DNA of 64,000 bases from Anoxybacter fermentans (GCF_003991135.1 NZ_CP016379.1:3162001-3226000), one strand, 5' to 3'; shown: positions 1 to 64,000, numbered from the stretch's first letter. The notes: generated by a model from the sequence alone, not told the origin. Translations and numbers: made by a program.

Positions 1-181
1 ATAATTTCTTTTCAAAAAAACAGTCAAAACTATTATCCAACCTTTAAAGCAGTAAATTTTGCAATTTGTCTTATTTCAGATTTTGAAACTTTAAAATTAA
101 GGGAATGAATTTAGGAAAGGGGTGAAGGGGGTAAAAGCTTGTTTGATTTTTAAAAAACATTAAATTAAAGGAGGAGAGAGA

Positions 182-3100
182 ATGAAGAAGATTTATCTGT
201 CACTATTTATTGTGACTACCTTACTTATTCTTTTTACTGTAACAGCTTTTGCTGTTCCTCCAAAACCTGGTGTACATGAACCTGTTGATGAAAAAGGGAT
301 CCCTTACTATCTGTATTTGGATCAACCACGGGATATTAGTAAACTGTTGGCTGAACAAGGCGGTTGGTATGGTGTTGCTAAAGTTCTGGTTATTATGATG
401 GAATTTGCAAATATGACCTTCCCTGAGGATAAAGATCAGGCATATTGGGAAGAGATGCTGGCTGGAGAAAACAATCCTTATAGTATGGTTAAATATTATG
501 AACATATTTCCTATGGCCATTTCTCTTTGGAAATTGGATTTAGTCCTGTAGTCAAGGTAAGTAAAGATATTGAGTACTATGGTGAGGATGAAGGAACAAA
601 CCATAACCCAAGAATTAAAGAAGCAATTGATGAAGCTCTTGATATTCTGGCTGAACAGAATTTTGATTTTTCACCATATGATGCAGATAATGATGGAAAT
701 TTAGACCATGTTATTTTCATCCAGGCAGGCCCTGGTCAGGAAGGAGGAGCCCCAAGCTGGGCAATCTGGTCACATCGTTCAAGTCATAGATATGCGATTC
801 CAGGTACAAACTATTCTCTGGATGGTTATACAATCCAGCCTGTTGATGGTAATGTAGGGGTATTCTGTCATGAGTTTGGCCATGATTTAGGTCTGCCAGA
901 TTTATATGATAGGGACTATTCTTCCAGTGGTGTTGGTAGATGGGCATTAATGGCAGGTGGTTCATGGAATGGTACACCTTCTGGAACAATGCCAGCTGAA
1001 ATGATTGCCTTTCATAGAATGCAATTGGGATGGCTTACACCAACTGTTGTTACCACTGATATGACAGGAGTAGAAATTCCAAACTTAGAGGATAATCCAT
1101 TTGCTCTGAAAGTATGGACTGAAGGAAAAGCGTTGAATGAATATTTCCTTATTGAGAATCGTCAACCAGTAGGGTTTGATGAAGCTTTACCTGGGGATGG
1201 TTTATTAATCTGGCATATAAATGAAGCTAACTCCACTATCCAAAATGACCGGGAATTTAATTATCTGGCGGCTATTGAACAGGCTGATGGAAGATATGAC
1301 CTGGAATTCAATGTAAATAGAGGTGATGCTGGAGATCCATATCCAGGTAGTACCAATAATCGGGAGTTTAGTGTTAATACTGAACCTAACTCCAGAAGTC
1401 TTGACGGAATTGATACATTTGTAGCTGTGAAAAATATCAGTGACTCAGCTATGGTAATGACTGTAGATGTTCAAGTAACTCCTGCCCGGATAACTGATGT
1501 TCCTGAAATTGTAGAACCGATAAGTGTTCTAGATACTAATATCGTTGATTTTGAATGGAAACCAGTTACAGGCGCTACAACTTATGTGTTTGAATTAGCT
1601 GCTGATAAAGATTTTACAAATATTATTTATTCTGGTGAATTATATATTAACAATTTGATTCTTTCTTTAGATTTTGATACAACTTACTATTGGCGTGTAA
1701 AGGCTAAGAATAATAATGGTGAAGGTCCGTGGAGCAGTGTGGCAAGTTTTACTACTCCCGATAAGGCCAACATTCTGGTTCTTATTGATGACGGTGGAGG
1801 ATTTGGTATTGAACCATATTATACTTCTACTTTAAAAGACCTTGGTGTTCACTATAATGTAGTAGATCTCTGGGATGCATATTATGTAGATGTGTTAGAC
1901 AAAGTATTGAGTCAGGATATATTAGATTATGATATTGTCATCTATGCAGGCGACTGGGGTTTACTGTATGATTCAGTTGTTCAGGATTATCTGATTACAG
2001 CAATGGATAATGGAGTTAACTTATTTATTACTGCTCAGGATACTGGTTGGGCTGCAGGTGCTGGTATTATTAACCAGGCTTTTTATGAAGGTAAACTTCA
2101 CAGTAAATTTGTTCAGGATAATATTGGATTATGGACATTGGAGGGTGCTCCAGGTACTGTATTTGCAGGGATGACCATTACCATTGCTGGAGGGAGTGGA
2201 GCTAATAACCAGGATTATCCAGATGAAATTGACCCAATTTATCCGGCAATTCCGCTCTTTACTTACACTGAAGGAAGTCAAAGTCAGGAAATTATAAAAT
2301 CTTCCAGTTCCAGATTTATTAATGAAATTCTTCCATTAAAAGAGTCTGAAATTGGTCTTATGGAAGCTTTAAGCTCTGGTACAGGCGCTGTATTCTATGA
2401 TTCCAGTCAAGACCCCAATTATAATGGAACTGCTCACTTTAGAGTTGTAAACTTTGCTTTTGGTTTTGAAGCTATTAGCACTGCAGAAGACCGGGCTACT
2501 GTTATGCGAAAAGTACTGAATCTGTTACTGGGTGAAGATAATGCTGCTCCAGTTGTAAGTTTACAGAGTGGTCCTGAGTTTACTGTTGAAAATGGCCTGA
2601 ATGCTGTATATAGCTTAGATGAACCAGCAACTATTACTGTTGAAGTATATACTGCTGATAATGCTCCACAGGTATTAAATGGAATGAAACTTTTGGCTGA
2701 TGCTGCTCCAGTAGCTACTATAGTGAGCAATGTAGGTTATCCTGCAGGTAATATAACTATAAACTGGGATGGTATTGATGATAAAGGTAATATGATTCCA
2801 GGTGGAAGTTATGTATTGGCTATCCAGGCTACAGATATTGCTGGTAATGCTACTGGTGCCATTGTTAATGAATTTACTGTTACAGGTACTGCGGATATTT
2901 TGACAGTTAATCTGGACCAGAGCGTACTTACACCAAATGATGATAATGTTAATGATACTTTGACTATTTCCGGTACTCTTACTGAAAATGCTACAGTAAC
3001 TGTAGATGTAATTGATATGATTTCCGGGGAAGTTGTAAGTACTATCTATAATCAAAATATTTCTGCCGGTGAGTTTAGTTATACATGGGATGGTACTATA

Positions 3101-4666
3101 GGAGAAGATAAAATTAACGATGGTAAATATAAAGTAAGTGTTACTGCTAATGGTCAATCAGGTATGGATTGCTATGAGACTGAATTGTTAATAGATGCTT
3201 TTACTCCTGAATTCCTGGTGTTATATGCAAGTTCATTTATTGCTCCGGCATCTAATGAGGATTGGACTGTAAATATATCAGGTAATACTGATGTAGCAAA
3301 GATTGTTATTCAAGCTTCTGAGCCTGTAAACCTGACTATTGATATTTATCAGGAAAATGATGGTAAAGAACAGATTTATGATACAATTAGCTCAACTATT
3401 GGTACTTCCTGTGTTGTAGCTAGTTGGGATGCAAAAGATTCTGAGGGTAATTTTGTAGAAGATGGGTTGTATAAAATCCGTATAACTCTTGAGGATTTTG
3501 CTGGAAATAAGATTGTAAATGATAATTTATCAATTGAAGTAGATAGTACTCCAGTTGCCTTGATTAATCCTACTGTAACTCCAAGTACTATTATTCGTGA
3601 TGCTACTGATACTGATACTGTAACTCTTCGCTTCAGGACAGAAGAAGATATTGAGACTGCATATCTTACTGTTAGATATTATATTCCAGAATGGCATTGG
3701 TATACTGGTTTGCTCGAGACTCTGGAAGGCGATTCTGAACCAATGGCAGCAGGCGATCATGAACTTACTTTCCAATGGAAAGATGGAGAAGAAATTCTTC
3801 CAGTTGGAGATTATTGCTTCAGATTGAGATTGTATGATGAGCATACAACTAATAAAATCTATCTGTTCCCATTCCAGATAGTTGAATATGAGACTGTTAC
3901 ATCTAAAGGCGGTGACTATGCTGTTGATTATGTAACAATTAGTATACCTGAGGAAGCAGTAGCTGCTGACACTAAAATAGCATTCTATCGGAATATTGAA
4001 ATCTGGGGTATGGATTACGATAATGTAGCAGGTGCGTATAGTAATTATCTGATCCCAACCAAAGGTAGTATTATCATTGATAGTAAAGATCCTGATCTGA
4101 AATTCGCAAAGCCTGTAACTTTAACATTTACTTATGATGATACCATGTTAGATACTAATTTTGATGGTGTGGTTGATGAAAATCTTGCCGATAATCCAAA
4201 TTTAATAATCTACAAGTGGGATGGAATAAACTGGATTCCACTGGATACCACTGTAAACAAGGAAGCTCAAACTCTCACTGCTAAAATTACAGAACCAGGT
4301 AGCTATGCTGTAATGGCCAATGTAGAAATAAATGATAATTTCGAAGTTGGTCGTGAAAAGGTTAAGGTTGGTTTCAGTAATAATCCATTCTCACCTAATG
4401 GTGATGGCTTTAAGGATACTACTGCCTTTAAATTCCTCTTGCCATTTACTGCAAAAGTTACAGTTAAGATTTATGACCACAATGGTAATCTGGCAACTAC
4501 CTTAATTGACGGTGTTACTTATGGTTCTGGAATTAACTGGGTTGAATGGGATGGCAGCAATGATGCTAAACAAATCTTGCCAAGTGGTATGTATATTTAT
4601 AAATATACTATCGAGCACAGCGATGGTACTATTGAAGGTAAAGGTGTTATTGGTATTTTGAAGTAA
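182..4666 (+). CDS. Secreted M6-family zinc metalloprotease with FlgD-Ig-like C-terminal modules
   Basis: The protein has 1494 residues and starts with a signal peptide (hydrophobic stretch about residues 5-24, ending TAFA). An M6 (immune inhibitor A-like) protease domain occupies about residues 60-430. The zinc site HEFGH lies at 230-234, extended to HEFGHDLGLPD, with a later Met-turn-like ALMAGG. A fibronectin-III-like segment (about 440-525) is followed by a long region that repeats the pattern TPNDDNVND / SPNGDGFKD. These are FlgD-Ig-like modules, the last one forming the C-terminus. Family knowledge says M6 enzymes are exported proteinases; the substrate here is unknown. The start is set by a strong GGAGGAGAG ribosome site. 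The next two genes encode outer-membrane-type proteins, so the enzyme may be held at, or exported across, an outer membrane (inference). Confidence in the protease call is high. Confidence 0.9.
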   Translation: MKKIYLSLFIVTTLLILFTVTAFAVPPKPGVHEPVDEKGIPYYLYLDQPRDISKLLAEQGGWYGVAKVLVIMMEFANMTFPEDKDQAYWEEMLAGENNPYSMVKYYEHISYGHFSLEIGFSPVVKVSKDIEYYGEDEGTNHNPRIKEAIDEALDILAEQNFDFSPYDADNDGNLDHVIFIQAGPGQEGGAPSWAIWSHRSSHRYAIPGTNYSLDGYTIQPVDGNVGVFCHEFGHDLGLPDLYDRDYSSSGVGRWALMAGGSWNGTPSGTMPAEMIAFHRMQLGWLTPTVVTTDMTGVEIPNLEDNPFALKVWTEGKALNEYFLIENRQPVGFDEALPGDGLLIWHINEANSTIQNDREFNYLAAIEQADGRYDLEFNVNRGDAGDPYPGSTNNREFSVNTEPNSRSLDGIDTFVAVKNISDSAMVMTVDVQVTPARITDVPEIVEPISVLDTNIVDFEWKPVTGATTYVFELAADKDFTNIIYSGELYINNLILSLDFDTTYYWRVKAKNNNGEGPWSSVASFTTPDKANILVLIDDGGGFGIEPYYTSTLKDLGVHYNVVDLWDAYYVDVLDKVLSQDILDYDIVIYAGDWGLLYDSVVQDYLITAMDNGVNLFITAQDTGWAAGAGIINQAFYEGKLHSKFVQDNIGLWTLEGAPGTVFAGMTITIAGGSGANNQDYPDEIDPIYPAIPLFTYTEGSQSQEIIKSSSSRFINEILPLKESEIGLMEALSSGTGAVFYDSSQDPNYNGTAHFRVVNFAFGFEAISTAEDRATVMRKVLNLLLGEDNAAPVVSLQSGPEFTVENGLNAVYSLDEPATITVEVYTADNAPQVLNGMKLLADAAPVATIVSNVGYPAGNITINWDGIDDKGNMIPGGSYVLAIQATDIAGNATGAIVNEFTVTGTADILTVNLDQSVLTPNDDNVNDTLTISGTLTENATVTVDVIDMISGEVVSTIYNQNISAGEFSYTWDGTIGEDKINDGKYKVSVTANGQSGMDCYETELLIDAFTPEFLVLYASSFIAPASNEDWTVNISGNTDVAKIVIQASEPVNLTIDIYQENDGKEQIYDTISSTIGTSCVVASWDAKDSEGNFVEDGLYKIRITLEDFAGNKIVNDNLSIEVDSTPVALINPTVTPSTIIRDATDTDTVTLRFRTEEDIETAYLTVRYYIPEWHWYTGLLETLEGDSEPMAAGDHELTFQWKDGEEILPVGDYCFRLRLYDEHTTNKIYLFPFQIVEYETVTSKGGDYAVDYVTISIPEEAVAADTKIAFYRNIEIWGMDYDNVAGAYSNYLIPTKGSIIIDSKDPDLKFAKPVTLTFTYDDTMLDTNFDGVVDENLADNPNLIIYKWDGINWIPLDTTVNKEAQTLTAKITEPGSYAVMANVEINDNFEVGREKVKVGFSNNPFSPNGDGFKDTTAFKFLLPFTAKVTVKIYDHNGNLATTLIDGVTYGSGINWVEWDGSNDAKQILPSGMYIYKYTIEHSDGTIEGKGVIGILK

Positions 4667-4672
4667 TCTATA

Positions 4673-4693
4673 AGGGGGGATTAAATCCCCCCT
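4673..4693 (+). promoter_or_regulatory. GC-rich hairpin after the M6 protease gene
   Basis: AGGGGGGAT pairs with ATCCCCCCT around a three-base loop. No T tract follows, so this is more likely an mRNA 3'-end stabiliser or attenuator than a classical intrinsic terminator. Confidence 0.45.
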
Positions 4694-4760
4694 ACTAAAC
4701 CCTGTTTAGGAGGTGAATTTGGTTTGATTTGGGCGTAAGCCTGAATCTACCAGAGGGAAT

Positions 4761-5609
4761 ATGAGAGGAAAATTAAAAATTTTTGGTTTGATTTTGACGA
4801 TTTTATTGATGCTTGCTGGCCCGGTTTTTGCAGAGGTTACAGATTATCAAGTGGGTGCAAGACCAATTGGTATGGGTGGTGCTTTTGTTGGTCTGGCTGA
4901 TGATGCAAATGCTGCTTATTGGAACCCCGCTGGGTTAATTTTGATTGATGGTTTATCATTGACTTCTATGCATGCTAATATGTTTGGTATGACTGATTTG
5001 ACCTTAAATTATTATGCTATAGGTTACCCAGTAAATGGCCTGGGTTTTGGATTAAATCTGATTGAGGAAAGGGGCCAACTTTATGAATATGATTTAGGCA
5101 CCAATGAATATGTAATTAGACGTGCAGGAATATCCTTGGCTCATAGTTTCTTCAATAATTTATCAGTGGGTGCTACAGTTAATCAGTACAATTTTACTAC
5201 TAATATAGATAGAAAAAATGGTATGGCCTTTGACCTCGGACTCTTATATAGCGGGGATAAATATAGTTTTGGTGCGGTTGCCAGAAATATTTATTCTAAC
5301 GTTCCTGGTGATGAACTGGATGCTATGTATCAGTTAGGTGTTAGCTGGAATCCTGGTTTTCTCCCATTAACTTTAGCAGCAGACTTGAGTATTAAAAAAG
5401 ATATTAGTGACTTGAATAAAATAGTTGTTGGTTATCATTTAGGAATGGAATACACCTTAATGGAGAAGATTCAACTTAGAAGCGGTTACAACAATGGGAA
5501 CTTATCTGGCGGTTTTGGTCTCAACTATAATGGTTTTCAGTTTGATTATGCATATACCATGCATGAACTTGGTCCTACACATCGGATTTCCGGAGGCTTT
5601 AATTTTTAA
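4761..5609 (+). CDS. PorV/PorQ-like outer-membrane beta-barrel protein
   Basis: The 282-residue product has a signal peptide (about 1-24, ending VFA). Just after it comes the hallmark segment GMGGAFVGLADDANAAYWNPAGL, split here as GMGGAF and DDANAAYWNPAGL, typical of the PorV/PorQ/UPF0164 group within the FadL-like barrel superfamily. The rest alternates in short beta-strand-like stretches and ends GGFNF. A terminal phenylalanine is the usual BamA recognition signal for outer-membrane barrels. Start: ATG preceded by GAGGG. An SD-like AGGAGGTG at 4708-4715 precedes only short dead-end frames. In Bacteroidetes PorV carries cargo of the type IX secretion system; whether this homologue does anything similar is unknown. 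It sits between a secreted protease and another barrel protein. Confidence 0.8.
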   Translation: MRGKLKIFGLILTILLMLAGPVFAEVTDYQVGARPIGMGGAFVGLADDANAAYWNPAGLILIDGLSLTSMHANMFGMTDLTLNYYAIGYPVNGLGFGLNLIEERGQLYEYDLGTNEYVIRRAGISLAHSFFNNLSVGATVNQYNFTTNIDRKNGMAFDLGLLYSGDKYSFGAVARNIYSNVPGDELDAMYQLGVSWNPGFLPLTLAADLSIKKDISDLNKIVVGYHLGMEYTLMEKIQLRSGYNNGNLSGGFGLNYNGFQFDYAYTMHELGPTHRISGGFNF

Positions 5610-5619
5610 TTGAACCAGA

Positions 5620-5660
5620 GAATAGGAGGAAAGGTTTCTTTCTTCCTATTCTTTTATTTA
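5620..5660 (+). terminator. Intrinsic terminator after the PorV-like gene
   Basis: GAATAGGAGGAAAG pairs with CTTTCTTCCTATTC (one mismatch) and is followed by TTTTATTT. Confidence 0.8.
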
Positions 5661-5686
5661 ATACAGATTTAAGTAGGTGAACAGGT

Positions 5687-8098
5687 ATGAAGTACATTGA
5701 GAAAATCAAAACAATAGTTATTTTTTTAAGTATTTTATTTTTTGGGATCTTATCATCATCTGTTTTTGCTGAAGAGATAATAGTTCGTCAGAAAAATCAG
5801 TCTTTTTTACAATGTATTCCTTCAGTAATTTCACCTGATGGTGATCAGGTTAATGATTATACAACAATTTCTATATTTTTAGAAAGTAAAGAATGTGTTA
5901 CATTGATAATAGAAGATTTTGAGGGAAAAGTTGTGTTAAAGATATTGGAAATGCAATGGTTGGCCTCAGGAAGGCATCAATATATCTGGGGAGGAAAAGA
6001 CCATGAGGGCAAGTTGGTACCTGAGGGAAAATATTATGTGAAATTGATTTTTCCATATCAGAATTCATTGACCTATATTAAAGAAATAAAGATCAAACCT
6101 CAACAGAATTTTAAAGTTAATATTAATAAGACTTTTTATTATAGGTATGTTTGGGTTAATGGTAATGAGCAGTCTTTTCAGGAAAGGAATAGAGGTTTGA
6201 AGCCGGGTAGTAGTCACGATCAATCTTTGCAGGTAGAACTTGAAGGTACTTTTTTAAATCATTTTTATATTTACGGAAGTTTTGATGATCAACTTTCAGA
6301 TATTCAGGTAAAAAAAGATTTTACTTTTGGATATAAGAGTAAATGGGTGGACTTATATTTAGGTAATTATACTTTAAAGCCTTTTAAAAATCATTTATTT
6401 TCCTATTCTCAAAAACTCTGGGGAGTAAGAGGTGAGAAAAAAGGTCATTATACCCTTTTTTATGGTCAGACTGAAGGGATTCAGGTGACAGAAAAATTTG
6501 CTGGAAAAGGAGTTGCAGAAAGTTATCTTTTGGGACATAAAAATATTGTGTTTGAAAGTGAGAAAATTTATCTAGATGATACTCTTTTAATAAGAGATCA
6601 GGATTATCAGATTGATTATTATACAGGTGAGATTATCTTTACAGAGATAATTTCATCCACTTCACAAATTAAAGTAACCTATGAGTATTATCCAGGCATA
6701 GGAGAACAAATAACTCCCCGAAGATTTCTCCTTACTGAATATCATGATAAGTTCAATTCTTTTGGACTGGATTCTTATATAATTTTCTGGCATGATGTAG
6801 AAGTAGAAACTAAGGTACAAACGGAAAAAAAACCGACCTTTCAAAAACAAGTGATGTTTCTTAATAAAATAAATTATGAACCGATAAAGAATTTGGAAAT
6901 CGAACAGGAAATTGGTTTTCATTTTCATGATACTGGAGAATCTGAATTAATCAGGGGAGTTGCTACTCAGACCAATTTTTCCTATCAGACTGCAAAGCGA
7001 CAGGCAGAATTGGATTTAAAATGGGAAAGTAATCAATTTTATTTTGTTGAAAAGTCATCAGATGAGGGTAGTGAAAAAGAGATTAATATAAGATATAGAG
7101 AGTTGTTACCTATGGGAATAAAGTTGGAAACAGGGGCAAATCATAAATTTGTTAAAGAAGAATGGCAAAATTTTTATCGGTTAAAGGGGGCGTTAAAAAG
7201 AGAGCCAGGGCTTAAATATGATATAGAGTTAACGTTTCGCACCAGTAATGATGAGTTGACAATGAATCATCATCTAGCCCATCAATTTTCAAAGTTTTAT
7301 GTGGATATTAAGACTAAAAACCAATGGTTTTATAAAGAACACCAGATGCAATATGATTCATTTTCCTTAACCAATCGATTTCGCTATATTCCATTTAAAA
7401 AATTGGATTTGACATTGACTATTCATAATTATCAAAGCCAGAAAGAAAAATCTGAAGAAAGATATGCCTTAAAATGGATTTATAAACCCCTGCAAGATTT
7501 GACCCTTGATGGAGAAGGTCAATGGATGGAGTCTTATATTCAGAACCATCGAAAACAATATTTAGGAACTATGAATATTCAATATAAGTTTCCTTTGGAT
7601 ATTAATTCCCAACTTAAGTTAAAGGGGAAACATCAGGAGGAAAAGGATAAGCTGTCTTCTAATATAATAGTTTCTCAGGAATTGGAAACCATTCTTCGAT
7701 TGGAGAAAAAGCCATACGGTGTACAAATTGGTTATATGTATTCTCTGGATAAGATGCAAAACGAGAGCAAAAAGGTAAGAGGGAGTTTGACTTTACCTGA
7801 ATATAGGGGAGTTTCTTTAACCCCTTCTATTGAGTATTCTATGCCAGAGCAAAAGTTATCATTAATGTGTTATAGTTCGTATCTGTTTTTAGATCGATAT
7901 CAGGCCGTTTTTAATTATTCTCGCTCTTGGAACAAAGAGATTTATGAAGATATTGTCACTGTAGGGGTTGATTTTAAATTCGAAAAATATTTTCAGATCA
8001 ATTTAAACCATGATCTTTTTCATTTAAGTAATAAGGCTAACCCGGAAGAAAATTATTGGGGAGGCGTATTAAAAATTGGTGCATCTGCGGTATTTTAA
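5687..8098 (+). CDS. Probable outer-membrane beta-barrel protein with an N-terminal FlgD-Ig-like domain
   Basis: The 803-residue product has a signal peptide (about 1-28, ending VFA). Residues about 45-145 form a FlgD-Ig-like domain (SPDGDQVNDYT ... GRHQYIW ... EGKYYVKL) related to the modules of the M6 protease upstream. After this come some 650 residues rich in alternating polar and aromatic residues, with the surface-strand phrase IRDQDYQIDYYTGEIIF seen in large bacterial outer-membrane proteins. The last residues are GASAVF, again with a terminal Phe. No specific family is recognised. A periplasmic Ig module feeding into an outer-membrane barrel is inferred. SD AGTAGGTGAACAGGT precedes the ATG. 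It is separated from the PorV-like gene by a terminator, so it may have its own promoter. Confidence 0.65.
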   Translation: MKYIEKIKTIVIFLSILFFGILSSSVFAEEIIVRQKNQSFLQCIPSVISPDGDQVNDYTTISIFLESKECVTLIIEDFEGKVVLKILEMQWLASGRHQYIWGGKDHEGKLVPEGKYYVKLIFPYQNSLTYIKEIKIKPQQNFKVNINKTFYYRYVWVNGNEQSFQERNRGLKPGSSHDQSLQVELEGTFLNHFYIYGSFDDQLSDIQVKKDFTFGYKSKWVDLYLGNYTLKPFKNHLFSYSQKLWGVRGEKKGHYTLFYGQTEGIQVTEKFAGKGVAESYLLGHKNIVFESEKIYLDDTLLIRDQDYQIDYYTGEIIFTEIISSTSQIKVTYEYYPGIGEQITPRRFLLTEYHDKFNSFGLDSYIIFWHDVEVETKVQTEKKPTFQKQVMFLNKINYEPIKNLEIEQEIGFHFHDTGESELIRGVATQTNFSYQTAKRQAELDLKWESNQFYFVEKSSDEGSEKEINIRYRELLPMGIKLETGANHKFVKEEWQNFYRLKGALKREPGLKYDIELTFRTSNDELTMNHHLAHQFSKFYVDIKTKNQWFYKEHQMQYDSFSLTNRFRYIPFKKLDLTLTIHNYQSQKEKSEERYALKWIYKPLQDLTLDGEGQWMESYIQNHRKQYLGTMNIQYKFPLDINSQLKLKGKHQEEKDKLSSNIIVSQELETILRLEKKPYGVQIGYMYSLDKMQNESKKVRGSLTLPEYRGVSLTPSIEYSMPEQKLSLMCYSSYLFLDRYQAVFNYSRSWNKEIYEDIVTVGVDFKFEKYFQINLNHDLFHLSNKANPEENYWGGVLKIGASAVF

Positions 8099-8120
8099 AG
8101 CTGACTACATTAAAAACAAT

Positions 8121-8311
8121 ACTGCAAAAAGCTAATTTTTCATTCTAAAAGAAATTTTTCGAACCATCTAAAGTTCGATTTCAGGGTAATTTATGAGTTT
8201 TCGAGCTATGGATTGGTTTCAAATACTGTGATGAGGCCTATTTCTCCTTCAATCTTGTTAAGATGGTTATACGAAAAATTTCTATGGCATTTAAAATTAG
8301 CTTTTTGCAGT
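8121..8311. repeat. Interspersed palindromic repeat, family 1, copy a
   Basis: This copy has terminal inverted repeats ACTGCAAAAAGCTAATTTT and AAAATTAGCTTTTTGCAGT. Internally CGAACCATCT pairs with AGATGGTT, both next to GAAATTTTTC / GAAAAATTTC. It lies between the barrel gene and a convergent small gene. The copy is of the long class (191 bp) and its centre is partly degenerate. Confidence 0.85.
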
Positions 8312-8383
8312 TTAATCATTCTATAAGAAAATTCGGATGAGTATGGGATAGGGAGATATAATAACTATCTTTATTTATAGTAG

Positions 8384-8695
8384 TTACTTTTCTTCTTTTT
8401 TATTCATTGTCTGATATTTTTCCCGGGCAATCCTTTCTGATGCTTTAATCATTCCATCCAATGCAAAACGTCCTGTACTCCCATATTCGGCAGCGGGAGA
8501 GCCTGTAAGAACCTGGTCAGAAATAGCACCAATCAGGCCAGCACTTTCCATTTTGATCTTTTCAGACCCCAGATTATCACCTGCATTTCTTAAAGGGGTA
8601 GTAATGGTATTTAAAGAAGTCACCTCGGGAGTTTCTTCATCGGGAAAGGATAAGCGTTCTTCTACTTTTTTTTTGAGTTTATCACGGTCAGTCAT
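8384..8695 (-). CDS. Small hypothetical protein, possibly spore-related
   Basis: The 103-residue protein is charged, has no membrane segment and is not recognised with confidence. The C-terminal part (AEYGSTGRFALDGMIKASERIA) faintly recalls the GSVGGEMVKRMIEMAE region of alpha/beta small acid-soluble spore proteins, split here as AEYGSTGRF and LDGMIKASERIA. That, and its place next to rsmA and yabG, where Bacillus carries sspF, suggests a spore protein, but this is weak. The ATG is far (about 30 nt) from the only good SD (AAAGGAGG). A small GTCGT/ACGAC hairpin lies between them and could shorten the effective distance. An in-frame TAG excludes a start nearer the SD. Confidence 0.5.
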   Translation of the reverse strand: MTDRDKLKKKVEERLSFPDEETPEVTSLNTITTPLRNAGDNLGSEKIKMESAGLIGAISDQVLTGSPAAEYGSTGRFALDGMIKASERIAREKYQTMNKKEEK

Positions 8696-8891
8696 AGATG
8701 CTGTCGTCTATAAAAACGACTTTTTCGCCTCCTTTTTTAGGATTAGTTTATCCCACCAGATAAAAATCCATACTGTTGAAAAGAGAGGTATTCTGTGCTA
8801 TAATTAAATTGTTCCATTTATTGGTTGTTTTATAATATTTACTGGAATGCACATACTAAATAGAAGATGATCAGGAGATGAGGTAAAAAAG

Positions 8892-9761
8892 ATGGAAAAA
8901 GTCATTAGTACTCCGGGGAAAACCCGAGAAATATTGCAAAAGTTTAATCTTCAACCGAATAAAGCATTAGGGCAAAATTTTTTAATTGATAACAATATCC
9001 TAAATAAGATTATTAAAGCCGGTGAGGTGACCAAAAAAGATCATGTAATTGAAATTGGGCCAGGGATTGGATCATTAACTCAGCGGTTGGCAGAAATGGC
9101 AGGGAAAGTGACGGTGATAGAAAAGGACCGGCGATTGATCCCTGTATTAAAAGAGATTTTACATATGTATGATAATATAAATTATATTGAAGATGATGTG
9201 TTGAAGGTGGATTGGAGTAAAATAATTGGCCCTGGTGAAAAGATTAAGGTGATAGCCAACTTACCTTATTATATTACAACTCCCATCATTATGGGACTTC
9301 TGGAAAATTGTCTGCCAGTGGATATTATGGTTTTTATGGTCCAGAAAGAGGTAGCAGAGCGGATGGTAGCAGAACCGGGAGGAAAAGACTATGGAGCTCT
9401 CTCTATTGCTGTTCAGTTTTATTCAAAAGCAGAAATTGTGGCTATTGTACCACCTACTGTCTTTATTCCCCGCCCAAAAGTAAATTCAGCAATTATAAAG
9501 TTGACCAGATTAGAAAAGCCGGCAGTGGATGTTTTGAGTGAAGAAATATTTTTTAAAGTAGTTAAAGCTTCTTTTCAGCAAAGAAGAAAGACATTGGGTA
9601 ATTCTCTTTCTAGATCTTCTGAATTGCCCCTATCGAAGGTGGAAATTAAGGAAGCATTAAAAGTAGCCGGAATAGACCCGAGCTTGAGAGGTGAAAAATT
9701 GAGGATAGAAGATTTTGGCCGCTTAAGTGACGAAATTTATCAACGAATACAACAGAAGTAG
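8892..9761 (+). CDS. rsmA: 16S rRNA (adenine(1518)-N6/adenine(1519)-N6)-dimethyltransferase
   Basis: This is RsmA/KsgA (289 residues), which uses SAM to dimethylate two adjacent adenines at the 3' end of 16S rRNA during small-subunit assembly. Visible motifs are the N-terminal LGQNFLID, the SAM-binding EIGPGIGSLT (motif I), VIEKD, EDDVLK and the catalytic NLPYYITTPI (motif IV, NxPY). The C-terminal KASFQQRRKTLGNSL is typical. The length is normal. The SD GAGGT precedes the ATG. In Bacillus rsmA is likewise followed closely by yabG and veg, so the gene order is partly conserved. Kasugamycin resistance arises when it is lost. Confidence 0.97.
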   Translation: MEKVISTPGKTREILQKFNLQPNKALGQNFLIDNNILNKIIKAGEVTKKDHVIEIGPGIGSLTQRLAEMAGKVTVIEKDRRLIPVLKEILHMYDNINYIEDDVLKVDWSKIIGPGEKIKVIANLPYYITTPIIMGLLENCLPVDIMVFMVQKEVAERMVAEPGGKDYGALSIAVQFYSKAEIVAIVPPTVFIPRPKVNSAIIKLTRLEKPAVDVLSEEIFFKVVKASFQQRRKTLGNSLSRSSELPLSKVEIKEALKVAGIDPSLRGEKLRIEDFGRLSDEIYQRIQQK

Positions 9762-9770
9762 GTGATTTTT

Positions 9771-10250
9771 ATGTATTTTATTAGCCCTACCAGGGGCAAA
9801 TTGAGTTTAGATGAAACCTATAGAAATATAGTTGAGTTTGTAAATGAAGCTCCCGATTTAGAACATCGGTTGATTGTTGGCAGTGACTCTCAGACCCGGG
9901 AAGAAGATGTCTGTTTTGTTACGGCTGTGATTATATATCGGGAAGGTAAGGGCGGAAAGTTTTTTTATCGGAAAGAATATGAAAAGATCAATCAGAGTAT
10001 TAGACAGAGGTTATTTTATGAGACTTCCAAAAGCCTGGAACTGGCAAGCGAACTGACCCGACGTCTTTCAAAAGATGATAGTTTTCGGGGAAAGCTTAGT
10101 ATTGAAATTCATTTAGATGTGGGTAGGCAGGGTGAGACCAGGGAATTGATTAAAGAAGTGGTAGGTATGGTAGTTGGAAGCGGATATGATGCCCGCATTA
10201 AACCAGACTCATATGGGGCTTCAAAGGTGGCTGATAAATATACTAAATGA
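9771..10250 (+). CDS. DUF458 / YkuK-type ribonuclease H-like protein
   Basis: The product of 159 residues has the N-terminal SPTRGKLSLDE and IVGSDSQT characteristic of the DUF458 (YkuK) family, which is predicted to adopt an RNase H-like fold. D-rich positions HLDVGRQGETREL and GYDARIKPDSYGAS follow the family pattern. Its biochemical role is not established. ATG 9771 is preferred over the upstream GTG at 9762 because AGTAGGTGA, overlapping the rsmA stop codon, then gives a normal spacing. It is probably translated with rsmA and lies just ahead of yabG. Confidence 0.8.
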   Translation: MYFISPTRGKLSLDETYRNIVEFVNEAPDLEHRLIVGSDSQTREEDVCFVTAVIIYREGKGGKFFYRKEYEKINQSIRQRLFYETSKSLELASELTRRLSKDDSFRGKLSIEIHLDVGRQGETRELIKEVVGMVVGSGYDARIKPDSYGASKVADKYTK

Positions 10251-10261
10251 TAGGGATTAAT

Positions 10262-10321
10262 CACCTCCGACAGTTTTTGGCATAAGATAATGTGAGGGAT
10301 TTTTAAAGCTGTCAGGGGGTG
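10262..10321 (+). promoter_or_regulatory. yabG leader hairpin that can hide the ribosome site
   Basis: CACCTCCGACAG (10262-10273) can pair with CTGTCAGGGGGTG (10309-10321) with one bulged A and one G-U pair. The 3' arm contains AGGGGGTG, the best-spaced Shine-Dalgarno sequence for the yabG ATG at 10327. If formed, the stem would block translation. This is seen in the sequence; control is an inference. Confidence 0.45.
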
Positions 10322-10326
10322 GAGGA

Positions 10327-11166
10327 ATGACCAGAAAAATTAAAATCGGTGATCTGGTAACCAGACTATCCTATGGAGGAGATATAGTTTTCCGGGTTGT
10401 TGGGATTGATGAAGAATCAGGGATTGTTTTTTTAAGAGGAGAACATTTGCGGTTAATGGCTGATGCTCCTTTAAATGACCTGGAAGTCTGTGATGATGAA
10501 GCAGAGATTGACAAAAAAAGCCGTTGGTTTCGACAGAATCGATTTCGGCAGCTAATTCAAAAAGGTTATCTCAGGCGGAAAGGTTTATCGGGAAAAATGG
10601 GTGAATACGGTCAGATACGGGGAACGGTTCTACATTTGGATGGAGACGAAAGGTATTTAAAAGCCTGTCTCGATAAATATAATGAATTAAAAATTATAGC
10701 AAATGGGTATCATATACCTGAAGAAGAGCAGCCAGTTCGAGTTCAAAAACTTTTGCGTAAGTACCGTCCAGATGTACTTATAATTACTGGTCATGATGGA
10801 ATGAAACGGTCGGGCGGTAATGATTTAAGTAATTATTATAATTCACGTTATTTTGTTGAGAGTGTTTCAAAAGCCAGAGAACTGGAGTCTGATAAAGATT
10901 CATTGATTATCTTTGCTGGGGCCTGCCAATCGTATTATGAAGCTTTAATTGAAGCAGGTGCTAATTTTGCCAGTTCCCCAGAAAGAATTAATATACATAC
11001 ATTAGATCCGGTAAAAGTTGCGGAAGTGATAGTACAAACTTCAATAAAAAAGGTTGTATCTATAAATAGAGTGATTAAACATTCTATCTCAGGGATCCAG
11101 GGGATCGGAGGAATTGAATCAAGGGGAAAAATGCGTCTCAGTTTACCAAAAATTCTTAAAAATTAA
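10327..11166 (+). CDS. yabG: Sporulation-specific protease YabG
   Basis: The 279-residue product matches YabG, a cysteine-type protease that in Bacillus trims spore coat proteins late in sporulation and in Clostridioides processes germination proteins. Recognisable parts are the N-terminal KIGDLVTRLSYGGDIVFRV, the linker ending in GTVLHLDGDE, the central PDVLIITGHDG and the IFAGACQSYYEALIEAGANFASSP block. These are the conserved His- and Cys-bearing segments (GHDG; GACQ). The protein is close to the usual length. It lies between the DUF458 gene and veg, matching the yabG-veg order of Bacilli. The ribosome site can be folded into a hairpin. Its presence is the clearest sign that the host forms spores. 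Confidence 0.95.
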   Translation: MTRKIKIGDLVTRLSYGGDIVFRVVGIDEESGIVFLRGEHLRLMADAPLNDLEVCDDEAEIDKKSRWFRQNRFRQLIQKGYLRRKGLSGKMGEYGQIRGTVLHLDGDERYLKACLDKYNELKIIANGYHIPEEEQPVRVQKLLRKYRPDVLIITGHDGMKRSGGNDLSNYYNSRYFVESVSKARELESDKDSLIIFAGACQSYYEALIEAGANFASSPERINIHTLDPVKVAEVIVQTSIKKVVSINRVIKHSISGIQGIGGIESRGKMRLSLPKILKN

Positions 11167-11207
11167 TCTTAACAACTTTAAGGAAGTCCATTGAAAGGTG
11201 GTTTAGT

Positions 11208-11474
11208 ATGGCAAAAAATGTTCTTGAAGAAATTAAGAAGGATTTAGATTCTTATGTTGGTGAGCGAGTTACTCTTAAAGCAAATCGAGGTCGTCGGAAA
11301 ATTTTACAAAAAGAAGGGATTTTAGAACAAACGTATCCTAATATTTTTATAATTAAAGTAGATGAGGATAGGGGTCCTCGCCGGATTTCGTATAGTTATG
11401 CAGATATATTAACCGAGACTGTGGAGATTAAAATTAAAAATAAAAACACTAAAATTGGAAGTATTAGCGTTTAA
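11208..11474 (+). CDS. veg: Veg protein
   Basis: This small protein of 88 residues carries the Veg family pattern: an N-terminal DLDSYVGERVTLKANRGRRK followed by EGILEQTYPNIFIIKVDE and SYSYADILTETVEI. Veg is a highly expressed protein of Firmicutes linked in B. subtilis to biofilm gene control and to spore outgrowth; it has an Sm-like/SH3-like fold. It follows yabG by 41 nt with its own SD (AAAGGTGG), and a strong terminator lies 6 nt after the stop codon, so veg closes the rsmA-to-veg run. Confidence 0.95.
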   Translation: MAKNVLEEIKKDLDSYVGERVTLKANRGRRKILQKEGILEQTYPNIFIIKVDEDRGPRRISYSYADILTETVEIKIKNKNTKIGSISV

Positions 11475-11480
11475 GTGATG

Positions 11481-11509
11481 AACCCGGAGTTTTATTCTCC
11501 GGGTTTTTT
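11481..11509 (+). terminator. Intrinsic terminator after veg
   Basis: AACCCGGAG and CTCCGGGTT pair perfectly and are followed by TTTTTT. Confidence 0.95.
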
Positions 11510-11575
11510 ATTGATTATTTAATTAATATATGTTATTATTTAGCTAACAAGTAAAAAATTTAAGGAGGGTTTTTT

Positions 11576-11911
11576 ATGTCTTTACAGATATTATGGATTA
11601 TTCTAGGTGGTGCATTTGGTGGTTTGATTAAAGCAATTTTTGATGGTGAACATAAATTGGCTAAACCGGTCTTTAAAGGAAGATATTTCTATCTTGGGTT
11701 TTTGGGTAATATAATCATTGGAATTGGAACTGCACTTTTAGGTATGGGTTATTTTTTAAGTATGATAAATGATCTGGATATTTCCAGGATAAGTACTTTG
11801 CAACTTTTAGCTGTAAGTATTGCCTTTGGTATTGCTTCTAATTTGATAATAGAAGGAGTTATAGAGAAAGTTAGAAATAATGTGATAGGTAAAGGGGGAA
11901 CTACTAAATGA
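11576..11911 (+). CDS. DUF4257-like small membrane protein
   Basis: The 111-residue product begins with a glycine-rich membrane segment (GGAFGGLIKAIFD), has a second around FLGNIIIGIGTALLGMGYFL, and a third near LLAVSIAFGIASNLIIEGVIE. The phrase KGRYFYLGFLGNIIIG matches the DUF4257 family of Firmicutes, whose function is unknown. The SD AAGGAGGG sits 7 nt before the ATG. The gene overlaps the next (DmpA-type peptidase) by 4 nt in an ATGA arrangement, so the two are translationally coupled and probably work together. GlyxxxGly-type packing and a lipid-facing role are only guesses. Confidence 0.7.
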   Translation: MSLQILWIILGGAFGGLIKAIFDGEHKLAKPVFKGRYFYLGFLGNIIIGIGTALLGMGYFLSMINDLDISRISTLQLLAVSIAFGIASNLIIEGVIEKVRNNVIGKGGTTK

Positions 11912-13014
11912 AAGATTACAGACCGCGGATAAGGGAATTGGTTCAAATAGGTCGTCTTCCTACGGGCCCAAATAATGCAATTACTGATGTGGAAGGGGTT
12001 TTAGTAGGCCATTCTACCCTGATTAAAGGGGAAGGAGCCTTAAGTCCAGGAGAGGGGCCGATACGTACTGGAGTGACTGCAATACTTCCTCACGGCGGGA
12101 ATCTTTTTGAAGAAAAGGTGACTGCAGCGGTGCATGTGATAAATGGATTTGGTAAGTCGGTGGGGCTTTCCCAGATTCAGGAACTGGGAACTATTGAAAC
12201 TCCTATTTTGCTAACCAATACCCTCAATGTAGGACGGGTGAGTGATGCACTAATTTCGTACATGCTCAAATCTAATCCCGGGATTGGAATTACTACTGGG
12301 ACCATTAATCCGGTGGTCGGTGAATGTAATGATGGGTATCTTAATGATATTCAGGGGCGACATGTGGGAGAAAAAGAGGTTTTTGCAGCTATAGAAAATG
12401 CTAAAGGTGGAATGGTAGAAGAAGGAGTGGTCGGAGCAGGAACGGGAATGCGATGTTTCCAATTCAAAGGAGGAGTGGGAACAGCTTCGCGGCTGATAAG
12501 GTATCAGGACGAAGAGTATACTATTGGTATTCTGGTTGTTTCTAATTTTGGAAGACGGGAAGAATTGCAAATTGCCGGAGTACCTGTTGGGTTGGAACTG
12601 AAAGATTGGCCTGAGAAGATGGAAGAGAAAGCCGATGATGGTTCGATTATGATAATTCTGGCTACAGATGCTCCCCTTTCTTCACGCCAATTGGGAAGGT
12701 TGGCACGGAGAGCACCATTGGGGCTGGCCCGGACCGGTTCCATTGTTTCCCATGGAAGTGGAGATTTTGTAATTGCCTTTTCTACGACCCACCGTCATCC
12801 ACATCAAGGGAAACATCATCGAATCAGTTGGGAGCGGGTTTTGGAGGATAATAAGCTTATGAATCTTTTCTTCCAGGGAACTATAGAGGCTGTAGAAGAG
12901 GCTGTACTAAATTCTCTTACAAGAGCATATACAGTAGTGGGAAGAGATGGTCATACCGCTTATGCTCTCCCCATTGAGCGGGTTAAAGAAATTTTACGCT
13001 GTTATGGTCGGTAA
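11908..13014 (+). CDS. P1-family peptidase (DmpA/BapA-type aminopeptidase)
   Basis: The 368-residue protein belongs to the DmpA family of Ntn-type hydrolases, which cut themselves into two chains and release N-terminal L- or D-residues or beta-amino acids. Family signatures are ITDVEGVLVGHST, IRTGVTAILPHGG, NTLNVGRVSDAL, GECNDGYLND and KGGVGTASR. The self-cleavage site is predicted before Ser246 in DDGSIMIILATDAPL, which would become the N-terminal nucleophile of the small subunit. No signal peptide is seen, so it is cytoplasmic. It overlaps the preceding DUF4257 membrane gene by 4 nt. The physiological substrate is not known. Confidence 0.9.
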   Translation: MKDYRPRIRELVQIGRLPTGPNNAITDVEGVLVGHSTLIKGEGALSPGEGPIRTGVTAILPHGGNLFEEKVTAAVHVINGFGKSVGLSQIQELGTIETPILLTNTLNVGRVSDALISYMLKSNPGIGITTGTINPVVGECNDGYLNDIQGRHVGEKEVFAAIENAKGGMVEEGVVGAGTGMRCFQFKGGVGTASRLIRYQDEEYTIGILVVSNFGRREELQIAGVPVGLELKDWPEKMEEKADDGSIMIILATDAPLSSRQLGRLARRAPLGLARTGSIVSHGSGDFVIAFSTTHRHPHQGKHHRISWERVLEDNKLMNLFFQGTIEAVEEAVLNSLTRAYTVVGRDGHTAYALPIERVKEILRCYGR

Positions 13015-13070
13015 TCGGTAAATTTTTTGAAAGTACTTTATCTTTCTTCAGATGAATATGATTCTAAGAT

Positions 13071-13101
13071 AAGTCAGTAGCTTTTGTTACTGACTTTTTT
13101 G
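13071..13101 (+). terminator. Intrinsic terminator after the DmpA-type gene
   Basis: AAGTCAGTA pairs with TACTGACTT, followed by TTTTG. Confidence 0.85.
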
Positions 13102-13276
13102 TTTAAACAAAAACAAGACTTATCTAAACTCATATTTTATTCGTACGAAAATACTATTATTTCTTGAAATTACCTAAAAATGTGATATAATTTAAATTAG
13201 TGCAGATTATATATAAAACAGAGAATTTAGAGAGAATCGATTATATATGAATACTAAAATCAAAGGAGGAAAAAGT

Positions 13277-13909
13277 ATGGAAGAAATGTTTTTATCACTG
13301 GATGAGAGAATTGATAGATTGGCTAAAATGACCTATTCTGATATATACCGGGAGATGGATCGATTAGTTGAAGAATATTCTAAAAAGGAATTATATCCTA
13401 AACTGATTGTCAGGTTATCTGCTTTATCTACCAAGTTACGGCGGGCTGCTATTTATGGGTTAGCAAGGGTTGGTGGTGAAGATGCTGCTATTCATTTGAT
13501 GCAACAACTTCAATCCAGCAAAAAAGGAATCAGGCAGGAAGTTCTTAGAGCTTTAGGTGAGATTGGAGGAGAAAAAGTAGAACAAGTATTGATTCAAGTA
13601 ATGAGTTATAAAGATTGGTTTGCCCGGGAGACTGCTGGTAAGGCTCTGGCTGAACTGGGTAGTCCAAAAGCTCTGCCAACTTTAATCAATACGCTTTTTA
13701 ATGATCGGAGTAATAAGGTTCGTAAAGCTGCTGCTATTGCTATTAAAAAAATTCTTGAAAAGTACGGCGGTGAGCCTGTCCAGAAGTTGAACGATTTTTT
13801 AGAACCTTATAGAGATAAGCCCGGATATAGGAGTTTTAAGATGTTGGAAGCGAGTCTGGTTCTTGAGACCTGTGATAATGTGATTGAGAATGTGGAGTTA
13901 AGTACATAG
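13277..13909 (+). CDS. HEAT-repeat protein
   Basis: The protein of 210 residues is built almost entirely of helical HEAT/PBS-lyase-type repeats, seen as LRRAAIYGLARVGGEDAAIHL, IRQEVLRALGEIGGEKVEQVL, WFARETAGKALAELGSPKAL and VRKAAAIAIKKI (first three split: RRAAIYGLARVGGEDA; QEVLRALGEIGGEK; ARETAGKALAELG). Such proteins are usually scaffolds for protein binding. The ATG at 13277 is preferred over 13247 because the SD AAAGGAGG lies between them. It stands alone between a terminator and repeat copy b. The partner is unknown. Confidence 0.75.
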   Translation: MEEMFLSLDERIDRLAKMTYSDIYREMDRLVEEYSKKELYPKLIVRLSALSTKLRRAAIYGLARVGGEDAAIHLMQQLQSSKKGIRQEVLRALGEIGGEKVEQVLIQVMSYKDWFARETAGKALAELGSPKALPTLINTLFNDRSNKVRKAAAIAIKKILEKYGGEPVQKLNDFLEPYRDKPGYRSFKMLEASLVLETCDNVIENVELST

Positions 13910-13964
13910 TTATTGAAAGAATTTAAAGAGAGTCTTAAGTCTTTTATCTGTAATGTTAAAAGAA

Positions 13965-14149
13965 GATTAAACTGCAAAAAGCTAATTTTGAGTGCTATTG
14001 AAATTTTTCGTTAAACTATCTTGGTGAGATTGAAAAGAAAGGCCTCATCACAGGATGTGATGAGGCCTTATTTTGACTGAAACTGAATTTTAGATGGTTC
14101 GAAAAATTTTTTTATAAAGCGAAAAATTAGCTTTTTGCAGTTTAATCAT
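13965..14149. repeat. Family 1 repeat, copy b (full length, well preserved)
   Basis: The ends GATTAAACTGCAAAAAGC and GCTTTTTGCAGTTTAATC are perfect inverted repeats. The centre holds a second hairpin, GGCCTCATCACA pairing with TGTGATGAGGCC, followed by TTATTTT, so the copy can also act as a terminator. It fills most of the gap between the HEAT-repeat gene and the long glycosyltransferase gene. Confidence 0.92.
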
Positions 14150-14223
14150 AACTATTTTTTTTGCAAAGACATATACATTAAATAGATACAAGATACAGTA
14201 GTTGCGAAAGGAGGGTTGGGATT

Positions 14224-17136
14224 ATGAGAATTGTATTCTGGTTAAATGGCCGTGCTGGTTTTGATCAGACCATATCTGAAATTCTTTGTAATTTTGCTGA
14301 TGGTTTAGCTTTAAAAGGTTATGAAGTAGAATTATTGGTTAGTGATGAGGTATTGGATAATTGTTCCGTAAAAGAAGCTGCTAAAAGGGTCTGGTTTGAG
14401 GAAGGGAATCAGCAGATTCTGGCTGATGTTTTGATAAGTAACCGGTTAGAGAATCTACTTAGAAATGATTTGTATCAGGCAGGAGAACGGATTTGGCTGG
14501 CTTTAGAAGAAGATTTAACAGAGACAATCAATTATTTTGAAAATTATCAGCTCTACGATGAGATTAAGGTCTTTACTCTGGCAAAAAAGATTCAGGATCA
14601 ATTAATCTGGACTGGAATTGATGCCATGCTGATTCGGCCCGGTCTTAAGCTGGAAAAATTTAAAAATAAAAAATCCCAGGAACGGGAGTGTAGGGGGATT
14701 ACCATTAGTCTATTTGACTCCCAACCTGAAGTATTAAAGATGGTTTTGCAGGGAATTGAGATGACTAGAAATTCTCTTAATCGTTTAGAAATACAATTGA
14801 TTACTAATCAGGAATTTAAAATTAATCCCAACTTGCCTATTAAGTTAAAAGTTAGACCATCTCTTGAAGAAAGGATTCAATGTTATGAAAAATCGGATCT
14901 GGTTTTACATATTCCAGGCCAGGAGCGAATTTCTCTGATTCCATTGGAAGCTATGGCTGCTGGAGTTCCAGTTATAGTCCCCCAACATCCAGCGGTAGAA
15001 GAATATGTCAGGCATAGACAAAATTCTCTGGTTTTAAGTAAACTTCATCCAAGAGGAATTGCTATTTCTATATTAAATATAATGAAATTCGGTGATACCA
15101 GAGAACATTTAAAAAATATGGGACTAAAAACAAGTCTGAATTATAATTTAGAAGATAGTTTGCAGAAATTAGAAGAATTTTTCGGACATAGGTTTTCTTT
15201 GAATAGAGAAGTAGAAAGAGTCCCTTCTTTAAATGGTGAAGAGGAACTTTTGGATATTGTAATTGTAAATTATAATTCCGGTCAAGAGATAAGAAAGTGT
15301 CTGGCATCACTTCGTCAATATACCTGTCATCCTTATCAAGTGATTGTGGTGGACAATGGTAGTGAGGACGAGAGTCTGGAATATTTAAAAAATGAAGAGA
15401 ATATAACTTTAATTGTTAATCAACAAAACATAGGATTTGCTAAAGCCTGTAACCAGGGAATACTGGTAGGTAAGGGCAAATATATCTTACTTCTCCATAG
15501 CGATATCAGAGTTACCGACGAATGGCTTGAACCTCTCTTAGCAGAGATAGAAAAGCCTGATGTGGGAATGGTTGTGCCGAGATTGGTTAAAGAAGGGGAT
15601 GAAGAACAGCCTTATCAAAAAGGTGGATGTATTATTATTAAACGGGAACTTTTAAATAGACTGGGCCTATTTGATGAAGAATTTTTCCTCTATTATGAGG
15701 ATCTGGATTACTCCCTTAGGGTACGGGAAAAGGGATATAGGGTGAGCTATCCTGAATCATCTATATTGCACAAATCGAAAAACTTCTGTTTAAATGAAGA
15801 TATCAGGGCCAAGAGAGATAAATATTTAACATGGAGTAAAAACTATTTTAAAGAAAAATGGGGAACTTTTTTGGTCGATCAATTTTCGGAACGGAAAGTA
15901 GATGGAATTTTATTTTTAAGTCTTCACCCCTGGCAGAAGCGGGCCCAGCGGACAGAGGCATTGGTTGATTATTTTACCCGTCGAGGTCAGAAAGTTATTT
16001 ATATTGAACCCTACTGTTCAGTATCTACTGTTCCGAGTTTAGAGCAGAACCAGTTTGTTTATACCTTCAAAGGAAGTGGCACCATTTATCATAATTTATC
16101 TAACCAGGGCCGAAGAATGGAAATGATGCGGGAATTGAAAGATAAATTGGTAGAATGGGAGATTTATACACCACTGCTTATAGTAGAATCACCCTGGTGG
16201 GAGCCTTTCATTAAACATATTGAACATCGGTTTTTAATCTACATCACTCCTGAGATTCTTCTTGGTGAAGATATGGAAAGCTATAGGCAGATTAAAGAAA
16301 AGTTTTCTCAAGAAGAAAAGTCAGTTCTTAAAGCAGCGGATATGATCATTGTTGCATCTTACAAACGTACAGAAGAGCTTAAAAACTATAAGGAGAAACT
16401 CATATACAGTCCGGGTGGATTCTATCCTGAAGATCTGGAACGTTTTTTAGAAGGTCACTTTACCATGCCTGCTGAATTGGTTAGTCTTTCGGGCTACAAG
16501 GTTGGAATTTTTGGTGTATTTAACAGATACTTTCCAGCTCATCTTTTGAGTGAACTGGCCAATCAGTACCCGGATGTTTCATTTGGGTTTATAGGTGGGA
16601 TTACCTGTGATCTGGGGCAGTTAAAAGATATCCCAAATCTATATTTTCTGGGAAATAAAGATTGGGATACTTTACTAGATTGGTTGTATTTCTTTGATTT
16701 GATTCTTTATCCATATCCAGATAAAGGTTTAAACTCCTATCTGGATTCATATATGATCAATTATTATCTGGCTATGGGTAAACCGGTGGTAGCGTTTGAT
16801 CATCCGGAGTTAGAACAGTTTGGTGGAGTAATTAGAAAGGCCAGTGATGATGAGGAGTTTTTAGAGATGGCCATAAGGACTATCTATAAGTTGGATGAAG
16901 AGAAAGATGAGGAGAAGGTCAGAGAAAGAATTCATAGGGTAAGAGGTAATAGTTGGGAAGATCGATTAGATGATTTCTATAATCAGCTTAAGAGTCAAGT
17001 TCCGATCTTAGAGATTCCCGATTTAAAAATTTCTTCAGAAAAAATACAGGAGGAAAAAGAAAATCCCTTTGCCAGGATTTTTAAGCAATTGCTGGATAGT
17101 TATCAACGATTATTTCGGGGGCATAAAAGAGGATAG
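14224..17136 (+). CDS. Three-domain glycosyltransferase (GT4-like / GT2 / second GT-B-like)
   Basis: The 970-residue protein is a fusion. Residues 1-330 resemble a GT-B glycosyltransferase of the GT4 kind, with IPLEAMAAGVPVIVPQHPAVEEYV as the nucleotide-sugar end (seen as PLEAMAAGVPVIVP). Residues about 342-580 are a GT2 (GT-A) domain: DIVIVNYNSG, VDNGSEDESLEYL, NIGFAKACNQG, the LLHSDIRV metal-binding region, and FFLYYEDLDYSLRVREKGYR. Residues about 590-920 look like another GT-B half (LFLSLHPWQKRAQRTEAL, IYSPGGF, FFDLILYPYPD, MGKPVVAFDHPE). The tail is charged. No membrane segments were seen. It probably builds a repeating surface glycan together with the next gene. The substrates are unknown. 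Confidence 0.85.
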   Translation: MRIVFWLNGRAGFDQTISEILCNFADGLALKGYEVELLVSDEVLDNCSVKEAAKRVWFEEGNQQILADVLISNRLENLLRNDLYQAGERIWLALEEDLTETINYFENYQLYDEIKVFTLAKKIQDQLIWTGIDAMLIRPGLKLEKFKNKKSQERECRGITISLFDSQPEVLKMVLQGIEMTRNSLNRLEIQLITNQEFKINPNLPIKLKVRPSLEERIQCYEKSDLVLHIPGQERISLIPLEAMAAGVPVIVPQHPAVEEYVRHRQNSLVLSKLHPRGIAISILNIMKFGDTREHLKNMGLKTSLNYNLEDSLQKLEEFFGHRFSLNREVERVPSLNGEEELLDIVIVNYNSGQEIRKCLASLRQYTCHPYQVIVVDNGSEDESLEYLKNEENITLIVNQQNIGFAKACNQGILVGKGKYILLLHSDIRVTDEWLEPLLAEIEKPDVGMVVPRLVKEGDEEQPYQKGGCIIIKRELLNRLGLFDEEFFLYYEDLDYSLRVREKGYRVSYPESSILHKSKNFCLNEDIRAKRDKYLTWSKNYFKEKWGTFLVDQFSERKVDGILFLSLHPWQKRAQRTEALVDYFTRRGQKVIYIEPYCSVSTVPSLEQNQFVYTFKGSGTIYHNLSNQGRRMEMMRELKDKLVEWEIYTPLLIVESPWWEPFIKHIEHRFLIYITPEILLGEDMESYRQIKEKFSQEEKSVLKAADMIIVASYKRTEELKNYKEKLIYSPGGFYPEDLERFLEGHFTMPAELVSLSGYKVGIFGVFNRYFPAHLLSELANQYPDVSFGFIGGITCDLGQLKDIPNLYFLGNKDWDTLLDWLYFFDLILYPYPDKGLNSYLDSYMINYYLAMGKPVVAFDHPELEQFGGVIRKASDDEEFLEMAIRTIYKLDEEKDEEKVRERIHRVRGNSWEDRLDDFYNQLKSQVPILEIPDLKISSEKIQEEKENPFARIFKQLLDSYQRLFRGHKRG

Positions 17137-17151
17137 CAGAAAATAATCACT

Positions 17152-17195
17152 TAGAGTCATTCATTCTTTTTGAGTTTGGATGACTCTTTTGTTTT
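17152..17195 (+). terminator. Terminator after the three-domain glycosyltransferase
   Basis: AGAGTCATTC pairs with GGATGACTCT, followed by TTTGTTTTTG. The loop is long. Confidence 0.65.
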
Positions 17196-17237
17196 TGTTT
17201 AGTAACTAAATTTAACTTTAAACATATGATAAATTAA

Positions 17238-17432
17238 ACTGCAAAAAGCTAATTTTTCGTTCCTTGAGAAATTTTTCGAACCATCTGAAATAAGGCTTCC
17301 TAATCAAAGGGCCCTCCTGGCCCTTAGAACTAGCTCATCACCTCCTGTAATGAGGCCTTATTTCGTCGGAAATCTCGCTAAGATGGTTTAGCGAAAAATT
17401 TCTATGTCGCTCAAAATTAGTTTTTTTGCAGT
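17238..17432. repeat. Family 1 repeat, copy c
   Basis: This 195-bp copy has the standard inverted ends. The central insert contains GGGCCCTCCTGGCCC and CTCATCACCTCCTG...GAGGCC, a larger version of the central hairpin shared with copies h and i. Its right flank (TAATCATGATAAAT) supplies an upstream ATG in frame with the next gene, but that ATG lacks a ribosome site. Confidence 0.9.
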
Positions 17433-17480
17433 ATAATCATGATAAATATAAAAATTGGGATCAAGAGGAGGAAAGCTGCT

Positions 17481-18482
17481 GTGAAGGTATTGATGCAGGC
17501 CAGACCTGATTTATTAAAGATTCCAGCAGGTGATACCATTCAAATTTTAAAGACGAAAGCTGCGTTAGAAGGATTGGGGGTAGAAGTGGATATTAATTTG
17601 ACCATAAATCCGGATTTAACAGCATATCAATTGGTACATTGTTTTAATATTATACGGGTTGAAGAGACTTATGCTCAGGTGCAGAATGCTATTGAACAGC
17701 AGTGTCCTGTAGTTTTAACTCCAATTTATTGGAATATGAAAGAGTATTTAGAAAAGACATCACCTGAAAAATTAAATTGGTGGTATAAAGGTATGGATAA
17801 ACGTAAAGAAGTATTGAAGATGGCCCATGTTCTTTTGCCAAATGCTAGAAGTGAAATGTTTCAGCTTAAAATGGATTTTAAATGTAATACCCCTTATCAG
17901 ATAGTTTATAACGGGGTTGATCCTTCTTTTTATGAGAGCAGTCCGAAACTATTTATTCAAAAGTATGGTTTAAAAAATTTTGTTCTTTGTGTTGGTCGGA
18001 TTTCTCCACGTAAAAATCAATTGACAATGATACGGGCCCTTAAGGGTACAGATTTAAAGATGGTTTTTATAGGTAGCATTAATGATCCTCGATATTATCG
18101 TCAGTGCTTAAAAGAAGGAGGAGATCAGGTGCTTTTTATTTCCCATTTACCTCAAAACCGGTTGGCATCGGCTTATGCAGCAGCCAGAGTACATATGTTA
18201 GCCAGTTGGTATGATACTCCAGGTCTGGTCAATCTGGAAGCGGGTTTGGCAGGATGTAATCTTGTGGTTTCTGACCGGGGTACAGCCAGGGAATATTTTG
18301 GTGATCTGGTCTGGTATTGTAGTCCAGATGATCCCCATTCCATCCGTATGGCAGTACTTGAAGCTTTCTTTAGCCCACAGATTGATGACTTGAAGAGTTA
18401 CATTTTGCGCCATTTTACCTGGGAGGAGACCGGGAAAGCGACCTTTGAAGCCTATTTAAAATTACTCAATTCCCGGTATTAA
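17481..18482 (+). CDS. GT4-family glycosyltransferase
   Basis: The 333-residue product is a GT-B glycosyltransferase of family 4. Visible are YNGVDPSFY, the start of the second Rossmann half at FVLCVGRISPRKNQLTMIRAL, and the donor site region SWYDTPGLVNLEAGLAGCNLVVSDRGTAREYF (key part TPGLVNLEAGLAG), with the conserved E of the ExxxxxxE motif. GTG at 17481 is chosen because AGAGGAGG lies 9 nt upstream; the longer ATG start at 17439 comes from the repeat flank. It may act on the same glycan as the large glycosyltransferase upstream, although a repeat separates the two. Confidence 0.88.
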   Translation: MKVLMQARPDLLKIPAGDTIQILKTKAALEGLGVEVDINLTINPDLTAYQLVHCFNIIRVEETYAQVQNAIEQQCPVVLTPIYWNMKEYLEKTSPEKLNWWYKGMDKRKEVLKMAHVLLPNARSEMFQLKMDFKCNTPYQIVYNGVDPSFYESSPKLFIQKYGLKNFVLCVGRISPRKNQLTMIRALKGTDLKMVFIGSINDPRYYRQCLKEGGDQVLFISHLPQNRLASAYAAARVHMLASWYDTPGLVNLEAGLAGCNLVVSDRGTAREYFGDLVWYCSPDDPHSIRMAVLEAFFSPQIDDLKSYILRHFTWEETGKATFEAYLKLLNSRY

Positions 18483-18512
18483 TAATTTAATAGATCCAGG
18501 GAGGTGATGATT

Positions 18513-18758
18513 TTGAATTTACTTAAAATTTATCTGGTGATTATTTTACCTGTTGTAGTAGTGATATTTATGGTTTATATAAATTTTTATATTAAAAAGC
18601 AAATAAAAGAGCTTAAAAAAAGAAATGCCAGGGAGAATGATTATATTGTCAAAGAATCAGAAAAGGTTCTCTTTGAGTATCTTAAGTTGTCGAGAGAAGG
18701 GGACCTGGCAGATGATAAATATTCCCGGATGCAAAAGTCAGAAAAAGAAAGTAAGTGA
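18513..18758 (+). CDS. Small single-pass membrane protein with a coiled-coil tail
   Basis: About 81 residues. A strongly hydrophobic N-terminal segment (IYLVIILPVVVVIFMVYINF) is followed by a Lys/Glu-rich helix (KKQIKELKKRNARENDY). No family is recognised. TTG 18513 fits the SD GGAGG best; a GTG at 18504 overlaps the SD, so it is less likely. It follows the GT4 gene closely (30 nt) and may belong to the same transcript. Confidence 0.55.
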   Translation: MNLLKIYLVIILPVVVVIFMVYINFYIKKQIKELKKRNARENDYIVKESEKVLFEYLKLSREGDLADDKYSRMQKSEKESK

Positions 18759-19082
18759 AACTTTTAATTGACGTGAAAAATGTTAAATATAATTTGCAGT
18801 TGAAAACAGTTAAATAGAAAAGGTTTGTCCATTATTAAAATTGACTTAAATAGCCAAATCTACTTTCAATATAATATTACCATTTATGAAAGATCTTAAA
18901 AAAGGGTATCTTTTAAAAGTACGGAATATTTTTTTCGAAAATTTTAAATGTCTATGTTAAAAATTTGTTAATAAAACAGGGAAAAAAGTAGTTGCTGGAG
19001 AAGATACCTGTAAAAAATATAATGATTAGTGAAATTGAAGGATAAAAAAATCATAAATAAAAGGGAGTGAGGTAATTAATCG
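18759..19082. other. Intergenic region ahead of the two-component system
   Basis: The 324 bp are very A+T-rich and hold no ORF. Several TATAAT-like hexamers occur (18788, 18870, 19018), but none has a well-spaced TTGACA partner. The promoter for the response regulator is expected here but cannot be placed. The SD of the next gene is GGGAGTGAGG. Confidence 0.4.
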
Positions 19083-19793
19083 ATGAATAAGGGTCGGGTT
19101 TTAGTTGTAGATGATGAAGATGCCATTCGTGAGTTGATAGTGTTTAATCTAAAACAGCAGGGTTTTGAAGCTATAGAGGCAGCAGATGGTCTAGAGGCAA
19201 TTAGAAAAGTGGAAGAAGAACGACCGGACCTTGTCATTCTCGATTTGATGTTACCAAAAATGGACGGTCTGGAAGTCTGTCAAAAGATTCGCCATTCCAG
19301 GGAATTAGCAAAAATACCCATTATTATGCTTACTGCCAGGGGTGAAGAGGTGGATCGGGTACTGGGATTGGAGATAGGGGCTGATGATTATGTGACCAAA
19401 CCCTTTAGTCCAAGGGAATTGATGGCCCGGGTGAAAGCTATTCTTCGTCGGTTGGCCCAATCTCAGGTTGAAGAAGATAGTAATGATAAACTTTCCATTG
19501 GAGTATTAAAGATTATTCCCTCCCGTTATCGAGCGACTTTTGAGGGGATAGAATTGGAACTTACTCCCAAGGAGTTTGAACTTCTGTATATGTTGGCACT
19601 TCGACCGGGCAAGGTTTTTACCCGTAATGAACTTTTAGAAAAAGTCTGGGGTTATGAATATATGGGTGATACCCGGACTGTAGATGTGCATATCCGTCGA
19701 TTGCGGAAGAAGATGGAAGAAATCAATCCTGATCTAGATTATATTGAAACAATCCGCGGTGTCGGTTATCGATTTAGGGAGTTGAAGAAATGA
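19083..19793 (+). CDS. OmpR/PhoB-family response regulator (PhoP/PhoB-like)
   Basis: The 236-residue regulator has a receiver domain with acidic pocket DDED (10-13), phosphoacceptor Asp54 in VILDLMLP, the switch TARGEE and Lys in YVTKPFSP. After a linker it has an OmpR-type winged helix (LTPKEFELLYMLALRPGKVFTR ... GDTRTVDVHIRRLRKK, key part RTVDVHIRRLRKK). It overlaps the kinase gene by 4 nt. A Na+/phosphate symporter gene lies two genes downstream and the pst operon 26 kb away. A role in phosphate starvation control is therefore likely, but WalR-like cell-wall control is the main alternative. Confidence 0.88.
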   Translation: MNKGRVLVVDDEDAIRELIVFNLKQQGFEAIEAADGLEAIRKVEEERPDLVILDLMLPKMDGLEVCQKIRHSRELAKIPIIMLTARGEEVDRVLGLEIGADDYVTKPFSPRELMARVKAILRRLAQSQVEEDSNDKLSIGVLKIIPSRYRATFEGIELELTPKEFELLYMLALRPGKVFTRNELLEKVWGYEYMGDTRTVDVHIRRLRKKMEEINPDLDYIETIRGVGYRFRELKK

Positions 19794-21547
19794 GTAACAG
19801 TATCAAGTGGAAAATTATTTCGATCTTTTTACTTTTACAGCTATTGATCTTATTTATAATTGGAATCTATCTGACCTCAAATTTAAAAAAATTTATATAC
19901 CAGCAGATGGATATAAGTATGCTTAAACAGGTCAGACTTTTAAGTGAATTAATTTTGCCTGAACTTGAAAAAGGTGAATATGACCAGCTACAGGAACGTA
20001 GTTTCAAATTTGCAAAAGAGATTCAGGGACGGATAACTGTAATTGCTGAAGATGGTAAGGTATTGGCGGATTCAGAAGAGAATCCAGAGAGGATGGAGAA
20101 TCACGGGAGGCGCCCTGAAGTTCTTATGGCACGGGAGAAAGGAATAGGCTGGGCTACCCGTTATAGTACAACTTTGAATATGGAAATGAAATATCTGGCC
20201 CAGCGAGTTGAGCCCTATGGATATGTACGTCTGGCTATTCCTGTCACGGAGGTCAGGAATACTCTTTTAAAAATATTTGGCCGTATTTTGGTTGGCTTTG
20301 TTCTGGCCTTTTCTATCTTTTTTATCCTGGTCTTAAGAGTAAGTGAGAGTATTACTGAACCAATTAAAAAGATTACTGATACAGCTCAAAAAATTGCTCA
20401 TGGCAAATTAGGTGAGCGAATCCATATTTATACCAGAGATGAGATTGGTACTTTAAGCCGGATGTTTAATATGATGGCTTTTCAACTGGAAGAGACTATC
20501 AAAAAAATTACCAATGAAAAAGAACGATTGGCGACTATTCTGAAAAATATGGCTGATGGTCTGATTGCTCTGGATGCTGAGAAAAAAGTGATCCTTTTAA
20601 ATCCAGCAGCTGCAGATATTTTTGGGATTAAAGAAGAGGAAGCAAGGGGCAAATTGTTAATTGAAATAATTAGAAATCAGCAGTTGACTGAGGCTGTACA
20701 GAAAGCTTATGAAATCTTAGAACCGGTAAACACCGAAATTAGTCTTTATTACCCAAAAGAGGTGATTCTCAGGGCACATCTGGCTCCGATTATTCGTAAT
20801 TATGATCAGATTCGGGGAATGGTACTGATTTTTACTGATATTACTGAATTGAGGAGATTGGAGCGACTTAGGAGTGAATTTGTCAGTAATGTTTCCCATG
20901 AGTTGAAAACTCCCCTCACTTCTATACGTGGATATGTAGAAACTTTGCTGGAAATGGAGCTTGATGATCCTTCAGTGATCAAGTGTTTCTTAGGCGTAAT
21001 CAACAGAGAGAGTCAACGTTTATCAAGGTTAATTGATGATCTTCTCGATCTATCCCGGCTGGAAGGTAAACGTCATCAAAAGTTAACTCCTACCCGGCTT
21101 GAAAAAGTAGTAGAAAATGTAATCTCAATTCTGGCGCCGGAAGCTGAGAAAAAAGGAATTGATTTACTGGTTGATATCCCGGAAAATTTACCCCGGGTTA
21201 TGGGGATTGAAGAACAATTAAATCAGGTTTTAATCAATCTTGTAGATAATGGGATCAAATATACTCCTGCCAATGGAAAGGTCAGTATAAGTGCAGAGCC
21301 AGAAGGTGATTGGGTAATTTTAAAGGTAGCTGATACTGGTATTGGAATACCAGAAGAAGACATAGATCGAATTTTTGAACGATTCTATCGTGTGGACAAG
21401 GCAAGATCCCGTCAAATGGGTGGAACCGGTCTTGGGCTCAGTATTGTCAAGCATATTGTCAAAGGTCATGGTGGAGAGATTGAGGTGGAAAGTGAAGTAG
21501 GTAAGGGGACAATTTTTAAGGTCAAGTTAAAACGTGAGAAGAGATAG
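19790..21547 (+). CDS. Sensor histidine kinase (PhoR/WalK-like)
   Basis: The 585-residue membrane kinase has TM1 at about 10-30, an extracytoplasmic sensor of about 130 residues, TM2 at about 163-183, a HAMP domain (ITEPIKKITDTAQKIAHGKL), a PAS domain (about 250-350, DGLIALDAEKKVILLNPAA, key part LNPAAADIFG), then HisKA with His370 in VSNVSHELKTPLTS. The HATPase domain follows, with N-box NLVDNGIKYT, G1 DTGIGIP and G2 GGTGLGLSIVKH. It is the partner of the overlapping response regulator. The domain order TM-sensor-TM-HAMP-PAS-kinase is that of Gram-positive PhoR and WalK. Confidence 0.9.
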   Translation: MSNSIKWKIISIFLLLQLLILFIIGIYLTSNLKKFIYQQMDISMLKQVRLLSELILPELEKGEYDQLQERSFKFAKEIQGRITVIAEDGKVLADSEENPERMENHGRRPEVLMAREKGIGWATRYSTTLNMEMKYLAQRVEPYGYVRLAIPVTEVRNTLLKIFGRILVGFVLAFSIFFILVLRVSESITEPIKKITDTAQKIAHGKLGERIHIYTRDEIGTLSRMFNMMAFQLEETIKKITNEKERLATILKNMADGLIALDAEKKVILLNPAAADIFGIKEEEARGKLLIEIIRNQQLTEAVQKAYEILEPVNTEISLYYPKEVILRAHLAPIIRNYDQIRGMVLIFTDITELRRLERLRSEFVSNVSHELKTPLTSIRGYVETLLEMELDDPSVIKCFLGVINRESQRLSRLIDDLLDLSRLEGKRHQKLTPTRLEKVVENVISILAPEAEKKGIDLLVDIPENLPRVMGIEEQLNQVLINLVDNGIKYTPANGKVSISAEPEGDWVILKVADTGIGIPEEDIDRIFERFYRVDKARSRQMGGTGLGLSIVKHIVKGHGGEIEVESEVGKGTIFKVKLKREKR

Positions 21548-21577
21548 GCCAACTAGTATGGTTGGTCTATTTTTTAT
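21546..21577 (+). terminator. Terminator after the sensor kinase
   Basis: GGCCAAC and GTTGGTC pair (one G-U), followed by TATTTTTTAT. Confidence 0.75.
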
Positions 21578-21683
21578 ATAAAAGCCATCTTGACATATTT
21601 ACTCTATATAGTAGAATGTATATGAGGTAAAAGTAAAGTTCGCAATTTCAATAATTATTAGTTTCTGGCAGGAGGTATAATCA

Positions 21684-22484
21684 ATGCGTTTAAGTTTACC
21701 CAGAACTTATGTTAAAAAAATCTGGAGAGCAATAGTTGAATTTGATTTAATTCAAGCTAATGATAGGATTATGATTGGTTTTTCCGGAGGCAAGGATAGT
21801 TCATTTCTTGCATATGCCCTCTCAGTATTAAAAAAGTCAGCACCTATTCCTTTTGAAGTAGAAGCTGTACATATTGATCTTGGTTTTAATCCGGATTTTG
21901 ATTTTGGTCGGTTTTATAAGTTTTTTGAGCAAATTGAGATACCTTTTCATGTAGAGCATACCCGGATTCAAGAGATAGTTTTTTCTAAAGGAGAAAAGAG
22001 TGCATGTGCCCGCTGTGCGTATTTCCGCCGTGGAGCAGTTAATTCATATGCTAAAGAGAGAGGCTGTAATAAAGTAGCTTATGCTCATCATTATGATGAT
22101 GCGGTGGAAACTTTTCTTTTAAGTATTTTATATTCTGGTCAGGTAAGTACATTTTTACCTCGTACGTATCTGACTGAAAGTAAGTTGACTGTAATCCGTC
22201 CACTTGTTTATTTGAGAGAAAAAGAGATAAGAGAAGCTAAAAAGTTTACTGGTTATGAACCAATTATAAGCCCCTGCCCTATGGATGGGTGTACAAAACG
22301 GGCTGAAGTAAAAAATTTAATTCGCCAATTAACACGAAAAAATAAAATGGTCTTTTATAATGTGGCTGCAGCTATGTGTGAAAATAGTATAGGTGATATG
22401 TGGCCTAAGCGTCTTACAGGTGAGGAGTTTGCGGCTAAAATGAAAGAATTCTGGTCTTTAAAATATAGTGATTTAGAAGATTAA
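21684..22484 (+). CDS. TtcA-like tRNA thiolation ATPase
   Basis: This 266-residue protein is a PP-loop ATP pyrophosphatase of the TtcA/TtuA superfamily, with the P-loop GFSGGKDSSFLAY. Cysteines that would hold a [4Fe-4S] cluster are in CARCAYFRRG and in SPCPMDGC. The phrase VAYAHHYDDAVETFLLS is the conserved H-x-DD region. TtcA thiolates C32 of certain tRNAs; the exact target here cannot be told from sequence. It has its own SD (GGAGGT) and terminator and appears to be a single-gene unit. Confidence 0.85.
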   Translation: MRLSLPRTYVKKIWRAIVEFDLIQANDRIMIGFSGGKDSSFLAYALSVLKKSAPIPFEVEAVHIDLGFNPDFDFGRFYKFFEQIEIPFHVEHTRIQEIVFSKGEKSACARCAYFRRGAVNSYAKERGCNKVAYAHHYDDAVETFLLSILYSGQVSTFLPRTYLTESKLTVIRPLVYLREKEIREAKKFTGYEPIISPCPMDGCTKRAEVKNLIRQLTRKNKMVFYNVAAAMCENSIGDMWPKRLTGEEFAAKMKEFWSLKYSDLED

Positions 22485-22497
22485 AGAATTAAAGAGA

Positions 22498-22534
22498 GCT
22501 GATCTGCATAAACATTTGCAGATCAGCTTTTTTT
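22498..22534 (+). terminator. Strong intrinsic terminator after the TtcA-like gene
   Basis: AGCTGATCTGCA and TGCAGATCAGCT form a perfect 12-bp stem followed by TTTTTTT. Confidence 0.95.
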
Positions 22535-22650
22535 ATCCAATGGTTAATTGACTTTTAAGAGAAAATATTTTACAATAAATATATTACGTACAAAATAAAT
22601 TTTCAAAATATTTAAAATATTAATATGTTATGTGTGGGGAGGGATATGGT

Positions 22651-24315
22651 GTGTTAATTTTTTTTGGAATTGTCGGAGGTCTGGCAATTTTTCTCTATGG
22701 GATGCAGATTGCCAGTGAAAGTCTTCAGTTGGTTGCAGGCTCTCGTTTTAAAAAAGTACTTAAATTTTTGACTAAAAATCAATTTATGGGAGTTGCATTT
22801 GGTTGTATTGTTACCTTTTTGCTCCAGAGTAGTAGTGCAACTACTGTCCTTCTGGTCAGTTTTGTTAGTGCTTCATTGATGAATCTGACCCAGACTCTGG
22901 GAGTAATATTGGGTGCTAATATTGGAACTACTTTGACGGTTCAATTAATCTCTTTAAAGTTTTCTGATTATGCCCTTCTATTGATAGCTTTAGGATTTTT
23001 ACTGCGTTTTATGAAGAAAAATCCCCATTTTAAAGAAATAGGTGGAGTTATTCTTGGGTTTGGCTTTATATTTTATGGAATGAAAATCATGTCTGATTCT
23101 ATGGTACCTTTAAGAACTGTTCCAACTTTTACCCATATGCTTACCTCTTTAGGACAGCGTCCGGTTTTAGGGACAATTTTAGCTACTTTGTTTACTGCTA
23201 TTATTCAAAGTAGTGCAGCAACTTTGGGTTTGGCTATATCTCTTTCAACGCAGGGACTTCTACCGCTTAAAGCGGCCATACCAATTATTTTTGGTTCCAA
23301 TATTGGAACATGTGCTACTGCTTTGCTTTCTAGTATTGGTGTAAGTCAGGAAGCTAAAAAAGTGGCTATAGCCCATACCCTTTTTAAGATTATGGGAGTA
23401 ATAATTTTTTTCCCATTTATTGGTCAACTTACTGCATTAATGCAGTATATGGGCGGAGATATGGGGAGGCAGATTGCTAATATTCATACTATCTTTAATG
23501 TGGGTCTGGCGGTGATTTTTATACCCTTTACTTCCCAGATGGCCAAATTGGTTCATTGGCTTGTGCCTGAAAAAAAGGAAGAAGGTATTGGAGTTCCCCG
23601 ATATATTACACCTAAGGCCCTTGATACTCCGATGATTGCCATTGAACAGGCTAATCAGGAAGTAATCCGGATTGGAAGGCTAATTCAGAAAATGACGAAA
23701 GAGGTATTAGATGCTGTTTTGAGTAAGAACAGGATAAAATTAGCTGAACTTCAGGGATTAGAAGCAGCTATTGATCGTCTTGCTCAGGCCCTTACCAATT
23801 ATTTGAGTGATCTCAGTCAGAAAACTATTGATGAACATACAGCTCAGAAGGTTATTAATCTGCTCTTTATTAATAATGATTTAGAACATATCGGTGACCT
23901 TTATGAAAAAATGCTTACGAAAGGATATAAGATTCTTAAAGATGATTTAAACTTTTCTAATGAAGGGTTAGAAGAACTTCGAGAGATGCATAAGACCGTT
24001 ATAGAGATGATTGATTTAACAATTGATGCTTTAGAATACGGAGATTGGGAGAAAGCCCGGACTGTAACATTAGAACAACCCTATATTATTATGGATGAAT
24101 GGAGATACCGGAAAACCCATATTCTTCGTTTGCAACAGGGAATCCAGGATTCCAGGGCTACTAGCAACATTCATCTGGATTTGATAAATATTATGCAGAA
24201 AGTCTGTGAGCATTCTCGAAATATCTGTCAGGTATTACTATATGAAGCTGGTCAGTTGTATGATCTATTTAACATTTTTGAAGATGCAGAAACAGTAGAG
24301 AGCAAGGACGCATGA
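22651..24315 (+). CDS. Na+/phosphate cotransporter with C-terminal PhoU-like domain
   Basis: The product of about 555 residues belongs to the NptA / PF02690 family. It has two inverted repeats, each with the QSSSATT-type motif (FLLQSSSATTVLLVSF and AIIQSSAATLGLAISL), and GANIGTTLT / GSNIGTCATA that form the substrate site. Eight or so membrane segments occupy residues about 1-310. The rest is a PhoU-like helical domain (LEHIGDLYEKMLTKGYKIL). It imports phosphate with sodium, which fits a marine or halophilic habitat (inference). GTG 22651 is chosen because GGGAGGG lies 7 nt before it. It lies downstream of the PhoP/PhoR-like pair. Confidence 0.9.
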   Translation: MLIFFGIVGGLAIFLYGMQIASESLQLVAGSRFKKVLKFLTKNQFMGVAFGCIVTFLLQSSSATTVLLVSFVSASLMNLTQTLGVILGANIGTTLTVQLISLKFSDYALLLIALGFLLRFMKKNPHFKEIGGVILGFGFIFYGMKIMSDSMVPLRTVPTFTHMLTSLGQRPVLGTILATLFTAIIQSSAATLGLAISLSTQGLLPLKAAIPIIFGSNIGTCATALLSSIGVSQEAKKVAIAHTLFKIMGVIIFFPFIGQLTALMQYMGGDMGRQIANIHTIFNVGLAVIFIPFTSQMAKLVHWLVPEKKEEGIGVPRYITPKALDTPMIAIEQANQEVIRIGRLIQKMTKEVLDAVLSKNRIKLAELQGLEAAIDRLAQALTNYLSDLSQKTIDEHTAQKVINLLFINNDLEHIGDLYEKMLTKGYKILKDDLNFSNEGLEELREMHKTVIEMIDLTIDALEYGDWEKARTVTLEQPYIIMDEWRYRKTHILRLQQGIQDSRATSNIHLDLINIMQKVCEHSRNICQVLLYEAGQLYDLFNIFEDAETVESKDA

Positions 24316-24359
24316 TGAGTCGTATTGGAATCAATGTTTAATAACTTTAGGTTCTTTTT

Positions 24360-24614
24360 GGACTATCTTTTAGGTAGTCTGAGCTTGTTGACAAATCTTT
24401 CTCTTTTAGAAATTTGCCCGTGCACTGCCAGAAAAACTAAATATAATTTCTTAAGCGTATAAGTCAAGGCTTAAAGCCAGGAGGTTGGAAGCCTTGACTT
24501 TTAAGGACGCGCAGCCAGGATGGCGGAGCATCTGGTAGCAGAAGAAATTATATTTAGTTTTTCTATTCCTCCTGTGGAAGCAAGTTATGTGCACCTCCCC
24601 TTTTTCAACAGCCT
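24360..24614. repeat. Family 2 structured repeat, copy 1, with its left target copy
   Basis: The element itself runs 24381-24614 (GAGCTTGTTGACAAA ... TTTTTCAACAGCCTG). It contains a 23-bp perfect outer stem (24430-24452 with 24542-24564) and an inner 12-bp stem AAGTCAAGGCTT / AAGCCTTGACTT (24461-24472 with 24489-24500). Between the inner stem and the right outer arm lies a GC-rich block (GGACGCGCAGCC, GGATGGCGGAGC). It is flanked on both sides by a 21-bp near-identical copy of GGACTAYCTTTTAGGTAGTCT, which looks like a target duplication. It is about 80% identical to 50135-50367. No ORF is apparent. Confidence 0.85.
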
Positions 24615-24616
24615 GG

Positions 24617-24641
24617 GACTACCTTTTAGGTAGTCTTTTTT
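24617..24641 (+). terminator. Terminator of the Na+/phosphate symporter gene
   Basis: GACTACCT and AGGTAGTC pair around TTT and precede TTTTTT. A second copy of the hairpin without the T tract lies at 24361-24379 on the other side of the family 2 element, so the insertion seems to have duplicated the terminator stem. Confidence 0.7.
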
Positions 24642-24699
24642 AGTGTTTAGAAAAATATGCTTTTTGTAGATTGTAGATAACATTTGATATAGATAATTT

Positions 24700-24904
24700 A
24701 TAAAAAGTTAATTTTAAGTAATATAAAAATTTTTTTGCTAAACTATCTTAGTAAGATTGAAAAGAATGGCCTCATCACAGGATGTAATGAGCTAATCAAG
24801 AACCAGGAGGACCTGTTGATTAGTGTGCCTTATTTCGTCTGAGATCGAACTTTAAATGATTTGAAAAATTTTACTATAAAGCAAAAAAATTAGCTTTGTA
24901 CAGT
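24700..24904. repeat. Family 1 repeat, copy d (degenerate)
   Basis: The ends are worn (AAAAAGTTAATTTT and AAAATTAGCTTTGTACAGT with one extra A), but the inner ACTATCTTAGTAAGATTG, GGCCTCATCACAGGATG and TTATTTCGTCTGAGATCGA blocks clearly belong to the family. Together with the family 2 element it fills the 677-bp gap before the HAD gene. Confidence 0.8.
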
Positions 24905-24992
24905 GCCCGAAGGGCATTTCGTTCTTTATAAAAGGAAAAAGTGAATTTATAAAGAAAAAGTATAAGTATGAGCAATTGAGGAGGAGATGCAG

Positions 24993-25826
24993 ATGAAATA
25001 CCGTCTAATCGTTTCAGATATTGATGGAACTTTAACTGAAGTCTGGGATCAGGTAAATGATCGAAATCGTCAGGTTTTAAAGCGGTTGGTTAAAAAAGGG
25101 GTCGCTTTTATGATTGCTACCGGTCGAAGTTTTAAAACTGCAGAAAGTATTTTAAAGTCTCTTGATATTCCCTGCTATGCCTGTTTGATGAATGGGGCTG
25201 TATTACTTTCCTATCCTGAACGGAAGTTGATTTATACTAATTATATTTCTGTGGATGAGAAGAATCTGATTATGGAAAAAATCCAAAAATTCGGTGGACA
25301 TGCCGTAATTTATAATGGTTATGAAAGAGGAGATAAAATTTACTATAATGAAAATTATCGGCTAAATCCCGTTCTTGATAAAATTATAAATTCGAGTATT
25401 AATAGACGGATTCAGGTCGGGAATATGATTAAAGATATTAATCACCCGGTACCTGTAATTAGTTGTGTAGGGGAAGAGGAAGAGATTGATACTATTCAGA
25501 ATTTGTTAGAACCATATCAGGACAAATTTAATATTTTAAAACTTAAAGAAAATTATTATGAGGATTTTTTTTGGTTGATGATTACCCGAAAAGGAGTAGA
25601 TAAAGTTCATGGGATTAAGTATGTTGCTAAACAATTAAGGATTCGACGCGAGGAGATTATTGCTATCGGAGATGATTTAAACGATCTTGAGATGATCAAA
25701 TATGCAGGGTTAGGTATAGCCATGGAAAATGGAGTTGATGAACTTAAAGCTGTGGCAGATATGATTGCACCTCCTTGTACCGAGGATGGAATGGCCCTTA
25801 TTTTGGAAGAGATTTATTCGATTTAA
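24993..25826 (+). CDS. Cof-type HAD-IIB phosphatase
   Basis: The 277-residue protein is a haloacid dehalogenase-superfamily hydrolase of subfamily IIB. It has motif I SDIDGTLTE, motif II ATGRS, a cap domain, motif III Lys in GVDKVHGIKY and motif IV IGDDLNDLEMIKYAG. Such enzymes remove phosphate from sugar phosphates or similar small molecules. The ATG at 24993 has better spacing from GAGGAGGAG than the one at 24987. It lies upstream of the LacI-controlled sugar genes but is separated from them by repeat copy e, so a shared role is possible but not shown. Confidence 0.9.
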   Translation: MKYRLIVSDIDGTLTEVWDQVNDRNRQVLKRLVKKGVAFMIATGRSFKTAESILKSLDIPCYACLMNGAVLLSYPERKLIYTNYISVDEKNLIMEKIQKFGGHAVIYNGYERGDKIYYNENYRLNPVLDKIINSSINRRIQVGNMIKDINHPVPVISCVGEEEEIDTIQNLLEPYQDKFNILKLKENYYEDFFWLMITRKGVDKVHGIKYVAKQLRIRREEIIAIGDDLNDLEMIKYAGLGIAMENGVDELKAVADMIAPPCTEDGMALILEEIYSI

Positions 25827-25833
25827 TGATTAA

Positions 25834-25957
25834 ACTGCAAAAAGCTAATTTTGAGCGCTATTGAAATTTTTCATTTAACCATCTTATTTTGACTGAAATC
25901 GAACTTTAGATGGTTCGAAAAATTTCTTTATGAAGCGAAAAATTAGCTTTTTGCGGT
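25834..25957. repeat. Family 1 repeat, copy e (short class)
   Basis: 124 bp. The left end ATGATTAAACTGCAAAAAGC is intact; the right end reads GCTTTTTGCGGT. It lacks the central GGCCTCATCACA hairpin. Confidence 0.9.
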
Positions 25958-26043
25958 GTGGGAATTTTAAAAAAATTTTATCATTGAAAAGAAGGAATCT
26001 ATTAATTTATGTCTAAATATATAAATATAAGTATATCAAAAAC

Positions 26044-26057
26044 CCAAAACGTTTTGG
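26044..26057. promoter_or_regulatory. LacI-family operator upstream of the regulator gene
   Basis: CCAAAACGTTTTGG is a perfect 14-bp palindrome with the central CG typical of LacI/CcpA-family operators. It lies 50 bp before the lacI-like start codon, suggesting autoregulation. An identical site lies upstream of the binding-protein gene. Confidence 0.85.
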
Positions 26058-26107
26058 AATATTAAATATTAAAATTTTTATAAGTTTTATATAAAGAGGT
26101 TGGGCGA

Positions 26108-27124
26108 ATGGCAACTACAATTCGTGATGTAGCGAAAAAATCTGGATATTCTATAACCACAGTGTCACGTGCTTTAAATGGGTATGATGATGTGAGTGAA
26201 GAAACGCGAGAAAAAATTTTACAGGTGGCAAAAGAATTAAATTATTATCCAAACCGTATCGCTCAAAATCTTGTTACAAAGCGTTTTAATACTCTGGGGA
26301 TGTTTATACTTGAACGGATGACTTTTCAGCAACCTTTTATTTTTGAAGTTGTCAGCGGAGTAGTAGATGAAGCAACAAAAGAGGATTTTGACCTTTTACT
26401 TTTTGGTACACAATCTTTACGGAGTGGTATGAAACCTCACCAGATGTGCACACAGCGGGGAGTAGGAGGTGCAATAATTATGGGCCTCCGACTGCATGAC
26501 CCTATTATTCAGGTGATGGAAGAGAGTGGATTCCCCACTGTACTTATAGACATACCTATTAAAGGGAAAAGAGCTACCTTTGTTGCTTCAGATAATCAGT
26601 TGGGTTCTTTACAGGCTATTAATCATCTGGTTAATTTAGGCCACCGACATATTGGATTTATTAATGGACATTTGGAAGCATGGGTTAGTTTAGAAAGATT
26701 AAAGGGGTATAAAAAAGGGATTGAAGAGCATTCTTTACCCTGGAAAAGTGAGTATATTTTTCAGGGTGACTTTAGTAAAGAATCCGGTAAAAAGGGAGCC
26801 AGGATACTTATGACACAAAATCCTGAACTGACCGCTATCTTTGTTGCCAGTGATTTGATGGCTACAGGAGTGATAGAAGAATTAACTCTTATGGGATATA
26901 AGATTCCTGATGATATTTCGGTGATAGGATTTGATGATCTGGATTTTGCTTCTCATATCAAACCTACTCTATCCACAATACGCCAGGATAAATACCAACT
27001 TGGTATAGAGGCTGCCAGGAAAATAATTGCGATGATTAAAAACGAAAATTATCTACCAGAACAACATTTTCTTAAAACTACTTTAATTAGTCGGGAGTCT
27101 ACAGGTCCAGTTAGAATAGAATAA
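26108..27124 (+). CDS. LacI-family transcriptional regulator of the sugar operon
   Basis: This 338-residue protein has the N-terminal LacI helix-turn-helix (TIRDVAKKSGYSITTVSRAL) and hinge helix (NYYPNRIAQNLVTKR), then a periplasmic-binding-protein-like sugar sensor domain ending with the typical FDDLDFASHIKPTLSTIRQD (key part GFDDLDFASHIKPTLSTI). It likely represses the neighbouring importer and GH65 phosphorylase by binding CCAAAACGTTTTGG at 26044 and 27176, and is released by a sugar. Only about 100 bp separate it from the binding-protein gene. The inducer is not evident; a glucose-containing disaccharide fits the operon. Confidence 0.92.
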   Translation: MATTIRDVAKKSGYSITTVSRALNGYDDVSEETREKILQVAKELNYYPNRIAQNLVTKRFNTLGMFILERMTFQQPFIFEVVSGVVDEATKEDFDLLLFGTQSLRSGMKPHQMCTQRGVGGAIIMGLRLHDPIIQVMEESGFPTVLIDIPIKGKRATFVASDNQLGSLQAINHLVNLGHRHIGFINGHLEAWVSLERLKGYKKGIEEHSLPWKSEYIFQGDFSKESGKKGARILMTQNPELTAIFVASDLMATGVIEELTLMGYKIPDDISVIGFDDLDFASHIKPTLSTIRQDKYQLGIEAARKIIAMIKNENYLPEQHFLKTTLISRESTGPVRIE

Positions 27125-27175
27125 TAAAAAATTAAAAGAAAGGAGAGTGGTTATAAAATATTTTTTTATTTTTTT

Positions 27176-27189
27176 CCAAAACGTTTTGG
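27176..27189. promoter_or_regulatory. LacI-family operator upstream of the sugar-binding protein gene
   Basis: A second perfect CCAAAACGTTTTGG palindrome, 39 bp before the ATG of the binding protein. Its identity with the site at 26044 makes a regulon of at least these two units likely. Confidence 0.87.
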
Positions 27190-27227
27190 ATAAAAATTAT
27201 TAATAAAAGAGGAGGAGGAAATTAAAA

Positions 27228-28481
27228 ATGAAGCAAGTTTTTAGATTTATTTTAGCTCTAGTTCTTATAGTTGTAATGGGATCTGTGGCTTTTGCTGAAA
27301 CAAAGGTTAGGGTGGCTGGTTATGGTGGTAGTGACCTGGCTATTGTTGAAGAGTTAATTGCGAAATTTGTTAATCCAGCTTTAAAAGATGAGGGGATTAC
27401 CGTTGTTTATGAACCTATAGCAGATGATTATCAAAGGTATATTGTTAATGCCCTTTCTGCAGGTACTGGCCCGGATCTCTTTTATATAGATGCCTTCTGG
27501 GCAGAATCATTGATCAGATCTGGTGCTGTTGAACCACTTGATGAGTATCTTGCTAAATCTAAAGTTTTGCATAAGGAAGATATAATTCCATCTCTTCTGG
27601 ATGCATTTACAGTTGACGGTAAGGTTTACGGTATCCCAAAAGATTTTAATACTTTAGCTCTGTTCTATAATAAGGATCTCTTTGATTTAGCTGGAGTTCC
27701 TTATCCGGATGAAAATGATACCTGGGATACTCTGGAAGAAAAATTGAGAAAAGTGGCTGAGTTAGATGACGAAATTTATGGTCTTGCATTACAGCCAGAA
27801 TTTGCCCGTATGGGTGCGTTGGCCTTTGCTGCAGGTTTTGAACCATTTGATAAGAATGGTAAAACAAACTTATTTGATCCAGGGTTTAGAGAAGCTTTTG
27901 AATGGTATGTAGGTCTTGCAAAAAAAGGTATTGGTGTTATGCCTGCTGACTTAGGTCAGGGATGGGGCGGCGGTGCTTTTGCTACTGAGCGGGTTGCTGC
28001 CTGCCTTGAAGGTGCCTGGATTATTGGGTTTTTGAGAGATAATGCGCCCAATTTGAATTATGGTGTAACTTTACTTCCAAAGCATCCTAAAACAGGTAAA
28101 AGAGGTAACTTTATTTACACTGTGGCCTGGGGTATAAACAGAGATTCTAATAAGAAAGAAGCTGCTTTTAAAGTACTGGAAATTTTGACAAGTGAAGAAG
28201 TTCAACAATGGGTATTAGAACGGGGTCTAGCAATCCCAAGCCGTGTTGCTTTAGCTGACAATCCATATTTCAAGAAAAACGATAGAGAAGCTTATGCCAA
28301 CTATATTGTCTTTAAAGGTGCTTCTGATGGAAATGTAAAACCATTTAACTTCCGTCAATATGGAGGAGAATGGATGGCTCCTATTAATGAAGTTCTTCGT
28401 TCTGTAATGAGCGGTGAATATACTGTAGAACAGGGATTAAAAGAAGCGCAAAAACGAATCGAACAGGTAATGAGAAGATAA
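27228..28481 (+). CDS. Sugar ABC transporter substrate-binding protein
   Basis: The 417-residue protein is a family 1 (MalE-type) solute-binding protein. It has a signal peptide (about 1-23, ending AFA, no lipobox cysteine) and the usual segments YIVNALSAGTGPDLFYIDAFW, YGIPKDFNTLALFYNKDLF (key part FNTLALFYNKDLF), GAWIIGFLR and the helical C-terminal lobe. Without a lipobox it would be free in the periplasm of a diderm cell, which fits an outer membrane. It starts an operon with two permeases and a GH65 phosphorylase. No ATPase gene is present, so a shared MsmX-type ATPase encoded elsewhere is expected. Confidence 0.9.
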   Translation: MKQVFRFILALVLIVVMGSVAFAETKVRVAGYGGSDLAIVEELIAKFVNPALKDEGITVVYEPIADDYQRYIVNALSAGTGPDLFYIDAFWAESLIRSGAVEPLDEYLAKSKVLHKEDIIPSLLDAFTVDGKVYGIPKDFNTLALFYNKDLFDLAGVPYPDENDTWDTLEEKLRKVAELDDEIYGLALQPEFARMGALAFAAGFEPFDKNGKTNLFDPGFREAFEWYVGLAKKGIGVMPADLGQGWGGGAFATERVAACLEGAWIIGFLRDNAPNLNYGVTLLPKHPKTGKRGNFIYTVAWGINRDSNKKEAAFKVLEILTSEEVQQWVLERGLAIPSRVALADNPYFKKNDREAYANYIVFKGASDGNVKPFNFRQYGGEWMAPINEVLRSVMSGEYTVEQGLKEAQKRIEQVMRR

Positions 28482-28494
28482 GTTAGGGTGATTA

Positions 28495-28532
28495 TTAACA
28501 TTTGGCCGGAATTAATTCCGGCCAAATGTTAA
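28495..28532 (+). promoter_or_regulatory. Perfect hairpin between binding-protein and permease genes
   Basis: A 38-bp uninterrupted palindrome (arms TTAACATTTGGCCGGAATT) followed by TGTTTG. Such structures commonly make binding-protein mRNA more abundant than permease mRNA by partial termination or 3' protection. Confidence 0.75.
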
Positions 28533-28558
28533 TTTGTTTGATTTTAGGAGGTGTGAAT

Positions 28559-29668
28559 GTGAAAAAAAGACTATCAACTTTAAATGAAAAGGTTGCACCT
28601 TACATTCTCTTAGCTCCATTTCTGTTTGTATTGATAGTTTTTTTTGGTTATGCTTTTGTCAGAGTTTTATATTTTAGTTTTACTGACTATGACCTTTTTT
28701 CATCACCTAAATGGGTCTGGTTTAAAAATTATATAAATCTTTTTCAAGAAATTCAATTTGGGCGGGCATTAAAAAATTCAATAACTTTTGCAATTATTGT
28801 TACTACATGTCAAACTTTTATTGCATTGGTACTTGCAGTAGTATTAAATCAACAAATCAAAGGAATTAAGTTTTTCCGGGCGGCATATTATATGCCCAGT
28901 GTTACATCCAGTGTAGTTATTACTCTTATTTTTATGTGGATATTTCAGAAGAGGGGTTTAATGAATTATTTATTGACACAAGTTGTTAAGGCAAGTCGAA
29001 TTTTACTTGTTTTTTTTCTACTTGCTGTTATTTTTCATATTCTGTTAGTAATGTATGAGAAAATTCGGAAAAGACCAGTTTCAATATTTGAACCAGCTTT
29101 TATTGTATTGTCTCTTCTTTTGAGTGGGATTATAACATTTATTTTAATCAAAGTTGGAATTATTTCAACTCTGGAAAATGTTAAACCTGTACGAATGATC
29201 TGGCTTAATACCCGAAAAACCTGGCCAGATATAGCAGGACCTTTAGCATTTCCTATTCCTCTGGGAGCGATTATGATTCTCAATATCTGGACGACTGCCC
29301 CGACTTTTATGTTACTTTATCTGGCGGGACTCCAGGATATTCCAAAAGAACTTTATGAGGCAGCAGCAGTAGATGGAGCAACAAAATGGCATACCTTCTG
29401 GTATATTACTGTTCCGCAGCTTAAGCATATCACATTTCTGGTTGTGACAATGGGACTAATTGGTACTTTGCAGATGTTTGACCAGGTTGCTGTTATAGGA
29501 GATCAAGCACCTTTAGATTCAACTATTACACTGGCTTATTATATCTATAAAAATGTTTTACCCAGTTCAGCAATACCTAAGGTTGGGCTGGCCAGTGCAG
29601 CGGCTATTTTCCTTGCCGGTTTGACTTTCATTATTGTACTGATTCAGAAAAAATTTGTAAACAAGTAG
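28559..29668 (+). CDS. Sugar ABC transporter permease (MalF-type)
   Basis: The 369-residue permease has the usual first membrane segment (YILLAPFLFVLIVFFGYAF), a transmembrane core and an EAA loop EAAAVDGATKWHTFWYITVPQL (key part YEAAAVDGATKW). It is longer than the usual ~290 residues because of an insert (about 140-235) with two or more additional hydrophobic segments (ILLVFFLLAVIFHILLVM, AFIVLSLLLSGIITFILI) between conserved parts of the core. GTG 28559 follows AGGAGG by 7 nt. It pairs with the next permease. Confidence 0.88.
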   Translation: MKKRLSTLNEKVAPYILLAPFLFVLIVFFGYAFVRVLYFSFTDYDLFSSPKWVWFKNYINLFQEIQFGRALKNSITFAIIVTTCQTFIALVLAVVLNQQIKGIKFFRAAYYMPSVTSSVVITLIFMWIFQKRGLMNYLLTQVVKASRILLVFFLLAVIFHILLVMYEKIRKRPVSIFEPAFIVLSLLLSGIITFILIKVGIISTLENVKPVRMIWLNTRKTWPDIAGPLAFPIPLGAIMILNIWTTAPTFMLLYLAGLQDIPKELYEAAAVDGATKWHTFWYITVPQLKHITFLVVTMGLIGTLQMFDQVAVIGDQAPLDSTITLAYYIYKNVLPSSAIPKVGLASAAAIFLAGLTFIIVLIQKKFVNK

Positions 29669-29683
29669 GATGGGGGGAATGTG

Positions 29684-31075
29684 ATGGGGAGTAAAACTGC
29701 TTATAGTTCAAAGACGATGACTAATATTTATATGATAAGGCGGCGAAGATGGGCCAATGTAGGGGCAGTTTATCTTTTGCTTTTGATCTTTTCTATAGGA
29801 TTTATGGGACCATTTTTATTTGCTGCCCTTTCCAGTCTTAAAGATGACCCTTTAGAATGGCCGCCCAGAATTACAGTTAATCAGCTAAAGCTTTCGAACT
29901 GGATTGCTGCTTATAAGTTGGGGAAAGCCGGAGGGGGTGGAGGCTTTTTTGGGGCTTTTGCTCCAGGTGCAGTTGTTCCTTTTGAGGTAACTTATAAGGT
30001 GGCACCAGGTAAAGAACCTGTTGTTCCTGAAGTAGTCATTCCGCGACGGATTCCGGGAAGTGCTGCGGCTGCATTGCTGTTAAAAGAATTTGCTGCTGAT
30101 TATGCAGAAGTAAGTGAGATTAAAGAAGTTGAGCGAGAGGTTTTAGAAGATGGATCAACTCTGGTCACTTATCGATTTGAAATTCGTCATACAGGAGATA
30201 TTGTTATTGATAGATTACCTCTAGATATAACTGTTCCTTTCAAACAGATTTTTGTAAAGGGTACACTAGATCCAAATCGAATTGAGCGGTTAGGACGGGT
30301 GCAAAGTTGGGATAATATAACTTCAGGAGTAATTCCTTATATTTTCCATAATTATCATAGGGTATTTAGTGAGAATTATAGCCGGAGTACAGGAAAAAAT
30401 CTTTTTATGTCCTGGATCTTTAACTCATTTTATTTAGCCTTTGTCCGGGTAATAACAACATTATTATTTGCTTCAATGGCAGGATATGCTCTGGCCCGTC
30501 TTAAATTTGCTGGTAAAAATACAATTTTTGTCTTTATGCTTTTTTCTATGATGATTCCTGGTCAGGTAACCTTTATTTCCAATTATCTGGTCTTGAGGGA
30601 TGGAATATTTGGAATCTCAAAACTTTTTGGTATGGATAGTTTATTAAATACTTATACAGGTTTGATTATTTCAGGGTTGGTAGGAGCCAGTGCAGTTTTT
30701 ATTATGAAACAGTTCTTTGAAGGACTACCAGTTAGCTTAGAAGAATCAGCAAGAATTGATGGTGCAAATACCTATCAAATTTTCTTTAAAATAATGCTGC
30801 CCCTGGCAAAACCGGCTTTAGGAGCATTAACTATTTTGACATTTCAAGGAGTATGGAATGAATTTTTCTGGCCATTAGTAGTACTAACTTCACCTCAAGA
30901 TAAGTTTACCTTGACTTTAGGACTTTTAAATTTCCGACAGACATATGCAGTGGCCTTTGATTGGGGACCAATGCTTGCTGGAGCAATTATTTCTGCTCTG
31001 CCAATAATTATTCTCTTTATAGTATTCCAGAAGTATTTTATAGAGGGAATCAGCTTTACTGGAATCAAGGGATAA
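29684..31075 (+). CDS. Sugar ABC transporter permease (MalG-type) with a large extracytoplasmic insert
   Basis: The 463-residue permease has TM1 (VYLLLLIFSIGFMGPFLFA), and the last five TMs with EAA loop EESARIDGANTYQIFFKIMLPL (key part SARIDGANTYQIFF) as in MalG-type permeases. Normal members have ~280 residues; this one carries some 180 extra residues between TM1 and TM2. The insert has a glycine-rich start (GKAGGGGGFFGAFAPGA) and a beta-rich body (VTYKVAPGKEPVVPEVV, TLVTYRFEIRHTGDIVIDRL; key part VTYRFEIRHTG). It may contact the binding protein, as the P2 loop of MalF does (inference). ATG 29684 or GTG 29681 can start it. Confidence 0.87.
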   Translation: MGSKTAYSSKTMTNIYMIRRRRWANVGAVYLLLLIFSIGFMGPFLFAALSSLKDDPLEWPPRITVNQLKLSNWIAAYKLGKAGGGGGFFGAFAPGAVVPFEVTYKVAPGKEPVVPEVVIPRRIPGSAAAALLLKEFAADYAEVSEIKEVEREVLEDGSTLVTYRFEIRHTGDIVIDRLPLDITVPFKQIFVKGTLDPNRIERLGRVQSWDNITSGVIPYIFHNYHRVFSENYSRSTGKNLFMSWIFNSFYLAFVRVITTLLFASMAGYALARLKFAGKNTIFVFMLFSMMIPGQVTFISNYLVLRDGIFGISKLFGMDSLLNTYTGLIISGLVGASAVFIMKQFFEGLPVSLEESARIDGANTYQIFFKIMLPLAKPALGALTILTFQGVWNEFFWPLVVLTSPQDKFTLTLGLLNFRQTYAVAFDWGPMLAGAIISALPIIILFIVFQKYFIEGISFTGIKG

Positions 31076-31100
31076 AGTATTATTTGGAGGAGGTTTTATC

Positions 31101-33443
31101 ATGGCGATTAAGTATAATCACGGAAAAGATGAATATCATAACTGGTTAGTTACTGAAACAAATTTTGATCCTGAATATTTAAGAAAAATTGAAACTATAT
31201 TTACTTTAGGAAATGGTTATATGGGTGTAAGGGCTGCTACAGAAGAACATTATATTGGTGAAAGTAGGGGTTGTTATATTGCTGGTTTATTTGATGAGTT
31301 TCCTGGTGAGGTTACAGAGCTAGCCAATATTCCTGACTGGTTAAATGTTGAAATAATATTGGCTGGGGAGAGGTTTGACTTAACTCAAGGTAAAGTTTTA
31401 GCATATCAGCGAATACTCAACTTAAAAGATGGTCAATTAATCAGGGATGTGGAATGGCAGAGCCCTAAAGGAAAGAGAAGTAGATTAATATTTAAAAGGT
31501 TTGTTTCATTGGATAATATACATGTGGCAGGTATGCAGATTAAGATAATCCCGCTAAATTATTCAGGCAAAGTCGAGATACAGTCGGGTTTAAATGGACA
31601 GGTGACCAATAGTGGTGTACAGCATTTTATTGAAGGAGATAAAAGAGTTTTTTCAGAAGGAAATATGTACATCACATGTCAGACTCAGGAGTCTAATATC
31701 ATCATGGCTTTGGCTGTGCACCATAGGTTTTTTCTAGAAAATAAAGAGCTTGAACTTGAAAAGAGATTTAAAACTGACCGACGTCAGTTATTTTTAACCA
31801 GTGAATATAGTGTTGAAGAAGAAAATGAATTTGTGGTGGAGAAATTTGTTGCTATCTATACCGGTAGAGATTCTGAATTTTTGAATTTACAGGGGGATCA
31901 GCTAAAAAAAGAGGTTGTTGATAGAGCCCTTAAGGATGTTACAAATGCTGCACAGTTAGGGTATGATGAGCTTTTTAATCGTCACAGAAATTGTTGGCAT
32001 AAATTGTGGAATCAGATGGATATTAAAATTGATGGGCCAGATTTTGATCAATTGGCAATAAGGTTTGCTCAGTTCCATTTGTATCAGATGACACCTGTTC
32101 ATGATAGCAGGCTCAGTGTTGCTGCTAAGGGTTTATCAGGTGAAGGATATAAAGGGCATGTTTTCTGGGATACAGAAATATTTATTCTACCATTTTTTAT
32201 CTATACATTCCCTCAAATTGCTAGAAATCTGCTTTTTTATCGTTATCATACTCTGAATGGAGCGCGGAAGAAAGCCTGTGAGTCCGGATATAAGGGAGCT
32301 ATGTATGCCTGGGAAAGTGCTATTACCGGTGAAGAGACCACACCTAAGTGGGGTGGGCTGGATCTTAAAACCGGTGAACAAATTCGTATCTGGTGTGGAG
32401 AGATAGAACAGCATATTACCTGTGATGTTGCTTATGCTATCTGGCATTATTTGCAGGTTACAAATGACTATGACTTTATGTTCAATTACGGAGCCGAAAT
32501 ATTCATGGAAACTGCCCGTTTCTGGGCCAGCCGGGTCGAATATAATGAAGAACGTGATCAGTATGAAATCAATGATGTGATTGGCCCTGATGAATATAGT
32601 GAACATGTAAATAATAATGCTTATACCAATTATATGGTTAAATGGCACTTAAATAAAGCAATTGAGATCGCCAATTGGTTAAAGAAGGATAAACCAGAGG
32701 TATGGAGAGAGATATCTAAAAAAATAAATATTTCTGATGATGAATTAAAAGATTGGCAGATGAAAGCTGAGAAGATTTACGTAAGCCATGATGAAGAAAG
32801 CGGATTGATTGAGCAATTTGATGGATTTATGGAGAAAAAAGAGATAGATATAACTCCTTTTAAAGGTAAGGTAGGAGCTATTGCACAACACCTAAGCTGG
32901 GAAGAAATTAAAGAATCTCAGGTTTTGAAACAGGCGGATGTAGTAATGTTATTATATCTGTTAGGGAATCAATTTACTCAAAAAGAGAAAAAAGTTAATT
33001 ACGAGTTTTATGAACCCAAAACTCTGCACGATTCTTCATTAAGCCCCAGTATCCATGCAATTTTGGCAGCAGATATAGGTGACATTAAACAGGCATATAA
33101 GTATTTTGAAAGAGCCAGTCGGATTGATTTAGGAGAAAATCCTAAAAGTAGTGATGCCGGTTTACATGCTGCTTCTTTAGGTGGTATCTGGCAGGCTGTT
33201 GTAAACGGTTTTGGCGGAGTAAGAGTAATTGATGGGGAGTTAAATATAAATCCGCGGCTTCCAGAAAAATGGGAAATGATAAAATTCCCTCTCACCTGGG
33301 CTGGGAAGAAATATGAGGTTGAAGTAAGTAAACGGCATATAAAAATTAAGAGTTTAGATCCAGGTAGTAACTCTTTAAAATTAAAAATTAATGGTCAGCA
33401 GTATTTATTAGGAGCTAATAGTGAACTTGGGATTAATTTTTAG
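31101..33443 (+). CDS. Glycoside hydrolase family 65 phosphorylase
   Basis: The 780-residue enzyme belongs to GH65, which phosphorolyse alpha-linked glucose disaccharides to beta-glucose 1-phosphate plus sugar. Visible are the N-terminal beta-sandwich start (FTLGNGYMGVRAA), the substrate segment GHVFWDTEIFILPFFIYTFP (key part FWDTEIF), the catalytic acid region IGPDEYSEHVNNNAYTNYM (the Glu in GPDEY), and the phosphate-binding region around SLSPSIHAILAADIGD and DAGLHAASLGGIWQA. The disaccharide (maltose, kojibiose, nigerose or trehalose) cannot be decided. As the last gene of the LacI-controlled operon it would handle the sugar brought in by the ABC importer. SD GGAGGAGG is strong. Confidence 0.92.
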   Translation: MAIKYNHGKDEYHNWLVTETNFDPEYLRKIETIFTLGNGYMGVRAATEEHYIGESRGCYIAGLFDEFPGEVTELANIPDWLNVEIILAGERFDLTQGKVLAYQRILNLKDGQLIRDVEWQSPKGKRSRLIFKRFVSLDNIHVAGMQIKIIPLNYSGKVEIQSGLNGQVTNSGVQHFIEGDKRVFSEGNMYITCQTQESNIIMALAVHHRFFLENKELELEKRFKTDRRQLFLTSEYSVEEENEFVVEKFVAIYTGRDSEFLNLQGDQLKKEVVDRALKDVTNAAQLGYDELFNRHRNCWHKLWNQMDIKIDGPDFDQLAIRFAQFHLYQMTPVHDSRLSVAAKGLSGEGYKGHVFWDTEIFILPFFIYTFPQIARNLLFYRYHTLNGARKKACESGYKGAMYAWESAITGEETTPKWGGLDLKTGEQIRIWCGEIEQHITCDVAYAIWHYLQVTNDYDFMFNYGAEIFMETARFWASRVEYNEERDQYEINDVIGPDEYSEHVNNNAYTNYMVKWHLNKAIEIANWLKKDKPEVWREISKKINISDDELKDWQMKAEKIYVSHDEESGLIEQFDGFMEKKEIDITPFKGKVGAIAQHLSWEEIKESQVLKQADVVMLLYLLGNQFTQKEKKVNYEFYEPKTLHDSSLSPSIHAILAADIGDIKQAYKYFERASRIDLGENPKSSDAGLHAASLGGIWQAVVNGFGGVRVIDGELNINPRLPEKWEMIKFPLTWAGKKYEVEVSKRHIKIKSLDPGSNSLKLKINGQQYLLGANSELGINF

Positions 33444-33473
33444 ACTTTATAAGAGTAAAGATATTATGATTAA

Positions 33474-33589
33474 ACTGCACAAAGCTAATTTTAAGCGGTA
33501 TTGAAGTTTTTTGCTAAACCATGTAGTTGCCTTATATCATTGGATGGTTCGAAAAATTTTTTTGAAGTGAAAAATTAGCTTTGTGCAGT
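33474..33589. repeat. Family 1 repeat, copy f, joined to an IS110 remnant
   Basis: 116 bp, ends ACTGCACAAAGCTAATTTT and AAAATTAGCTTTGTGCAGT. Both ends carry the same GCAC/GTGC variant, so the ends have changed in step. Its right end breaks the reading frame of the IS110-type transposase next to it. Confidence 0.9.
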
Positions 33590-33898
33590 AAAATCATCAA
33601 TGTGTTTAAGTTGAACAAATAAAATCATCTTTTGATGGTGTCCAATAAGTTCTTTTAATGCTTTTTCCAAAAGAGATATTTTATTTCGTAATTTACCTTT
33701 TGCTAATTGTGCAATAATTTTTGGATCAGGCTTATCACTATTGGTAAGTTGTTTAAGCATTTTACGTCCGGATTTGTTCAAAATATCATTAGCGGCAGAA
33801 GAATGTTTGATATTAGCACCTTCTAAAATTTTTTGTAGACAGTTAACCTTTCTAGAACGTTCATCAATTAAACTGCGACGATAGCGTCGATTAATCGC
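33575..33898 (-). pseudogene. IS110-family transposase remnant (C-terminal part)
   Basis: Reading leftward, the open stretch encodes RRYRRSLIDERSRKVNCLQK, ILEGANIKHSSAANDI, SGRKMLKQL and KLRNKISLLEKALK, the typical C-terminal part of IS110/IS1111 transposases (Tnp_20 domain). The usual HIDDL...continuation is cut after HIDD, where the family 1 repeat begins. The N-terminal half is missing and a stop codon lies at 33899. It is not functional. Confidence 0.85.
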
Positions 33899-33959
33899 TT
33901 ATTTTGCCTTAAATGGACTGTAAATCTTTTGATACTACTATCAAATATAAAAATGTTAT

Positions 33960-35352
33960 GGCTCTCCGTCAAATGTTGTGAAAGATAAGTTGGCTCCGTT
34001 GAATTGATTGGTGAATTGGTTTTGGAATAAACATTTAAATTTAATAACTTAACATTACATTAAATACTCTTCTCCTTAGATTCATAACATTTGGAACACC
34101 ACATCCAATCCTTTTGATCAATTTAATCTTGTTATTGATACCCTCAGCAAAGCCATTGGTTATCTTATTCTTAAAATAATTTAGTATTTTTTCTTTCTAT
34201 CTTTGTATTATCTTTTTTACTTGGTGAAAAGGTATCAGCTTGCTTTTTATTATTTCTTTATACCACCTTTTTAGAGCTCTGGTGGCTTCTTTTACATCAT
34301 CTAGCTGCAATAAGTCTTTGAATTCCTCTTTTAGTTCCCAGGCTTTTTCTAAAGCTGGGCTGAGTTCAAATAATTCGATGAGCTTTTCATGTTCTTCATC
34401 TGTCAGTTCTTCAGCTCGTTTTTGGAGTAATAAACGACTTTGAAAAAACTTTCTTCTCTGATGATTATTTAGTGTTTGTTGAACTTGTTTTCTAACTTCG
34501 TCAAGGGCTTTGTTCATTAAAGTTACAAGGTGAAATTTATCTATAACAATTTTTTCATGAGTAAATGCTGCATCTGCTACTGCTTTGAACGGACACCATA
34601 TATCCATAGAGATCGATTGAATCTGTCGTCTTTGCTCATCTTCCTAACAATTAAAGTAGTTAATTAAATCATCCTTTTTGTGAGTAGGTAAAATGTCAAT
34701 TAACTCCCGATTAATTGGATCTGTAATGCTAACTCCATATTTATGGCGTTTTAAAACTGCAAATTCATCGATATTGATGGCTTTTAATTGACTAAGTTTT
34801 GAAACTTGTTGTTTAATGAGAGGGTCAACTACTTTTTTAACTGCATTATTAACAGCTGTATAACTTAACCCGTTTTCTCTAGCAACTTTAGAATAATCCT
34901 TGCTGACAGTTTCTTTAGCAAGATATTTATCAAAGCGTTTGGTTTTACGGGCATATTTATCAATACTTTCATATTTTTCAGGGATACCCCTTTTATGACA
35001 ATAAGGACAACGATATCTTTTTTTAGAGGTCTAATGATTACTAGTTTACCTCTTATGGGGATGTCTCTAATATTTTGCCATTTTGTATCATAGATTTTAT
35101 TAGTGATATTACCACACTGAGGACACACAATGTGATTTTTCTTTGCTTCAGCAATAAAAATATATCTGTCCTCCGTTGAAATAATTTCAGTTGCAATAAT
35201 GTCTGGCAAATCAAGAAATTTTATAATATTATTATCTTGCATTTGCTGGGCTCCTTTCTTTGGTTTTTAGTTCGCAACTAATTAATTCAACGGAGCCAGC
35301 AAATGCCTTTTTATTTTTATAATTTTTTCTTCATAACATTAATTATAGAGCC
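33960..35352 (-). mobile_element. Decayed ISL3-family insertion sequence, copy 1
   Basis: The ends GGCTCTCCGTCAAATGTT (left) and the complement of GGCTCTATAATTAATGTT (right) are imperfect inverted repeats of the ISL3 type (GGCTCT...). The element is 1393 bp. It contains a broken transposase gene on the minus strand. A second copy in the opposite orientation lies at 54666-56035. No clear 8-bp target duplication remains. Confidence 0.85.
34041..35242 (-). pseudogene. ISL3-family transposase, broken by a frameshift and stops
   Basis: The N-terminus (IKFLDLPDIIATEII ... HIVCPQCGNITNKIYDTKWQ, key part VCPQCGNIT) is the ISL3 zinc-binding domain. The next zinc-ribbon segment is frameshifted near 35030. 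Then follow a helix-turn-helix region and the DDE catalytic part (NIDEFAVLKRHKYG, SMDIWCPFKAVADAAF, VIDKFHLVTLMNKALDEVRK; key part VIDKFHLVTLMNKALDEV). Stops interrupt the frame at about 34640 and 34195. A full-length protein would be about 400 residues. It is inactive as it stands. Confidence 0.87.
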
Positions 35353-35580
35353 GAAAATTTTTATTTTTGAATAATAACCTCATATATTCTTTCATTAATT
35401 TTCCTCCCTCTTTAAATTACGTTCCGTCAAATTTTCTCTCTTTTCCAAGGGACAAAAGCTTGGTTTTTCCTTGTAGGGTCGGGATTTTCCTAAAAAAGAA
35501 GGAATCCCTCCCCCTGGAGTAGTAGGTAGTAGTTGACCAAAACACAACTCACTACACCCAGAATGGAGGGATTCGTAAGT

Positions 35581-36028
35581 TATGATTCGTCAACCACTAC
35601 TCAATATTCCTCTTAAATTCTTTATTAAATTTTCTCTTTCACCTCTTTTTAGTTCTCTCACAATATTTCCGTGTTGATTTTAAACCATCTAATCAGATCG
35701 ATGACAACTACTCTAAACTAAACAACCTCGATGATCCTTTACCTCTTTTAAAACCTGTTTACAAAGATTATCAAACATTACTCGTTGAAGCTGAAAAAAA
35801 TGGACAACCAATCAAACCTATGCGCAGAATTGAATCTTTAAATGTTGATGTCGATGAATGCCCACACTGTGGAGCCCCTGAAGATTATCTCAGACTCTTT
35901 GGACGTGATCCAGATGGATATCAACTTCAGTGTAAAGTTTGTAAATATCAATGGGCTCCAAAAAAGCCTCATCAACCTAAAACACATCCTACATACTATT
36001 GCCCATTTTGTGGTTATGCTCGGGCTAA
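35581..36028 (+). pseudogene. 5' half of a zinc-ribbon transposase, cut by the IS3 element
   Basis: A start MIRQPLLNIPLKFF is followed, after a frameshift near 35660, by FRVDFKPSNQIDDNYSKL and two CxxC pairs (ECPHCGAPEDYLRLFGRD; CKVCKYQWAPKK; YCPFCGYARANP). Such zinc ribbons open the transposases of several clostridial insertion sequences; the exact family is not certain. The frame stops where the IS3 element begins (36029). The 180 bp before it hold an inverted pair GAATCCCTCC / GGAGGGATTC, perhaps the end of this element. Confidence 0.65.
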
Positions 36029-36045
36029 CCCCTTAATATTGGAGA

Positions 36046-36955
36046 TTATGCTCTAAAAGATTCCATTTTCACAGAATTATTTTTAAATGCTTCATAAAAC
36101 TTTGTCGGAGGCATATTTCGGATACTTCCATGCCTTCTTCTCTCATTATAATACTTCATATAATTACTTACTATGTAATATACTTCCACAAAACTTTTAA
36201 ACTTATTATGACTGTAATATTCTTCTTCCAATATTGAAAGAAATGCCTCTATATGTGCATTCATATTCGGGGTTTTTACAGGAATTCTTTCATGTTCTAT
36301 ACCTAATTCCTTACATAAGCTATTAAATTCATTCGAAATAAACTGAGGACCATTATCTGTTCTTACTTTTGGCATGTCCATTTCTTTTACTATACACCTT
36401 TTTCTTAATGCATTTTTTAAAACTCTACAAACGTCTTTTGCTTTACAAGATAATTCTAAATGATAATCTATTATTGAACGGTCGAAAACGTCTATTAGTG
36501 ATAGTTGAAAGAAAAATTGATCAGTTCTATAAATATATCCATATTTTATATCCATTTCCCATAGTTGATTTGGTGAATGTATCTTTTTTCTTTTTGCTAA
36601 CCGACGAGGATACCTTTGTTTAATTTTCCTCTGTGGCCTTAAGATATTCAATTCTTTGCATAGCCTATAAATCTTTTTATTAATTTGAAGATCATAGTCT
36701 TCCTGAAGGCATACCGTCAGTTTATGATATCCATAAGGAAACCCATCTCCAGCAACCAACTCACATACCCATTCCTTAATTTGCTCATCAGAGATTTTTA
36801 TACCTTTACTGGTAAAGGTATAACCTGTGCTATGTTCTCATCATATGTAGATGAAGATAAGCTGACAAAGCCTAAAACCAAGCTGATTTTATATCCATAT
36901 TCTATCCATTTTTTTGCTATGGCGACTTTGTCGCTATTGAGGGTTTACTTTATTT
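36046..36955 (-). pseudogene. IS3-family OrfB (integrase) with a frameshift
   Basis: The C-terminal 237 codons encode the rve-type catalytic core with the three acidic residues in WEMDIKYGY, RTDNGPQF and NAHIEAFLSILEEE. The N-terminal piece (SDKVAIAKKWIEYGYKISL, VLGFVSLSSSTYDEN) is in another frame and meets the core frame near 36830, so the gene is broken. Programmed frameshifting between orfA and orfB is normal in IS3; this second break is not. Confidence 0.85.
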
Positions 36956-37237
36956 CTAAGAATTGCTAGCTCTAATTCTCTTTTCAGCAAGAAGTCTTTT
37001 AAGCATATCATTCTCAGTATTTACTTTTTCTAATCTTTTTAAAACTTCCAGATACTGTTTTTTCTTTGTTTTTAGAAAAGATTCTGCATAACCTTTTTGA
37101 CGACTGGATTTAATCCAACTATATATAGTTTGCTTAGAAATTTCATGGCGACGTGTAACCAATTCAATATTACTAATCAATTGACATTCTTCTATTGTTT
37201 GTTGTTTGAATTCATCAGAATATTTTTTACGTTTCAT
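36956..37237 (-). CDS. IS3-family OrfA (helix-turn-helix protein)
   Basis: The 93-residue product starts MKRKKYSDEFKQQTI and has the helix-turn-helix ELVTRRHEISKQTIYSWI, then a leucine-rich coiled coil (LKRLEKVNTENDMLKRLLAEK), as in OrfA of IS3 elements. The ATG at 37237 has SD GGAGGTA; a longer upstream frame lacks one. The natural continuation (ELAILRNKV) is out of frame at the end, hinting at a small lesion. Confidence 0.82.
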   Translation of the reverse strand: MKRKKYSDEFKQQTIEECQLISNIELVTRRHEISKQTIYSWIKSSRQKGYAESFLKTKKKQYLEVLKRLEKVNTENDMLKRLLAEKRIRASNS

Positions 37238-37310
37238 GAATAATACCTCCTCTATCATTATTATATCAATTATATCATTTTCATACTTTATCTCCAAACC
37301 TATTAGGGGG

Positions 37311-37597
37311 CTATATAGAAAAATTTGCCTGGTAATGAACAACCAACTATAATGTGGTTCGAAGGAGAACTTTTTTTAGAATTATACAGAAAAGAAGCTT
37401 TATCAAATGTTGTTCTGAACTAAATGGTAAAATATAAAGCAGGTATTATGGCAAATGGTTTATATTGGTCTTTTTGAATTTAATAATAGATACCGAAAAA
37501 AATTTTCTGATAATTAAAAAATTTTAAGCAAATATGGAGAAATTATTATTTATACGTAGAATATATATATTAACAAATAGAGGAAAGGAGGGGAAGA
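37311..37597. other. Spacer between the IS3 element and the precursor gene
   Basis: About 290 bp. A short open stretch at about 37331-37423 ends with MWFEGELFLELYRKEALSNV and a stop; it has no recognisable family and looks like the tail of a lost gene. The rest is A+T-rich and must contain the promoter of the RiPP operon, but no convincing -35/-10 pair could be placed. Confidence 0.4.
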
Positions 37598-37720
37598 ATG
37601 AATACACCTGCTTATAAGGGGAAAAAAATAGCTGGTTGTGTTGGCTGTGCAGTAGTAGGTTTAAATCCAGGTTTGGTTTCCTTTCCATGTATACCATGGT
37701 ATGTAGCTGCTGCTGTATGA
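37598..37720 (+). CDS. SkfA-like sactipeptide (sporulation killing factor-type) precursor
   Basis: This 40-residue peptide is too short for usual gene calling. It reads MNTPAYKGKK, then IAGCVGCAVVGLNPG, then LVSFPCIPWYVAAAV. SD AAAGGAGGGG stands 4 nt before the ATG. Cysteines are at 14, 17 and 31. B. subtilis SkfA ends KAAGCMGC...VCALPHP..., so the AGCxGC start, the third Cys about 13 residues on, and the following aliphatic-Pro pair all match. The leader would be about 13 residues, much shorter than the 29 of SkfA. By analogy Cys17 would form the thioether to an alpha carbon and Cys14-Cys31 a disulfide. No Met stands at the SkfA acceptor position, so the acceptor residue must differ. The SkfB-like enzyme directly downstream supports the call. 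Confidence 0.85.
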   Translation: MNTPAYKGKKIAGCVGCAVVGLNPGLVSFPCIPWYVAAAV

Positions 37721-37729
37721 TTTAATCTT

Positions 37730-37755
37730 AAGGGGCTATTATCTAATAGCCCCTT
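37730..37755 (+). promoter_or_regulatory. Hairpin between precursor and maturase genes
   Basis: AAGGGGCTATT and AATAGCCCCTT form a perfect 11-bp stem with an ATCT loop, followed by A9 rather than T. It is not a standard terminator. It may be a processing or stabilising site that leaves more precursor mRNA than maturase mRNA, as is common in RiPP operons. Confidence 0.7.
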
Positions 37756-37780
37756 AAAAAAAAATTTGGAGGTTAATATT

Positions 37781-39079
37781 ATGTATCCATTGTTTGTAGA
37801 ACCTTATGTTTTGGTCAAACAGTATGGAGATTCTATCATATATAAATGGAATCAAACTTCAATGGAGTATAATTTAGTAAATAGAACAGGTGCAGAGATT
37901 TTAGAGTTATGTGATGAGAAAAAGACTATAGAAAAGATTAGTGAAGAGATGGCAATTCGGTATTCTGAAGATTATAATAGAGCAAAAGTATTGACAAGTA
38001 ATTTTATCTACGAGAGTATTAAAGAGGGATACATAGTAATGAATGATAAACTAGTAGTTAACTTAAAGCAACGAGGGAAAATTTATGGAGATTTTGATCG
38101 TGTAACTCCAATGGCTATAACTATCGAATTAACAAGACAATGTCCATTAATTTGTAGACATTGTTATAATTCAGCTGGTTATAGTATGAAAGATGAGATG
38201 AATTTTGAAGAAGTTTTAATTGTTTTAAAGAAACTTCAAGAAATGGGAGCCAATAAGCTTTTTATAACTGGTGGAGAACCAACTATTCGGCAAGATTTTA
38301 TTAATATATTAGATGAAATTTCTAAAAGATTTTTTGTAGCAACAGTAGCTACCAGTGGGTATATGTTTACGCCTGAATTTGTAGAAAAAATAAAAAACTA
38401 CAAAAATATTGCATGGCAGATTAGTATTGATGGAATGGAAAAAACTCACAATATAATCCGTGGTCGAAGTGATTCTTTTGAGCGTGCGAATTTTGCGATA
38501 AAATCTTTAAAGAAATATAAGTTACCTGTTGTAATTTCTTTCACATTAAATCCATTGAATAGAAATGAAATGGAATCTGTAATTCAATATGGTAAAAAGA
38601 TGGGTGTTGTTCAAGTTCTTATAGGTCGTACAATGAAAATGGGAAGGGCTATTAATGAAAATTGGTCATATAATTTTAATGAATTTAAAGAAATAGAGGA
38701 GGAAATAAATAGATTAAAAAGTATTTATGAAACAGAAAATTTTTTTATTGGGAAAAATGAAGAAGGAGTTCTCTTAGATAAGGTAAAAGAACAGCAGAAT
38801 TGTGGTGCTGGATATATTAGTATAAATATATTGCCAAATGGAGATGTTACTCCTTGTACGGCTTTTAATTATTTATTAGGGAATCTGGTTACTGATGAAA
38901 TTGATGATATTTTTGCTTCTAAAAAAGTATTAATGTTAAAAAATTTAAAATCTCCAACTAAAAATCTTTGTGGTTCTTGTGAGTTACTTGATACTTGTGA
39001 CGGATGTCATGGCATGGCTTATCAGATAAAAAAAGAGGATTGTATCTGGAAGAAAAAATTTGAAGAATCAGTAAAATAG
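37781..39079 (+). CDS. SkfB-like radical SAM/SPASM sactionine maturase
   Basis: The 432-residue protein has an N-terminal PqqD-like (RRE) region of about 85 residues for leader binding, then a radical SAM domain with C121, C125 and C128 in CPLICRHCYN. The GGEP region is at 163-166 (FITGGEPTIR). The segments QISIDGMEKTHNIIRGR (213-229) and GRTMKMGRA closely match SkfB (QISIDGMDNTHDQLRGR; GKTLSVGRA). C-terminal cysteines at 341, 359, 397, 400, 406, 409 and 421 should hold auxiliary iron-sulfur cluster(s) of the SPASM type. It would install the thioether in the peptide encoded 60 nt upstream. ATG 37781 is used, with SD GGAGG; the TTG at 37766 overlaps that SD. Confidence 0.93.
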   Translation: MYPLFVEPYVLVKQYGDSIIYKWNQTSMEYNLVNRTGAEILELCDEKKTIEKISEEMAIRYSEDYNRAKVLTSNFIYESIKEGYIVMNDKLVVNLKQRGKIYGDFDRVTPMAITIELTRQCPLICRHCYNSAGYSMKDEMNFEEVLIVLKKLQEMGANKLFITGGEPTIRQDFINILDEISKRFFVATVATSGYMFTPEFVEKIKNYKNIAWQISIDGMEKTHNIIRGRSDSFERANFAIKSLKKYKLPVVISFTLNPLNRNEMESVIQYGKKMGVVQVLIGRTMKMGRAINENWSYNFNEFKEIEEEINRLKSIYETENFFIGKNEEGVLLDKVKEQQNCGAGYISINILPNGDVTPCTAFNYLLGNLVTDEIDDIFASKKVLMLKNLKSPTKNLCGSCELLDTCDGCHGMAYQIKKEDCIWKKKFEESVK

Positions 39080-39153
39080 GTAATTAAAGCAGGTAATAAA
39101 TTTTTTCATGTGTATCTGTCTTACATAAAACAATAATATTTGGAGGAATCAAG

Positions 39154-39891
39154 GTGAGAAGAAATATTTTGCAAGTTAATAATTTAACCAAAATTTATGA
39201 TACCAAAAAAGTTCTTAAAGAAGTTTCTTTTGAAGTCAAATGTGGAGAAATTGTGGGCTTGATTGGACCAAATGGTGCTGGCAAGACTACAATTATACAG
39301 AGTATTTTAGGACTTATTGAACGAGATCAGGGTGACATTTATTACAATGGTCAGATATTAAAAAAACAACAGGAGATTGCTACACATATATCTTATATTC
39401 CTGAACAACCGGTCTACTATGAAGATCTAACTGTAGAAGAACATTTACAATTTATTGCTATGTTATTTAAAATTCCGCAAAATGAATATCAAAAACGTAA
39501 AGAGTTTATTGTTGACTATTTAAATTTAAAGGAGCATTTAAAAAAATTTCCTGATCAATTATCAAAGGGGACTAAACAGAAGTTTATGATCAGTTGTGGG
39601 TTTATTCGAGAATTTGATTTAATGGTGGCTGATGAACCTTTTTCTGGTCTGGATCCAGCAGCACTAAAAAATCTAAAAGACCTTTTTAGAGAATATAAAA
39701 GAAGGAATAAATCTATAATTGTCTCAACTCATCTTCTGGATTTAGCACAAACTTTTTGTGATAGATATATATTTTTAAATAAGGGAGAAATTATTGTTGT
39801 TGGAAGCCAAAAAGAAATCAGTGAAAAAATTAATTTTAAAAATAAAAATCTATCACTGGAAGAAATCTTTTTAAAGCTCATGAATAAATAA
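39154..39891 (+). CDS. ABC transporter ATPase (SkfE-like exporter/immunity component)
   Basis: The 245-residue ATPase has Walker A GPNGAGKTT, a Q-loop (YIPEQPVYYEDL), a signature region LSKGTKQKF, Walker B LMVADEP and the switch histidine in STHLLDL. In the SKF system the matching protein SkfE with SkfF exports the peptide and protects the producer. The next gene encodes the membrane part. The start is GTG after SD GGAGG. A signature of LSKGT instead of LSGGQ is common in ABC-2-type exporters. Confidence 0.9.
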   Translation: MRRNILQVNNLTKIYDTKKVLKEVSFEVKCGEIVGLIGPNGAGKTTIIQSILGLIERDQGDIYYNGQILKKQQEIATHISYIPEQPVYYEDLTVEEHLQFIAMLFKIPQNEYQKRKEFIVDYLNLKEHLKKFPDQLSKGTKQKFMISCGFIREFDLMVADEPFSGLDPAALKNLKDLFREYKRRNKSIIVSTHLLDLAQTFCDRYIFLNKGEIIVVGSQKEISEKINFKNKNLSLEEIFLKLMNK

Positions 39892-39902
39892 GGGAGTTGA
39901 TT

Positions 39903-41222
39903 TTGTTGCAGATGTTTACATTACTATTAAAAAACAAAATTAGGTTTGTTTTGCGTCACCGAAAAAAAGTAGTACTGGGAATATTTGTTCTATTTCTGGT
40001 TCTTTCGATTGTTCCTGAAGCAATGAATTTAATAGAAGATATAGAAATTTCAACAAAATTTTTCCAGATATTATTTAATGTTTTTTTTCTAATTTTTGCT
40101 TTTAAAAAGATATTTATTGATAACCATCCACCAATTTATTTCTCAGTCCCCAGCACTCATTTCATAATGACTTCTCCAGTGAATATAAAAGTAATTGTGG
40201 GTATTAAATTATTATTATCTTATGTACCTATCATAATACTTTCATTTATTATTTTTTCTTTTTTTCGTTTTTATGAATTGACAAAAGTAAATAGTTATAT
40301 TTTTTCATTAATTTTAATTTTTTTGACAAATATATCCTGGTTAAAATTTAATCTTGAAAAAAAGTCAATAAAGTTTATGTACCAGGCTCTACTATTTGTT
40401 TTGATCATAATATTTTTTCCAACAAAAGATGTTTATATTATGTTTTGGATGATTGCTTCATCAGTAAGTTTTCTATTATCAATTGTTATTGCTGATTATA
40501 TACAATGGCCTAAATTTAGAGAATACTGTAAATTTATTTATTTAAGTAAAAAATATTGGCTTGAAAGTAATTGGGTTGGATTACAGACATTGATGTATGA
40601 GAAGAGAAAGAATTCTCAAAAAAGAACCTTTTTACATTCATTATATTTGATAGGTTGGCGGTCCATTATATTTAAAGATTTAATAATCTATTCTAGATTT
40701 TCATTTAGAGTCTGGTTAATGCTTTTAACCCAGGTTGTTTTTGCTATATATTTAATGAAATCTAGTGAAAAAAGTTTATTTGTGATTGGTTGTGGGATTA
40801 TTTTATTAGGAATTACTGTCAATTTTGCAAATTTATTTAATAAGACTATTCAAAAACGAAAAGAAGGTTTTTTAATTCCTTTAACTCCTGAAGAATTGTT
40901 AATTGGTTCTCTTACTCTTCCGGTTATAATTTCTGTTTTGTTATTAACTATTATGGTGATAGTACTAAACCCCATCCAGATTATTATTAGAATTATACTG
41001 GTAAATATTACAATATCTATATTATTACCATTACTTGCTGTTGTTAGAAGTTATAGTAATATGGGGATTATGTCATTTAAATTCATATTTGGTTCATGTT
41101 TATTTATAGGATATTTTTTTGTAGCTGTTCATGCCTCACTCTTATACTTATGTTTATTTATTTTTCCAATATTCTTATATAATTATATATTGGTTAAAGG
41201 AGTGATAAAAAATTATGATTAA
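39903..41222 (+). CDS. ABC-2-type exporter permease (SkfF-like position)
   Basis: The product of about 439 residues is a polytopic membrane protein with roughly 10 hydrophobic segments (for example VVLGIFVLFLVLSIVPEAM, FFQILFNVFFLIFAFKKI, ALLFVLIIIFFP, LFIFPIFLYNYILV). It has no clear family motif, but its size and place match SkfF (about 447 residues). TTG 39903 gives the best spacing from AAGGGAG; ATG 39912 is the alternative. Its 3' end overlaps the TldD-like gene by 8 nt, so the two are coupled. With the ATPase it would export the mature peptide and give self-protection. Confidence 0.8.
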   Translation: MLQMFTLLLKNKIRFVLRHRKKVVLGIFVLFLVLSIVPEAMNLIEDIEISTKFFQILFNVFFLIFAFKKIFIDNHPPIYFSVPSTHFIMTSPVNIKVIVGIKLLLSYVPIIILSFIIFSFFRFYELTKVNSYIFSLILIFLTNISWLKFNLEKKSIKFMYQALLFVLIIIFFPTKDVYIMFWMIASSVSFLLSIVIADYIQWPKFREYCKFIYLSKKYWLESNWVGLQTLMYEKRKNSQKRTFLHSLYLIGWRSIIFKDLIIYSRFSFRVWLMLLTQVVFAIYLMKSSEKSLFVIGCGIILLGITVNFANLFNKTIQKRKEGFLIPLTPEELLIGSLTLPVIISVLLLTIMVIVLNPIQIIIRIILVNITISILLPLLAVVRSYSNMGIMSFKFIFGSCLFIGYFFVAVHASLLYLCLFIFPIFLYNYILVKGVIKNYD

Positions 41223-42618
41223 AGATAATTTTTCTATAGAGAAAATAGATGTTGTAGAGCTTGCTGAGTTACAAAAGAGAATAATACCCCTAACAGATTA
41301 TATAGATTTTTATATTGAAGAAGTTGTTGAAATGAGTTGGTTTTTAGGATTGACAGAAAGGGTTGGGCCTCTTTTTTCAACTAATCGTGGTGCAGGTTTA
41401 CGTATAATTCAAAAAAATAATCGGATGTATTTATGTAGGACTTTAGCTGAATATAAAGATATTTATGAACTATTTGAAATGGCTTTAAAAAAATTATCGA
41501 CAAATATAGAATATGGAATTAAATATCAAACGACTAATAATTATTTCCAATATCAAAATCAATCTCTTCATCAAAAATTTAATTTACCTTATGAAGAAAT
41601 AGATTTCGTTTTTAATGAGTTGGAGTATTTTGCACGGGAAAATTTGAATTTATATAACCTTTCATGTCATATTTCGGGTTGTTTAAAAAAGGTAATTATA
41701 TTAGATCATGAAGGTAAATCTATTGAGTTGGCTGAAAACAAATTGAAAGTTAAGCTTAATATTATGTTTAATCTAAATGGAGAGATGATTACTAAGACGA
41801 AAAAATGTTTTTCTAAAGGTGATAACTTTAATTTGAAGGAATTAATTAAAAAAAACGGATTTGATTTAGTGAAAGAAGCAAAAAATTGTGTACGTTTAAA
41901 AACTGTAAAACCAGATAAAATGGATCTTGTTCTAGCTCCAGGGGCAGGGGGAATTCTCATTCATGAAGCATGTGGGCATGCCTTAGAGGCGGATGAAATT
42001 CTTGAAAAGAATAGTGTTTTCTCTTATAGGTTAGGAAAAAAAATAGCCCCTGATTATATTACAATTTGTGACAGAGGTCATATTGAAAGTGATTGGGTTT
42101 ATGAACCTTACGATTCTGAGGGAACGAAATCAAACTCTGTATATCTTATTAAAGATGGTGTGATTAGTGGGGTTATGACTGATTTAAGGACAGCCAAGGA
42201 ATTAAATTTTAAACCTACTGGAAACGGGCGTAGAGAGTCTTTTCAATTTCAACCAATATGTCGGATGAGAAATACATATTTAGAGCCAAGAGAATATTCG
42301 CCTGAAGAAATTATTAAAAGTACGAAGAAAGGTATTTATGCTACCGAATTTTCAGGTGGGGAAGTCAATACCCAGACAGGAGATTTTATTTTTGGAGTTA
42401 GTAGTGGATATTTAATTGAAAATGGGGAAATTACAGATGCTATTAAACCTTTTTTGTATGTTGGAAATACATTAGATGTATTATCTAGAATTGATATGGT
42501 GGGAAATGATTTAAAATTTGAAATTGGAGATTGTGGAAAAAGTGGACAGATGGTGGATGTATCTTATGGTCAACCTACGTTACGCATTTCTTCACAAAAA
42601 GTAGGTGGTCTACGATGA
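41215..42618 (+). CDS. TldD-like zinc protease subunit in a RiPP operon
   Basis: The 467-residue protein is a member of the TldD/PmbA family (PF01523). It has the zinc-binding HEXXXH in LIHEACGHALEADEI (H250, E251, H255), the following CDRGHIESDWVYEPYDSEGT region (key part YDSEGT), SGGEVNTQTGDFIF, and the Cys of DCGKSGQMVDVSYGQPTLRI (third zinc ligand, family knowledge; key part CGKSGQM). TldD with TldE forms a heterodimer that degrades unfolded peptides and removes the leader of microcin B17. In this operon the substrate would be the modified SkfA-like peptide. It overlaps the permease gene and, by 4 nt (ATGA), the TldE gene. Confidence 0.93.
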   Translation: MIKDNFSIEKIDVVELAELQKRIIPLTDYIDFYIEEVVEMSWFLGLTERVGPLFSTNRGAGLRIIQKNNRMYLCRTLAEYKDIYELFEMALKKLSTNIEYGIKYQTTNNYFQYQNQSLHQKFNLPYEEIDFVFNELEYFARENLNLYNLSCHISGCLKKVIILDHEGKSIELAENKLKVKLNIMFNLNGEMITKTKKCFSKGDNFNLKELIKKNGFDLVKEAKNCVRLKTVKPDKMDLVLAPGAGGILIHEACGHALEADEILEKNSVFSYRLGKKIAPDYITICDRGHIESDWVYEPYDSEGTKSNSVYLIKDGVISGVMTDLRTAKELNFKPTGNGRRESFQFQPICRMRNTYLEPREYSPEEIIKSTKKGIYATEFSGGEVNTQTGDFIFGVSSGYLIENGEITDAIKPFLYVGNTLDVLSRIDMVGNDLKFEIGDCGKSGQMVDVSYGQPTLRISSQKVGGLR

Positions 42619-43949
42619 AAGAAAAAATATATAAATTAGAACAAACTATAAAAAAAGTATTAAAGCATGAGGATTGTGCAGAAATATATTTTTCACAGAA
42701 AGATAAGCATTGTTATGAGATAAATGATAATTTGAAGAAAAATTATTCTTTATTTTCAGATATGGGTATTTCAGCAAGAGTATTTAAAAAAGGAAAGGTC
42801 GGTTTTTCTTTCCGTCCTGGTATTAGTGAGGATGCAATTTTTGGAGCTCTTCAGGATGCTCAACAAAATTTAAAATTTGCTCCCGAAGAATCTTATATGC
42901 CTTTTCCTTGTATAAAACCCAAGGAAAATTTTGATTTTAATTTTGAGGATAAGATTGATGTATTTAATCTTTTGACAGAAGAACTGATTCAAAAAATGAA
43001 TGAAGAACTTAAAAGAGTAGGTTTAAGTTTAAAAACAATATATTTTTATAGTGAAATTGAACAATTTTTACTTATAAATACTGCTCAAGTCCAAGGTGGA
43101 GGGAATGTAAATTTATATTCATTAGGATTCAACTTTAGAATAAAGAATAAGAGCATTGATGAATCTTTTTTTATAACACGTTTCTTTTCTGATTTTCGTG
43201 ATTTTTTTAATGTAAAAGATGTTATACAGCAAGCAATTAAAATTGCAGAAGTTAAAAAAAGTAATCCATTACAGCAGAAAGTAATTGATTCCCCAATTTT
43301 ATTAACACCTAATGCAGTTTCCGTCTTGATATATGTATTTTTATCTTTACTTACAAGTGAATCTATTTTTCATAAGAGGAGTTTTATTTCAGATTTAGAT
43401 AAAAAAATATTTTTTGGTAACCAGTTAACGATTATTGAAAACGCAAGGAATAATAAAATTTGTAATGCAAATATTGATCGAGAGGGGTCAGTAAGAAAAG
43501 AGGTTAAGATAATTGAAAAGGGAAATTTATGTAATATTATATCTGATATAAAATACGGCTCTAAAATTGGAGTTCAAAGTACTTCCTCGGCATGGCGTCA
43601 AAATTATCAACAGATGCCAATAGTAAAAGCAACATCTGTTACTGTGGAGTCTGGAACTTCTTTGATGGAAGAGATTATCTGTAAAAATAGTGAAATCTTT
43701 ATTATTGATGATTTAATAGGGATTGCTGCTGGATTGAACTCTACTACAGGTGATTTCCAAGTAACTTCTGAAGGGTATTTAATGAGTGATAATAAGATTA
43801 AAGGGAGGGCTAGAGTTTTTTTTCAAAATAATTTGATATCATTGTTTAATAATATTATTGAGATTACAAAGGAACAAGAGTATGGGATTGATGGCTCTAT
43901 TTATGTTCCTGGTTTTGTAATTGGAAATACAAAGCTGAGTGTAATTTAA
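42615..43949 (+). CDS. TldE/PmbA-like partner subunit
   Basis: The 444-residue protein belongs to the same family but lacks HEXXXH, as TldE/PmbA subunits do. Recognisable family parts are DMGISARVFKKGKVGFSF, SGTSLMEEI, and the C-terminal GIAAGLNSTTGDFQVTSEGYL (key part NSTTGDFQVTSEGYL). Its start ATG overlaps the TldD stop (ATGA); a longer frame from 42531 lies wholly inside tldD. It should form the heterodimer with the TldD-like subunit and help bind the substrate. It is the last gene of the operon; a decayed transposase starts 13 bp after its stop codon. Confidence 0.92.
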   Translation: MKEKIYKLEQTIKKVLKHEDCAEIYFSQKDKHCYEINDNLKKNYSLFSDMGISARVFKKGKVGFSFRPGISEDAIFGALQDAQQNLKFAPEESYMPFPCIKPKENFDFNFEDKIDVFNLLTEELIQKMNEELKRVGLSLKTIYFYSEIEQFLLINTAQVQGGGNVNLYSLGFNFRIKNKSIDESFFITRFFSDFRDFFNVKDVIQQAIKIAEVKKSNPLQQKVIDSPILLTPNAVSVLIYVFLSLLTSESIFHKRSFISDLDKKIFFGNQLTIIENARNNKICNANIDREGSVRKEVKIIEKGNLCNIISDIKYGSKIGVQSTSSAWRQNYQQMPIVKATSVTVESGTSLMEEIICKNSEIFIIDDLIGIAAGLNSTTGDFQVTSEGYLMSDNKIKGRARVFFQNNLISLFNNIIEITKEQEYGIDGSIYVPGFVIGNTKLSVI

Positions 43950-43961
43950 AAGTTTATGTGG

Positions 43962-44471
43962 CTATGCAGTTAACTCAGCATAGGTAATTGTAGAAGTAGA
44001 AGTGCATGCTACTAAAAGCCTGTCAAACAGCTAGTTCTGCATCCAGCGACGATTAAAACGATAACAGAATTCTTCTAAATAAGACTAAAGATGCTTTTTT
44101 CCTAATCCATAATAAGTACCTTCTATAAAAGCCTTAGCATTATCAATTACAGTATACAGCCATTTGAGAAAATGGGAATCCTCATGAGGATCATAGTGTT
44201 TAAACTCGTACTTAAACTTACCATCATTCCCAAGTTGTCTGTAGGAATGATAAGCATCACTGGATATCTTCGACTCAGCTTAAATGTTGCGGTAAGCAAA
44301 ATCTCCTAAAGTTGAAGCTTTAATATCAGATACAATTTCCATTTTCAAATACTTAGGGTGGCCTTCTTCATCAAGAGATATAGCACATATAACTTTAGAT
44401 TTTTCTGTTCTACGACCACGTTTACCGCCCCAGATGGGATTCCCAAAAAAAGTATCACAGGTTGTTGACAA
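43962..44471 (-). pseudogene. IS1595/ISXO2-like transposase remnant
   Basis: Read on the minus strand, it encodes DTFFGNPIWGGKRGRR, VICAISLDEEGHPKYLKM, SSDAYHSYRQLGND, HYDPHEDSHFLKWL and EEFCYRFNRRW, the DDE_Tnp_IS1595 pattern. In-frame stops occur near 44280, 44084 and 44034, and the N-terminus is missing. It marks the right border of the RiPP operon. Confidence 0.85.
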
Positions 44472-44533
44472 ACACTAGTTTTTCCATTGCAATTTATCTG
44501 GATTATTAAAATTAGATAGGCTAAACCTCTAAA

Positions 44534-44740
44534 TTAAGCAACTTTTCTAAAATTATCAGTTATAAAATCAGGTCCATTATTTCTTTTCCAGAGATAAAGG
44601 GCTATTTTTCTCATATTTTGGCATGACGAAGAGAGAAGACATTGTTCCCTTACTTTCTCTAGCCATCTCATCCGGCAAAATCTTAAACCATGGAGCTCTT
44701 TTGTATCTGCAAAACTTCGCTCAATGGTTTCTTTTCTTTT
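44534..44740 (-). pseudogene. IS1182-type transposase remnant (C-terminus)
   Basis: The minus strand encodes KRKETIERSFADTKELHGL, RFCRMRWLEKVREQCLLSS and CQNMRKIALYLWKR, the typical C-terminal end of IS1182/DDE_Tnp_1-type transposases. A stop precedes it and only 68 codons remain. It is too short to be active. Confidence 0.82.
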
Positions 44741-44769
44741 TTATACAACTTTTTCCCTTTTTCACTGAG

Positions 44770-44977
44770 ACTGCACAAAACTAATTTTGAGCGACATAGA
44801 AATTTTTCGTTAAACCATCTTAGTGAGATTTCAGTCGAAATAAGGCTTCATCACAGGATGTGATGAGCTAATCAAGGGTCAGGAGACCCATTGATTAGTG
44901 TGCCTTATTTCGACAGAAATCTAACTTTAGATGGTTCGAAAAATTTCTTTTGAAATGAAAAATTAGCTTTTTGCAGT
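44770..44977. repeat. Family 1 repeat, copy g
   Basis: 208 bp. The left end is ACTGCACAAAACTAATTTT, the right AAAATTAGCTTTTTGCAGT preceded by GAA. The long centre includes GGCTTCATCACAGGATG and CTAATCAAGGGTC ... GATTAGTGTGCC. It lies between the IS1182 remnant and the pst operon. Confidence 0.88.
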
Positions 44978-45057
44978 AAAATCAAAATATGAACTCTAAT
45001 TTTTTGATAATAAGCAGAGAGAGTATATTTCTTATTATACAAAAGACTTCTGAAAGG

Positions 45058-45098
45058 ATAAAGCTGGTTTCCGGTTAGGAGACCAGCTTTATTATTTT
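45058..45098 (+). terminator. Strong hairpin with T tract upstream of pstS
   Basis: ATAAAGCTGGTTTCC pairs with GGAGACCAGCTTTAT (one G-U), followed by TATTTTTA. No gene lies directly upstream, so it is either a leftover terminator or one that insulates pstS from read-through. Confidence 0.85.
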
Positions 45099-45108
45099 TA
45101 ACGTTTTT

Positions 45109-45170
45109 GTAACATTGATGTCATCTAGCTCTAACATATGTAAGTTATACTATGACTGTCATTTAAAATT
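45109..45170 (+). promoter_or_regulatory. Possible Pho-regulated promoter of pstS
   Basis: GTAACATTGATGTCATCTAG, CTAACATATG and ACTGTCATTT contain spaced TAACA / TGTCAT units like Pho-box halves. A -10-like TATACT lies at 45146-45151 without a good -35, as expected for an activator-dependent promoter. The assignment is tentative. Confidence 0.35.
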
Positions 45171-45195
45171 ATATACTTAAGGGAGGTTTTAATAT

Positions 45196-46131
45196 ATGAG
45201 ATCGAAAAAAGTTTTGGGGTTGATAGTATTAGTAGTTTTAATATTCGGTGGAATTTTTGTGCTGAAAGGTATTATGTCAGGTGGTGACAAAAATAAGGAA
45301 GAAATGCTTTCCGGTCAGTTACAAATCAAAGGTTCTGATACGATCGTAAACTTAGCTCAAATTCTGGCGGAACATTATATGAAAAAAAGACCTGAAGTTG
45401 CTGTAGCTGTAACAGGTGGAGGCTCAGGTGTCGGTATTGCAGCATTGATTAATGGTAAGATTGATATTGCTAACGCTTCCCGGGCCATCAAGGATAAAGA
45501 GATTAAACAGGCAAAGGAGCGCGATATTGAACCGGTTCCTTTTGTGATTGGTATGGATGGTGTATCCTTTATTGTTAATGAAAATAATCCGGTTAAGGAA
45601 TTGAGTTTAGAGCAGTTGGGTGCTATCTATCGCGGTGAAATCACTAACTGGAAAGATGTAGGTGGCAAAGACCAGAAGATTGTATTATATGGTCGTCAAA
45701 GTAACTCCGGTACCTATGCTTTTGTTCAGGAGTTTGTCTTAAACGGTGATTACTCTCAAAATATGATGAGAATGAACGGTAATGCCCAAATTGTTGAGGC
45801 AGTTAAAGCAGACGAAGCCGGTATTGGTTATGTTGGTGTAGGTTATATAAAAGATGAGAATGGCAATAAAATTCCTGGTTTGAATATATTGTCTGTGAAG
45901 AAAGATGAAAATTCTCCAGCATATAATCCGCTTGATACTGAGGCAGTTAAAGCAGGTAATTATCCTATAGTACGTCCATTATATGAATATACCAATGGTA
46001 CTCCCCAGGGTATTGTAAGAGATTGGATTGAGTTTGTGTTGAGTGAAGAGGGCCAAAAGATTGTTGAATCTGAAGGGTTCTTCGGTGTGCCAGTAAATTA
46101 CGCAGTGCAAAATGAAAAAAATCTGAAATAA
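45196..46131 (+). CDS. pstS: Phosphate ABC transporter substrate-binding protein
   Basis: The 311-residue PstS captures phosphate outside the cytoplasmic membrane and passes it to PstCA. Typical parts are LQIKGSDTIVNLAQILAE, TGGGSGVGIAALINGKIDIA (key part GGGSGVGIAAL), YRGEITNWKDVGG, GRQSNSGTYAFVQE and the C-terminal GTPQGIVRDWIEFVLSEEGQ (key part RDWIEFVLSEEGQ). The N-terminus has one hydrophobic segment without a lipobox Cys, so it may be membrane-anchored or cleaved. The last few codons and the stop (AATCTGAAATAA) lie within homology to family 1 repeat copy c, so the repeat appears to have supplied the C-terminus. Confidence 0.93.
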   Translation: MRSKKVLGLIVLVVLIFGGIFVLKGIMSGGDKNKEEMLSGQLQIKGSDTIVNLAQILAEHYMKKRPEVAVAVTGGGSGVGIAALINGKIDIANASRAIKDKEIKQAKERDIEPVPFVIGMDGVSFIVNENNPVKELSLEQLGAIYRGEITNWKDVGGKDQKIVLYGRQSNSGTYAFVQEFVLNGDYSQNMMRMNGNAQIVEAVKADEAGIGYVGVGYIKDENGNKIPGLNILSVKKDENSPAYNPLDTEAVKAGNYPIVRPLYEYTNGTPQGIVRDWIEFVLSEEGQKIVESEGFFGVPVNYAVQNEKNLK

Positions 46132-46254
46132 GGCTTTCTAATTACCTTATGATTAGCTCATTACCTCCTGTGATGAGGCCTTATTTCGTCGGAAATCTCG
46201 CTAAGATGATTTGGCGAAAAATTTCTATGTCGCTCAAAATTAGCTTTTTGCAGT
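46121..46254. repeat. Family 1 repeat, copy h (right part only) between pstS and pstC
   Basis: It begins in the middle of the element (ATCTGAAATAAGGC, as in copy c) and runs to the normal right end AAAATTAGCTTTTTGCAGT. The left end is missing. The retained part holds the inner TTACCTCCTGTGATGAGGCC block. Confidence 0.87.
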
Positions 46255-46296
46255 TTAATCATTAGAGTAAAAAAATAAAGATTGGAGGTAAGAAAT

Positions 46297-47196
46297 GTGA
46301 AGCCCCCGTTTAGCAAAAAAAGATTGGGCTTAAAAGAAAAGGGTATTAAATATTTTTTTATGGTTAACGGAGTTGTTACAATTTTTATTTTGCTGGGGAT
46401 TTTTTATTTGCTGTTAACTAATGCTTTACCCTTTTTTAAAGATGTAAGTCTAAGAGAGTTTTTGACATCAAAAATCTGGAATCCTACAGGGTGGAAGAAT
46501 CCGGAGTATGGGATTATTTCTTTAATAGTAAGTACTTTGATGGTGACTTTTGGTTCAATGGTTATTGCTGTACCTATAGGAATTGCATGTGCGGCCTATC
46601 TCGCAGAAGTGGCATCACCAAAGTTCCGTGAGATTGTAAAACCTATTATCGAAATTTTAGCAGGTATTCCTTCTGTGGTAATTGGATTTATCGGTATTGT
46701 ACTTTCAGGTCCAATAATTGCAAAAGTTTTAGGTACAACCAATGGTTTGAATGCCATTAATGGTTCAATTTTGTTAAGTATCATGGCTTTACCGACTATA
46801 ATTTCCCTTTCAGAAGATGCCATCTCTTCTGTTCCGATAGAATACAAAAAAGCTTCTCTGGCAATGGGGGCTAACCGTTGGCAAACTTTAATCAGGGTTA
46901 CTTTACCTGCAGCTCTGTCAGGAATTATTGCAGCTGTAATGCTGGGTATGGGAAGGGCAATTGGAGAGACCATGACTGTGTTGATGGCAACAGGGAATGC
47001 TCCTGCTTTTCCACAGGGTTTTACCAGTCCGGTTAGAACTATGACTGCAACTATTGCTATTGAATTGGGAGAAGTACCTTATTATACAACCCACTTTTAT
47101 GGGTTATTTGCCATAGGTTTAGTCTTATTTTTAATGACTTTTGTAGTAAACCTGGTTTCTGATATTATTCTGCATAAGTACCAGGAGGTGAAGTAG
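46297..47196 (+). CDS. pstC: Phosphate ABC transporter permease PstC
   Basis: This 299-residue permease has six membrane segments, beginning with YFFMVNGVVTIFILLGIFYLL (key part VTIFILLGIFYLL). It has the PstC-specific KIWNPTGWKNPEYGI and an EAA-like loop (YKKASLAMGANRWQTLIRVTLPAA, key part ASLAMGANRWQTLIRV). With PstA it forms the phosphate channel of the importer. GTG 46297 is chosen because GGAGGT lies just upstream; the TTG start at 46282 overlaps it. The gene follows the repeat that separates it from pstS and abuts pstA. Confidence 0.93.
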   Translation: MKPPFSKKRLGLKEKGIKYFFMVNGVVTIFILLGIFYLLLTNALPFFKDVSLREFLTSKIWNPTGWKNPEYGIISLIVSTLMVTFGSMVIAVPIGIACAAYLAEVASPKFREIVKPIIEILAGIPSVVIGFIGIVLSGPIIAKVLGTTNGLNAINGSILLSIMALPTIISLSEDAISSVPIEYKKASLAMGANRWQTLIRVTLPAALSGIIAAVMLGMGRAIGETMTVLMATGNAPAFPQGFTSPVRTMTATIAIELGEVPYYTTHFYGLFAIGLVLFLMTFVVNLVSDIILHKYQEVK

Positions 47197-48066
47197 GTGG
47201 AAAGACTTAATCTGCGGGAAATAAACCAAAAGATCGGTTTTGGCTTATTGAGGCTTTCGATGGTGGTAGTTGTGGCAATTTTAGGTATAATTTTATTTGA
47301 TATTTTCTCTAAGGGTTATGGTGTAATTAGTTGGGAGTTTTTAACTTCTGCACCTCGAAACAGGATGACAGAAGGAGGAATTTTTCCGGCTATTATAGGT
47401 ACTGTTTATGTAACTTTTATAACTGCTTTTCTGACTATTCCTGTGGGATTTGCGACAGCTATTTACTTGACTGAATATGCAAAACAGGGCAAACTGACCC
47501 GGATTATCCGGATGGCAATTAGAAACCTTTCTGGTGTACCTTCTATTGTCTACGGTCTTTTTGGTGTGGCCTTATTTGTTGAAACTCTAAAGTTTGGATA
47601 TTCCCTTCTTTCTGCCGGTATGACATTGGGATTGATGACCCTTCCTGTGGTAATTACCGCTAGTGAAGAAGCACTAAAAACAGTTCCAAAGTCATATCGG
47701 GAAGGTGCCCTGGCCTTGGGGGCTACCCGTTGGCAGGCTATAAAGACCAATGTTTTACCTGCAGCTTTACCCGGTATGTTGACCGGAGCTATTCTGGGAC
47801 TTTCCAGAGCTGCCGGTGAGACTGCACCGATACTTTTTACAGGAGCAGCTTTCTTTTTACCTTTTTTGCCTGATAGTATAACAAGTCAGTTTATGGCATT
47901 ACCATATCATCTCTACGTTTTGTCTACTCAACATCATTCGATTATGAAAGTTCGACCGTTAGCATATGGTACAGCTCTGGTATTGATAACTCTGGTTTTG
48001 ACAATGAATCTTTTGGCTATTATTATGCGGTATCGGTTTAGATCTAAATTTAAAAAAATAAGGTAA
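47197..48066 (+). CDS. pstA: Phosphate ABC transporter permease PstA
   Basis: This 289-residue permease starts with GTG immediately after the pstC stop codon (SD AGGAGGTGA inside pstC), so the two are coupled. It has FLTSAPRNRMTEGGIFPAIIGT (key part SAPRNRMTEGGIFPAI), a hallmark of PstA, LTEYAKQGKLTRIIR, and the EAA-like loop YREGALALGATRWQAIKTNVLP (key part GALALGATRWQAI). Six membrane segments are visible. It is the second half of the phosphate channel. Confidence 0.94.
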   Translation: MERLNLREINQKIGFGLLRLSMVVVVAILGIILFDIFSKGYGVISWEFLTSAPRNRMTEGGIFPAIIGTVYVTFITAFLTIPVGFATAIYLTEYAKQGKLTRIIRMAIRNLSGVPSIVYGLFGVALFVETLKFGYSLLSAGMTLGLMTLPVVITASEEALKTVPKSYREGALALGATRWQAIKTNVLPAALPGMLTGAILGLSRAAGETAPILFTGAAFFLPFLPDSITSQFMALPYHLYVLSTQHHSIMKVRPLAYGTALVLITLVLTMNLLAIIMRYRFRSKFKKIR

Positions 48067-48108
48067 AGGCGCCAGATAATTTTGAATTTAAAGAAGGTGG
48101 TGTGATAT

Positions 48109-48882
48109 ATGACAATTAAGACTGGTATTGAAACAAAAATTGAAGTAAAAAATCTGAATGTTTATTATGGTAATTTTCATGCTTTAAAGAATATTTCTCT
48201 CAATATCTATAAGAATCGTGTTACTGCTCTTATTGGGCCGTCAGGTTGCGGCAAATCTACATTTTTAAGGACCCTAAACCGGATGAATGACCTGATTGAG
48301 GGAAGCAGGGTAGTAGGTGAAGTAATTATAGATGGTCAAAATATTTATGATAAAGATGTGGATGTGGTTGAGTTAAGGAAACGGGTGGGTATGGTCTTTC
48401 AGCGTCCAAATCCATTCCCCAAATCTATTTATGATAATGTGGCGTATGGTCCGCGTATTCATGGAATCAAAGATCGTAATATATTGGATGAAATTGTGGA
48501 AGAGAGTTTAAAGGCTAGTGCTCTCTGGGATGAAGTTAAAGACCGCCTCCATGATTCTGCTATGGGCCTATCTGGGGGACAGCAACAGCGGCTCTGTATT
48601 GCCAGAGCTTTAGCAGTGAAACCGGAAATTATTCTGATGGATGAACCTGCTTCTGCTTTAGACCCTATTGCTACCGGTAGAATTGAAGAATTGATTGATG
48701 TATTACGGGAAAATTATACCATTATTATCGTAACCCACAGTATGCAGCAGGCGGCCCGGGTTTCTGATTATACTGCATTTTTCCTGATGGGTGAGCTGAT
48801 TGAATATAATGAGACAGGAATTATTTTTGAAAGACCTTCCGATCAGAGAACAGAGGATTATATTACCGGTCGCTTTGGTTAA
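48109..48882 (+). CDS. pstB: Phosphate ABC transporter ATPase PstB
   Basis: The 257-residue ATPase has Walker [10 protein letters not shown], the PstB-specific [12 protein letters not shown], the Q-loop [20 protein letters not shown] (key part [15 protein letters not shown]), the ABC signature LSGGQQQRL, Walker B IILMDEP and the H-loop [18 protein letters not shown] (key part [12 protein letters not shown]). The protein is of normal length. It lies 42 nt after pstA. A family 1 repeat separates it from phoU. Confidence 0.96.
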
Positions 48883-48928
48883 TATAAAAATCTCTGGTTA
48901 AGCGATATACAAACAGTTATATGGTTAA

Positions 48929-49137
48929 ACTTCAAAAAGCTAATTTTTGCTCCTTGAGAAGTTTTTCGAACTATCTAAAGCTCGATTTCCGCCGGAATAA
49001 GGCTTCCTAATCAAAGGGCCCTCCTGGCCTTAGAACTAGCTCATCACCTCCTGTGATGAGGCCTTATTTCGTCGGAAATCTCGCTAAGATGGTTTAGCGA
49101 AAAATTTCTATGTCACTCAAAATTGGCTTTTTGCAGT
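48929..49137. repeat. Family 1 repeat, copy i, between pstB and phoU
   Basis: 209 bp. The left end is slightly changed (ACTTCAAAAAGCTAATTTT), the right is AAAATTGGCTTTTTGCAGT. The centre carries GGGCCCTCCTGGCC and CTCATCACCTCCTGTGATGAGG, a strong hairpin (arms CTCATCAC / GTGATGAG), followed by TTATTT. It could separate the expression of phoU from that of pstSCAB. Confidence 0.9.
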
Positions 49138-49234
49138 ATAATCTTATATTGGTTAAAAATTATAAAACGGATGTTACTAAATCTATTATAAATATGTTAT
49201 AATTACTAAAAAAGTATAGAGAGGAGGGAGCATT

Positions 49235-49885
49235 ATGGCTAGAAGGAGTTTCGATGAAGAGCTAAATGCACTTAAAGAAGAGATGCTTAAGATGGGTTCA
49301 TATGTGGAAGAAGCTATTCATAAGGCAGTCAAGTCTCTGGCAGAGCAAGATGTTGAATTGGCGGTAGAAGTCTGTGAAAAAGATGAACGAATAGATGAGT
49401 ATGAGGTATTGATTGAAGAAAAGTGTATCCGTTTGATAGCTCTTCAACAACCTGTAGCTAAGGATTTACGGACTATTGGAATGATTATAAAGATTATTAC
49501 TGACCTGGAAAGAATAGGTGATAATGCCTGTAATATTGCCCGGATAACACAAAAGATAGGTAAGGAACCTTTGATTAAACCATTGATTGATATTCCTCGA
49601 ATGGCTGATTTAGCATGTGAGATGGTTCATCAGAGTTTAAATGCTTTTGTAAATCAAGACCCGGAACTGGCCCGTGAGATTGCCAGAAAAGATGACGAAG
49701 TGGATATTTTAAATGCGCAAATTTTTAGAGAACTACTTACCTTTATGATGGCTGATCCATCTACCATTAATCAGTCAACCTATCTACTTTTTGTAGGGCG
49801 ATATCTGGAGAGGATTGCAGACCACGCTACTAATATTTGCGAGCGAATTATTTATATGACAACAGGTCAACGGGAAAGTTTTTAA
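49235..49885 (+). CDS. phoU: Phosphate signalling protein PhoU
   Basis: The 216-residue protein is made of two PhoU three-helix repeats. The motifs RIGDNACNIARI (first repeat) and RIADHATNICERI (second) carry the conserved E/D-x3-D metal-binding pattern (here ERIGDNACNI and ERIADHATNI). PhoU links the Pst transporter to the PhoR-type kinase and dampens the response when phosphate is plentiful. It has its own SD (GAGGAGGGAG) and a spacer that could contain its own promoter (ATGTTATAATTACT region). Confidence 0.95.
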   Translation: MARRSFDEELNALKEEMLKMGSYVEEAIHKAVKSLAEQDVELAVEVCEKDERIDEYEVLIEEKCIRLIALQQPVAKDLRTIGMIIKIITDLERIGDNACNIARITQKIGKEPLIKPLIDIPRMADLACEMVHQSLNAFVNQDPELAREIARKDDEVDILNAQIFRELLTFMMADPSTINQSTYLLFVGRYLERIADHATNICERIIYMTTGQRESF

Positions 49886-49963
49886 AATGAAAACTAAACC
49901 TGTGGCTTAAAAAACCGTGTTTTTTGTTTTATCAGTTTTTATTAAGTTTGTCTGCATGATTAA

Positions 49964-50095
49964 ACTGCAAAAAGCTAATTTTGAGCGCTATAGAAATTTT
50001 TCGTTAAACCATCTTAGTGAGATTGGATTACTGAAATCGAACTTTAGATGGTTCGAAAAATTTCTTTATGAAGTGAAAAATTAGCTTTTTGCAGT
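49964..50095. repeat. Family 1 repeat, copy j (short class)
   Basis: 132 bp with intact left end (TGATTAAACTGCAAAAAGC) and right end GCTTTTTGCAGT. The two halves AACCATCTTAGTGAGATTGG and CGAACTTTAGATGGTTCG pair around the centre. Confidence 0.92.
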
Positions 50096-50122
50096 AAGAT
50101 CCTTTATATATTTTTAAGAAGA

Positions 50123-50378
50123 AGAAATATAATTGAGCTTGTTGACAAACCTTTCTTTTTTAGAGACTTACCCGTGCACTGCCAGAAAAACTAAATATAA
50201 TTTCTGAAGTGTATAAGTCAAGGTTGAAGCCAGGAAGGCGAAAACCTTGACTTTTAAGGACGCGCAGCCAGGATGGCGGAGCGTCCGGTAGCAGAAGAAA
50301 TTATATTTAGTTTTTCTATTCCTCCTGTGGAAGCAAGTTATATGCACCCCCTTTTTTCAACAGTCTGAAATATAATTT
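50123..50378. repeat. Family 2 structured repeat, copy 2, with flanking duplications
   Basis: The element runs 50135-50367 and keeps the whole pattern of copy 1: a 22-bp perfect outer stem (50184-50205 with 50296-50317), an inner stem AAGTCAAGGTT / AACCTTGACTT, and the GC-rich block. It is directly flanked by GAAATATAATT on both sides (11 bp). The inner stem differs from copy 1 by a paired change (C-G to T-A), which keeps the stem intact. Confidence 0.85.
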
Positions 50379-50463
50379 TTATTCTTAAATAATTCGAAAT
50401 ATAGTTGAAATTGTTTTAAGCATATGGTAATATTAATAAAAATAAAATAATTTTTATGATTAA

Positions 50464-50600
50464 ACTGCAAAAAGCTAATTTTGAGCGCCATAGAAATTTT
50501 TCGTTTAGCCATTTTAGTGAGATTGGATTACTGAAATCGAATTTTTTTTAAATGGCTCGAAAAATTTCTTTGTGAAGCAAAAAATTAGCTTTTTATATAA
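50464..50600. repeat. Family 1 repeat, copy k
   Basis: The left end is intact (ACTGCAAAAAGCTAATTTT); the right end decays after AAAATTAGCTTTTTA. A short class copy with a seven-T expansion in the centre. Copies j and k and the family 2 element together fill the 813-bp gap between phoU and the dipeptide-importer genes. Confidence 0.88.
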
Positions 50601-50698
50601 AATGCTATATCAGGGGGTGGTAGAGTAGTAGAGAAGAATAGTAGTTTCTGATTTTAAGGTTAATTTAATTATTATGAAGAAGCGAGGAGGTAGAAAGA

Positions 50699-52264
50699 AT
50701 GTTTAAAAGAATTTCTGTTTTAGCGTTGTTTGTATTTTTTGTTATTATTTTGACGGGTACTATTTTTGCTGAACCTAAGTATGGAGGAACTTTAATTTGG
50801 GGGCGCGGTGGAGATTCGGTTGGATTAGATCCTATTTGTGAAACTGATGGAGAATCTTTTAAAGTAACTCAACAGATTTTTGATACCCTTGTTGAGTATG
50901 AACCGGGAACTACTAATATTAAGCCAGCATTGGCTACTTCCTGGTCGGTTAGTGAAGATGGTTTAACCTGGACTTTCAAACTTCGAAAGGGAGTAAAATT
51001 CCATGATGGAACTCCGTTTAATGCTGAAGCTGTAAAGTTTAACTTTGACCGCTGGAGACTTAAAGATCATCCCTACCATATACCTGGTGAATTTAAGTAT
51101 TATGGTTGGATGTTTGGTGATGATTTACCAGGGGTTATTCAGGATGTTGTTGTTATAGATGATTATACTATTCAATTTGTGTTAAAACAGAAGTTTGCTA
51201 CTTTCCTTGCTAACCTGGCTATGGTGCCATTTGGTATCTCCAGTCCTACTGCCATAAAAAAATGGGGAGATGACTATTTTACCCATCCAGTAGGTACAGG
51301 TCCATTTAAGTTTGTTGAATGGATAAAGGGTGATAGAATTATTCTTGAAGCTAATGAAGATTATTGGGATGGTAGACCTTATCTGGATAAGATAGTTTTC
51401 CGTTCCATTCCTGATAATGGTGCAAGATTTATGGAATTACAGGCTGGAACTGTTGATATAATTGATGGTGTTAGCCCCAATGATGTTGAAATACTTAAAA
51501 AGACAAAAGGCTTAAAGTTAGTGTTACGTCCCAGTATGAACATTGGTTATTTTGGTTTAAATCAGCGGTTTGAACCTTTGAAAAATGTTCTGGTTCGTCG
51601 GGCTATTTGCCATGCTATTGATAAGGAAGCAATTATCGAAGCTTTCTATGCTGGCTTAGCAATTCCAGCCAAAAATGTATTACCTCCGTCTCTCTGGGGT
51701 TATAATGATGAAATTGAAGATTATGAATATAACCCTGCTAAAGCGAAAGAACTGTTAGCTGAAGCCGGTTATCCAGATGGCTTTGAGATGGAATTATGGG
51801 CAATGCCAGTACCGAGACCATATATGCCGCAGCCAAAGTTAATTGCTCAGGCTATTCAACAGTATCTGGCTGAAGTTGGTATCAAAACCAAGATTGTAAC
51901 TTATGATTGGGGTACTTATCTGGATAAATCTAGAGAAGGTTTGGCTGATTCATATCTTTTAGGTTGGACCGGAGATAATGGTGACCCTGACAACTTCATT
52001 TATGTATTACTTGATAAGACTAATAATGACCGGCATGCTTATGTGAATGATGAATTACATGAGATATTAGTTAAAGCTCAACAAATTTTCGATCAAGAAG
52101 AGAGAGCAGCTTTATATAAAAAAGCTCAGGTTATTATTCATAATGACGCTCCATTTGTATTCCTGGTACATTCAACTCCTCCATTAGGATTGAAAGAAAA
52201 TATTGAGGGTTATATTCCAAGTCCAACTGGTAGTGAAAAATTAAATACTGTCTGGAAAAGATAA
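50699..52264 (+). CDS. Peptide/nickel-type ABC transporter substrate-binding protein (family 5)
   Basis: The 521-residue protein is a DppA/OppA-type binding protein. It has a signal peptide (about 1-24, ending IFA, no lipobox), then YGGTLIWGRGGDSVGLDPI, LATSWSVSEDGLTWTFKLRKGVKFHDGTPF (key part WTFKLRKGVKFHDGTPFNA), GTGPFKFVEW and NPAKAKELLAEAGYPDGFE. The family binds oligopeptides, dipeptides, nickel, or oligosaccharides; the ligand is not clear. Two permease genes follow but no ATPase genes. SD GAGGAGG. Confidence 0.92.
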   Translation: MFKRISVLALFVFFVIILTGTIFAEPKYGGTLIWGRGGDSVGLDPICETDGESFKVTQQIFDTLVEYEPGTTNIKPALATSWSVSEDGLTWTFKLRKGVKFHDGTPFNAEAVKFNFDRWRLKDHPYHIPGEFKYYGWMFGDDLPGVIQDVVVIDDYTIQFVLKQKFATFLANLAMVPFGISSPTAIKKWGDDYFTHPVGTGPFKFVEWIKGDRIILEANEDYWDGRPYLDKIVFRSIPDNGARFMELQAGTVDIIDGVSPNDVEILKKTKGLKLVLRPSMNIGYFGLNQRFEPLKNVLVRRAICHAIDKEAIIEAFYAGLAIPAKNVLPPSLWGYNDEIEDYEYNPAKAKELLAEAGYPDGFEMELWAMPVPRPYMPQPKLIAQAIQQYLAEVGIKTKIVTYDWGTYLDKSREGLADSYLLGWTGDNGDPDNFIYVLLDKTNNDRHAYVNDELHEILVKAQQIFDQEERAALYKKAQVIIHNDAPFVFLVHSTPPLGLKENIEGYIPSPTGSEKLNTVWKR

Positions 52265-52296
52265 AATGTATGCGGTCTTTTGACCGCATACATTTT
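52263..52296 (+). promoter_or_regulatory. Perfect hairpin between binding-protein and permease genes
   Basis: AAAATGTATGCGGTC pairs with GACCGCATACATTTT around TTTT, starting at the stop codon. The ACC that follows means it lacks a long T tract. It sits in the same place as the hairpin at 28495 in the sugar operon. Confidence 0.78.
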
Positions 52297-52327
52297 ACCA
52301 ATTAAAGGAGAGATGGAGGTAGAGAAA

Positions 52328-53332
52328 ATGTATTCTTATATAGTGAAGAGAATTCTTTTTTTAATACCGATATTACTTGGTGTTTCATTTCTGGTATTTT
52401 TGATGATTCATCTAGTTCCAGGTGATCCGGCAGTTGTGATGTTAGGTGAAAAGGCAACTCCAGAGATGTTAGAAATGGTAAGAGAAGAATTGGGACTTAA
52501 TGATCCGATGTTAGTTCAGTATTTTAGATTTCTTAAGAGATTATTGCATTTGGATTTAGGTAGAGCAATTATTTCAAATGTACCTGTTAGTGAGGAGATT
52601 GGTCAACGTTTTCCAGCAACTGCTGAGCTGACTTTTTTCAGTATGCTATTTGCGGTGATTGTTGGAATACCAGTGGGAATTTTGGCAGCATGTAAACAGA
52701 ACTCTATTTTTGATAATATTAGTATGCTTGTTGCTTTATTTGGTGTTTCTATGCCCATTTTCTGGTTAGGACTTATGTTGATCTGGTTGTTTAGTGTTAA
52801 GTTGGGTTGGTTACCACCGTCTGCCCGTATTACAGTGGGAGTTGAATTAAAGCGAGTGACAAATTTATATGTTTTAGATAGTTTACTGACTGGAAATTTT
52901 AAAGCGCTAAAAGATGTCCTGTCACATTTAGTTTTGCCTTCTCTGGCTTTAGGTACTATTCCAATGGCTATTATTGCTAGAATGACCAGGTCAAGTATGT
53001 TAGAAGTGTTACGGCAAGACTATATTAGAACAGCATATGCTAAAGGTTTACATTCAAGGGTTGTTGTTTATAAACATGCTTTTAAAAATGCATTGATTCC
53101 AATTGTAACAGTGGTTGGTTTGCAGTTTGGTCTTTTGCTTGGAGGTGCTGTTTTAACTGAAACTATTTTCTCATGGCCCGGAATTGGAAAGCTTTCCTAT
53201 GATGCTATTATGGCACGGGATTTTCCTCTTGTGCAGGGAGCAGTTTTAGTTATTTCAATGAGTTTTGTTTTTATAAATTTGATTGTAGATATTACTTATT
53301 CTTTTATTGATCCTAGGATTCACTATAGTTAG
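52328..53332 (+). CDS. Dipeptide-type ABC transporter permease DppB-like
   Basis: The 334-residue permease begins MYSYIVKRILFLIPILLGVSFLVF (key part YIVKRILFLIPILLGV), then HLVPGDPAVVMLG, LGLNDP and DLGRAI, all typical of DppB. The EAA loop (RQDYIRTAYAKGL) and the C-terminal FSWPGIGKLSYDAIMARDFPLVQG (key part FSWPGIGKLSYDAI) complete the family pattern. ATG 52328 has SD GGAGGT 7 nt upstream; the ATG at 52313 is too near its SD. Confidence 0.93.
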   Translation: MYSYIVKRILFLIPILLGVSFLVFLMIHLVPGDPAVVMLGEKATPEMLEMVREELGLNDPMLVQYFRFLKRLLHLDLGRAIISNVPVSEEIGQRFPATAELTFFSMLFAVIVGIPVGILAACKQNSIFDNISMLVALFGVSMPIFWLGLMLIWLFSVKLGWLPPSARITVGVELKRVTNLYVLDSLLTGNFKALKDVLSHLVLPSLALGTIPMAIIARMTRSSMLEVLRQDYIRTAYAKGLHSRVVVYKHAFKNALIPIVTVVGLQFGLLLGGAVLTETIFSWPGIGKLSYDAIMARDFPLVQGAVLVISMSFVFINLIVDITYSFIDPRIHYS

Positions 53333-53355
53333 CCGGTAGGAGAGGAGGGCGTAGT

Positions 53356-54222
53356 ATGGCAAAGAAGAAAGATAAAGTTTCAGATAACCTCTGGAAAAAT
53401 GCCTGGAAACGGCTTTTGAAAAATAGGGCAGCTGTTTTGGGAATGGTTATTATCGCACTGATTGTATTTTCTGCGATTTTTGCACCGTATATAGCACCCT
53501 ATGATCCAATAAAGCAGAATATACTGGCCCGGTATAAACCACCTTCTGCTAAACATTTATTGGGTACTGATGAACTGGGCAGGGATATTTTAAGCAGAAT
53601 AATTTACGGAGCCAGATATTCTTTATTGATTGGAATTATTTCCATTAGTCTGGCTTTAATATTTGGAATAATTTTGGGGGTTCTGGCTGGTTATTATGGT
53701 GGTCTGGTTGATCTTTTAATTATGAGAGTTGTTGATATTATGTTGGCTTTTCCATATATTTTATTGGCCATTGCCATCGTTGCTATTTTGGGGCCTGAAC
53801 TTCGAAATGCAATGATTGCAATTAGTATCGTTAATATTCCTAAATTTGCCCGGATCATTCGCTCTTCTGTTCTTTCAATTAAAGAGAGTGAATATGTTCA
53901 AGCGGCTAAAGCTTTGGGGGCTTCTGATTTAAGAATTATTATAAAATATTTACTGCCAAATAGTATGGCACCACTTATTGTTCAGTCTACATTAAGTATT
54001 GCCTCAGCTATTCTTAGTGCAGCAGGGTTAAGTTTTTTAGGACTGGGTGCCCAACCTCCTACTCCCGAGTGGGGAGCTATGTTAAGTGATGCCCGTTCTG
54101 CTCTGCAGCTGGCTCCCTGGGTTGTTACTTTTCCAGGTATTGCAATTATGCTTAATGTATTGGGTTTCAATTTATTAGGTGATGGATTGCGAGATGCTCT
54201 GGATCCAAAACTAAAAAATTGA
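53356..54222 (+). CDS. Dipeptide-type ABC transporter permease DppC-like
   Basis: The 288-residue permease has the N-terminal AWKRLLKNRAAVLGMVII, the family hallmark YKPPSAKHLLGTDELGRDILSRIIYGARYSL (key part HLLGTDELGRDILSR), an EAA loop SEYVQAAKALGASDLRII, and FLGLGAQPPTPEWGAML (typical of DppC). It follows dppB-like by 23 nt. A terminator follows it, so dppD/dppF-type ATPases are not part of this operon. Confidence 0.94.
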   Translation: MAKKKDKVSDNLWKNAWKRLLKNRAAVLGMVIIALIVFSAIFAPYIAPYDPIKQNILARYKPPSAKHLLGTDELGRDILSRIIYGARYSLLIGIISISLALIFGIILGVLAGYYGGLVDLLIMRVVDIMLAFPYILLAIAIVAILGPELRNAMIAISIVNIPKFARIIRSSVLSIKESEYVQAAKALGASDLRIIIKYLLPNSMAPLIVQSTLSIASAILSAAGLSFLGLGAQPPTPEWGAMLSDARSALQLAPWVVTFPGIAIMLNVLGFNLLGDGLRDALDPKLKN

Positions 54223-54236
54223 TAATTTGGTACATT

Positions 54237-54268
54237 GCCCCTTTGAGCAATTGCTTAAAGGGGCTTTT
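54237..54268 (+). terminator. Terminator after the dipeptide-type permease genes
   Basis: GCCCCTTT and AAAGGGGC with an inner AGC/GCT pair, followed by TTTTGATTTT. Confidence 0.85.
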
Positions 54269-54274
54269 GATTTT

Positions 54275-54404
54275 ACAGCAAAAAGCTAATTTTTCGCTTT
54301 ATAAAGAAATTTTTCGAATCATCTAAAGTTTGATTTCAGTAATCCAATCTCACTAAGATGGTTTAACGAAAAATTTCAATAGTGCTCAAAATTAGCTTTT
54401 TTAA
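54275..54404. repeat. Family 1 repeat, copy l
   Basis: 130 bp. The ends are slightly changed (ACAGCAAAAAGCTAATTTT; AAAATTAGCTTTTTTAAGT). It directly follows the terminator, reversed relative to copies j and k (centre AATCCAATCTCACTAAG). Confidence 0.87.
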
Positions 54405-54427
54405 GTTTGATCATAGGTATTAAAAAG

Positions 54428-54529
54428 TAATTTTTTTGAAGGAATTTTAGGAGAAATGTCTAATATAATAAGAGAACATAGTTCGATTTAAAATAAAATA
54501 CAGTTCAAAAAAATTATTAACTAAGTTCT
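54428..54529. repeat. 102-bp direct repeat, left copy
   Basis: About 95% identical to 56043-56144 (begins TAATTTTTTTGAAGGAATTT, ends AACTAAGTTCT). It stands some 140 bp left of the second ISL3 element. Confidence 0.9.
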
Positions 54530-54665
54530 AATACTATATAAGGGCAGAAGGAAGTAGAAATCAAAATTCTGTGATCCAGGAGTTAATTTATTCATATTTC
54601 AAAATTTTTATAAAAATTAATTTAATTGATTCGCGGTATTTTTTAATAATTTAATAGAAATTATC

Positions 54666-56035
54666 GAGTCTATAATTAATGTTGTAAAGAAAAAATTATA
54701 AAAATAAAAAGGTATTTGCTGGCTCCATTGAATTAATTAGTTGCGAACTAAAAACCAAAGAAAGAAGTCCAGCAAATGCAAGATAATAATATTATAAAAT
54801 TTCCTGATTTGCCAGACATTATTGCAACTGAAATTATTTCAACGGAGGACAGGTATATTTTTATTGCTGAAGCAAAGAAAAATCACATTGTGTGTCCTCA
54901 GTGTGGTAATATCACTAATAAAATCTATGATACAAAATGGTAAAATATTAGAAACATCCCCATAAGAGGTAAATTAGTAATCATTAGACCTCTAAAAAAA
55001 GATATCGTTGCCTTGTTATCATAAGAGGGGTATCCCTGAAAAATATGAAAGCATTGATAAATATGCCCGTAAAACCAAACGCTTTGATAAATATCTTGCT
55101 AAAGAAACTGTCAGCAAGGATTATTCTAAACTTGCTAGAGAAAACGGGTTAAGTTATACAGCTGTTAATAATGCAGTTAAAAAAGTAATTGACCCTCTCA
55201 TTGAACAATAAGTTTCAAAACTTAGTCAATTAAAAGCCATCAGTATCGATGAATTTGCAGTTTTAAAACGCCATAAATATGTAGTTAGAATCGAGAGTTA
55301 ATTGACATTTTACCTACTCGCAAAAAGGATGATTTAATTAACTACTTTAATTGTTAGGAAGATGAGCAAAGACGACAGATTCAATCGATCTCTATGGATA
55401 TATTGTGTCCGTTCAAAACAGTAGCAGATGCAGCATTTACTCATGAAAAAATTGTTATAGATAAATTTCACCTTGTAACTTTAATGAACAAAGCCCTTGA
55501 CGAAGTTAGAAAACAAGTTCAACAAACACTAAATAATCATCAGAGAAGAAAGTTTTTTCAAAGTCGTTTATTACTCCAAAAACGAGCTGAAGAACTGACA
55601 GATGAAGAACATGAAAAGCTCATCGAATTATTTGAACTCAGCCCAGCTTTAGAAAAAGCCTGGGAACTAAAAGAGGAATTCAAAGACTTATTGCAGCTAG
55701 ATGATGTAAAAGAAGCCACCAGAGCTCTGAAAAGGTGGTATAAAGAAATAATAAAAAGCAAGCGGATGCCTTTTTACCAGGTAAAAAAGATAATACAAAG
55801 ATAAGAAGAAAAAATACTAAATTATTTTAAGATAACCAATGGCTTTGCTGAAAATATCAATAACAAGATTAAATTGATCAAAAGGATTGGATATGGTGTT
55901 CCAAATGTTATGAATCTAAGGAGAAGAGTATTTAATGCAATGTTAAGTTATTAAATTTAAATGTTTATTTCAAAATCAATTTACCAATCAATTCAACGGA
56001 GCCAACTTATCTTTCACAATATTTGACGGAGAACC
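54666..56035 (+). mobile_element. Decayed ISL3-family insertion sequence, copy 2
   Basis: 1370 bp, opposite in orientation to copy 1 at 33960-35352 and very similar to it. The ends are worn (GAGTCTATAATTAATGTT left; ...TTTGACGGAGAACC right). Inner copies of GGCTCCRTTGAATTRATT sit about 60 bp in from the left end and 35 bp in from the right end. Confidence 0.85.
54776..55954 (+). pseudogene. ISL3-family transposase, broken (copy 2)
   Basis: The start MQDNNIIKFPDLPDIIAT and the zinc site VCPQCGNIT are intact. A stop (TGGTAA) occurs at about 54943, and the frame is lost again near 55000, 55210, 55290 and 55360. The longest remaining pieces are HKRGIPEKYESIDKYARKTK and the catalytic-region piece at 55394-55804. 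Some lesions are shared with copy 1 (the TGT-TAG change after NYFNC), so one copy derives from an already broken copy, or both do. Confidence 0.87.
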
Positions 56036-56042
56036 AAAAAAA

Positions 56043-56144
56043 TAATTTTTTTGAAGGAATTTTAGGGGAAATGTCTAATATAATAAGAGAACATAGTTCA
56101 ATTTAAAATAAAATACAGTTCAAAAAATATATTAACCAAGTTCT
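56043..56144. repeat. 102-bp direct repeat, right copy, and leader of the lyase operon
   Basis: This copy lies just after ISL3 copy 2. About 130 bp further on begins the first DapA-like gene, after a promoter-like stretch (TTTATACTATATAAAG, 56185-56200) and SD AAAGGAG. Confidence 0.85.
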
Positions 56145-56276
56145 TATATTATTGTAAATTTAACGATAGGTTATTTAAGAAAGTTTATACTATATAAAGA
56201 AGGGAGGTTTAATATTAAGTACACAAAGAAATAAATAAATTTATAAATAAAAATATATAATAAAGGAGTGATATGA

Positions 56277-57152
56277 TTGGATTTAAAAAATTTGGAAGGT
56301 ATTATTCCGCCTATGGTAACACCTTTTGATGAAAATGAAGAACTTGATCTAGAAGCTACAAGAAGAGAAGTTAAATATCTTCTTAGTAAAGATATTGCTG
56401 GAATTAGTATAGGGGGTAGTACAGGAGAGGGCGCTTTGTTATCTAATGAAGAAATTAAGAAAATGATAGAAATAATAGTTGAAGAAAATAAGAAAAAAAT
56501 ACCTATAATAGCAGGAATAATCAGAAATTCAACAAAAGAAGCGGTAGAAACTGCTTTAGTAGCAAAAGAAGCTGGAGCAAATATGCTTTTAGTGACACCG
56601 GTCTATTACCATGGAGCAACAGATGAAGGGAATTATGAATATTATAAAATAATAGCTGAAGAAGTTGGATTGCCAATTATTGTATATAATGTTGTACCGA
56701 CAAATCAGATAACGCCAGAAGTAATGTTAAGAATAAGTGAAATAGAAAAGGTTATAGGAATAAAACAGGTAGGAGCTGAAGCATTAACTGCAATGGTGGC
56801 AGCATGTGGAGATAAAATAAAAGTGTTTAGTGCATGTGATGATATGCTTTATGGTACATATGTGTCAGGGGCTTGTGGAGCAATAGCTGCGATAGCAACA
56901 GCAGTTCCAGAATTATGTATTAAACAATGGAAGGCATTTAAAAATGGAGATCAAAAAACGGCACAAGAGATTCATAAAAAATTATATCATGTTTTTAAAG
57001 CATATGATGCTCGACCGTTTCCAGGAAAAATTAAGACATTGATAAATCTATTAGGTAGATCAGTAGGAAAAGCAAGAAGTCCAATAAAAGAACCAGATAA
57101 AAAAGAAATAGAATCTATAAAAGAGAAATTAAGACGAGCAGGTTTGATGTAA
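56277..57152 (+). CDS. DapA-superfamily lyase/aldolase 1
   Basis: The 291-residue enzyme belongs to the dihydrodipicolinate synthase/N-acetylneuraminate lyase superfamily, TIM barrels that form a Schiff base with a 2-keto acid. Visible are PPMVTPFDE, GGSTGEGALLS, the YNVVPTN tyrosine segment and the Schiff-base lysine in VIGIKQVGA. True DapA has YNVPGRTG with an Arg that binds the substrate carboxylate; that Arg is missing, so another 2-keto acid is likely. TTG 56277 is the in-frame start after AAAGGAG; the ATG 4 nt earlier is out of frame. A TctC-type transporter follows. Confidence 0.87.
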   Translation: MDLKNLEGIIPPMVTPFDENEELDLEATRREVKYLLSKDIAGISIGGSTGEGALLSNEEIKKMIEIIVEENKKKIPIIAGIIRNSTKEAVETALVAKEAGANMLLVTPVYYHGATDEGNYEYYKIIAEEVGLPIIVYNVVPTNQITPEVMLRISEIEKVIGIKQVGAEALTAMVAACGDKIKVFSACDDMLYGTYVSGACGAIAAIATAVPELCIKQWKAFKNGDQKTAQEIHKKLYHVFKAYDARPFPGKIKTLINLLGRSVGKARSPIKEPDKKEIESIKEKLRRAGLM

Positions 57153-57267
57153 AATTAAATGCATTAAAATTATCTTAATATTTTAATTAGAATGAAGAAA
57201 AGAATAGTTCAAAATATTTAGTATATAAGATTTTAATCTAAAAAAATTATTAAAGGAGATGAAAATT

Positions 57268-58239
57268 ATGAAAAAGATACTTATTGTGAGATTAATCACT
57301 TTTATGGTCTTAACTTTTATGGTTTTATCTGTAGCGGGGTTAGTTTTTGCAAGTGATTTTCCAAGTAAACCTATAAAATTAATAGTTCCATGGGCTCCAG
57401 GTGGTGGCACTGATACTTTAGCTAGAGCTCTTGCTAAATTCGGTAAAAAGCATTTTGGAGTACCTATAGTGGTACAAAATATTGAGGGTGGTATGGGTGC
57501 TATTGCTTTACAGAGAGTAAAAGCTTCAAAACCAACAGGATATGAACTGGTAGTAGCTTCAGGTTATGTAGGTTGGATGGACAAGATACGCCAATTTCCT
57601 GTTAATTTTGATGATTTCACCAAAATTATGTCCTTAAATCGAGATCCCGCTGCATTAACAGTTGCTGCAGATGCTCCATGGGATACTATAGAGGAATTTA
57701 TAGAATATGCTAAAAAACATCCTGGAGAAATAACTATTGGACATTCAGGTGAGGGTTTAGTATGGCATATTGCAGCAGCAAGTATTGCTGATTATTTTGA
57801 TCTAGAATTTACCTATGTTCCATATAATGGGGCAGCACCTGCAATTGCCGCAGTAATGGGGGGGCAGATAGATGCAGTTACTGTCTCTGGGGCAGAAGTA
57901 GCTTCTCAAGTAATGGCTGGAAAATTGAAGTGTTTAGGTATTATGGGAGCAAAGCGTTTAGAGCCGTTACCTAACGTTCCTACCTTCAAGGAGCTAGGTT
58001 ACGATATAGAAGTTTATACTTATAGAGGTTTAGTTGGTCCTAAAGGAATTCCAGAGGAAAGGGTTAAAAAACTTTATGAAGGTTTTACGAAGATAATGCA
58101 AGAAGAAGAGTTTATAAAAACAATGAAAAATCTTGGTCTCGGGATATATTGTCTTGGTCCTGAGGAATTTAGTAAATTTATCGAGAAACAAAGTGCTCAA
58201 GCTCTCAAGTCACTTAAAAGACTTGGCTTGATAAAATAA
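57268..58239 (+). CDS. tctC: Tripartite tricarboxylate transporter substrate-binding protein (TctC)
   Basis: The 323-residue protein has a signal peptide (about 1-29, ending VFA) and the TctC/Bug family start FPSKPIKLIVPWAPGGGTDTLAR (key part KLIVPWAPGGGTD). Later come GAIALQRV, VPYNGAAPAIAAVMGGQID (key part YNGAAPAIAAVMGG), and FKELGYDIE. These proteins bind carboxylates in the periplasm and pass them to TctA/TctB. ATG 57268 is preferred because the SD AAAGGAG touches the earlier ATG at 57259. Genes for TctB and TctA follow. Confidence 0.9.
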   Translation: MKKILIVRLITFMVLTFMVLSVAGLVFASDFPSKPIKLIVPWAPGGGTDTLARALAKFGKKHFGVPIVVQNIEGGMGAIALQRVKASKPTGYELVVASGYVGWMDKIRQFPVNFDDFTKIMSLNRDPAALTVAADAPWDTIEEFIEYAKKHPGEITIGHSGEGLVWHIAAASIADYFDLEFTYVPYNGAAPAIAAVMGGQIDAVTVSGAEVASQVMAGKLKCLGIMGAKRLEPLPNVPTFKELGYDIEVYTYRGLVGPKGIPEERVKKLYEGFTKIMQEEEFIKTMKNLGLGIYCLGPEEFSKFIEKQSAQALKSLKRLGLIK

Positions 58240-58258
58240 ATTAATAATCTACCCCCAG

Positions 58259-58284
58259 GGTTACCCTTGGTGCCCTGGGTAACC
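58259..58284 (+). promoter_or_regulatory. Hairpin between tctC and tctB
   Basis: GGTTACCC pairs with GGGTAACC; flanking CCCAGG / CCTGGG can compete for pairing. A weak CTTCT tail follows. Like the hairpins at 28495 and 52263, it lies after a binding-protein gene. Confidence 0.55.
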
Positions 58285-58319
58285 TTCTAATATTAAAACC
58301 TAAAAGAGAGGTGATTGAT

Positions 58320-58790
58320 TTGGATCAACAATCAAAATTTGACATACTAATAGCTATTAGTTTATCTCTTATAAGTTTCTTAGTTTTTTGGATTAGTAAA
58401 GATTTTCCTACATTACAAAACGGGATTGGTCCGAGTGCGTTTCCTAAAATATTAGCTGGATTACTTATAATTTTTAGTATTGTTCTTGTTTTTAAGGCGG
58501 TAAGAAATGAATCTAAAAGACCAGCCATTTTTAAAGGATTTACGAAAGGTTTAAAGCTTATTTTGGTGGTTGTTATAATTTTGATTAGTTACATAAAAGT
58601 AATAGAAATTTTAGGTTTTATATTATCTTCCAGTTTGTTATTGTTTATTTTGATGTTTATTTTTGGTGAAAAAAGAAAAATGGTTCTAACTTTAGTACCA
58701 ATAGGTTTTACAGTGATTTTATATCTAGCATTTAAGAAATTAGCGATGGTTCCTTTACCGGAAGGAATTATTGAAAAACTTTTTGGTTAG
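58320..58790 (+). CDS. tctB: Tripartite tricarboxylate transporter small membrane subunit (TctB)
   Basis: The 156-residue protein has four membrane segments (ILIAISLSLISFLVFWI; AFPKILAGLLIIFSIVLVF; LILVVVIILISYIKVIEIL; VPIGFTVILYLAFKKL) as in TctB. Short soluble part GPSAFPK is a family signature. The TTG at 58320 has the best spacing from GAGAGG. The next gene is tctA. Confidence 0.85.
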   Translation: MDQQSKFDILIAISLSLISFLVFWISKDFPTLQNGIGPSAFPKILAGLLIIFSIVLVFKAVRNESKRPAIFKGFTKGLKLILVVVIILISYIKVIEILGFILSSSLLLFILMFIFGEKRKMVLTLVPIGFTVILYLAFKKLAMVPLPEGIIEKLFG

Positions 58791-58802
58791 GGGGAAATAA
58801 AA

Positions 58803-60326
58803 ATGATTCATTTCTTATTAAAGGGTTTTTCAATAGTTTTTTCTCATCCAATCAATATATTAGTTGTAATTTTCGGAGTTGGAATAGGAATTATTATTGG
58901 AGCTATGCCAGGTTTAACTGCAACTATGGGGATAGCTATAGCTCTACCTCTTACATTTGGTATGCCTCCAGAAGTAGGATTAACATTATTATGTAGCATT
59001 TTTATTGGTGGGATTCATGGTGGAGGAATTCCAGGGATCTTAATAAAAACTCCTGGTACTCCAGCTTCGGCAGCTACTATATCAGATGGTTTTGCTTTAA
59101 CAGAAAAAGGAGAGGCTAGTAAAGCTTTAGGTATTCATGCTTTTTCATCATCAGCTGGAAGTTTTTTGGCCACACTTATTCTAATTTTTGCTTCTACTTT
59201 ATTAGCTAACTTTGCATTGAAGTTTGGTGCAGCGGAGTACTTTTTACTAGCCATTTTTGGATTAAGTATAATTTCTGCAGTAACTGGTAAATCAATACTG
59301 AAAGGCCTCATTGCAGCAACATTAGGGCTTTTAATCTCTACAATTGGTTTGGATCCAATTATTGGATTCCCTCGTTTTACATTTGGTAATTATAATTTAA
59401 TGAATGGTTTTTCCTTAGTTCCAGCTTTGATAGGACTGTTTGCAATTTCTCAAATTTTTTCAGAGATAGAAAATATAGACGTTTCTATTGTAAAGGCTAA
59501 GAAAGTTAAGGTGAATTTACCTAGTTTCAAAAATATAAAGAAATGTTTTCCTACAATAATTCGTTCTGCGATTATGGGGACATTTATTGGGGCGATCCCT
59601 GGTCCAGGAGCTATTTTAGGTTCTTTTATACCGTATGGAGATGCAAAAAGAAGATCAAAAAACCCTGAAAAATTTGGGCAAGGAGCATTAGAGGGTATAG
59701 CTGCAGCAGAATCTGGGAATAATTCGGCTGCAATAGGAGCGTTAATTCCTACACTTACCTTAGGAATACCGGGGGAGGCTGCAACTGCTGTTTTACTAGG
59801 TGGACTTATGATCTTAGGATTACGACCAGGACCTATGCTTTTTAAAGATAATCCTGAAATTGTATATACGGTTTTTGCTAGCATAATGTTGGCAGCTTTA
59901 GTATTACTTATCGAGGGTTTATTTTTAGCTCAATATATGGGTAAGCTTATTACAATACCAAAGAAAGTATTATTACCTAGTATATTGTTATTATGTATTA
60001 TTGGCTCATTTGCAATAAGGAATAGCGTTTTTGATATAGGGGTTGCTTTAGGGTTTGGAATATTGGGTTATTTTTTAACTCAATTAAATTATCCGGTTGT
60101 TCCTATTTTATTGGGTTTAATATTGGGACCAATAGCTGAGTCCAATTTTCGAAGGGCTTTAATAATTTCTAAAGGGAGCTTTATGATATTTTTTAATAAT
60201 TGGCTTGACATAGGTTTAATTCTGTTGACCATAGTTTCGTTGATATTAGGTTTTAAAATGAACCAGAGTTTAAATAGAATAACCAGAGAATCATCTCATC
60301 TGAATGAAAAAGTACAAAAGGGTTAA
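58803..60326 (+). CDS. tctA: Tripartite tricarboxylate transporter large permease (TctA)
   Basis: The 507-residue membrane protein has some 11-12 membrane segments and the two glycine-rich motifs of TctA: GAMPGLTATMGIAIALPLTFGM (key part GAMPGLTATMG) and GAIPGPGAILGSFIPYGDAKR (key part AIPGPGAILGSFIPYG). GIHGGGIPGILIKTPGTPASAATISDGFAL (key part KTPGTPASAATISDG) is also conserved. It is driven by an ion gradient and imports a carboxylate brought by TctC. It completes the TctCBA set. Confidence 0.94.
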   Translation: MIHFLLKGFSIVFSHPINILVVIFGVGIGIIIGAMPGLTATMGIAIALPLTFGMPPEVGLTLLCSIFIGGIHGGGIPGILIKTPGTPASAATISDGFALTEKGEASKALGIHAFSSSAGSFLATLILIFASTLLANFALKFGAAEYFLLAIFGLSIISAVTGKSILKGLIAATLGLLISTIGLDPIIGFPRFTFGNYNLMNGFSLVPALIGLFAISQIFSEIENIDVSIVKAKKVKVNLPSFKNIKKCFPTIIRSAIMGTFIGAIPGPGAILGSFIPYGDAKRRSKNPEKFGQGALEGIAAAESGNNSAAIGALIPTLTLGIPGEAATAVLLGGLMILGLRPGPMLFKDNPEIVYTVFASIMLAALVLLIEGLFLAQYMGKLITIPKKVLLPSILLLCIIGSFAIRNSVFDIGVALGFGILGYFLTQLNYPVVPILLGLILGPIAESNFRRALIISKGSFMIFFNNWLDIGLILLTIVSLILGFKMNQSLNRITRESSHLNEKVQKG

Positions 60327-60393
60327 AATGTGACGAAGTTAATCAAATTTTACTTAACTTTATAAATTAATTATTTTGGAAGGAGGAAGTTTT

Positions 60394-61311
60394 ATGTTCA
60401 ACAAAGAAACTTATGGCAAAATACTTGTACCAATGGTGACTCCTTTTAAAGAAGATCAAAGTGTAGATTATAATGCCGCTGTAGGTGTAGCTGAAAAATT
60501 GATTGAAGAGGGTAAGGCAGATTCGATAATAGTTGCGGGAACAACTGGTGAATTTTTTACAATGAATTTTGAAGAAAGAGTAAAACTTTTTAAAGTTATT
60601 AAAGAAGCAGTAGGAAACAAAATTCCTCTAATTGCGGGGACAGGTTCAGCTTCAACGGTGGAAACTATCGCATTAAGTAAAAAAGCAGAGGAATTAGGTT
60701 ATGAATTAGTAATGGTTGTTGCGCCCTATTATACCAAACCCAATCAAAACGAGATTTTTAATCATTTCAAAAAAGTAGCTGAAGCGATTGATATTCCAAT
60801 GATCCTATATAATATTCCTATATTTACTGGTGTAAATATTGATCCCGAGACAGTAGCCAGACTTTCAGAGATAGAGAATATTGTTGGTATTAAAGAAGAA
60901 GCTGAGTTTAATCCTAAACAGGTCACTGAGTTTATTAATGTAACTCCTGACGATTTTATAATTTATAATGGAGATGACACTATGGTTATAGAAACTTTTG
61001 CTCAGGGAGGAGAACAAAGAATAGGAGGTGTAGTTAGCGGGGGGTCTCACCTTATAGGAGAACATATGCGAAAAATGATTGAAGCTTTTCTTGAAGGTAA
61101 GGTTCAGCAAGCAGCAGAGATGCAACAAAAGTTCCTGCCCTTATTTAGAGTCCTGGGACAAAATGGACGTACCAACCCTGTTTCTCTTTTAAAAGAAGCT
61201 ATGAAGATGGTTGGATACAATGCAGGAATACCCAGATTACCATTGACCCCTGGTACAGAAGAAGAAAAGGAAGAGATTAAGAAGGTAATGAAGAAGCTTG
61301 AGATTATATAA
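60394..61311 (+). CDS. DapA-superfamily lyase/aldolase 2
   Basis: The 305-residue enzyme is another DHDPS/NAL-superfamily member: VPMVTPFKEDQSVD, AGTTGEFFTMNFEE, LVMVVAPYYTKPNQNE, tyrosine in YNIPIFTG, Schiff-base Lys in VGIKEEAEF and C-terminal RTNPVSLLKEAMKMVG. As in lyase 1 the GR of YNVPGRTG is replaced (IFTG), so a substrate other than aspartate semialdehyde is likely. It is not a recent duplicate of lyase 1 (low identity). ATG 60394 follows AAGGAGGA by 6 nt. A terminator follows. Confidence 0.87.
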   Translation: MFNKETYGKILVPMVTPFKEDQSVDYNAAVGVAEKLIEEGKADSIIVAGTTGEFFTMNFEERVKLFKVIKEAVGNKIPLIAGTGSASTVETIALSKKAEELGYELVMVVAPYYTKPNQNEIFNHFKKVAEAIDIPMILYNIPIFTGVNIDPETVARLSEIENIVGIKEEAEFNPKQVTEFINVTPDDFIIYNGDDTMVIETFAQGGEQRIGGVVSGGSHLIGEHMRKMIEAFLEGKVQQAAEMQQKFLPLFRVLGQNGRTNPVSLLKEAMKMVGYNAGIPRLPLTPGTEEEKEEIKKVMKKLEII

Positions 61312-61323
61312 TAAAAAAAATTT

Positions 61324-61360
61324 CCCTCCCGTTCTTGTAAGGAATGGGAGGGCTTTATTT
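61324..61360 (+). terminator. Terminator after the second DapA-like gene
   Basis: CCCTCCCGTTC and GAATGGGAGGG pair (one G-U), followed by CTTTATTT. Confidence 0.88.
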
Positions 61361-61686
61361 GATTAATAAGTTTATAAAAAATAGGATTTTGCGAATGTTT
61401 TTAATGACGAGTAGAATTGTAAAAATTTATTTAGTTAGAATATAAAAATACAAAAGATAATTAAATAAATATAAGATCTAAATATTAACTATAAATACAC
61501 AATCTAAATTGTACTGAAGAAATAACCTGATAAATAGAATGCTTTTTCTCCAGTTTGAGGAGGAAATTTTTTAGGAAGTATCCAAATATAGAAACAGACC
61601 ACAGTTTGATTGAATAAGAATAAGTTCAACATAAAAATTTAGTGATGTTTTTAAATTTAGAAATAATTTTTAAGGGAGTGTCTAAA
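61361..61686. other. A+T-rich gap ahead of the IclR-type gene
   Basis: No ORF and no clear hairpin. CACAATCTAAATTGTA (61498-61513) is a near-palindrome (inner ACAAT...ATTGT) that could be a regulator site, but nothing else supports it. The promoter of the IclR-type gene is expected in this stretch. Confidence 0.35.
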
Positions 61687-62481
61687 ATGGCAAAGAAAAT
61701 TATTCAATCTATCGACAGAGCTTTACAGGTTCTAGAATTATTTAGTTTGGAAAAACCAGAGTGGGGAGTAACTGAAATAAGTAAGGCTTTGAACATGTAC
61801 AAAAGTCATGTGCATAATATCTTATCAACTCTTGAAGCAAAAGATTTTGTTAAGAAAGATCCTATAACGGAAAAATATAAACTTGGTGTAAAGCTTTTTG
61901 AGCTAGGAAGTGTTGTTCTTAAAGAGATGGATTTAAGAAAGATTGCCCTTCCATATATAGAAAAACTATCAAAAGAGTTCAATGAAACAGTACATTTAGG
62001 GATTTTAACTGAAGGAAGTGTTTTATCTATAGAGCTGGAAGAATCGGCTCAAAGTTTGCGTCCTCGTATCTTTATTGGTAAAAGAGCTCCGTTACACTGC
62101 ACAGCTGTTGGAAAGGCGATTATGGCTTATCTTTCTGAAGATGAGTTTGATTATATTGTAAAAGAGAAAGGTTTAAAAAAATATACAAAAAATACAATTA
62201 CGGATGTAGAAGAACTTAAAAAAGAATTGGAAAAGATTCGACAACAAGGGTATGCAGTAGATAATAATGAACATGAGGATGGGGTATGTTGTGTGGCGAG
62301 CCCTATTCGGAATCATACAGGAAAAGTTATTGCTTCGCTGAGTGTTTCAGGTCCGGCATTTCGGATAAACGAAGACAATATACCTAATATTGCTAGAAAA
62401 GTTAAGGAATACTGTAATCAGATATCTGCAAAAATGGGCTATACTTTAAAAACCGCTAAAGATAATGTTGATTTAAATTAA
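61687..62481 (+). CDS. IclR-family transcriptional regulator
   Basis: The 264-residue regulator has an N-terminal winged helix (IQSIDRALQVLELF, WGVTEISKALNMYKSHVHNIL; key part TEISKALNMYKSHVHNI) and the IclR effector domain (VHLGILTEGSVLSIELEES, KRAPLHCTAVGKAIMAYL, DNNEHEDGVCCVASPIRN). Family members sense small acids or sugars and control nearby catabolic genes. It lies between the lyase/transporter genes and the fucose-isomerase-like gene and is the likely regulator of both. ATG 61687 is preferred; SD AAGGGAG lies 9 nt upstream. Confidence 0.92.
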   Translation: MAKKIIQSIDRALQVLELFSLEKPEWGVTEISKALNMYKSHVHNILSTLEAKDFVKKDPITEKYKLGVKLFELGSVVLKEMDLRKIALPYIEKLSKEFNETVHLGILTEGSVLSIELEESAQSLRPRIFIGKRAPLHCTAVGKAIMAYLSEDEFDYIVKEKGLKKYTKNTITDVEELKKELEKIRQQGYAVDNNEHEDGVCCVASPIRNHTGKVIASLSVSGPAFRINEDNIPNIARKVKEYCNQISAKMGYTLKTAKDNVDLN

Positions 62482-62605
62482 TGTATTTTTTGGCGTTTCA
62501 TTCCTGGGAGATCTACAAGGTGGTTAATTATTAGACTTTAAGGAAAGGCATTAACACAAATTATTTGACTTAATAAAAATAAAATTTTAATAGGGGGTAA
62601 TTTTT

Positions 62606-64000
62606 ATGAAATCAACAGCTATAGGTTTAGTAATGATTAATGATGAAAGAGAACATGTATATACCCAGAATAATGCAGAAAATATGGCGGTATTAAAAAA
62701 ATGGGCTGAAGTTATACGAAAAAAAATAAAAAATGTTGATGGAACTACTCCTGAAGTGATAGTAGGTTCAGAAATCATTACAAGTGTAAGAGTGGCTCAA
62801 AGGGTAGGGGAAGAATTATCAAGAGCAAATGTTAAACAGGTAATTATGTGTTATAATGTATGGAATTTTCCCTTTTTAGCCTGGCCCTTTTTGAATACAT
62901 TGGGACGAGACATACCTGTTTTAAGTCTTTCGAATAACAATGGTAAGTTTCCTGGTAATGTGGGTTTGTTAGCTACAGATGGGAGTTTGCGTCAGGCAGG
63001 AATCAGAACCCATAGAATAGTTGGCGAGATAGATGATGAAGAGACACAAAATAAAGTAATAGATTGGATAAGAGCTAGTTTAGCATTAACAACTATTCAG
63101 AATGAAGTATATGGTTTATATGGCGGACCTTCCATGGGAATGGAGACAGGATATTTTCATTTAGTTCCTACCCTAAAAACTTTAGGAACTACTGTAAGAC
63201 AGATTGATCAATACTTATTAATTAAAACTATAGAAAATGAAGTAGATGAAGATGAAGTAGAAAAAGGGTTAAAGTGGTTCGAAAAACTATTGGGAGATCG
63301 TTTGCTATATGATGGAAAGGTACTTACCCCAGAGACTTTAAAAAATCAAATACGAATTTATTTAGCAATGGAATTGTTGAATGAAGAAAAGGGATTTGAT
63401 TTCTGTGGTTTGAAGGGGCAGAGAGAATTGACAGAATATTATACTCTGGGTGATGTACCTGAGATGCTTATGAATGATCCTTATGACTGGCGTGGAAGTA
63501 AGGAATCAGTTGTTTGTGCAACAGAAGCTGATGCTAATGCAGCTTTGACAATGCAATTATTAAAATATATTAGTGGTGGTTTACCAACATTATTTATGGA
63601 TGTAAGACTCTATCATCCAGATAAGGATATTTGGGATATGTGTAACTCAGGAAATCATTCCAGTTACTATGCTAATTTAAGTATGGATGCTGAAGAAAAC
63701 TTTAAGAAAATTACTTTCCATCCAGCTTTAGAATATTATTTTAAAGCCGGAGGGGCTTCAGTGGAATTTGATGCAGCTGCTACACCTTTAACTTTTGCTA
63801 GATTGGGCTTCTGGGATGATGAACCGTATATGGTAATAATTTCAGGTGAAAGTGTAGAATTACCTGCTGAGGAAAGAAAAGCATTAAATCAACAAACAGA
63901 CCCAACATGGCCTCATGTCCATGCAAAATTAGATTGTTCATTTGAAGAATTTATTGATGTTTTTCCGGCAAATCATATTCAAGCAGTAGTAGGTGATAAA
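62606..64000 (+). CDS. L-fucose isomerase-like protein (3' end outside the window)
   Basis: The open frame runs 465 codons to the window edge without a stop. It resembles the L-fucose/L-arabinose isomerase-like family: KSTAIGLVMINDEREHVYTQN start, an N-terminal Rossmann-like half (VIVGSEIITSVRVAQ, CYNVWNFPFLAWPFL), GLYGGPSMGMETGYF, and the metal-site residues Glu in VCATEADANAALTMQLL, Asp in FMDVRLYH and His in WPHVHAKLD. Fucose isomerases interconvert aldose and ketose with Mn2+. The exact sugar is unknown. SD AGGGGG precedes the ATG by 9 nt. Confidence 0.85.
   Translation, partial: MKSTAIGLVMINDEREHVYTQNNAENMAVLKKWAEVIRKKIKNVDGTTPEVIVGSEIITSVRVAQRVGEELSRANVKQVIMCYNVWNFPFLAWPFLNTLGRDIPVLSLSNNNGKFPGNVGLLATDGSLRQAGIRTHRIVGEIDDEETQNKVIDWIRASLALTTIQNEVYGLYGGPSMGMETGYFHLVPTLKTLGTTVRQIDQYLLIKTIENEVDEDEVEKGLKWFEKLLGDRLLYDGKVLTPETLKNQIRIYLAMELLNEEKGFDFCGLKGQRELTEYYTLGDVPEMLMNDPYDWRGSKESVVCATEADANAALTMQLLKYISGGLPTLFMDVRLYHPDKDIWDMCNSGNHSSYYANLSMDAEENFKKITFHPALEYYFKAGGASVEFDAAATPLTFARLGFWDDEPYMVIISGESVELPAEERKALNQQTDPTWPHVHAKLDCSFEEFIDVFPANHIQAVVGDK

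Follow-up and report, generated by a model that had tools for sequence, protein, structure and literature searches.

Leader removal in sactipeptide biosynthesis is poorly understood, and the locus described here raises the question of whether it could be carried out by TldD/TldE (TldD/E), a protease that matures microcin B17 and other peptides (PMC10885120, PMC5810440). In the window, by which we mean the whole 64,000-nucleotide stretch of Anoxybacter fermentans DNA that was analysed, a radical SAM peptide cluster ends with a tldD/tldE pair. Does this pair mature the product of the cluster, does it serve another purpose there, or did it merely come to rest behind the exporter?

Gene row and the TldD/TldE pair

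ORF and Pfam scans placed six plus-strand genes in a packed row from 37598 to 43949, encoding in order a precursor, a maturase, an ABC ATPase, a permease, TldD and TldE. The precursor gene (37598..37720, +), identified as an ORF with the ribosome-binding site AGGAGGGG and a homologue at locus L026 of another genome, specifies a 40-aa peptide with three Cys, MNTPAYKGKKIAG-CVGCAVVGLNPGLVSFPCIPWYVAAAV, laid out as MNTPAYKGKKIAG-CVGC-AVVGLNPGLVSFPCIPWYVAAAV, with an N-terminal segment of 13 residues ahead of the first Cys and 16 ahead of the second. Between this gene and the maturase gene, RNA folding gave a hairpin followed by an A-rich tract (37728..37757, +; -19.1 kcal/mol, z -3.1), which is possibly a partial terminator or an mRNA-stabilising stem. 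The maturase gene (37781..39079, +) encodes a radical SAM/SPASM peptide maturase with an N-terminal PqqD-like (RRE) domain (PF05402, PF04055 and PF13186), and it is followed by genes for an ABC transporter ATPase with a putative role in export or immunity (39154..39891, +; PF00005) and for a 441-aa ABC transporter permease (39897..41222, +). The permease was assigned from its position, has no Pfam family and showed no significant similarity to either SkfF or the L026 permease. The G+C content of the peptide cluster is 28%, against 34% in the window, and a promoter scan performed no better than on shuffled sequences. Judged by eye, two ORFs resembling an IS3-type transposase pair adjoin the cluster on the left (36046..37342, -), and short ORFs resembling transposase remnants lie to its right (44147..44671, -). 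ORF fragments similar to the left pair were also seen near the 2.29-Mb locus.

The row closes with the gene for the 467-aa metallopeptidase subunit TldD (41215..42618, +) and that for its non-catalytic, PmbA-type partner TldE (42615..43949, +), the latter 444 aa long with ATG 42615 as its start (the mechanically called ORF begins upstream, at TTG 42531). TldD scored 228 bits against PF19289 and matched the solved structure of E. coli TldD (5nj5, E 6e-55); TldE scored 122 bits against PF19289 and also matched PF01523. The HExxxH motif of TldD reads HEACGH (residues 250-255, at 41962-41979), and the position corresponding to the third zinc ligand of the E. coli enzyme (PMC5810440) is occupied by Cys440 in DCGK (42532-42534), while TldE has no HExxxH, as expected of that subunit. 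Although the Pfam scan did not detect PF01523 in the window TldD alone, profile comparison with a housekeeping TldD aligned nearly full length, indicating that the N-terminal domain is present. The C-terminal domains, the zinc site and the TldD N-terminal domain that characterise the M103 family (PF19289/PF01523) can all be recognised in the two sequences; a single-sequence structure prediction of TldD was unusable (mean pLDDT 30.5). As part of the explanation that we favour below, the pair is probably a TldD/TldE heterodimer of the MEROPS M103 type.

An AAAGGAG site precedes the tldD ATG at 41215; since the permease gene runs on to its stop codon at 41222, the two genes overlap by 8 bp, and the tldE ATG and the tldD stop overlap as ATGA. 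The preliminary description had claimed an intact TldD and TldE pair that closes the operon and is translationally coupled to the exporter, and both points were borne out: the two proteins are full-length with a complete zinc site, and the overlaps link permease to tldD and tldD to tldE. Scanning the gene row for ORFs and Pfam domains revealed neither a CPBP nor an M16 protease, so that TldD/E is the sole protease encoded in it.

The maturase, the precursor and their relatives

The maturase carries its radical SAM cysteines at positions 121, 125 and 128 and has seven C-terminal Cys with SPASM-like spacing, all of which are conserved in the relative from genome G391. Its best NCBIfam match was the SkfB model TIGR04403, at 157 bits about half of the cut-off of 300, and its best solved relative was SkfB (6efn, E 1.7e-37); the AlbA model scored 103 against a cut-off of 850. 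It resembles many SPASM families while falling far under the SkfB and AlbA cut-offs. Because it reaches only 157 of 300 and has a full SPASM Cys pattern rather than the twitch domain of SkfB (PMC8172795), the maturase is, on sequence comparison, a relative of SkfB that stands outside the SkfB family. Its earlier labelling as SkfB-type was accordingly right about kinship and too narrow about family. With the maturase below the curated TIGR04403 score and no SkfC-type CPBP gene in the operon, the cluster falls outside the SKF type, and with an AlbA score of 103 out of 850 and no M16 gene in the operon, it falls outside the subtilosin type as well. It does have the gene content of a sactipeptide locus, namely a radical SAM maturase with an RRE and an auxiliary-cluster domain beside a Cys-containing precursor.

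A clear homologue of the precursor was found in G391, a genome of another class (L026 10775-10903, -; MELPVFKGTQKAACAACTLPGLVLNPLMVSFPVCVPIQVAILT), with a BLASTP score of 35 bits that none of 5000 shuffles equalled, and an LNPxxVSFP region is common to the two peptides. Likeness to annotated SkfA was weak, restricted to KxAGCxGC and equalled by 33 of 5000 shuffles. The G391 cluster has the gene order of the window as far as the permease: after the precursor comes a maturase with 39% identity, then the ABC ATPase and the permease, and a hairpin with a z of -3.4 follows its precursor gene at the equivalent position. A homologous cluster is present at L057 in G443, which belongs to the genus of G391. 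The maturase gene of G443 (L057 8802-10080, +) is broken into several frames, and its precursor, ABC ATPase and permease genes remain.

No protease gene, and no TldD/E, was found in the G391 and G443 clusters, and the G391 genome contains no TldD/E anywhere. Because cluster and genome do without it in G391, TldD/E would be unnecessary for the chemistry of this precursor type, and it looks like an optional addition to this type of cluster. These findings qualify the proposal that TldD/E stands in place of the SKF or subtilosin protease: the pair is indeed the only protease in a cluster lacking CPBP and M16 enzymes, but homologous clusters exist without any protease.

Searches for further clusters used the maturase as query in 200 relatives, the SkfB family model in 399 genomes of the phylum, and a profile built from the two maturases in 37 genomes of the class of G391 plus two small classes of 10 and 4 genomes. 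They returned homologous clusters only in G391 and G443, both without TldD/E; as the maturase is rare, they have low power as a test of its co-occurrence with TldD/E. A third match to the SkfB model (G127, 115 bits) had no TldD/E beside it, and a scan of a genome contig collection gave one weak partial match. Viral contigs yielded nothing; plasmids yielded only distant radical SAM genes, one of them a true SKF cluster that we took as reference, and only distant TldD genes, the best at about 33% identity. Across the genomes searched, the single cluster combining this precursor type with TldD/E was that of the window.

Other TldD/E loci and the comparison with G001

The possibility that the window pair is the sole tldD/tldE of the genome was rejected, as seven further loci were found, making eight in total. 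The loci at 1.20, 1.23, 1.75 and 2.28 Mb have syntenic copies among similar neighbours in G001, the one relative available for a family-level comparison, and their distance to the nearest radical SAM gene is 11-46 kb. The other four, the window included, lie 0.5-2.7 kb from radical SAM genes and had no counterpart among the seven G001 TldD/E loci compared. About 10% of random stretches lie as near to a radical SAM gene, which gives P of about 0.005 for four of eight loci, a count for which three of seven is the fairer figure since the window locus was preselected. The three extra loci also carry B12-binding or SPASM radical SAM genes together with MFS or ABC transporters, and two of them have a short ORF with a strong ribosome-binding site just ahead of a radical SAM gene.

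In a tree, the TldDs of the four radical SAM-adjoining loci were set apart from housekeeping TldDs, weakly (74/89) and on long branches, so that the grouping may reflect long-branch attraction. When a profile of these cluster TldDs was run against the phylum, other TldDs scored far under the four. Comparison with the housekeeping tldD/tldE genes, which the preliminary description had called for, set the window pair apart, four other loci being syntenic in G001 and the window locus not. By these comparisons the window pair is a dedicated, non-housekeeping copy.

Several details of these loci were recorded along the way. Candidate precursor ORFs with strong ribosome-binding sites lie at L031 15971-16075 (-), L031 5833-5952 (-), L032 14404-14496 (-) and L114 4184-4267 (+). 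At the 1.787 Mb locus (G000), the TldE gene (L031 8121-9484, -) falls into two ORFs that are out of frame with each other, which is either real or an assembly error, and the adjoining TldD gene is intact; a gene for an Rce1-like (CPBP) protease (L031 12218-12856, -) is present too, so that both protease types occur together there. G001 itself holds at least seven TldD/E pairs (L050-L056), none in a radical SAM peptide locus, a copy number unusually high for a normally housekeeping pair.

In G001, the counterpart of the window hydrolase gene at 24987-25826 is followed directly by pstS (window 45196), and some 19 kb, the whole peptide cluster included, is missing. Besides the peptide cluster, the stretch absent from G001 (window 25900-45100) contains IS-like ORFs as well as transporter and phosphorylase-like genes. 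Given this direct succession of hydrolase gene and pstS, cluster and TldD/E are jointly absent from G001. The preliminary description had allowed that the pair could be a passenger if it were the only one in the genome and were found without the precursor in close relatives; instead, there are eight loci, and G001 lacks pair and cluster alike.

A maturation route, its alternatives and known systems

Building on gene content and order, the coupling, the intact zinc site, the dedicated copy and the joint absence from G001, all of which can be read directly from the DNA, we propose with a probability of roughly 0.6 that a dedicated TldD/TldE encoded in the cluster matures its product, the cluster being a radical SAM RiPP locus akin to those of SKF and subtilosin. 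In this scheme, the maturase would use its PqqD/RRE domain to bind the short N-terminal segment and would join a Cys of the CxxC motif by a thioether to a residue within the LNPxxVSFP region. The modified peptide would then enter the TldD/E channel N terminus first and be trimmed there up to the point where the ring can go no further, and export would fall to the ABC transporter. The suggested mixed maturation route for a sactipeptide thus holds as far as a specialised, coupled TldD/E within the cluster is concerned, while the thioether chemistry, the order of steps, the extent of trimming, the sactipeptide nature of the product and leader removal by TldD/E are the parts that we infer. A model of E. 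coli TldD/E sets the minimum that a substrate needs at 15 unfolded residues at its N terminus (PMC5810440). Under that geometry, canonical trimming would barely work with 13 residues before the first Cys, and few would be removable; as 13 and 16 residues precede the first and second Cys, either limited N-terminal trimming that keeps most of the 13 or a channel shorter than that of E. coli would be expected.

This poor fit of the 13-residue segment to the channel model also suits an enzyme that belongs to the operon without removing a leader, degrading unmodified or imported peptide as quality control or self-protection, or trimming the C terminus like BipI. Both ends of the substrate are cut by the biphenomycin protease BipI (PMC12707348), unfolded peptides, CcdA41 among them, are also degraded by E. 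coli TldD/E (PMC5810440), and the related G391 cluster must mature its product without TldD/E. We nevertheless consider such a role unlikely, given that known TldD/E heterodimers in RiPP pathways target the N terminus (PMC10885120) and that E. coli TldD/E leaves unmodified McbA undigested (PMC5810440). That IS-mediated shuffling placed a tldD/tldE copy behind the exporter with no specific role in the pathway is more improbable still: IS-like ORFs on both sides of the cluster, the absence of TldD/E from its relatives in G391 and G443 and the many copies in this lineage would all agree with a passenger, but the overlap with the permease gene and an active site kept intact within an IS-rich region argue for selection, and three further extra copies also sit in radical SAM loci.

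A different doubt concerns the peptide class. The product could be a radical SAM RiPP other than a sactipeptide, for example one whose thioether sits at a beta or gamma carbon, like those of ranthipeptides, or one with another crosslink, which would make the comparison with SKF and subtilosin an analogy only. The maturase scores far below the SkfB and AlbA cut-offs, as set out above, and the resemblance to SkfA is confined to KxAGCxGC; yet SkfB is both the best named family and the best solved structure, and the core begins with AGCxGC as in SkfA, so that we regard this departure as somewhat unlikely. It touches the chemistry and is compatible with a dedicated TldD/TldE as the protease. As a tentative extension of the favoured explanation, which we rate as possible but on the doubtful side, the lineage might have duplicated TldD/TldE as a general cluster-encoded module, with four non-housekeeping pairs serving four radical SAM loci, one of them the first of the SKF/subtilosin type to be matured by TldD/E, with a channel adapted to very short leaders.

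Our literature search, with most subscription papers outside its reach, found no report linking TldD/E to a sactipeptide cluster. Among the papers covered, TldD and sactipeptides were mentioned together only in a preprint on biphenomycin-like peptides and its published version, and PmbA and sactipeptides not at all; a genome survey of anaerobes lists putative sactipeptide loci with TldD unmentioned (PMC4289311). TldD/E may be a dedicated maturation tool so far untied to the SKF/subtilosin-like class, where it would supply a defined two-gene protease for leader removal. The protease family is widespread yet enigmatic, and its presence at four radical SAM loci of a single genome would broaden its role.

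Among known systems, SKF clusters encode a protease that is of the CPBP type or putative (PMC8172795). The SKF operon (skfABCEFGH) shares with the window the order of precursor, radical SAM maturase and ABC exporter, the AGCxGC start of the core and a maturase nearest to SkfB. In the SKF reference cluster, however, a CPBP protease gene lies between the maturase and ABC genes, whereas the window has none there and ends with TldD/TldE; the window maturase has seven SPASM Cys as opposed to the twitch domain of SkfB, the CxxC motif comes after only 13 residues as against far more in SkfA, and the permease is not detectably related to SkfF. The subtilosin A operon (sboA-alb) combines a very short leader, the full-SPASM maturase AlbA and the two-subunit metallopeptidase AlbE/AlbF. 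All three traits recur in the window, but AlbE/AlbF is of the M16 type and TldD/E of the M103 type, with HExxxH and a Cys ligand.

Microcin B17 and E. coli TldD/E provide the same heterodimeric protease family and active site, but there TldD/E is encoded outside the cluster and acts on an azole peptide whose leader is 26 residues long (PMC5810440, PMC10885120). Biphenomycin clusters likewise encode a TldD-type protease within a radical SAM-containing RiPP cluster, where a lone TldD (BipI/PbsP), encoded alongside a B12 radical SAM enzyme, does the trimming (PMC12707348, PMC12257519); they differ in having no TldE and in using MNIO and B12 radical SAM chemistry without a thioether. Set against these systems, the window is best read as a new SKF/subtilosin-like variant in which TldD/E would act as a dedicated trimming protease. 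Its closest counterparts are the G391 and G443 clusters (L026, L057), alike in precursor, 39% identical maturase, ABC ATPase, permease and intergenic hairpin and different in the absence of TldD/TldE, so that a single precursor and maturase type can be compared in two natural settings, with TldD/E in the window and lacking it in G391.
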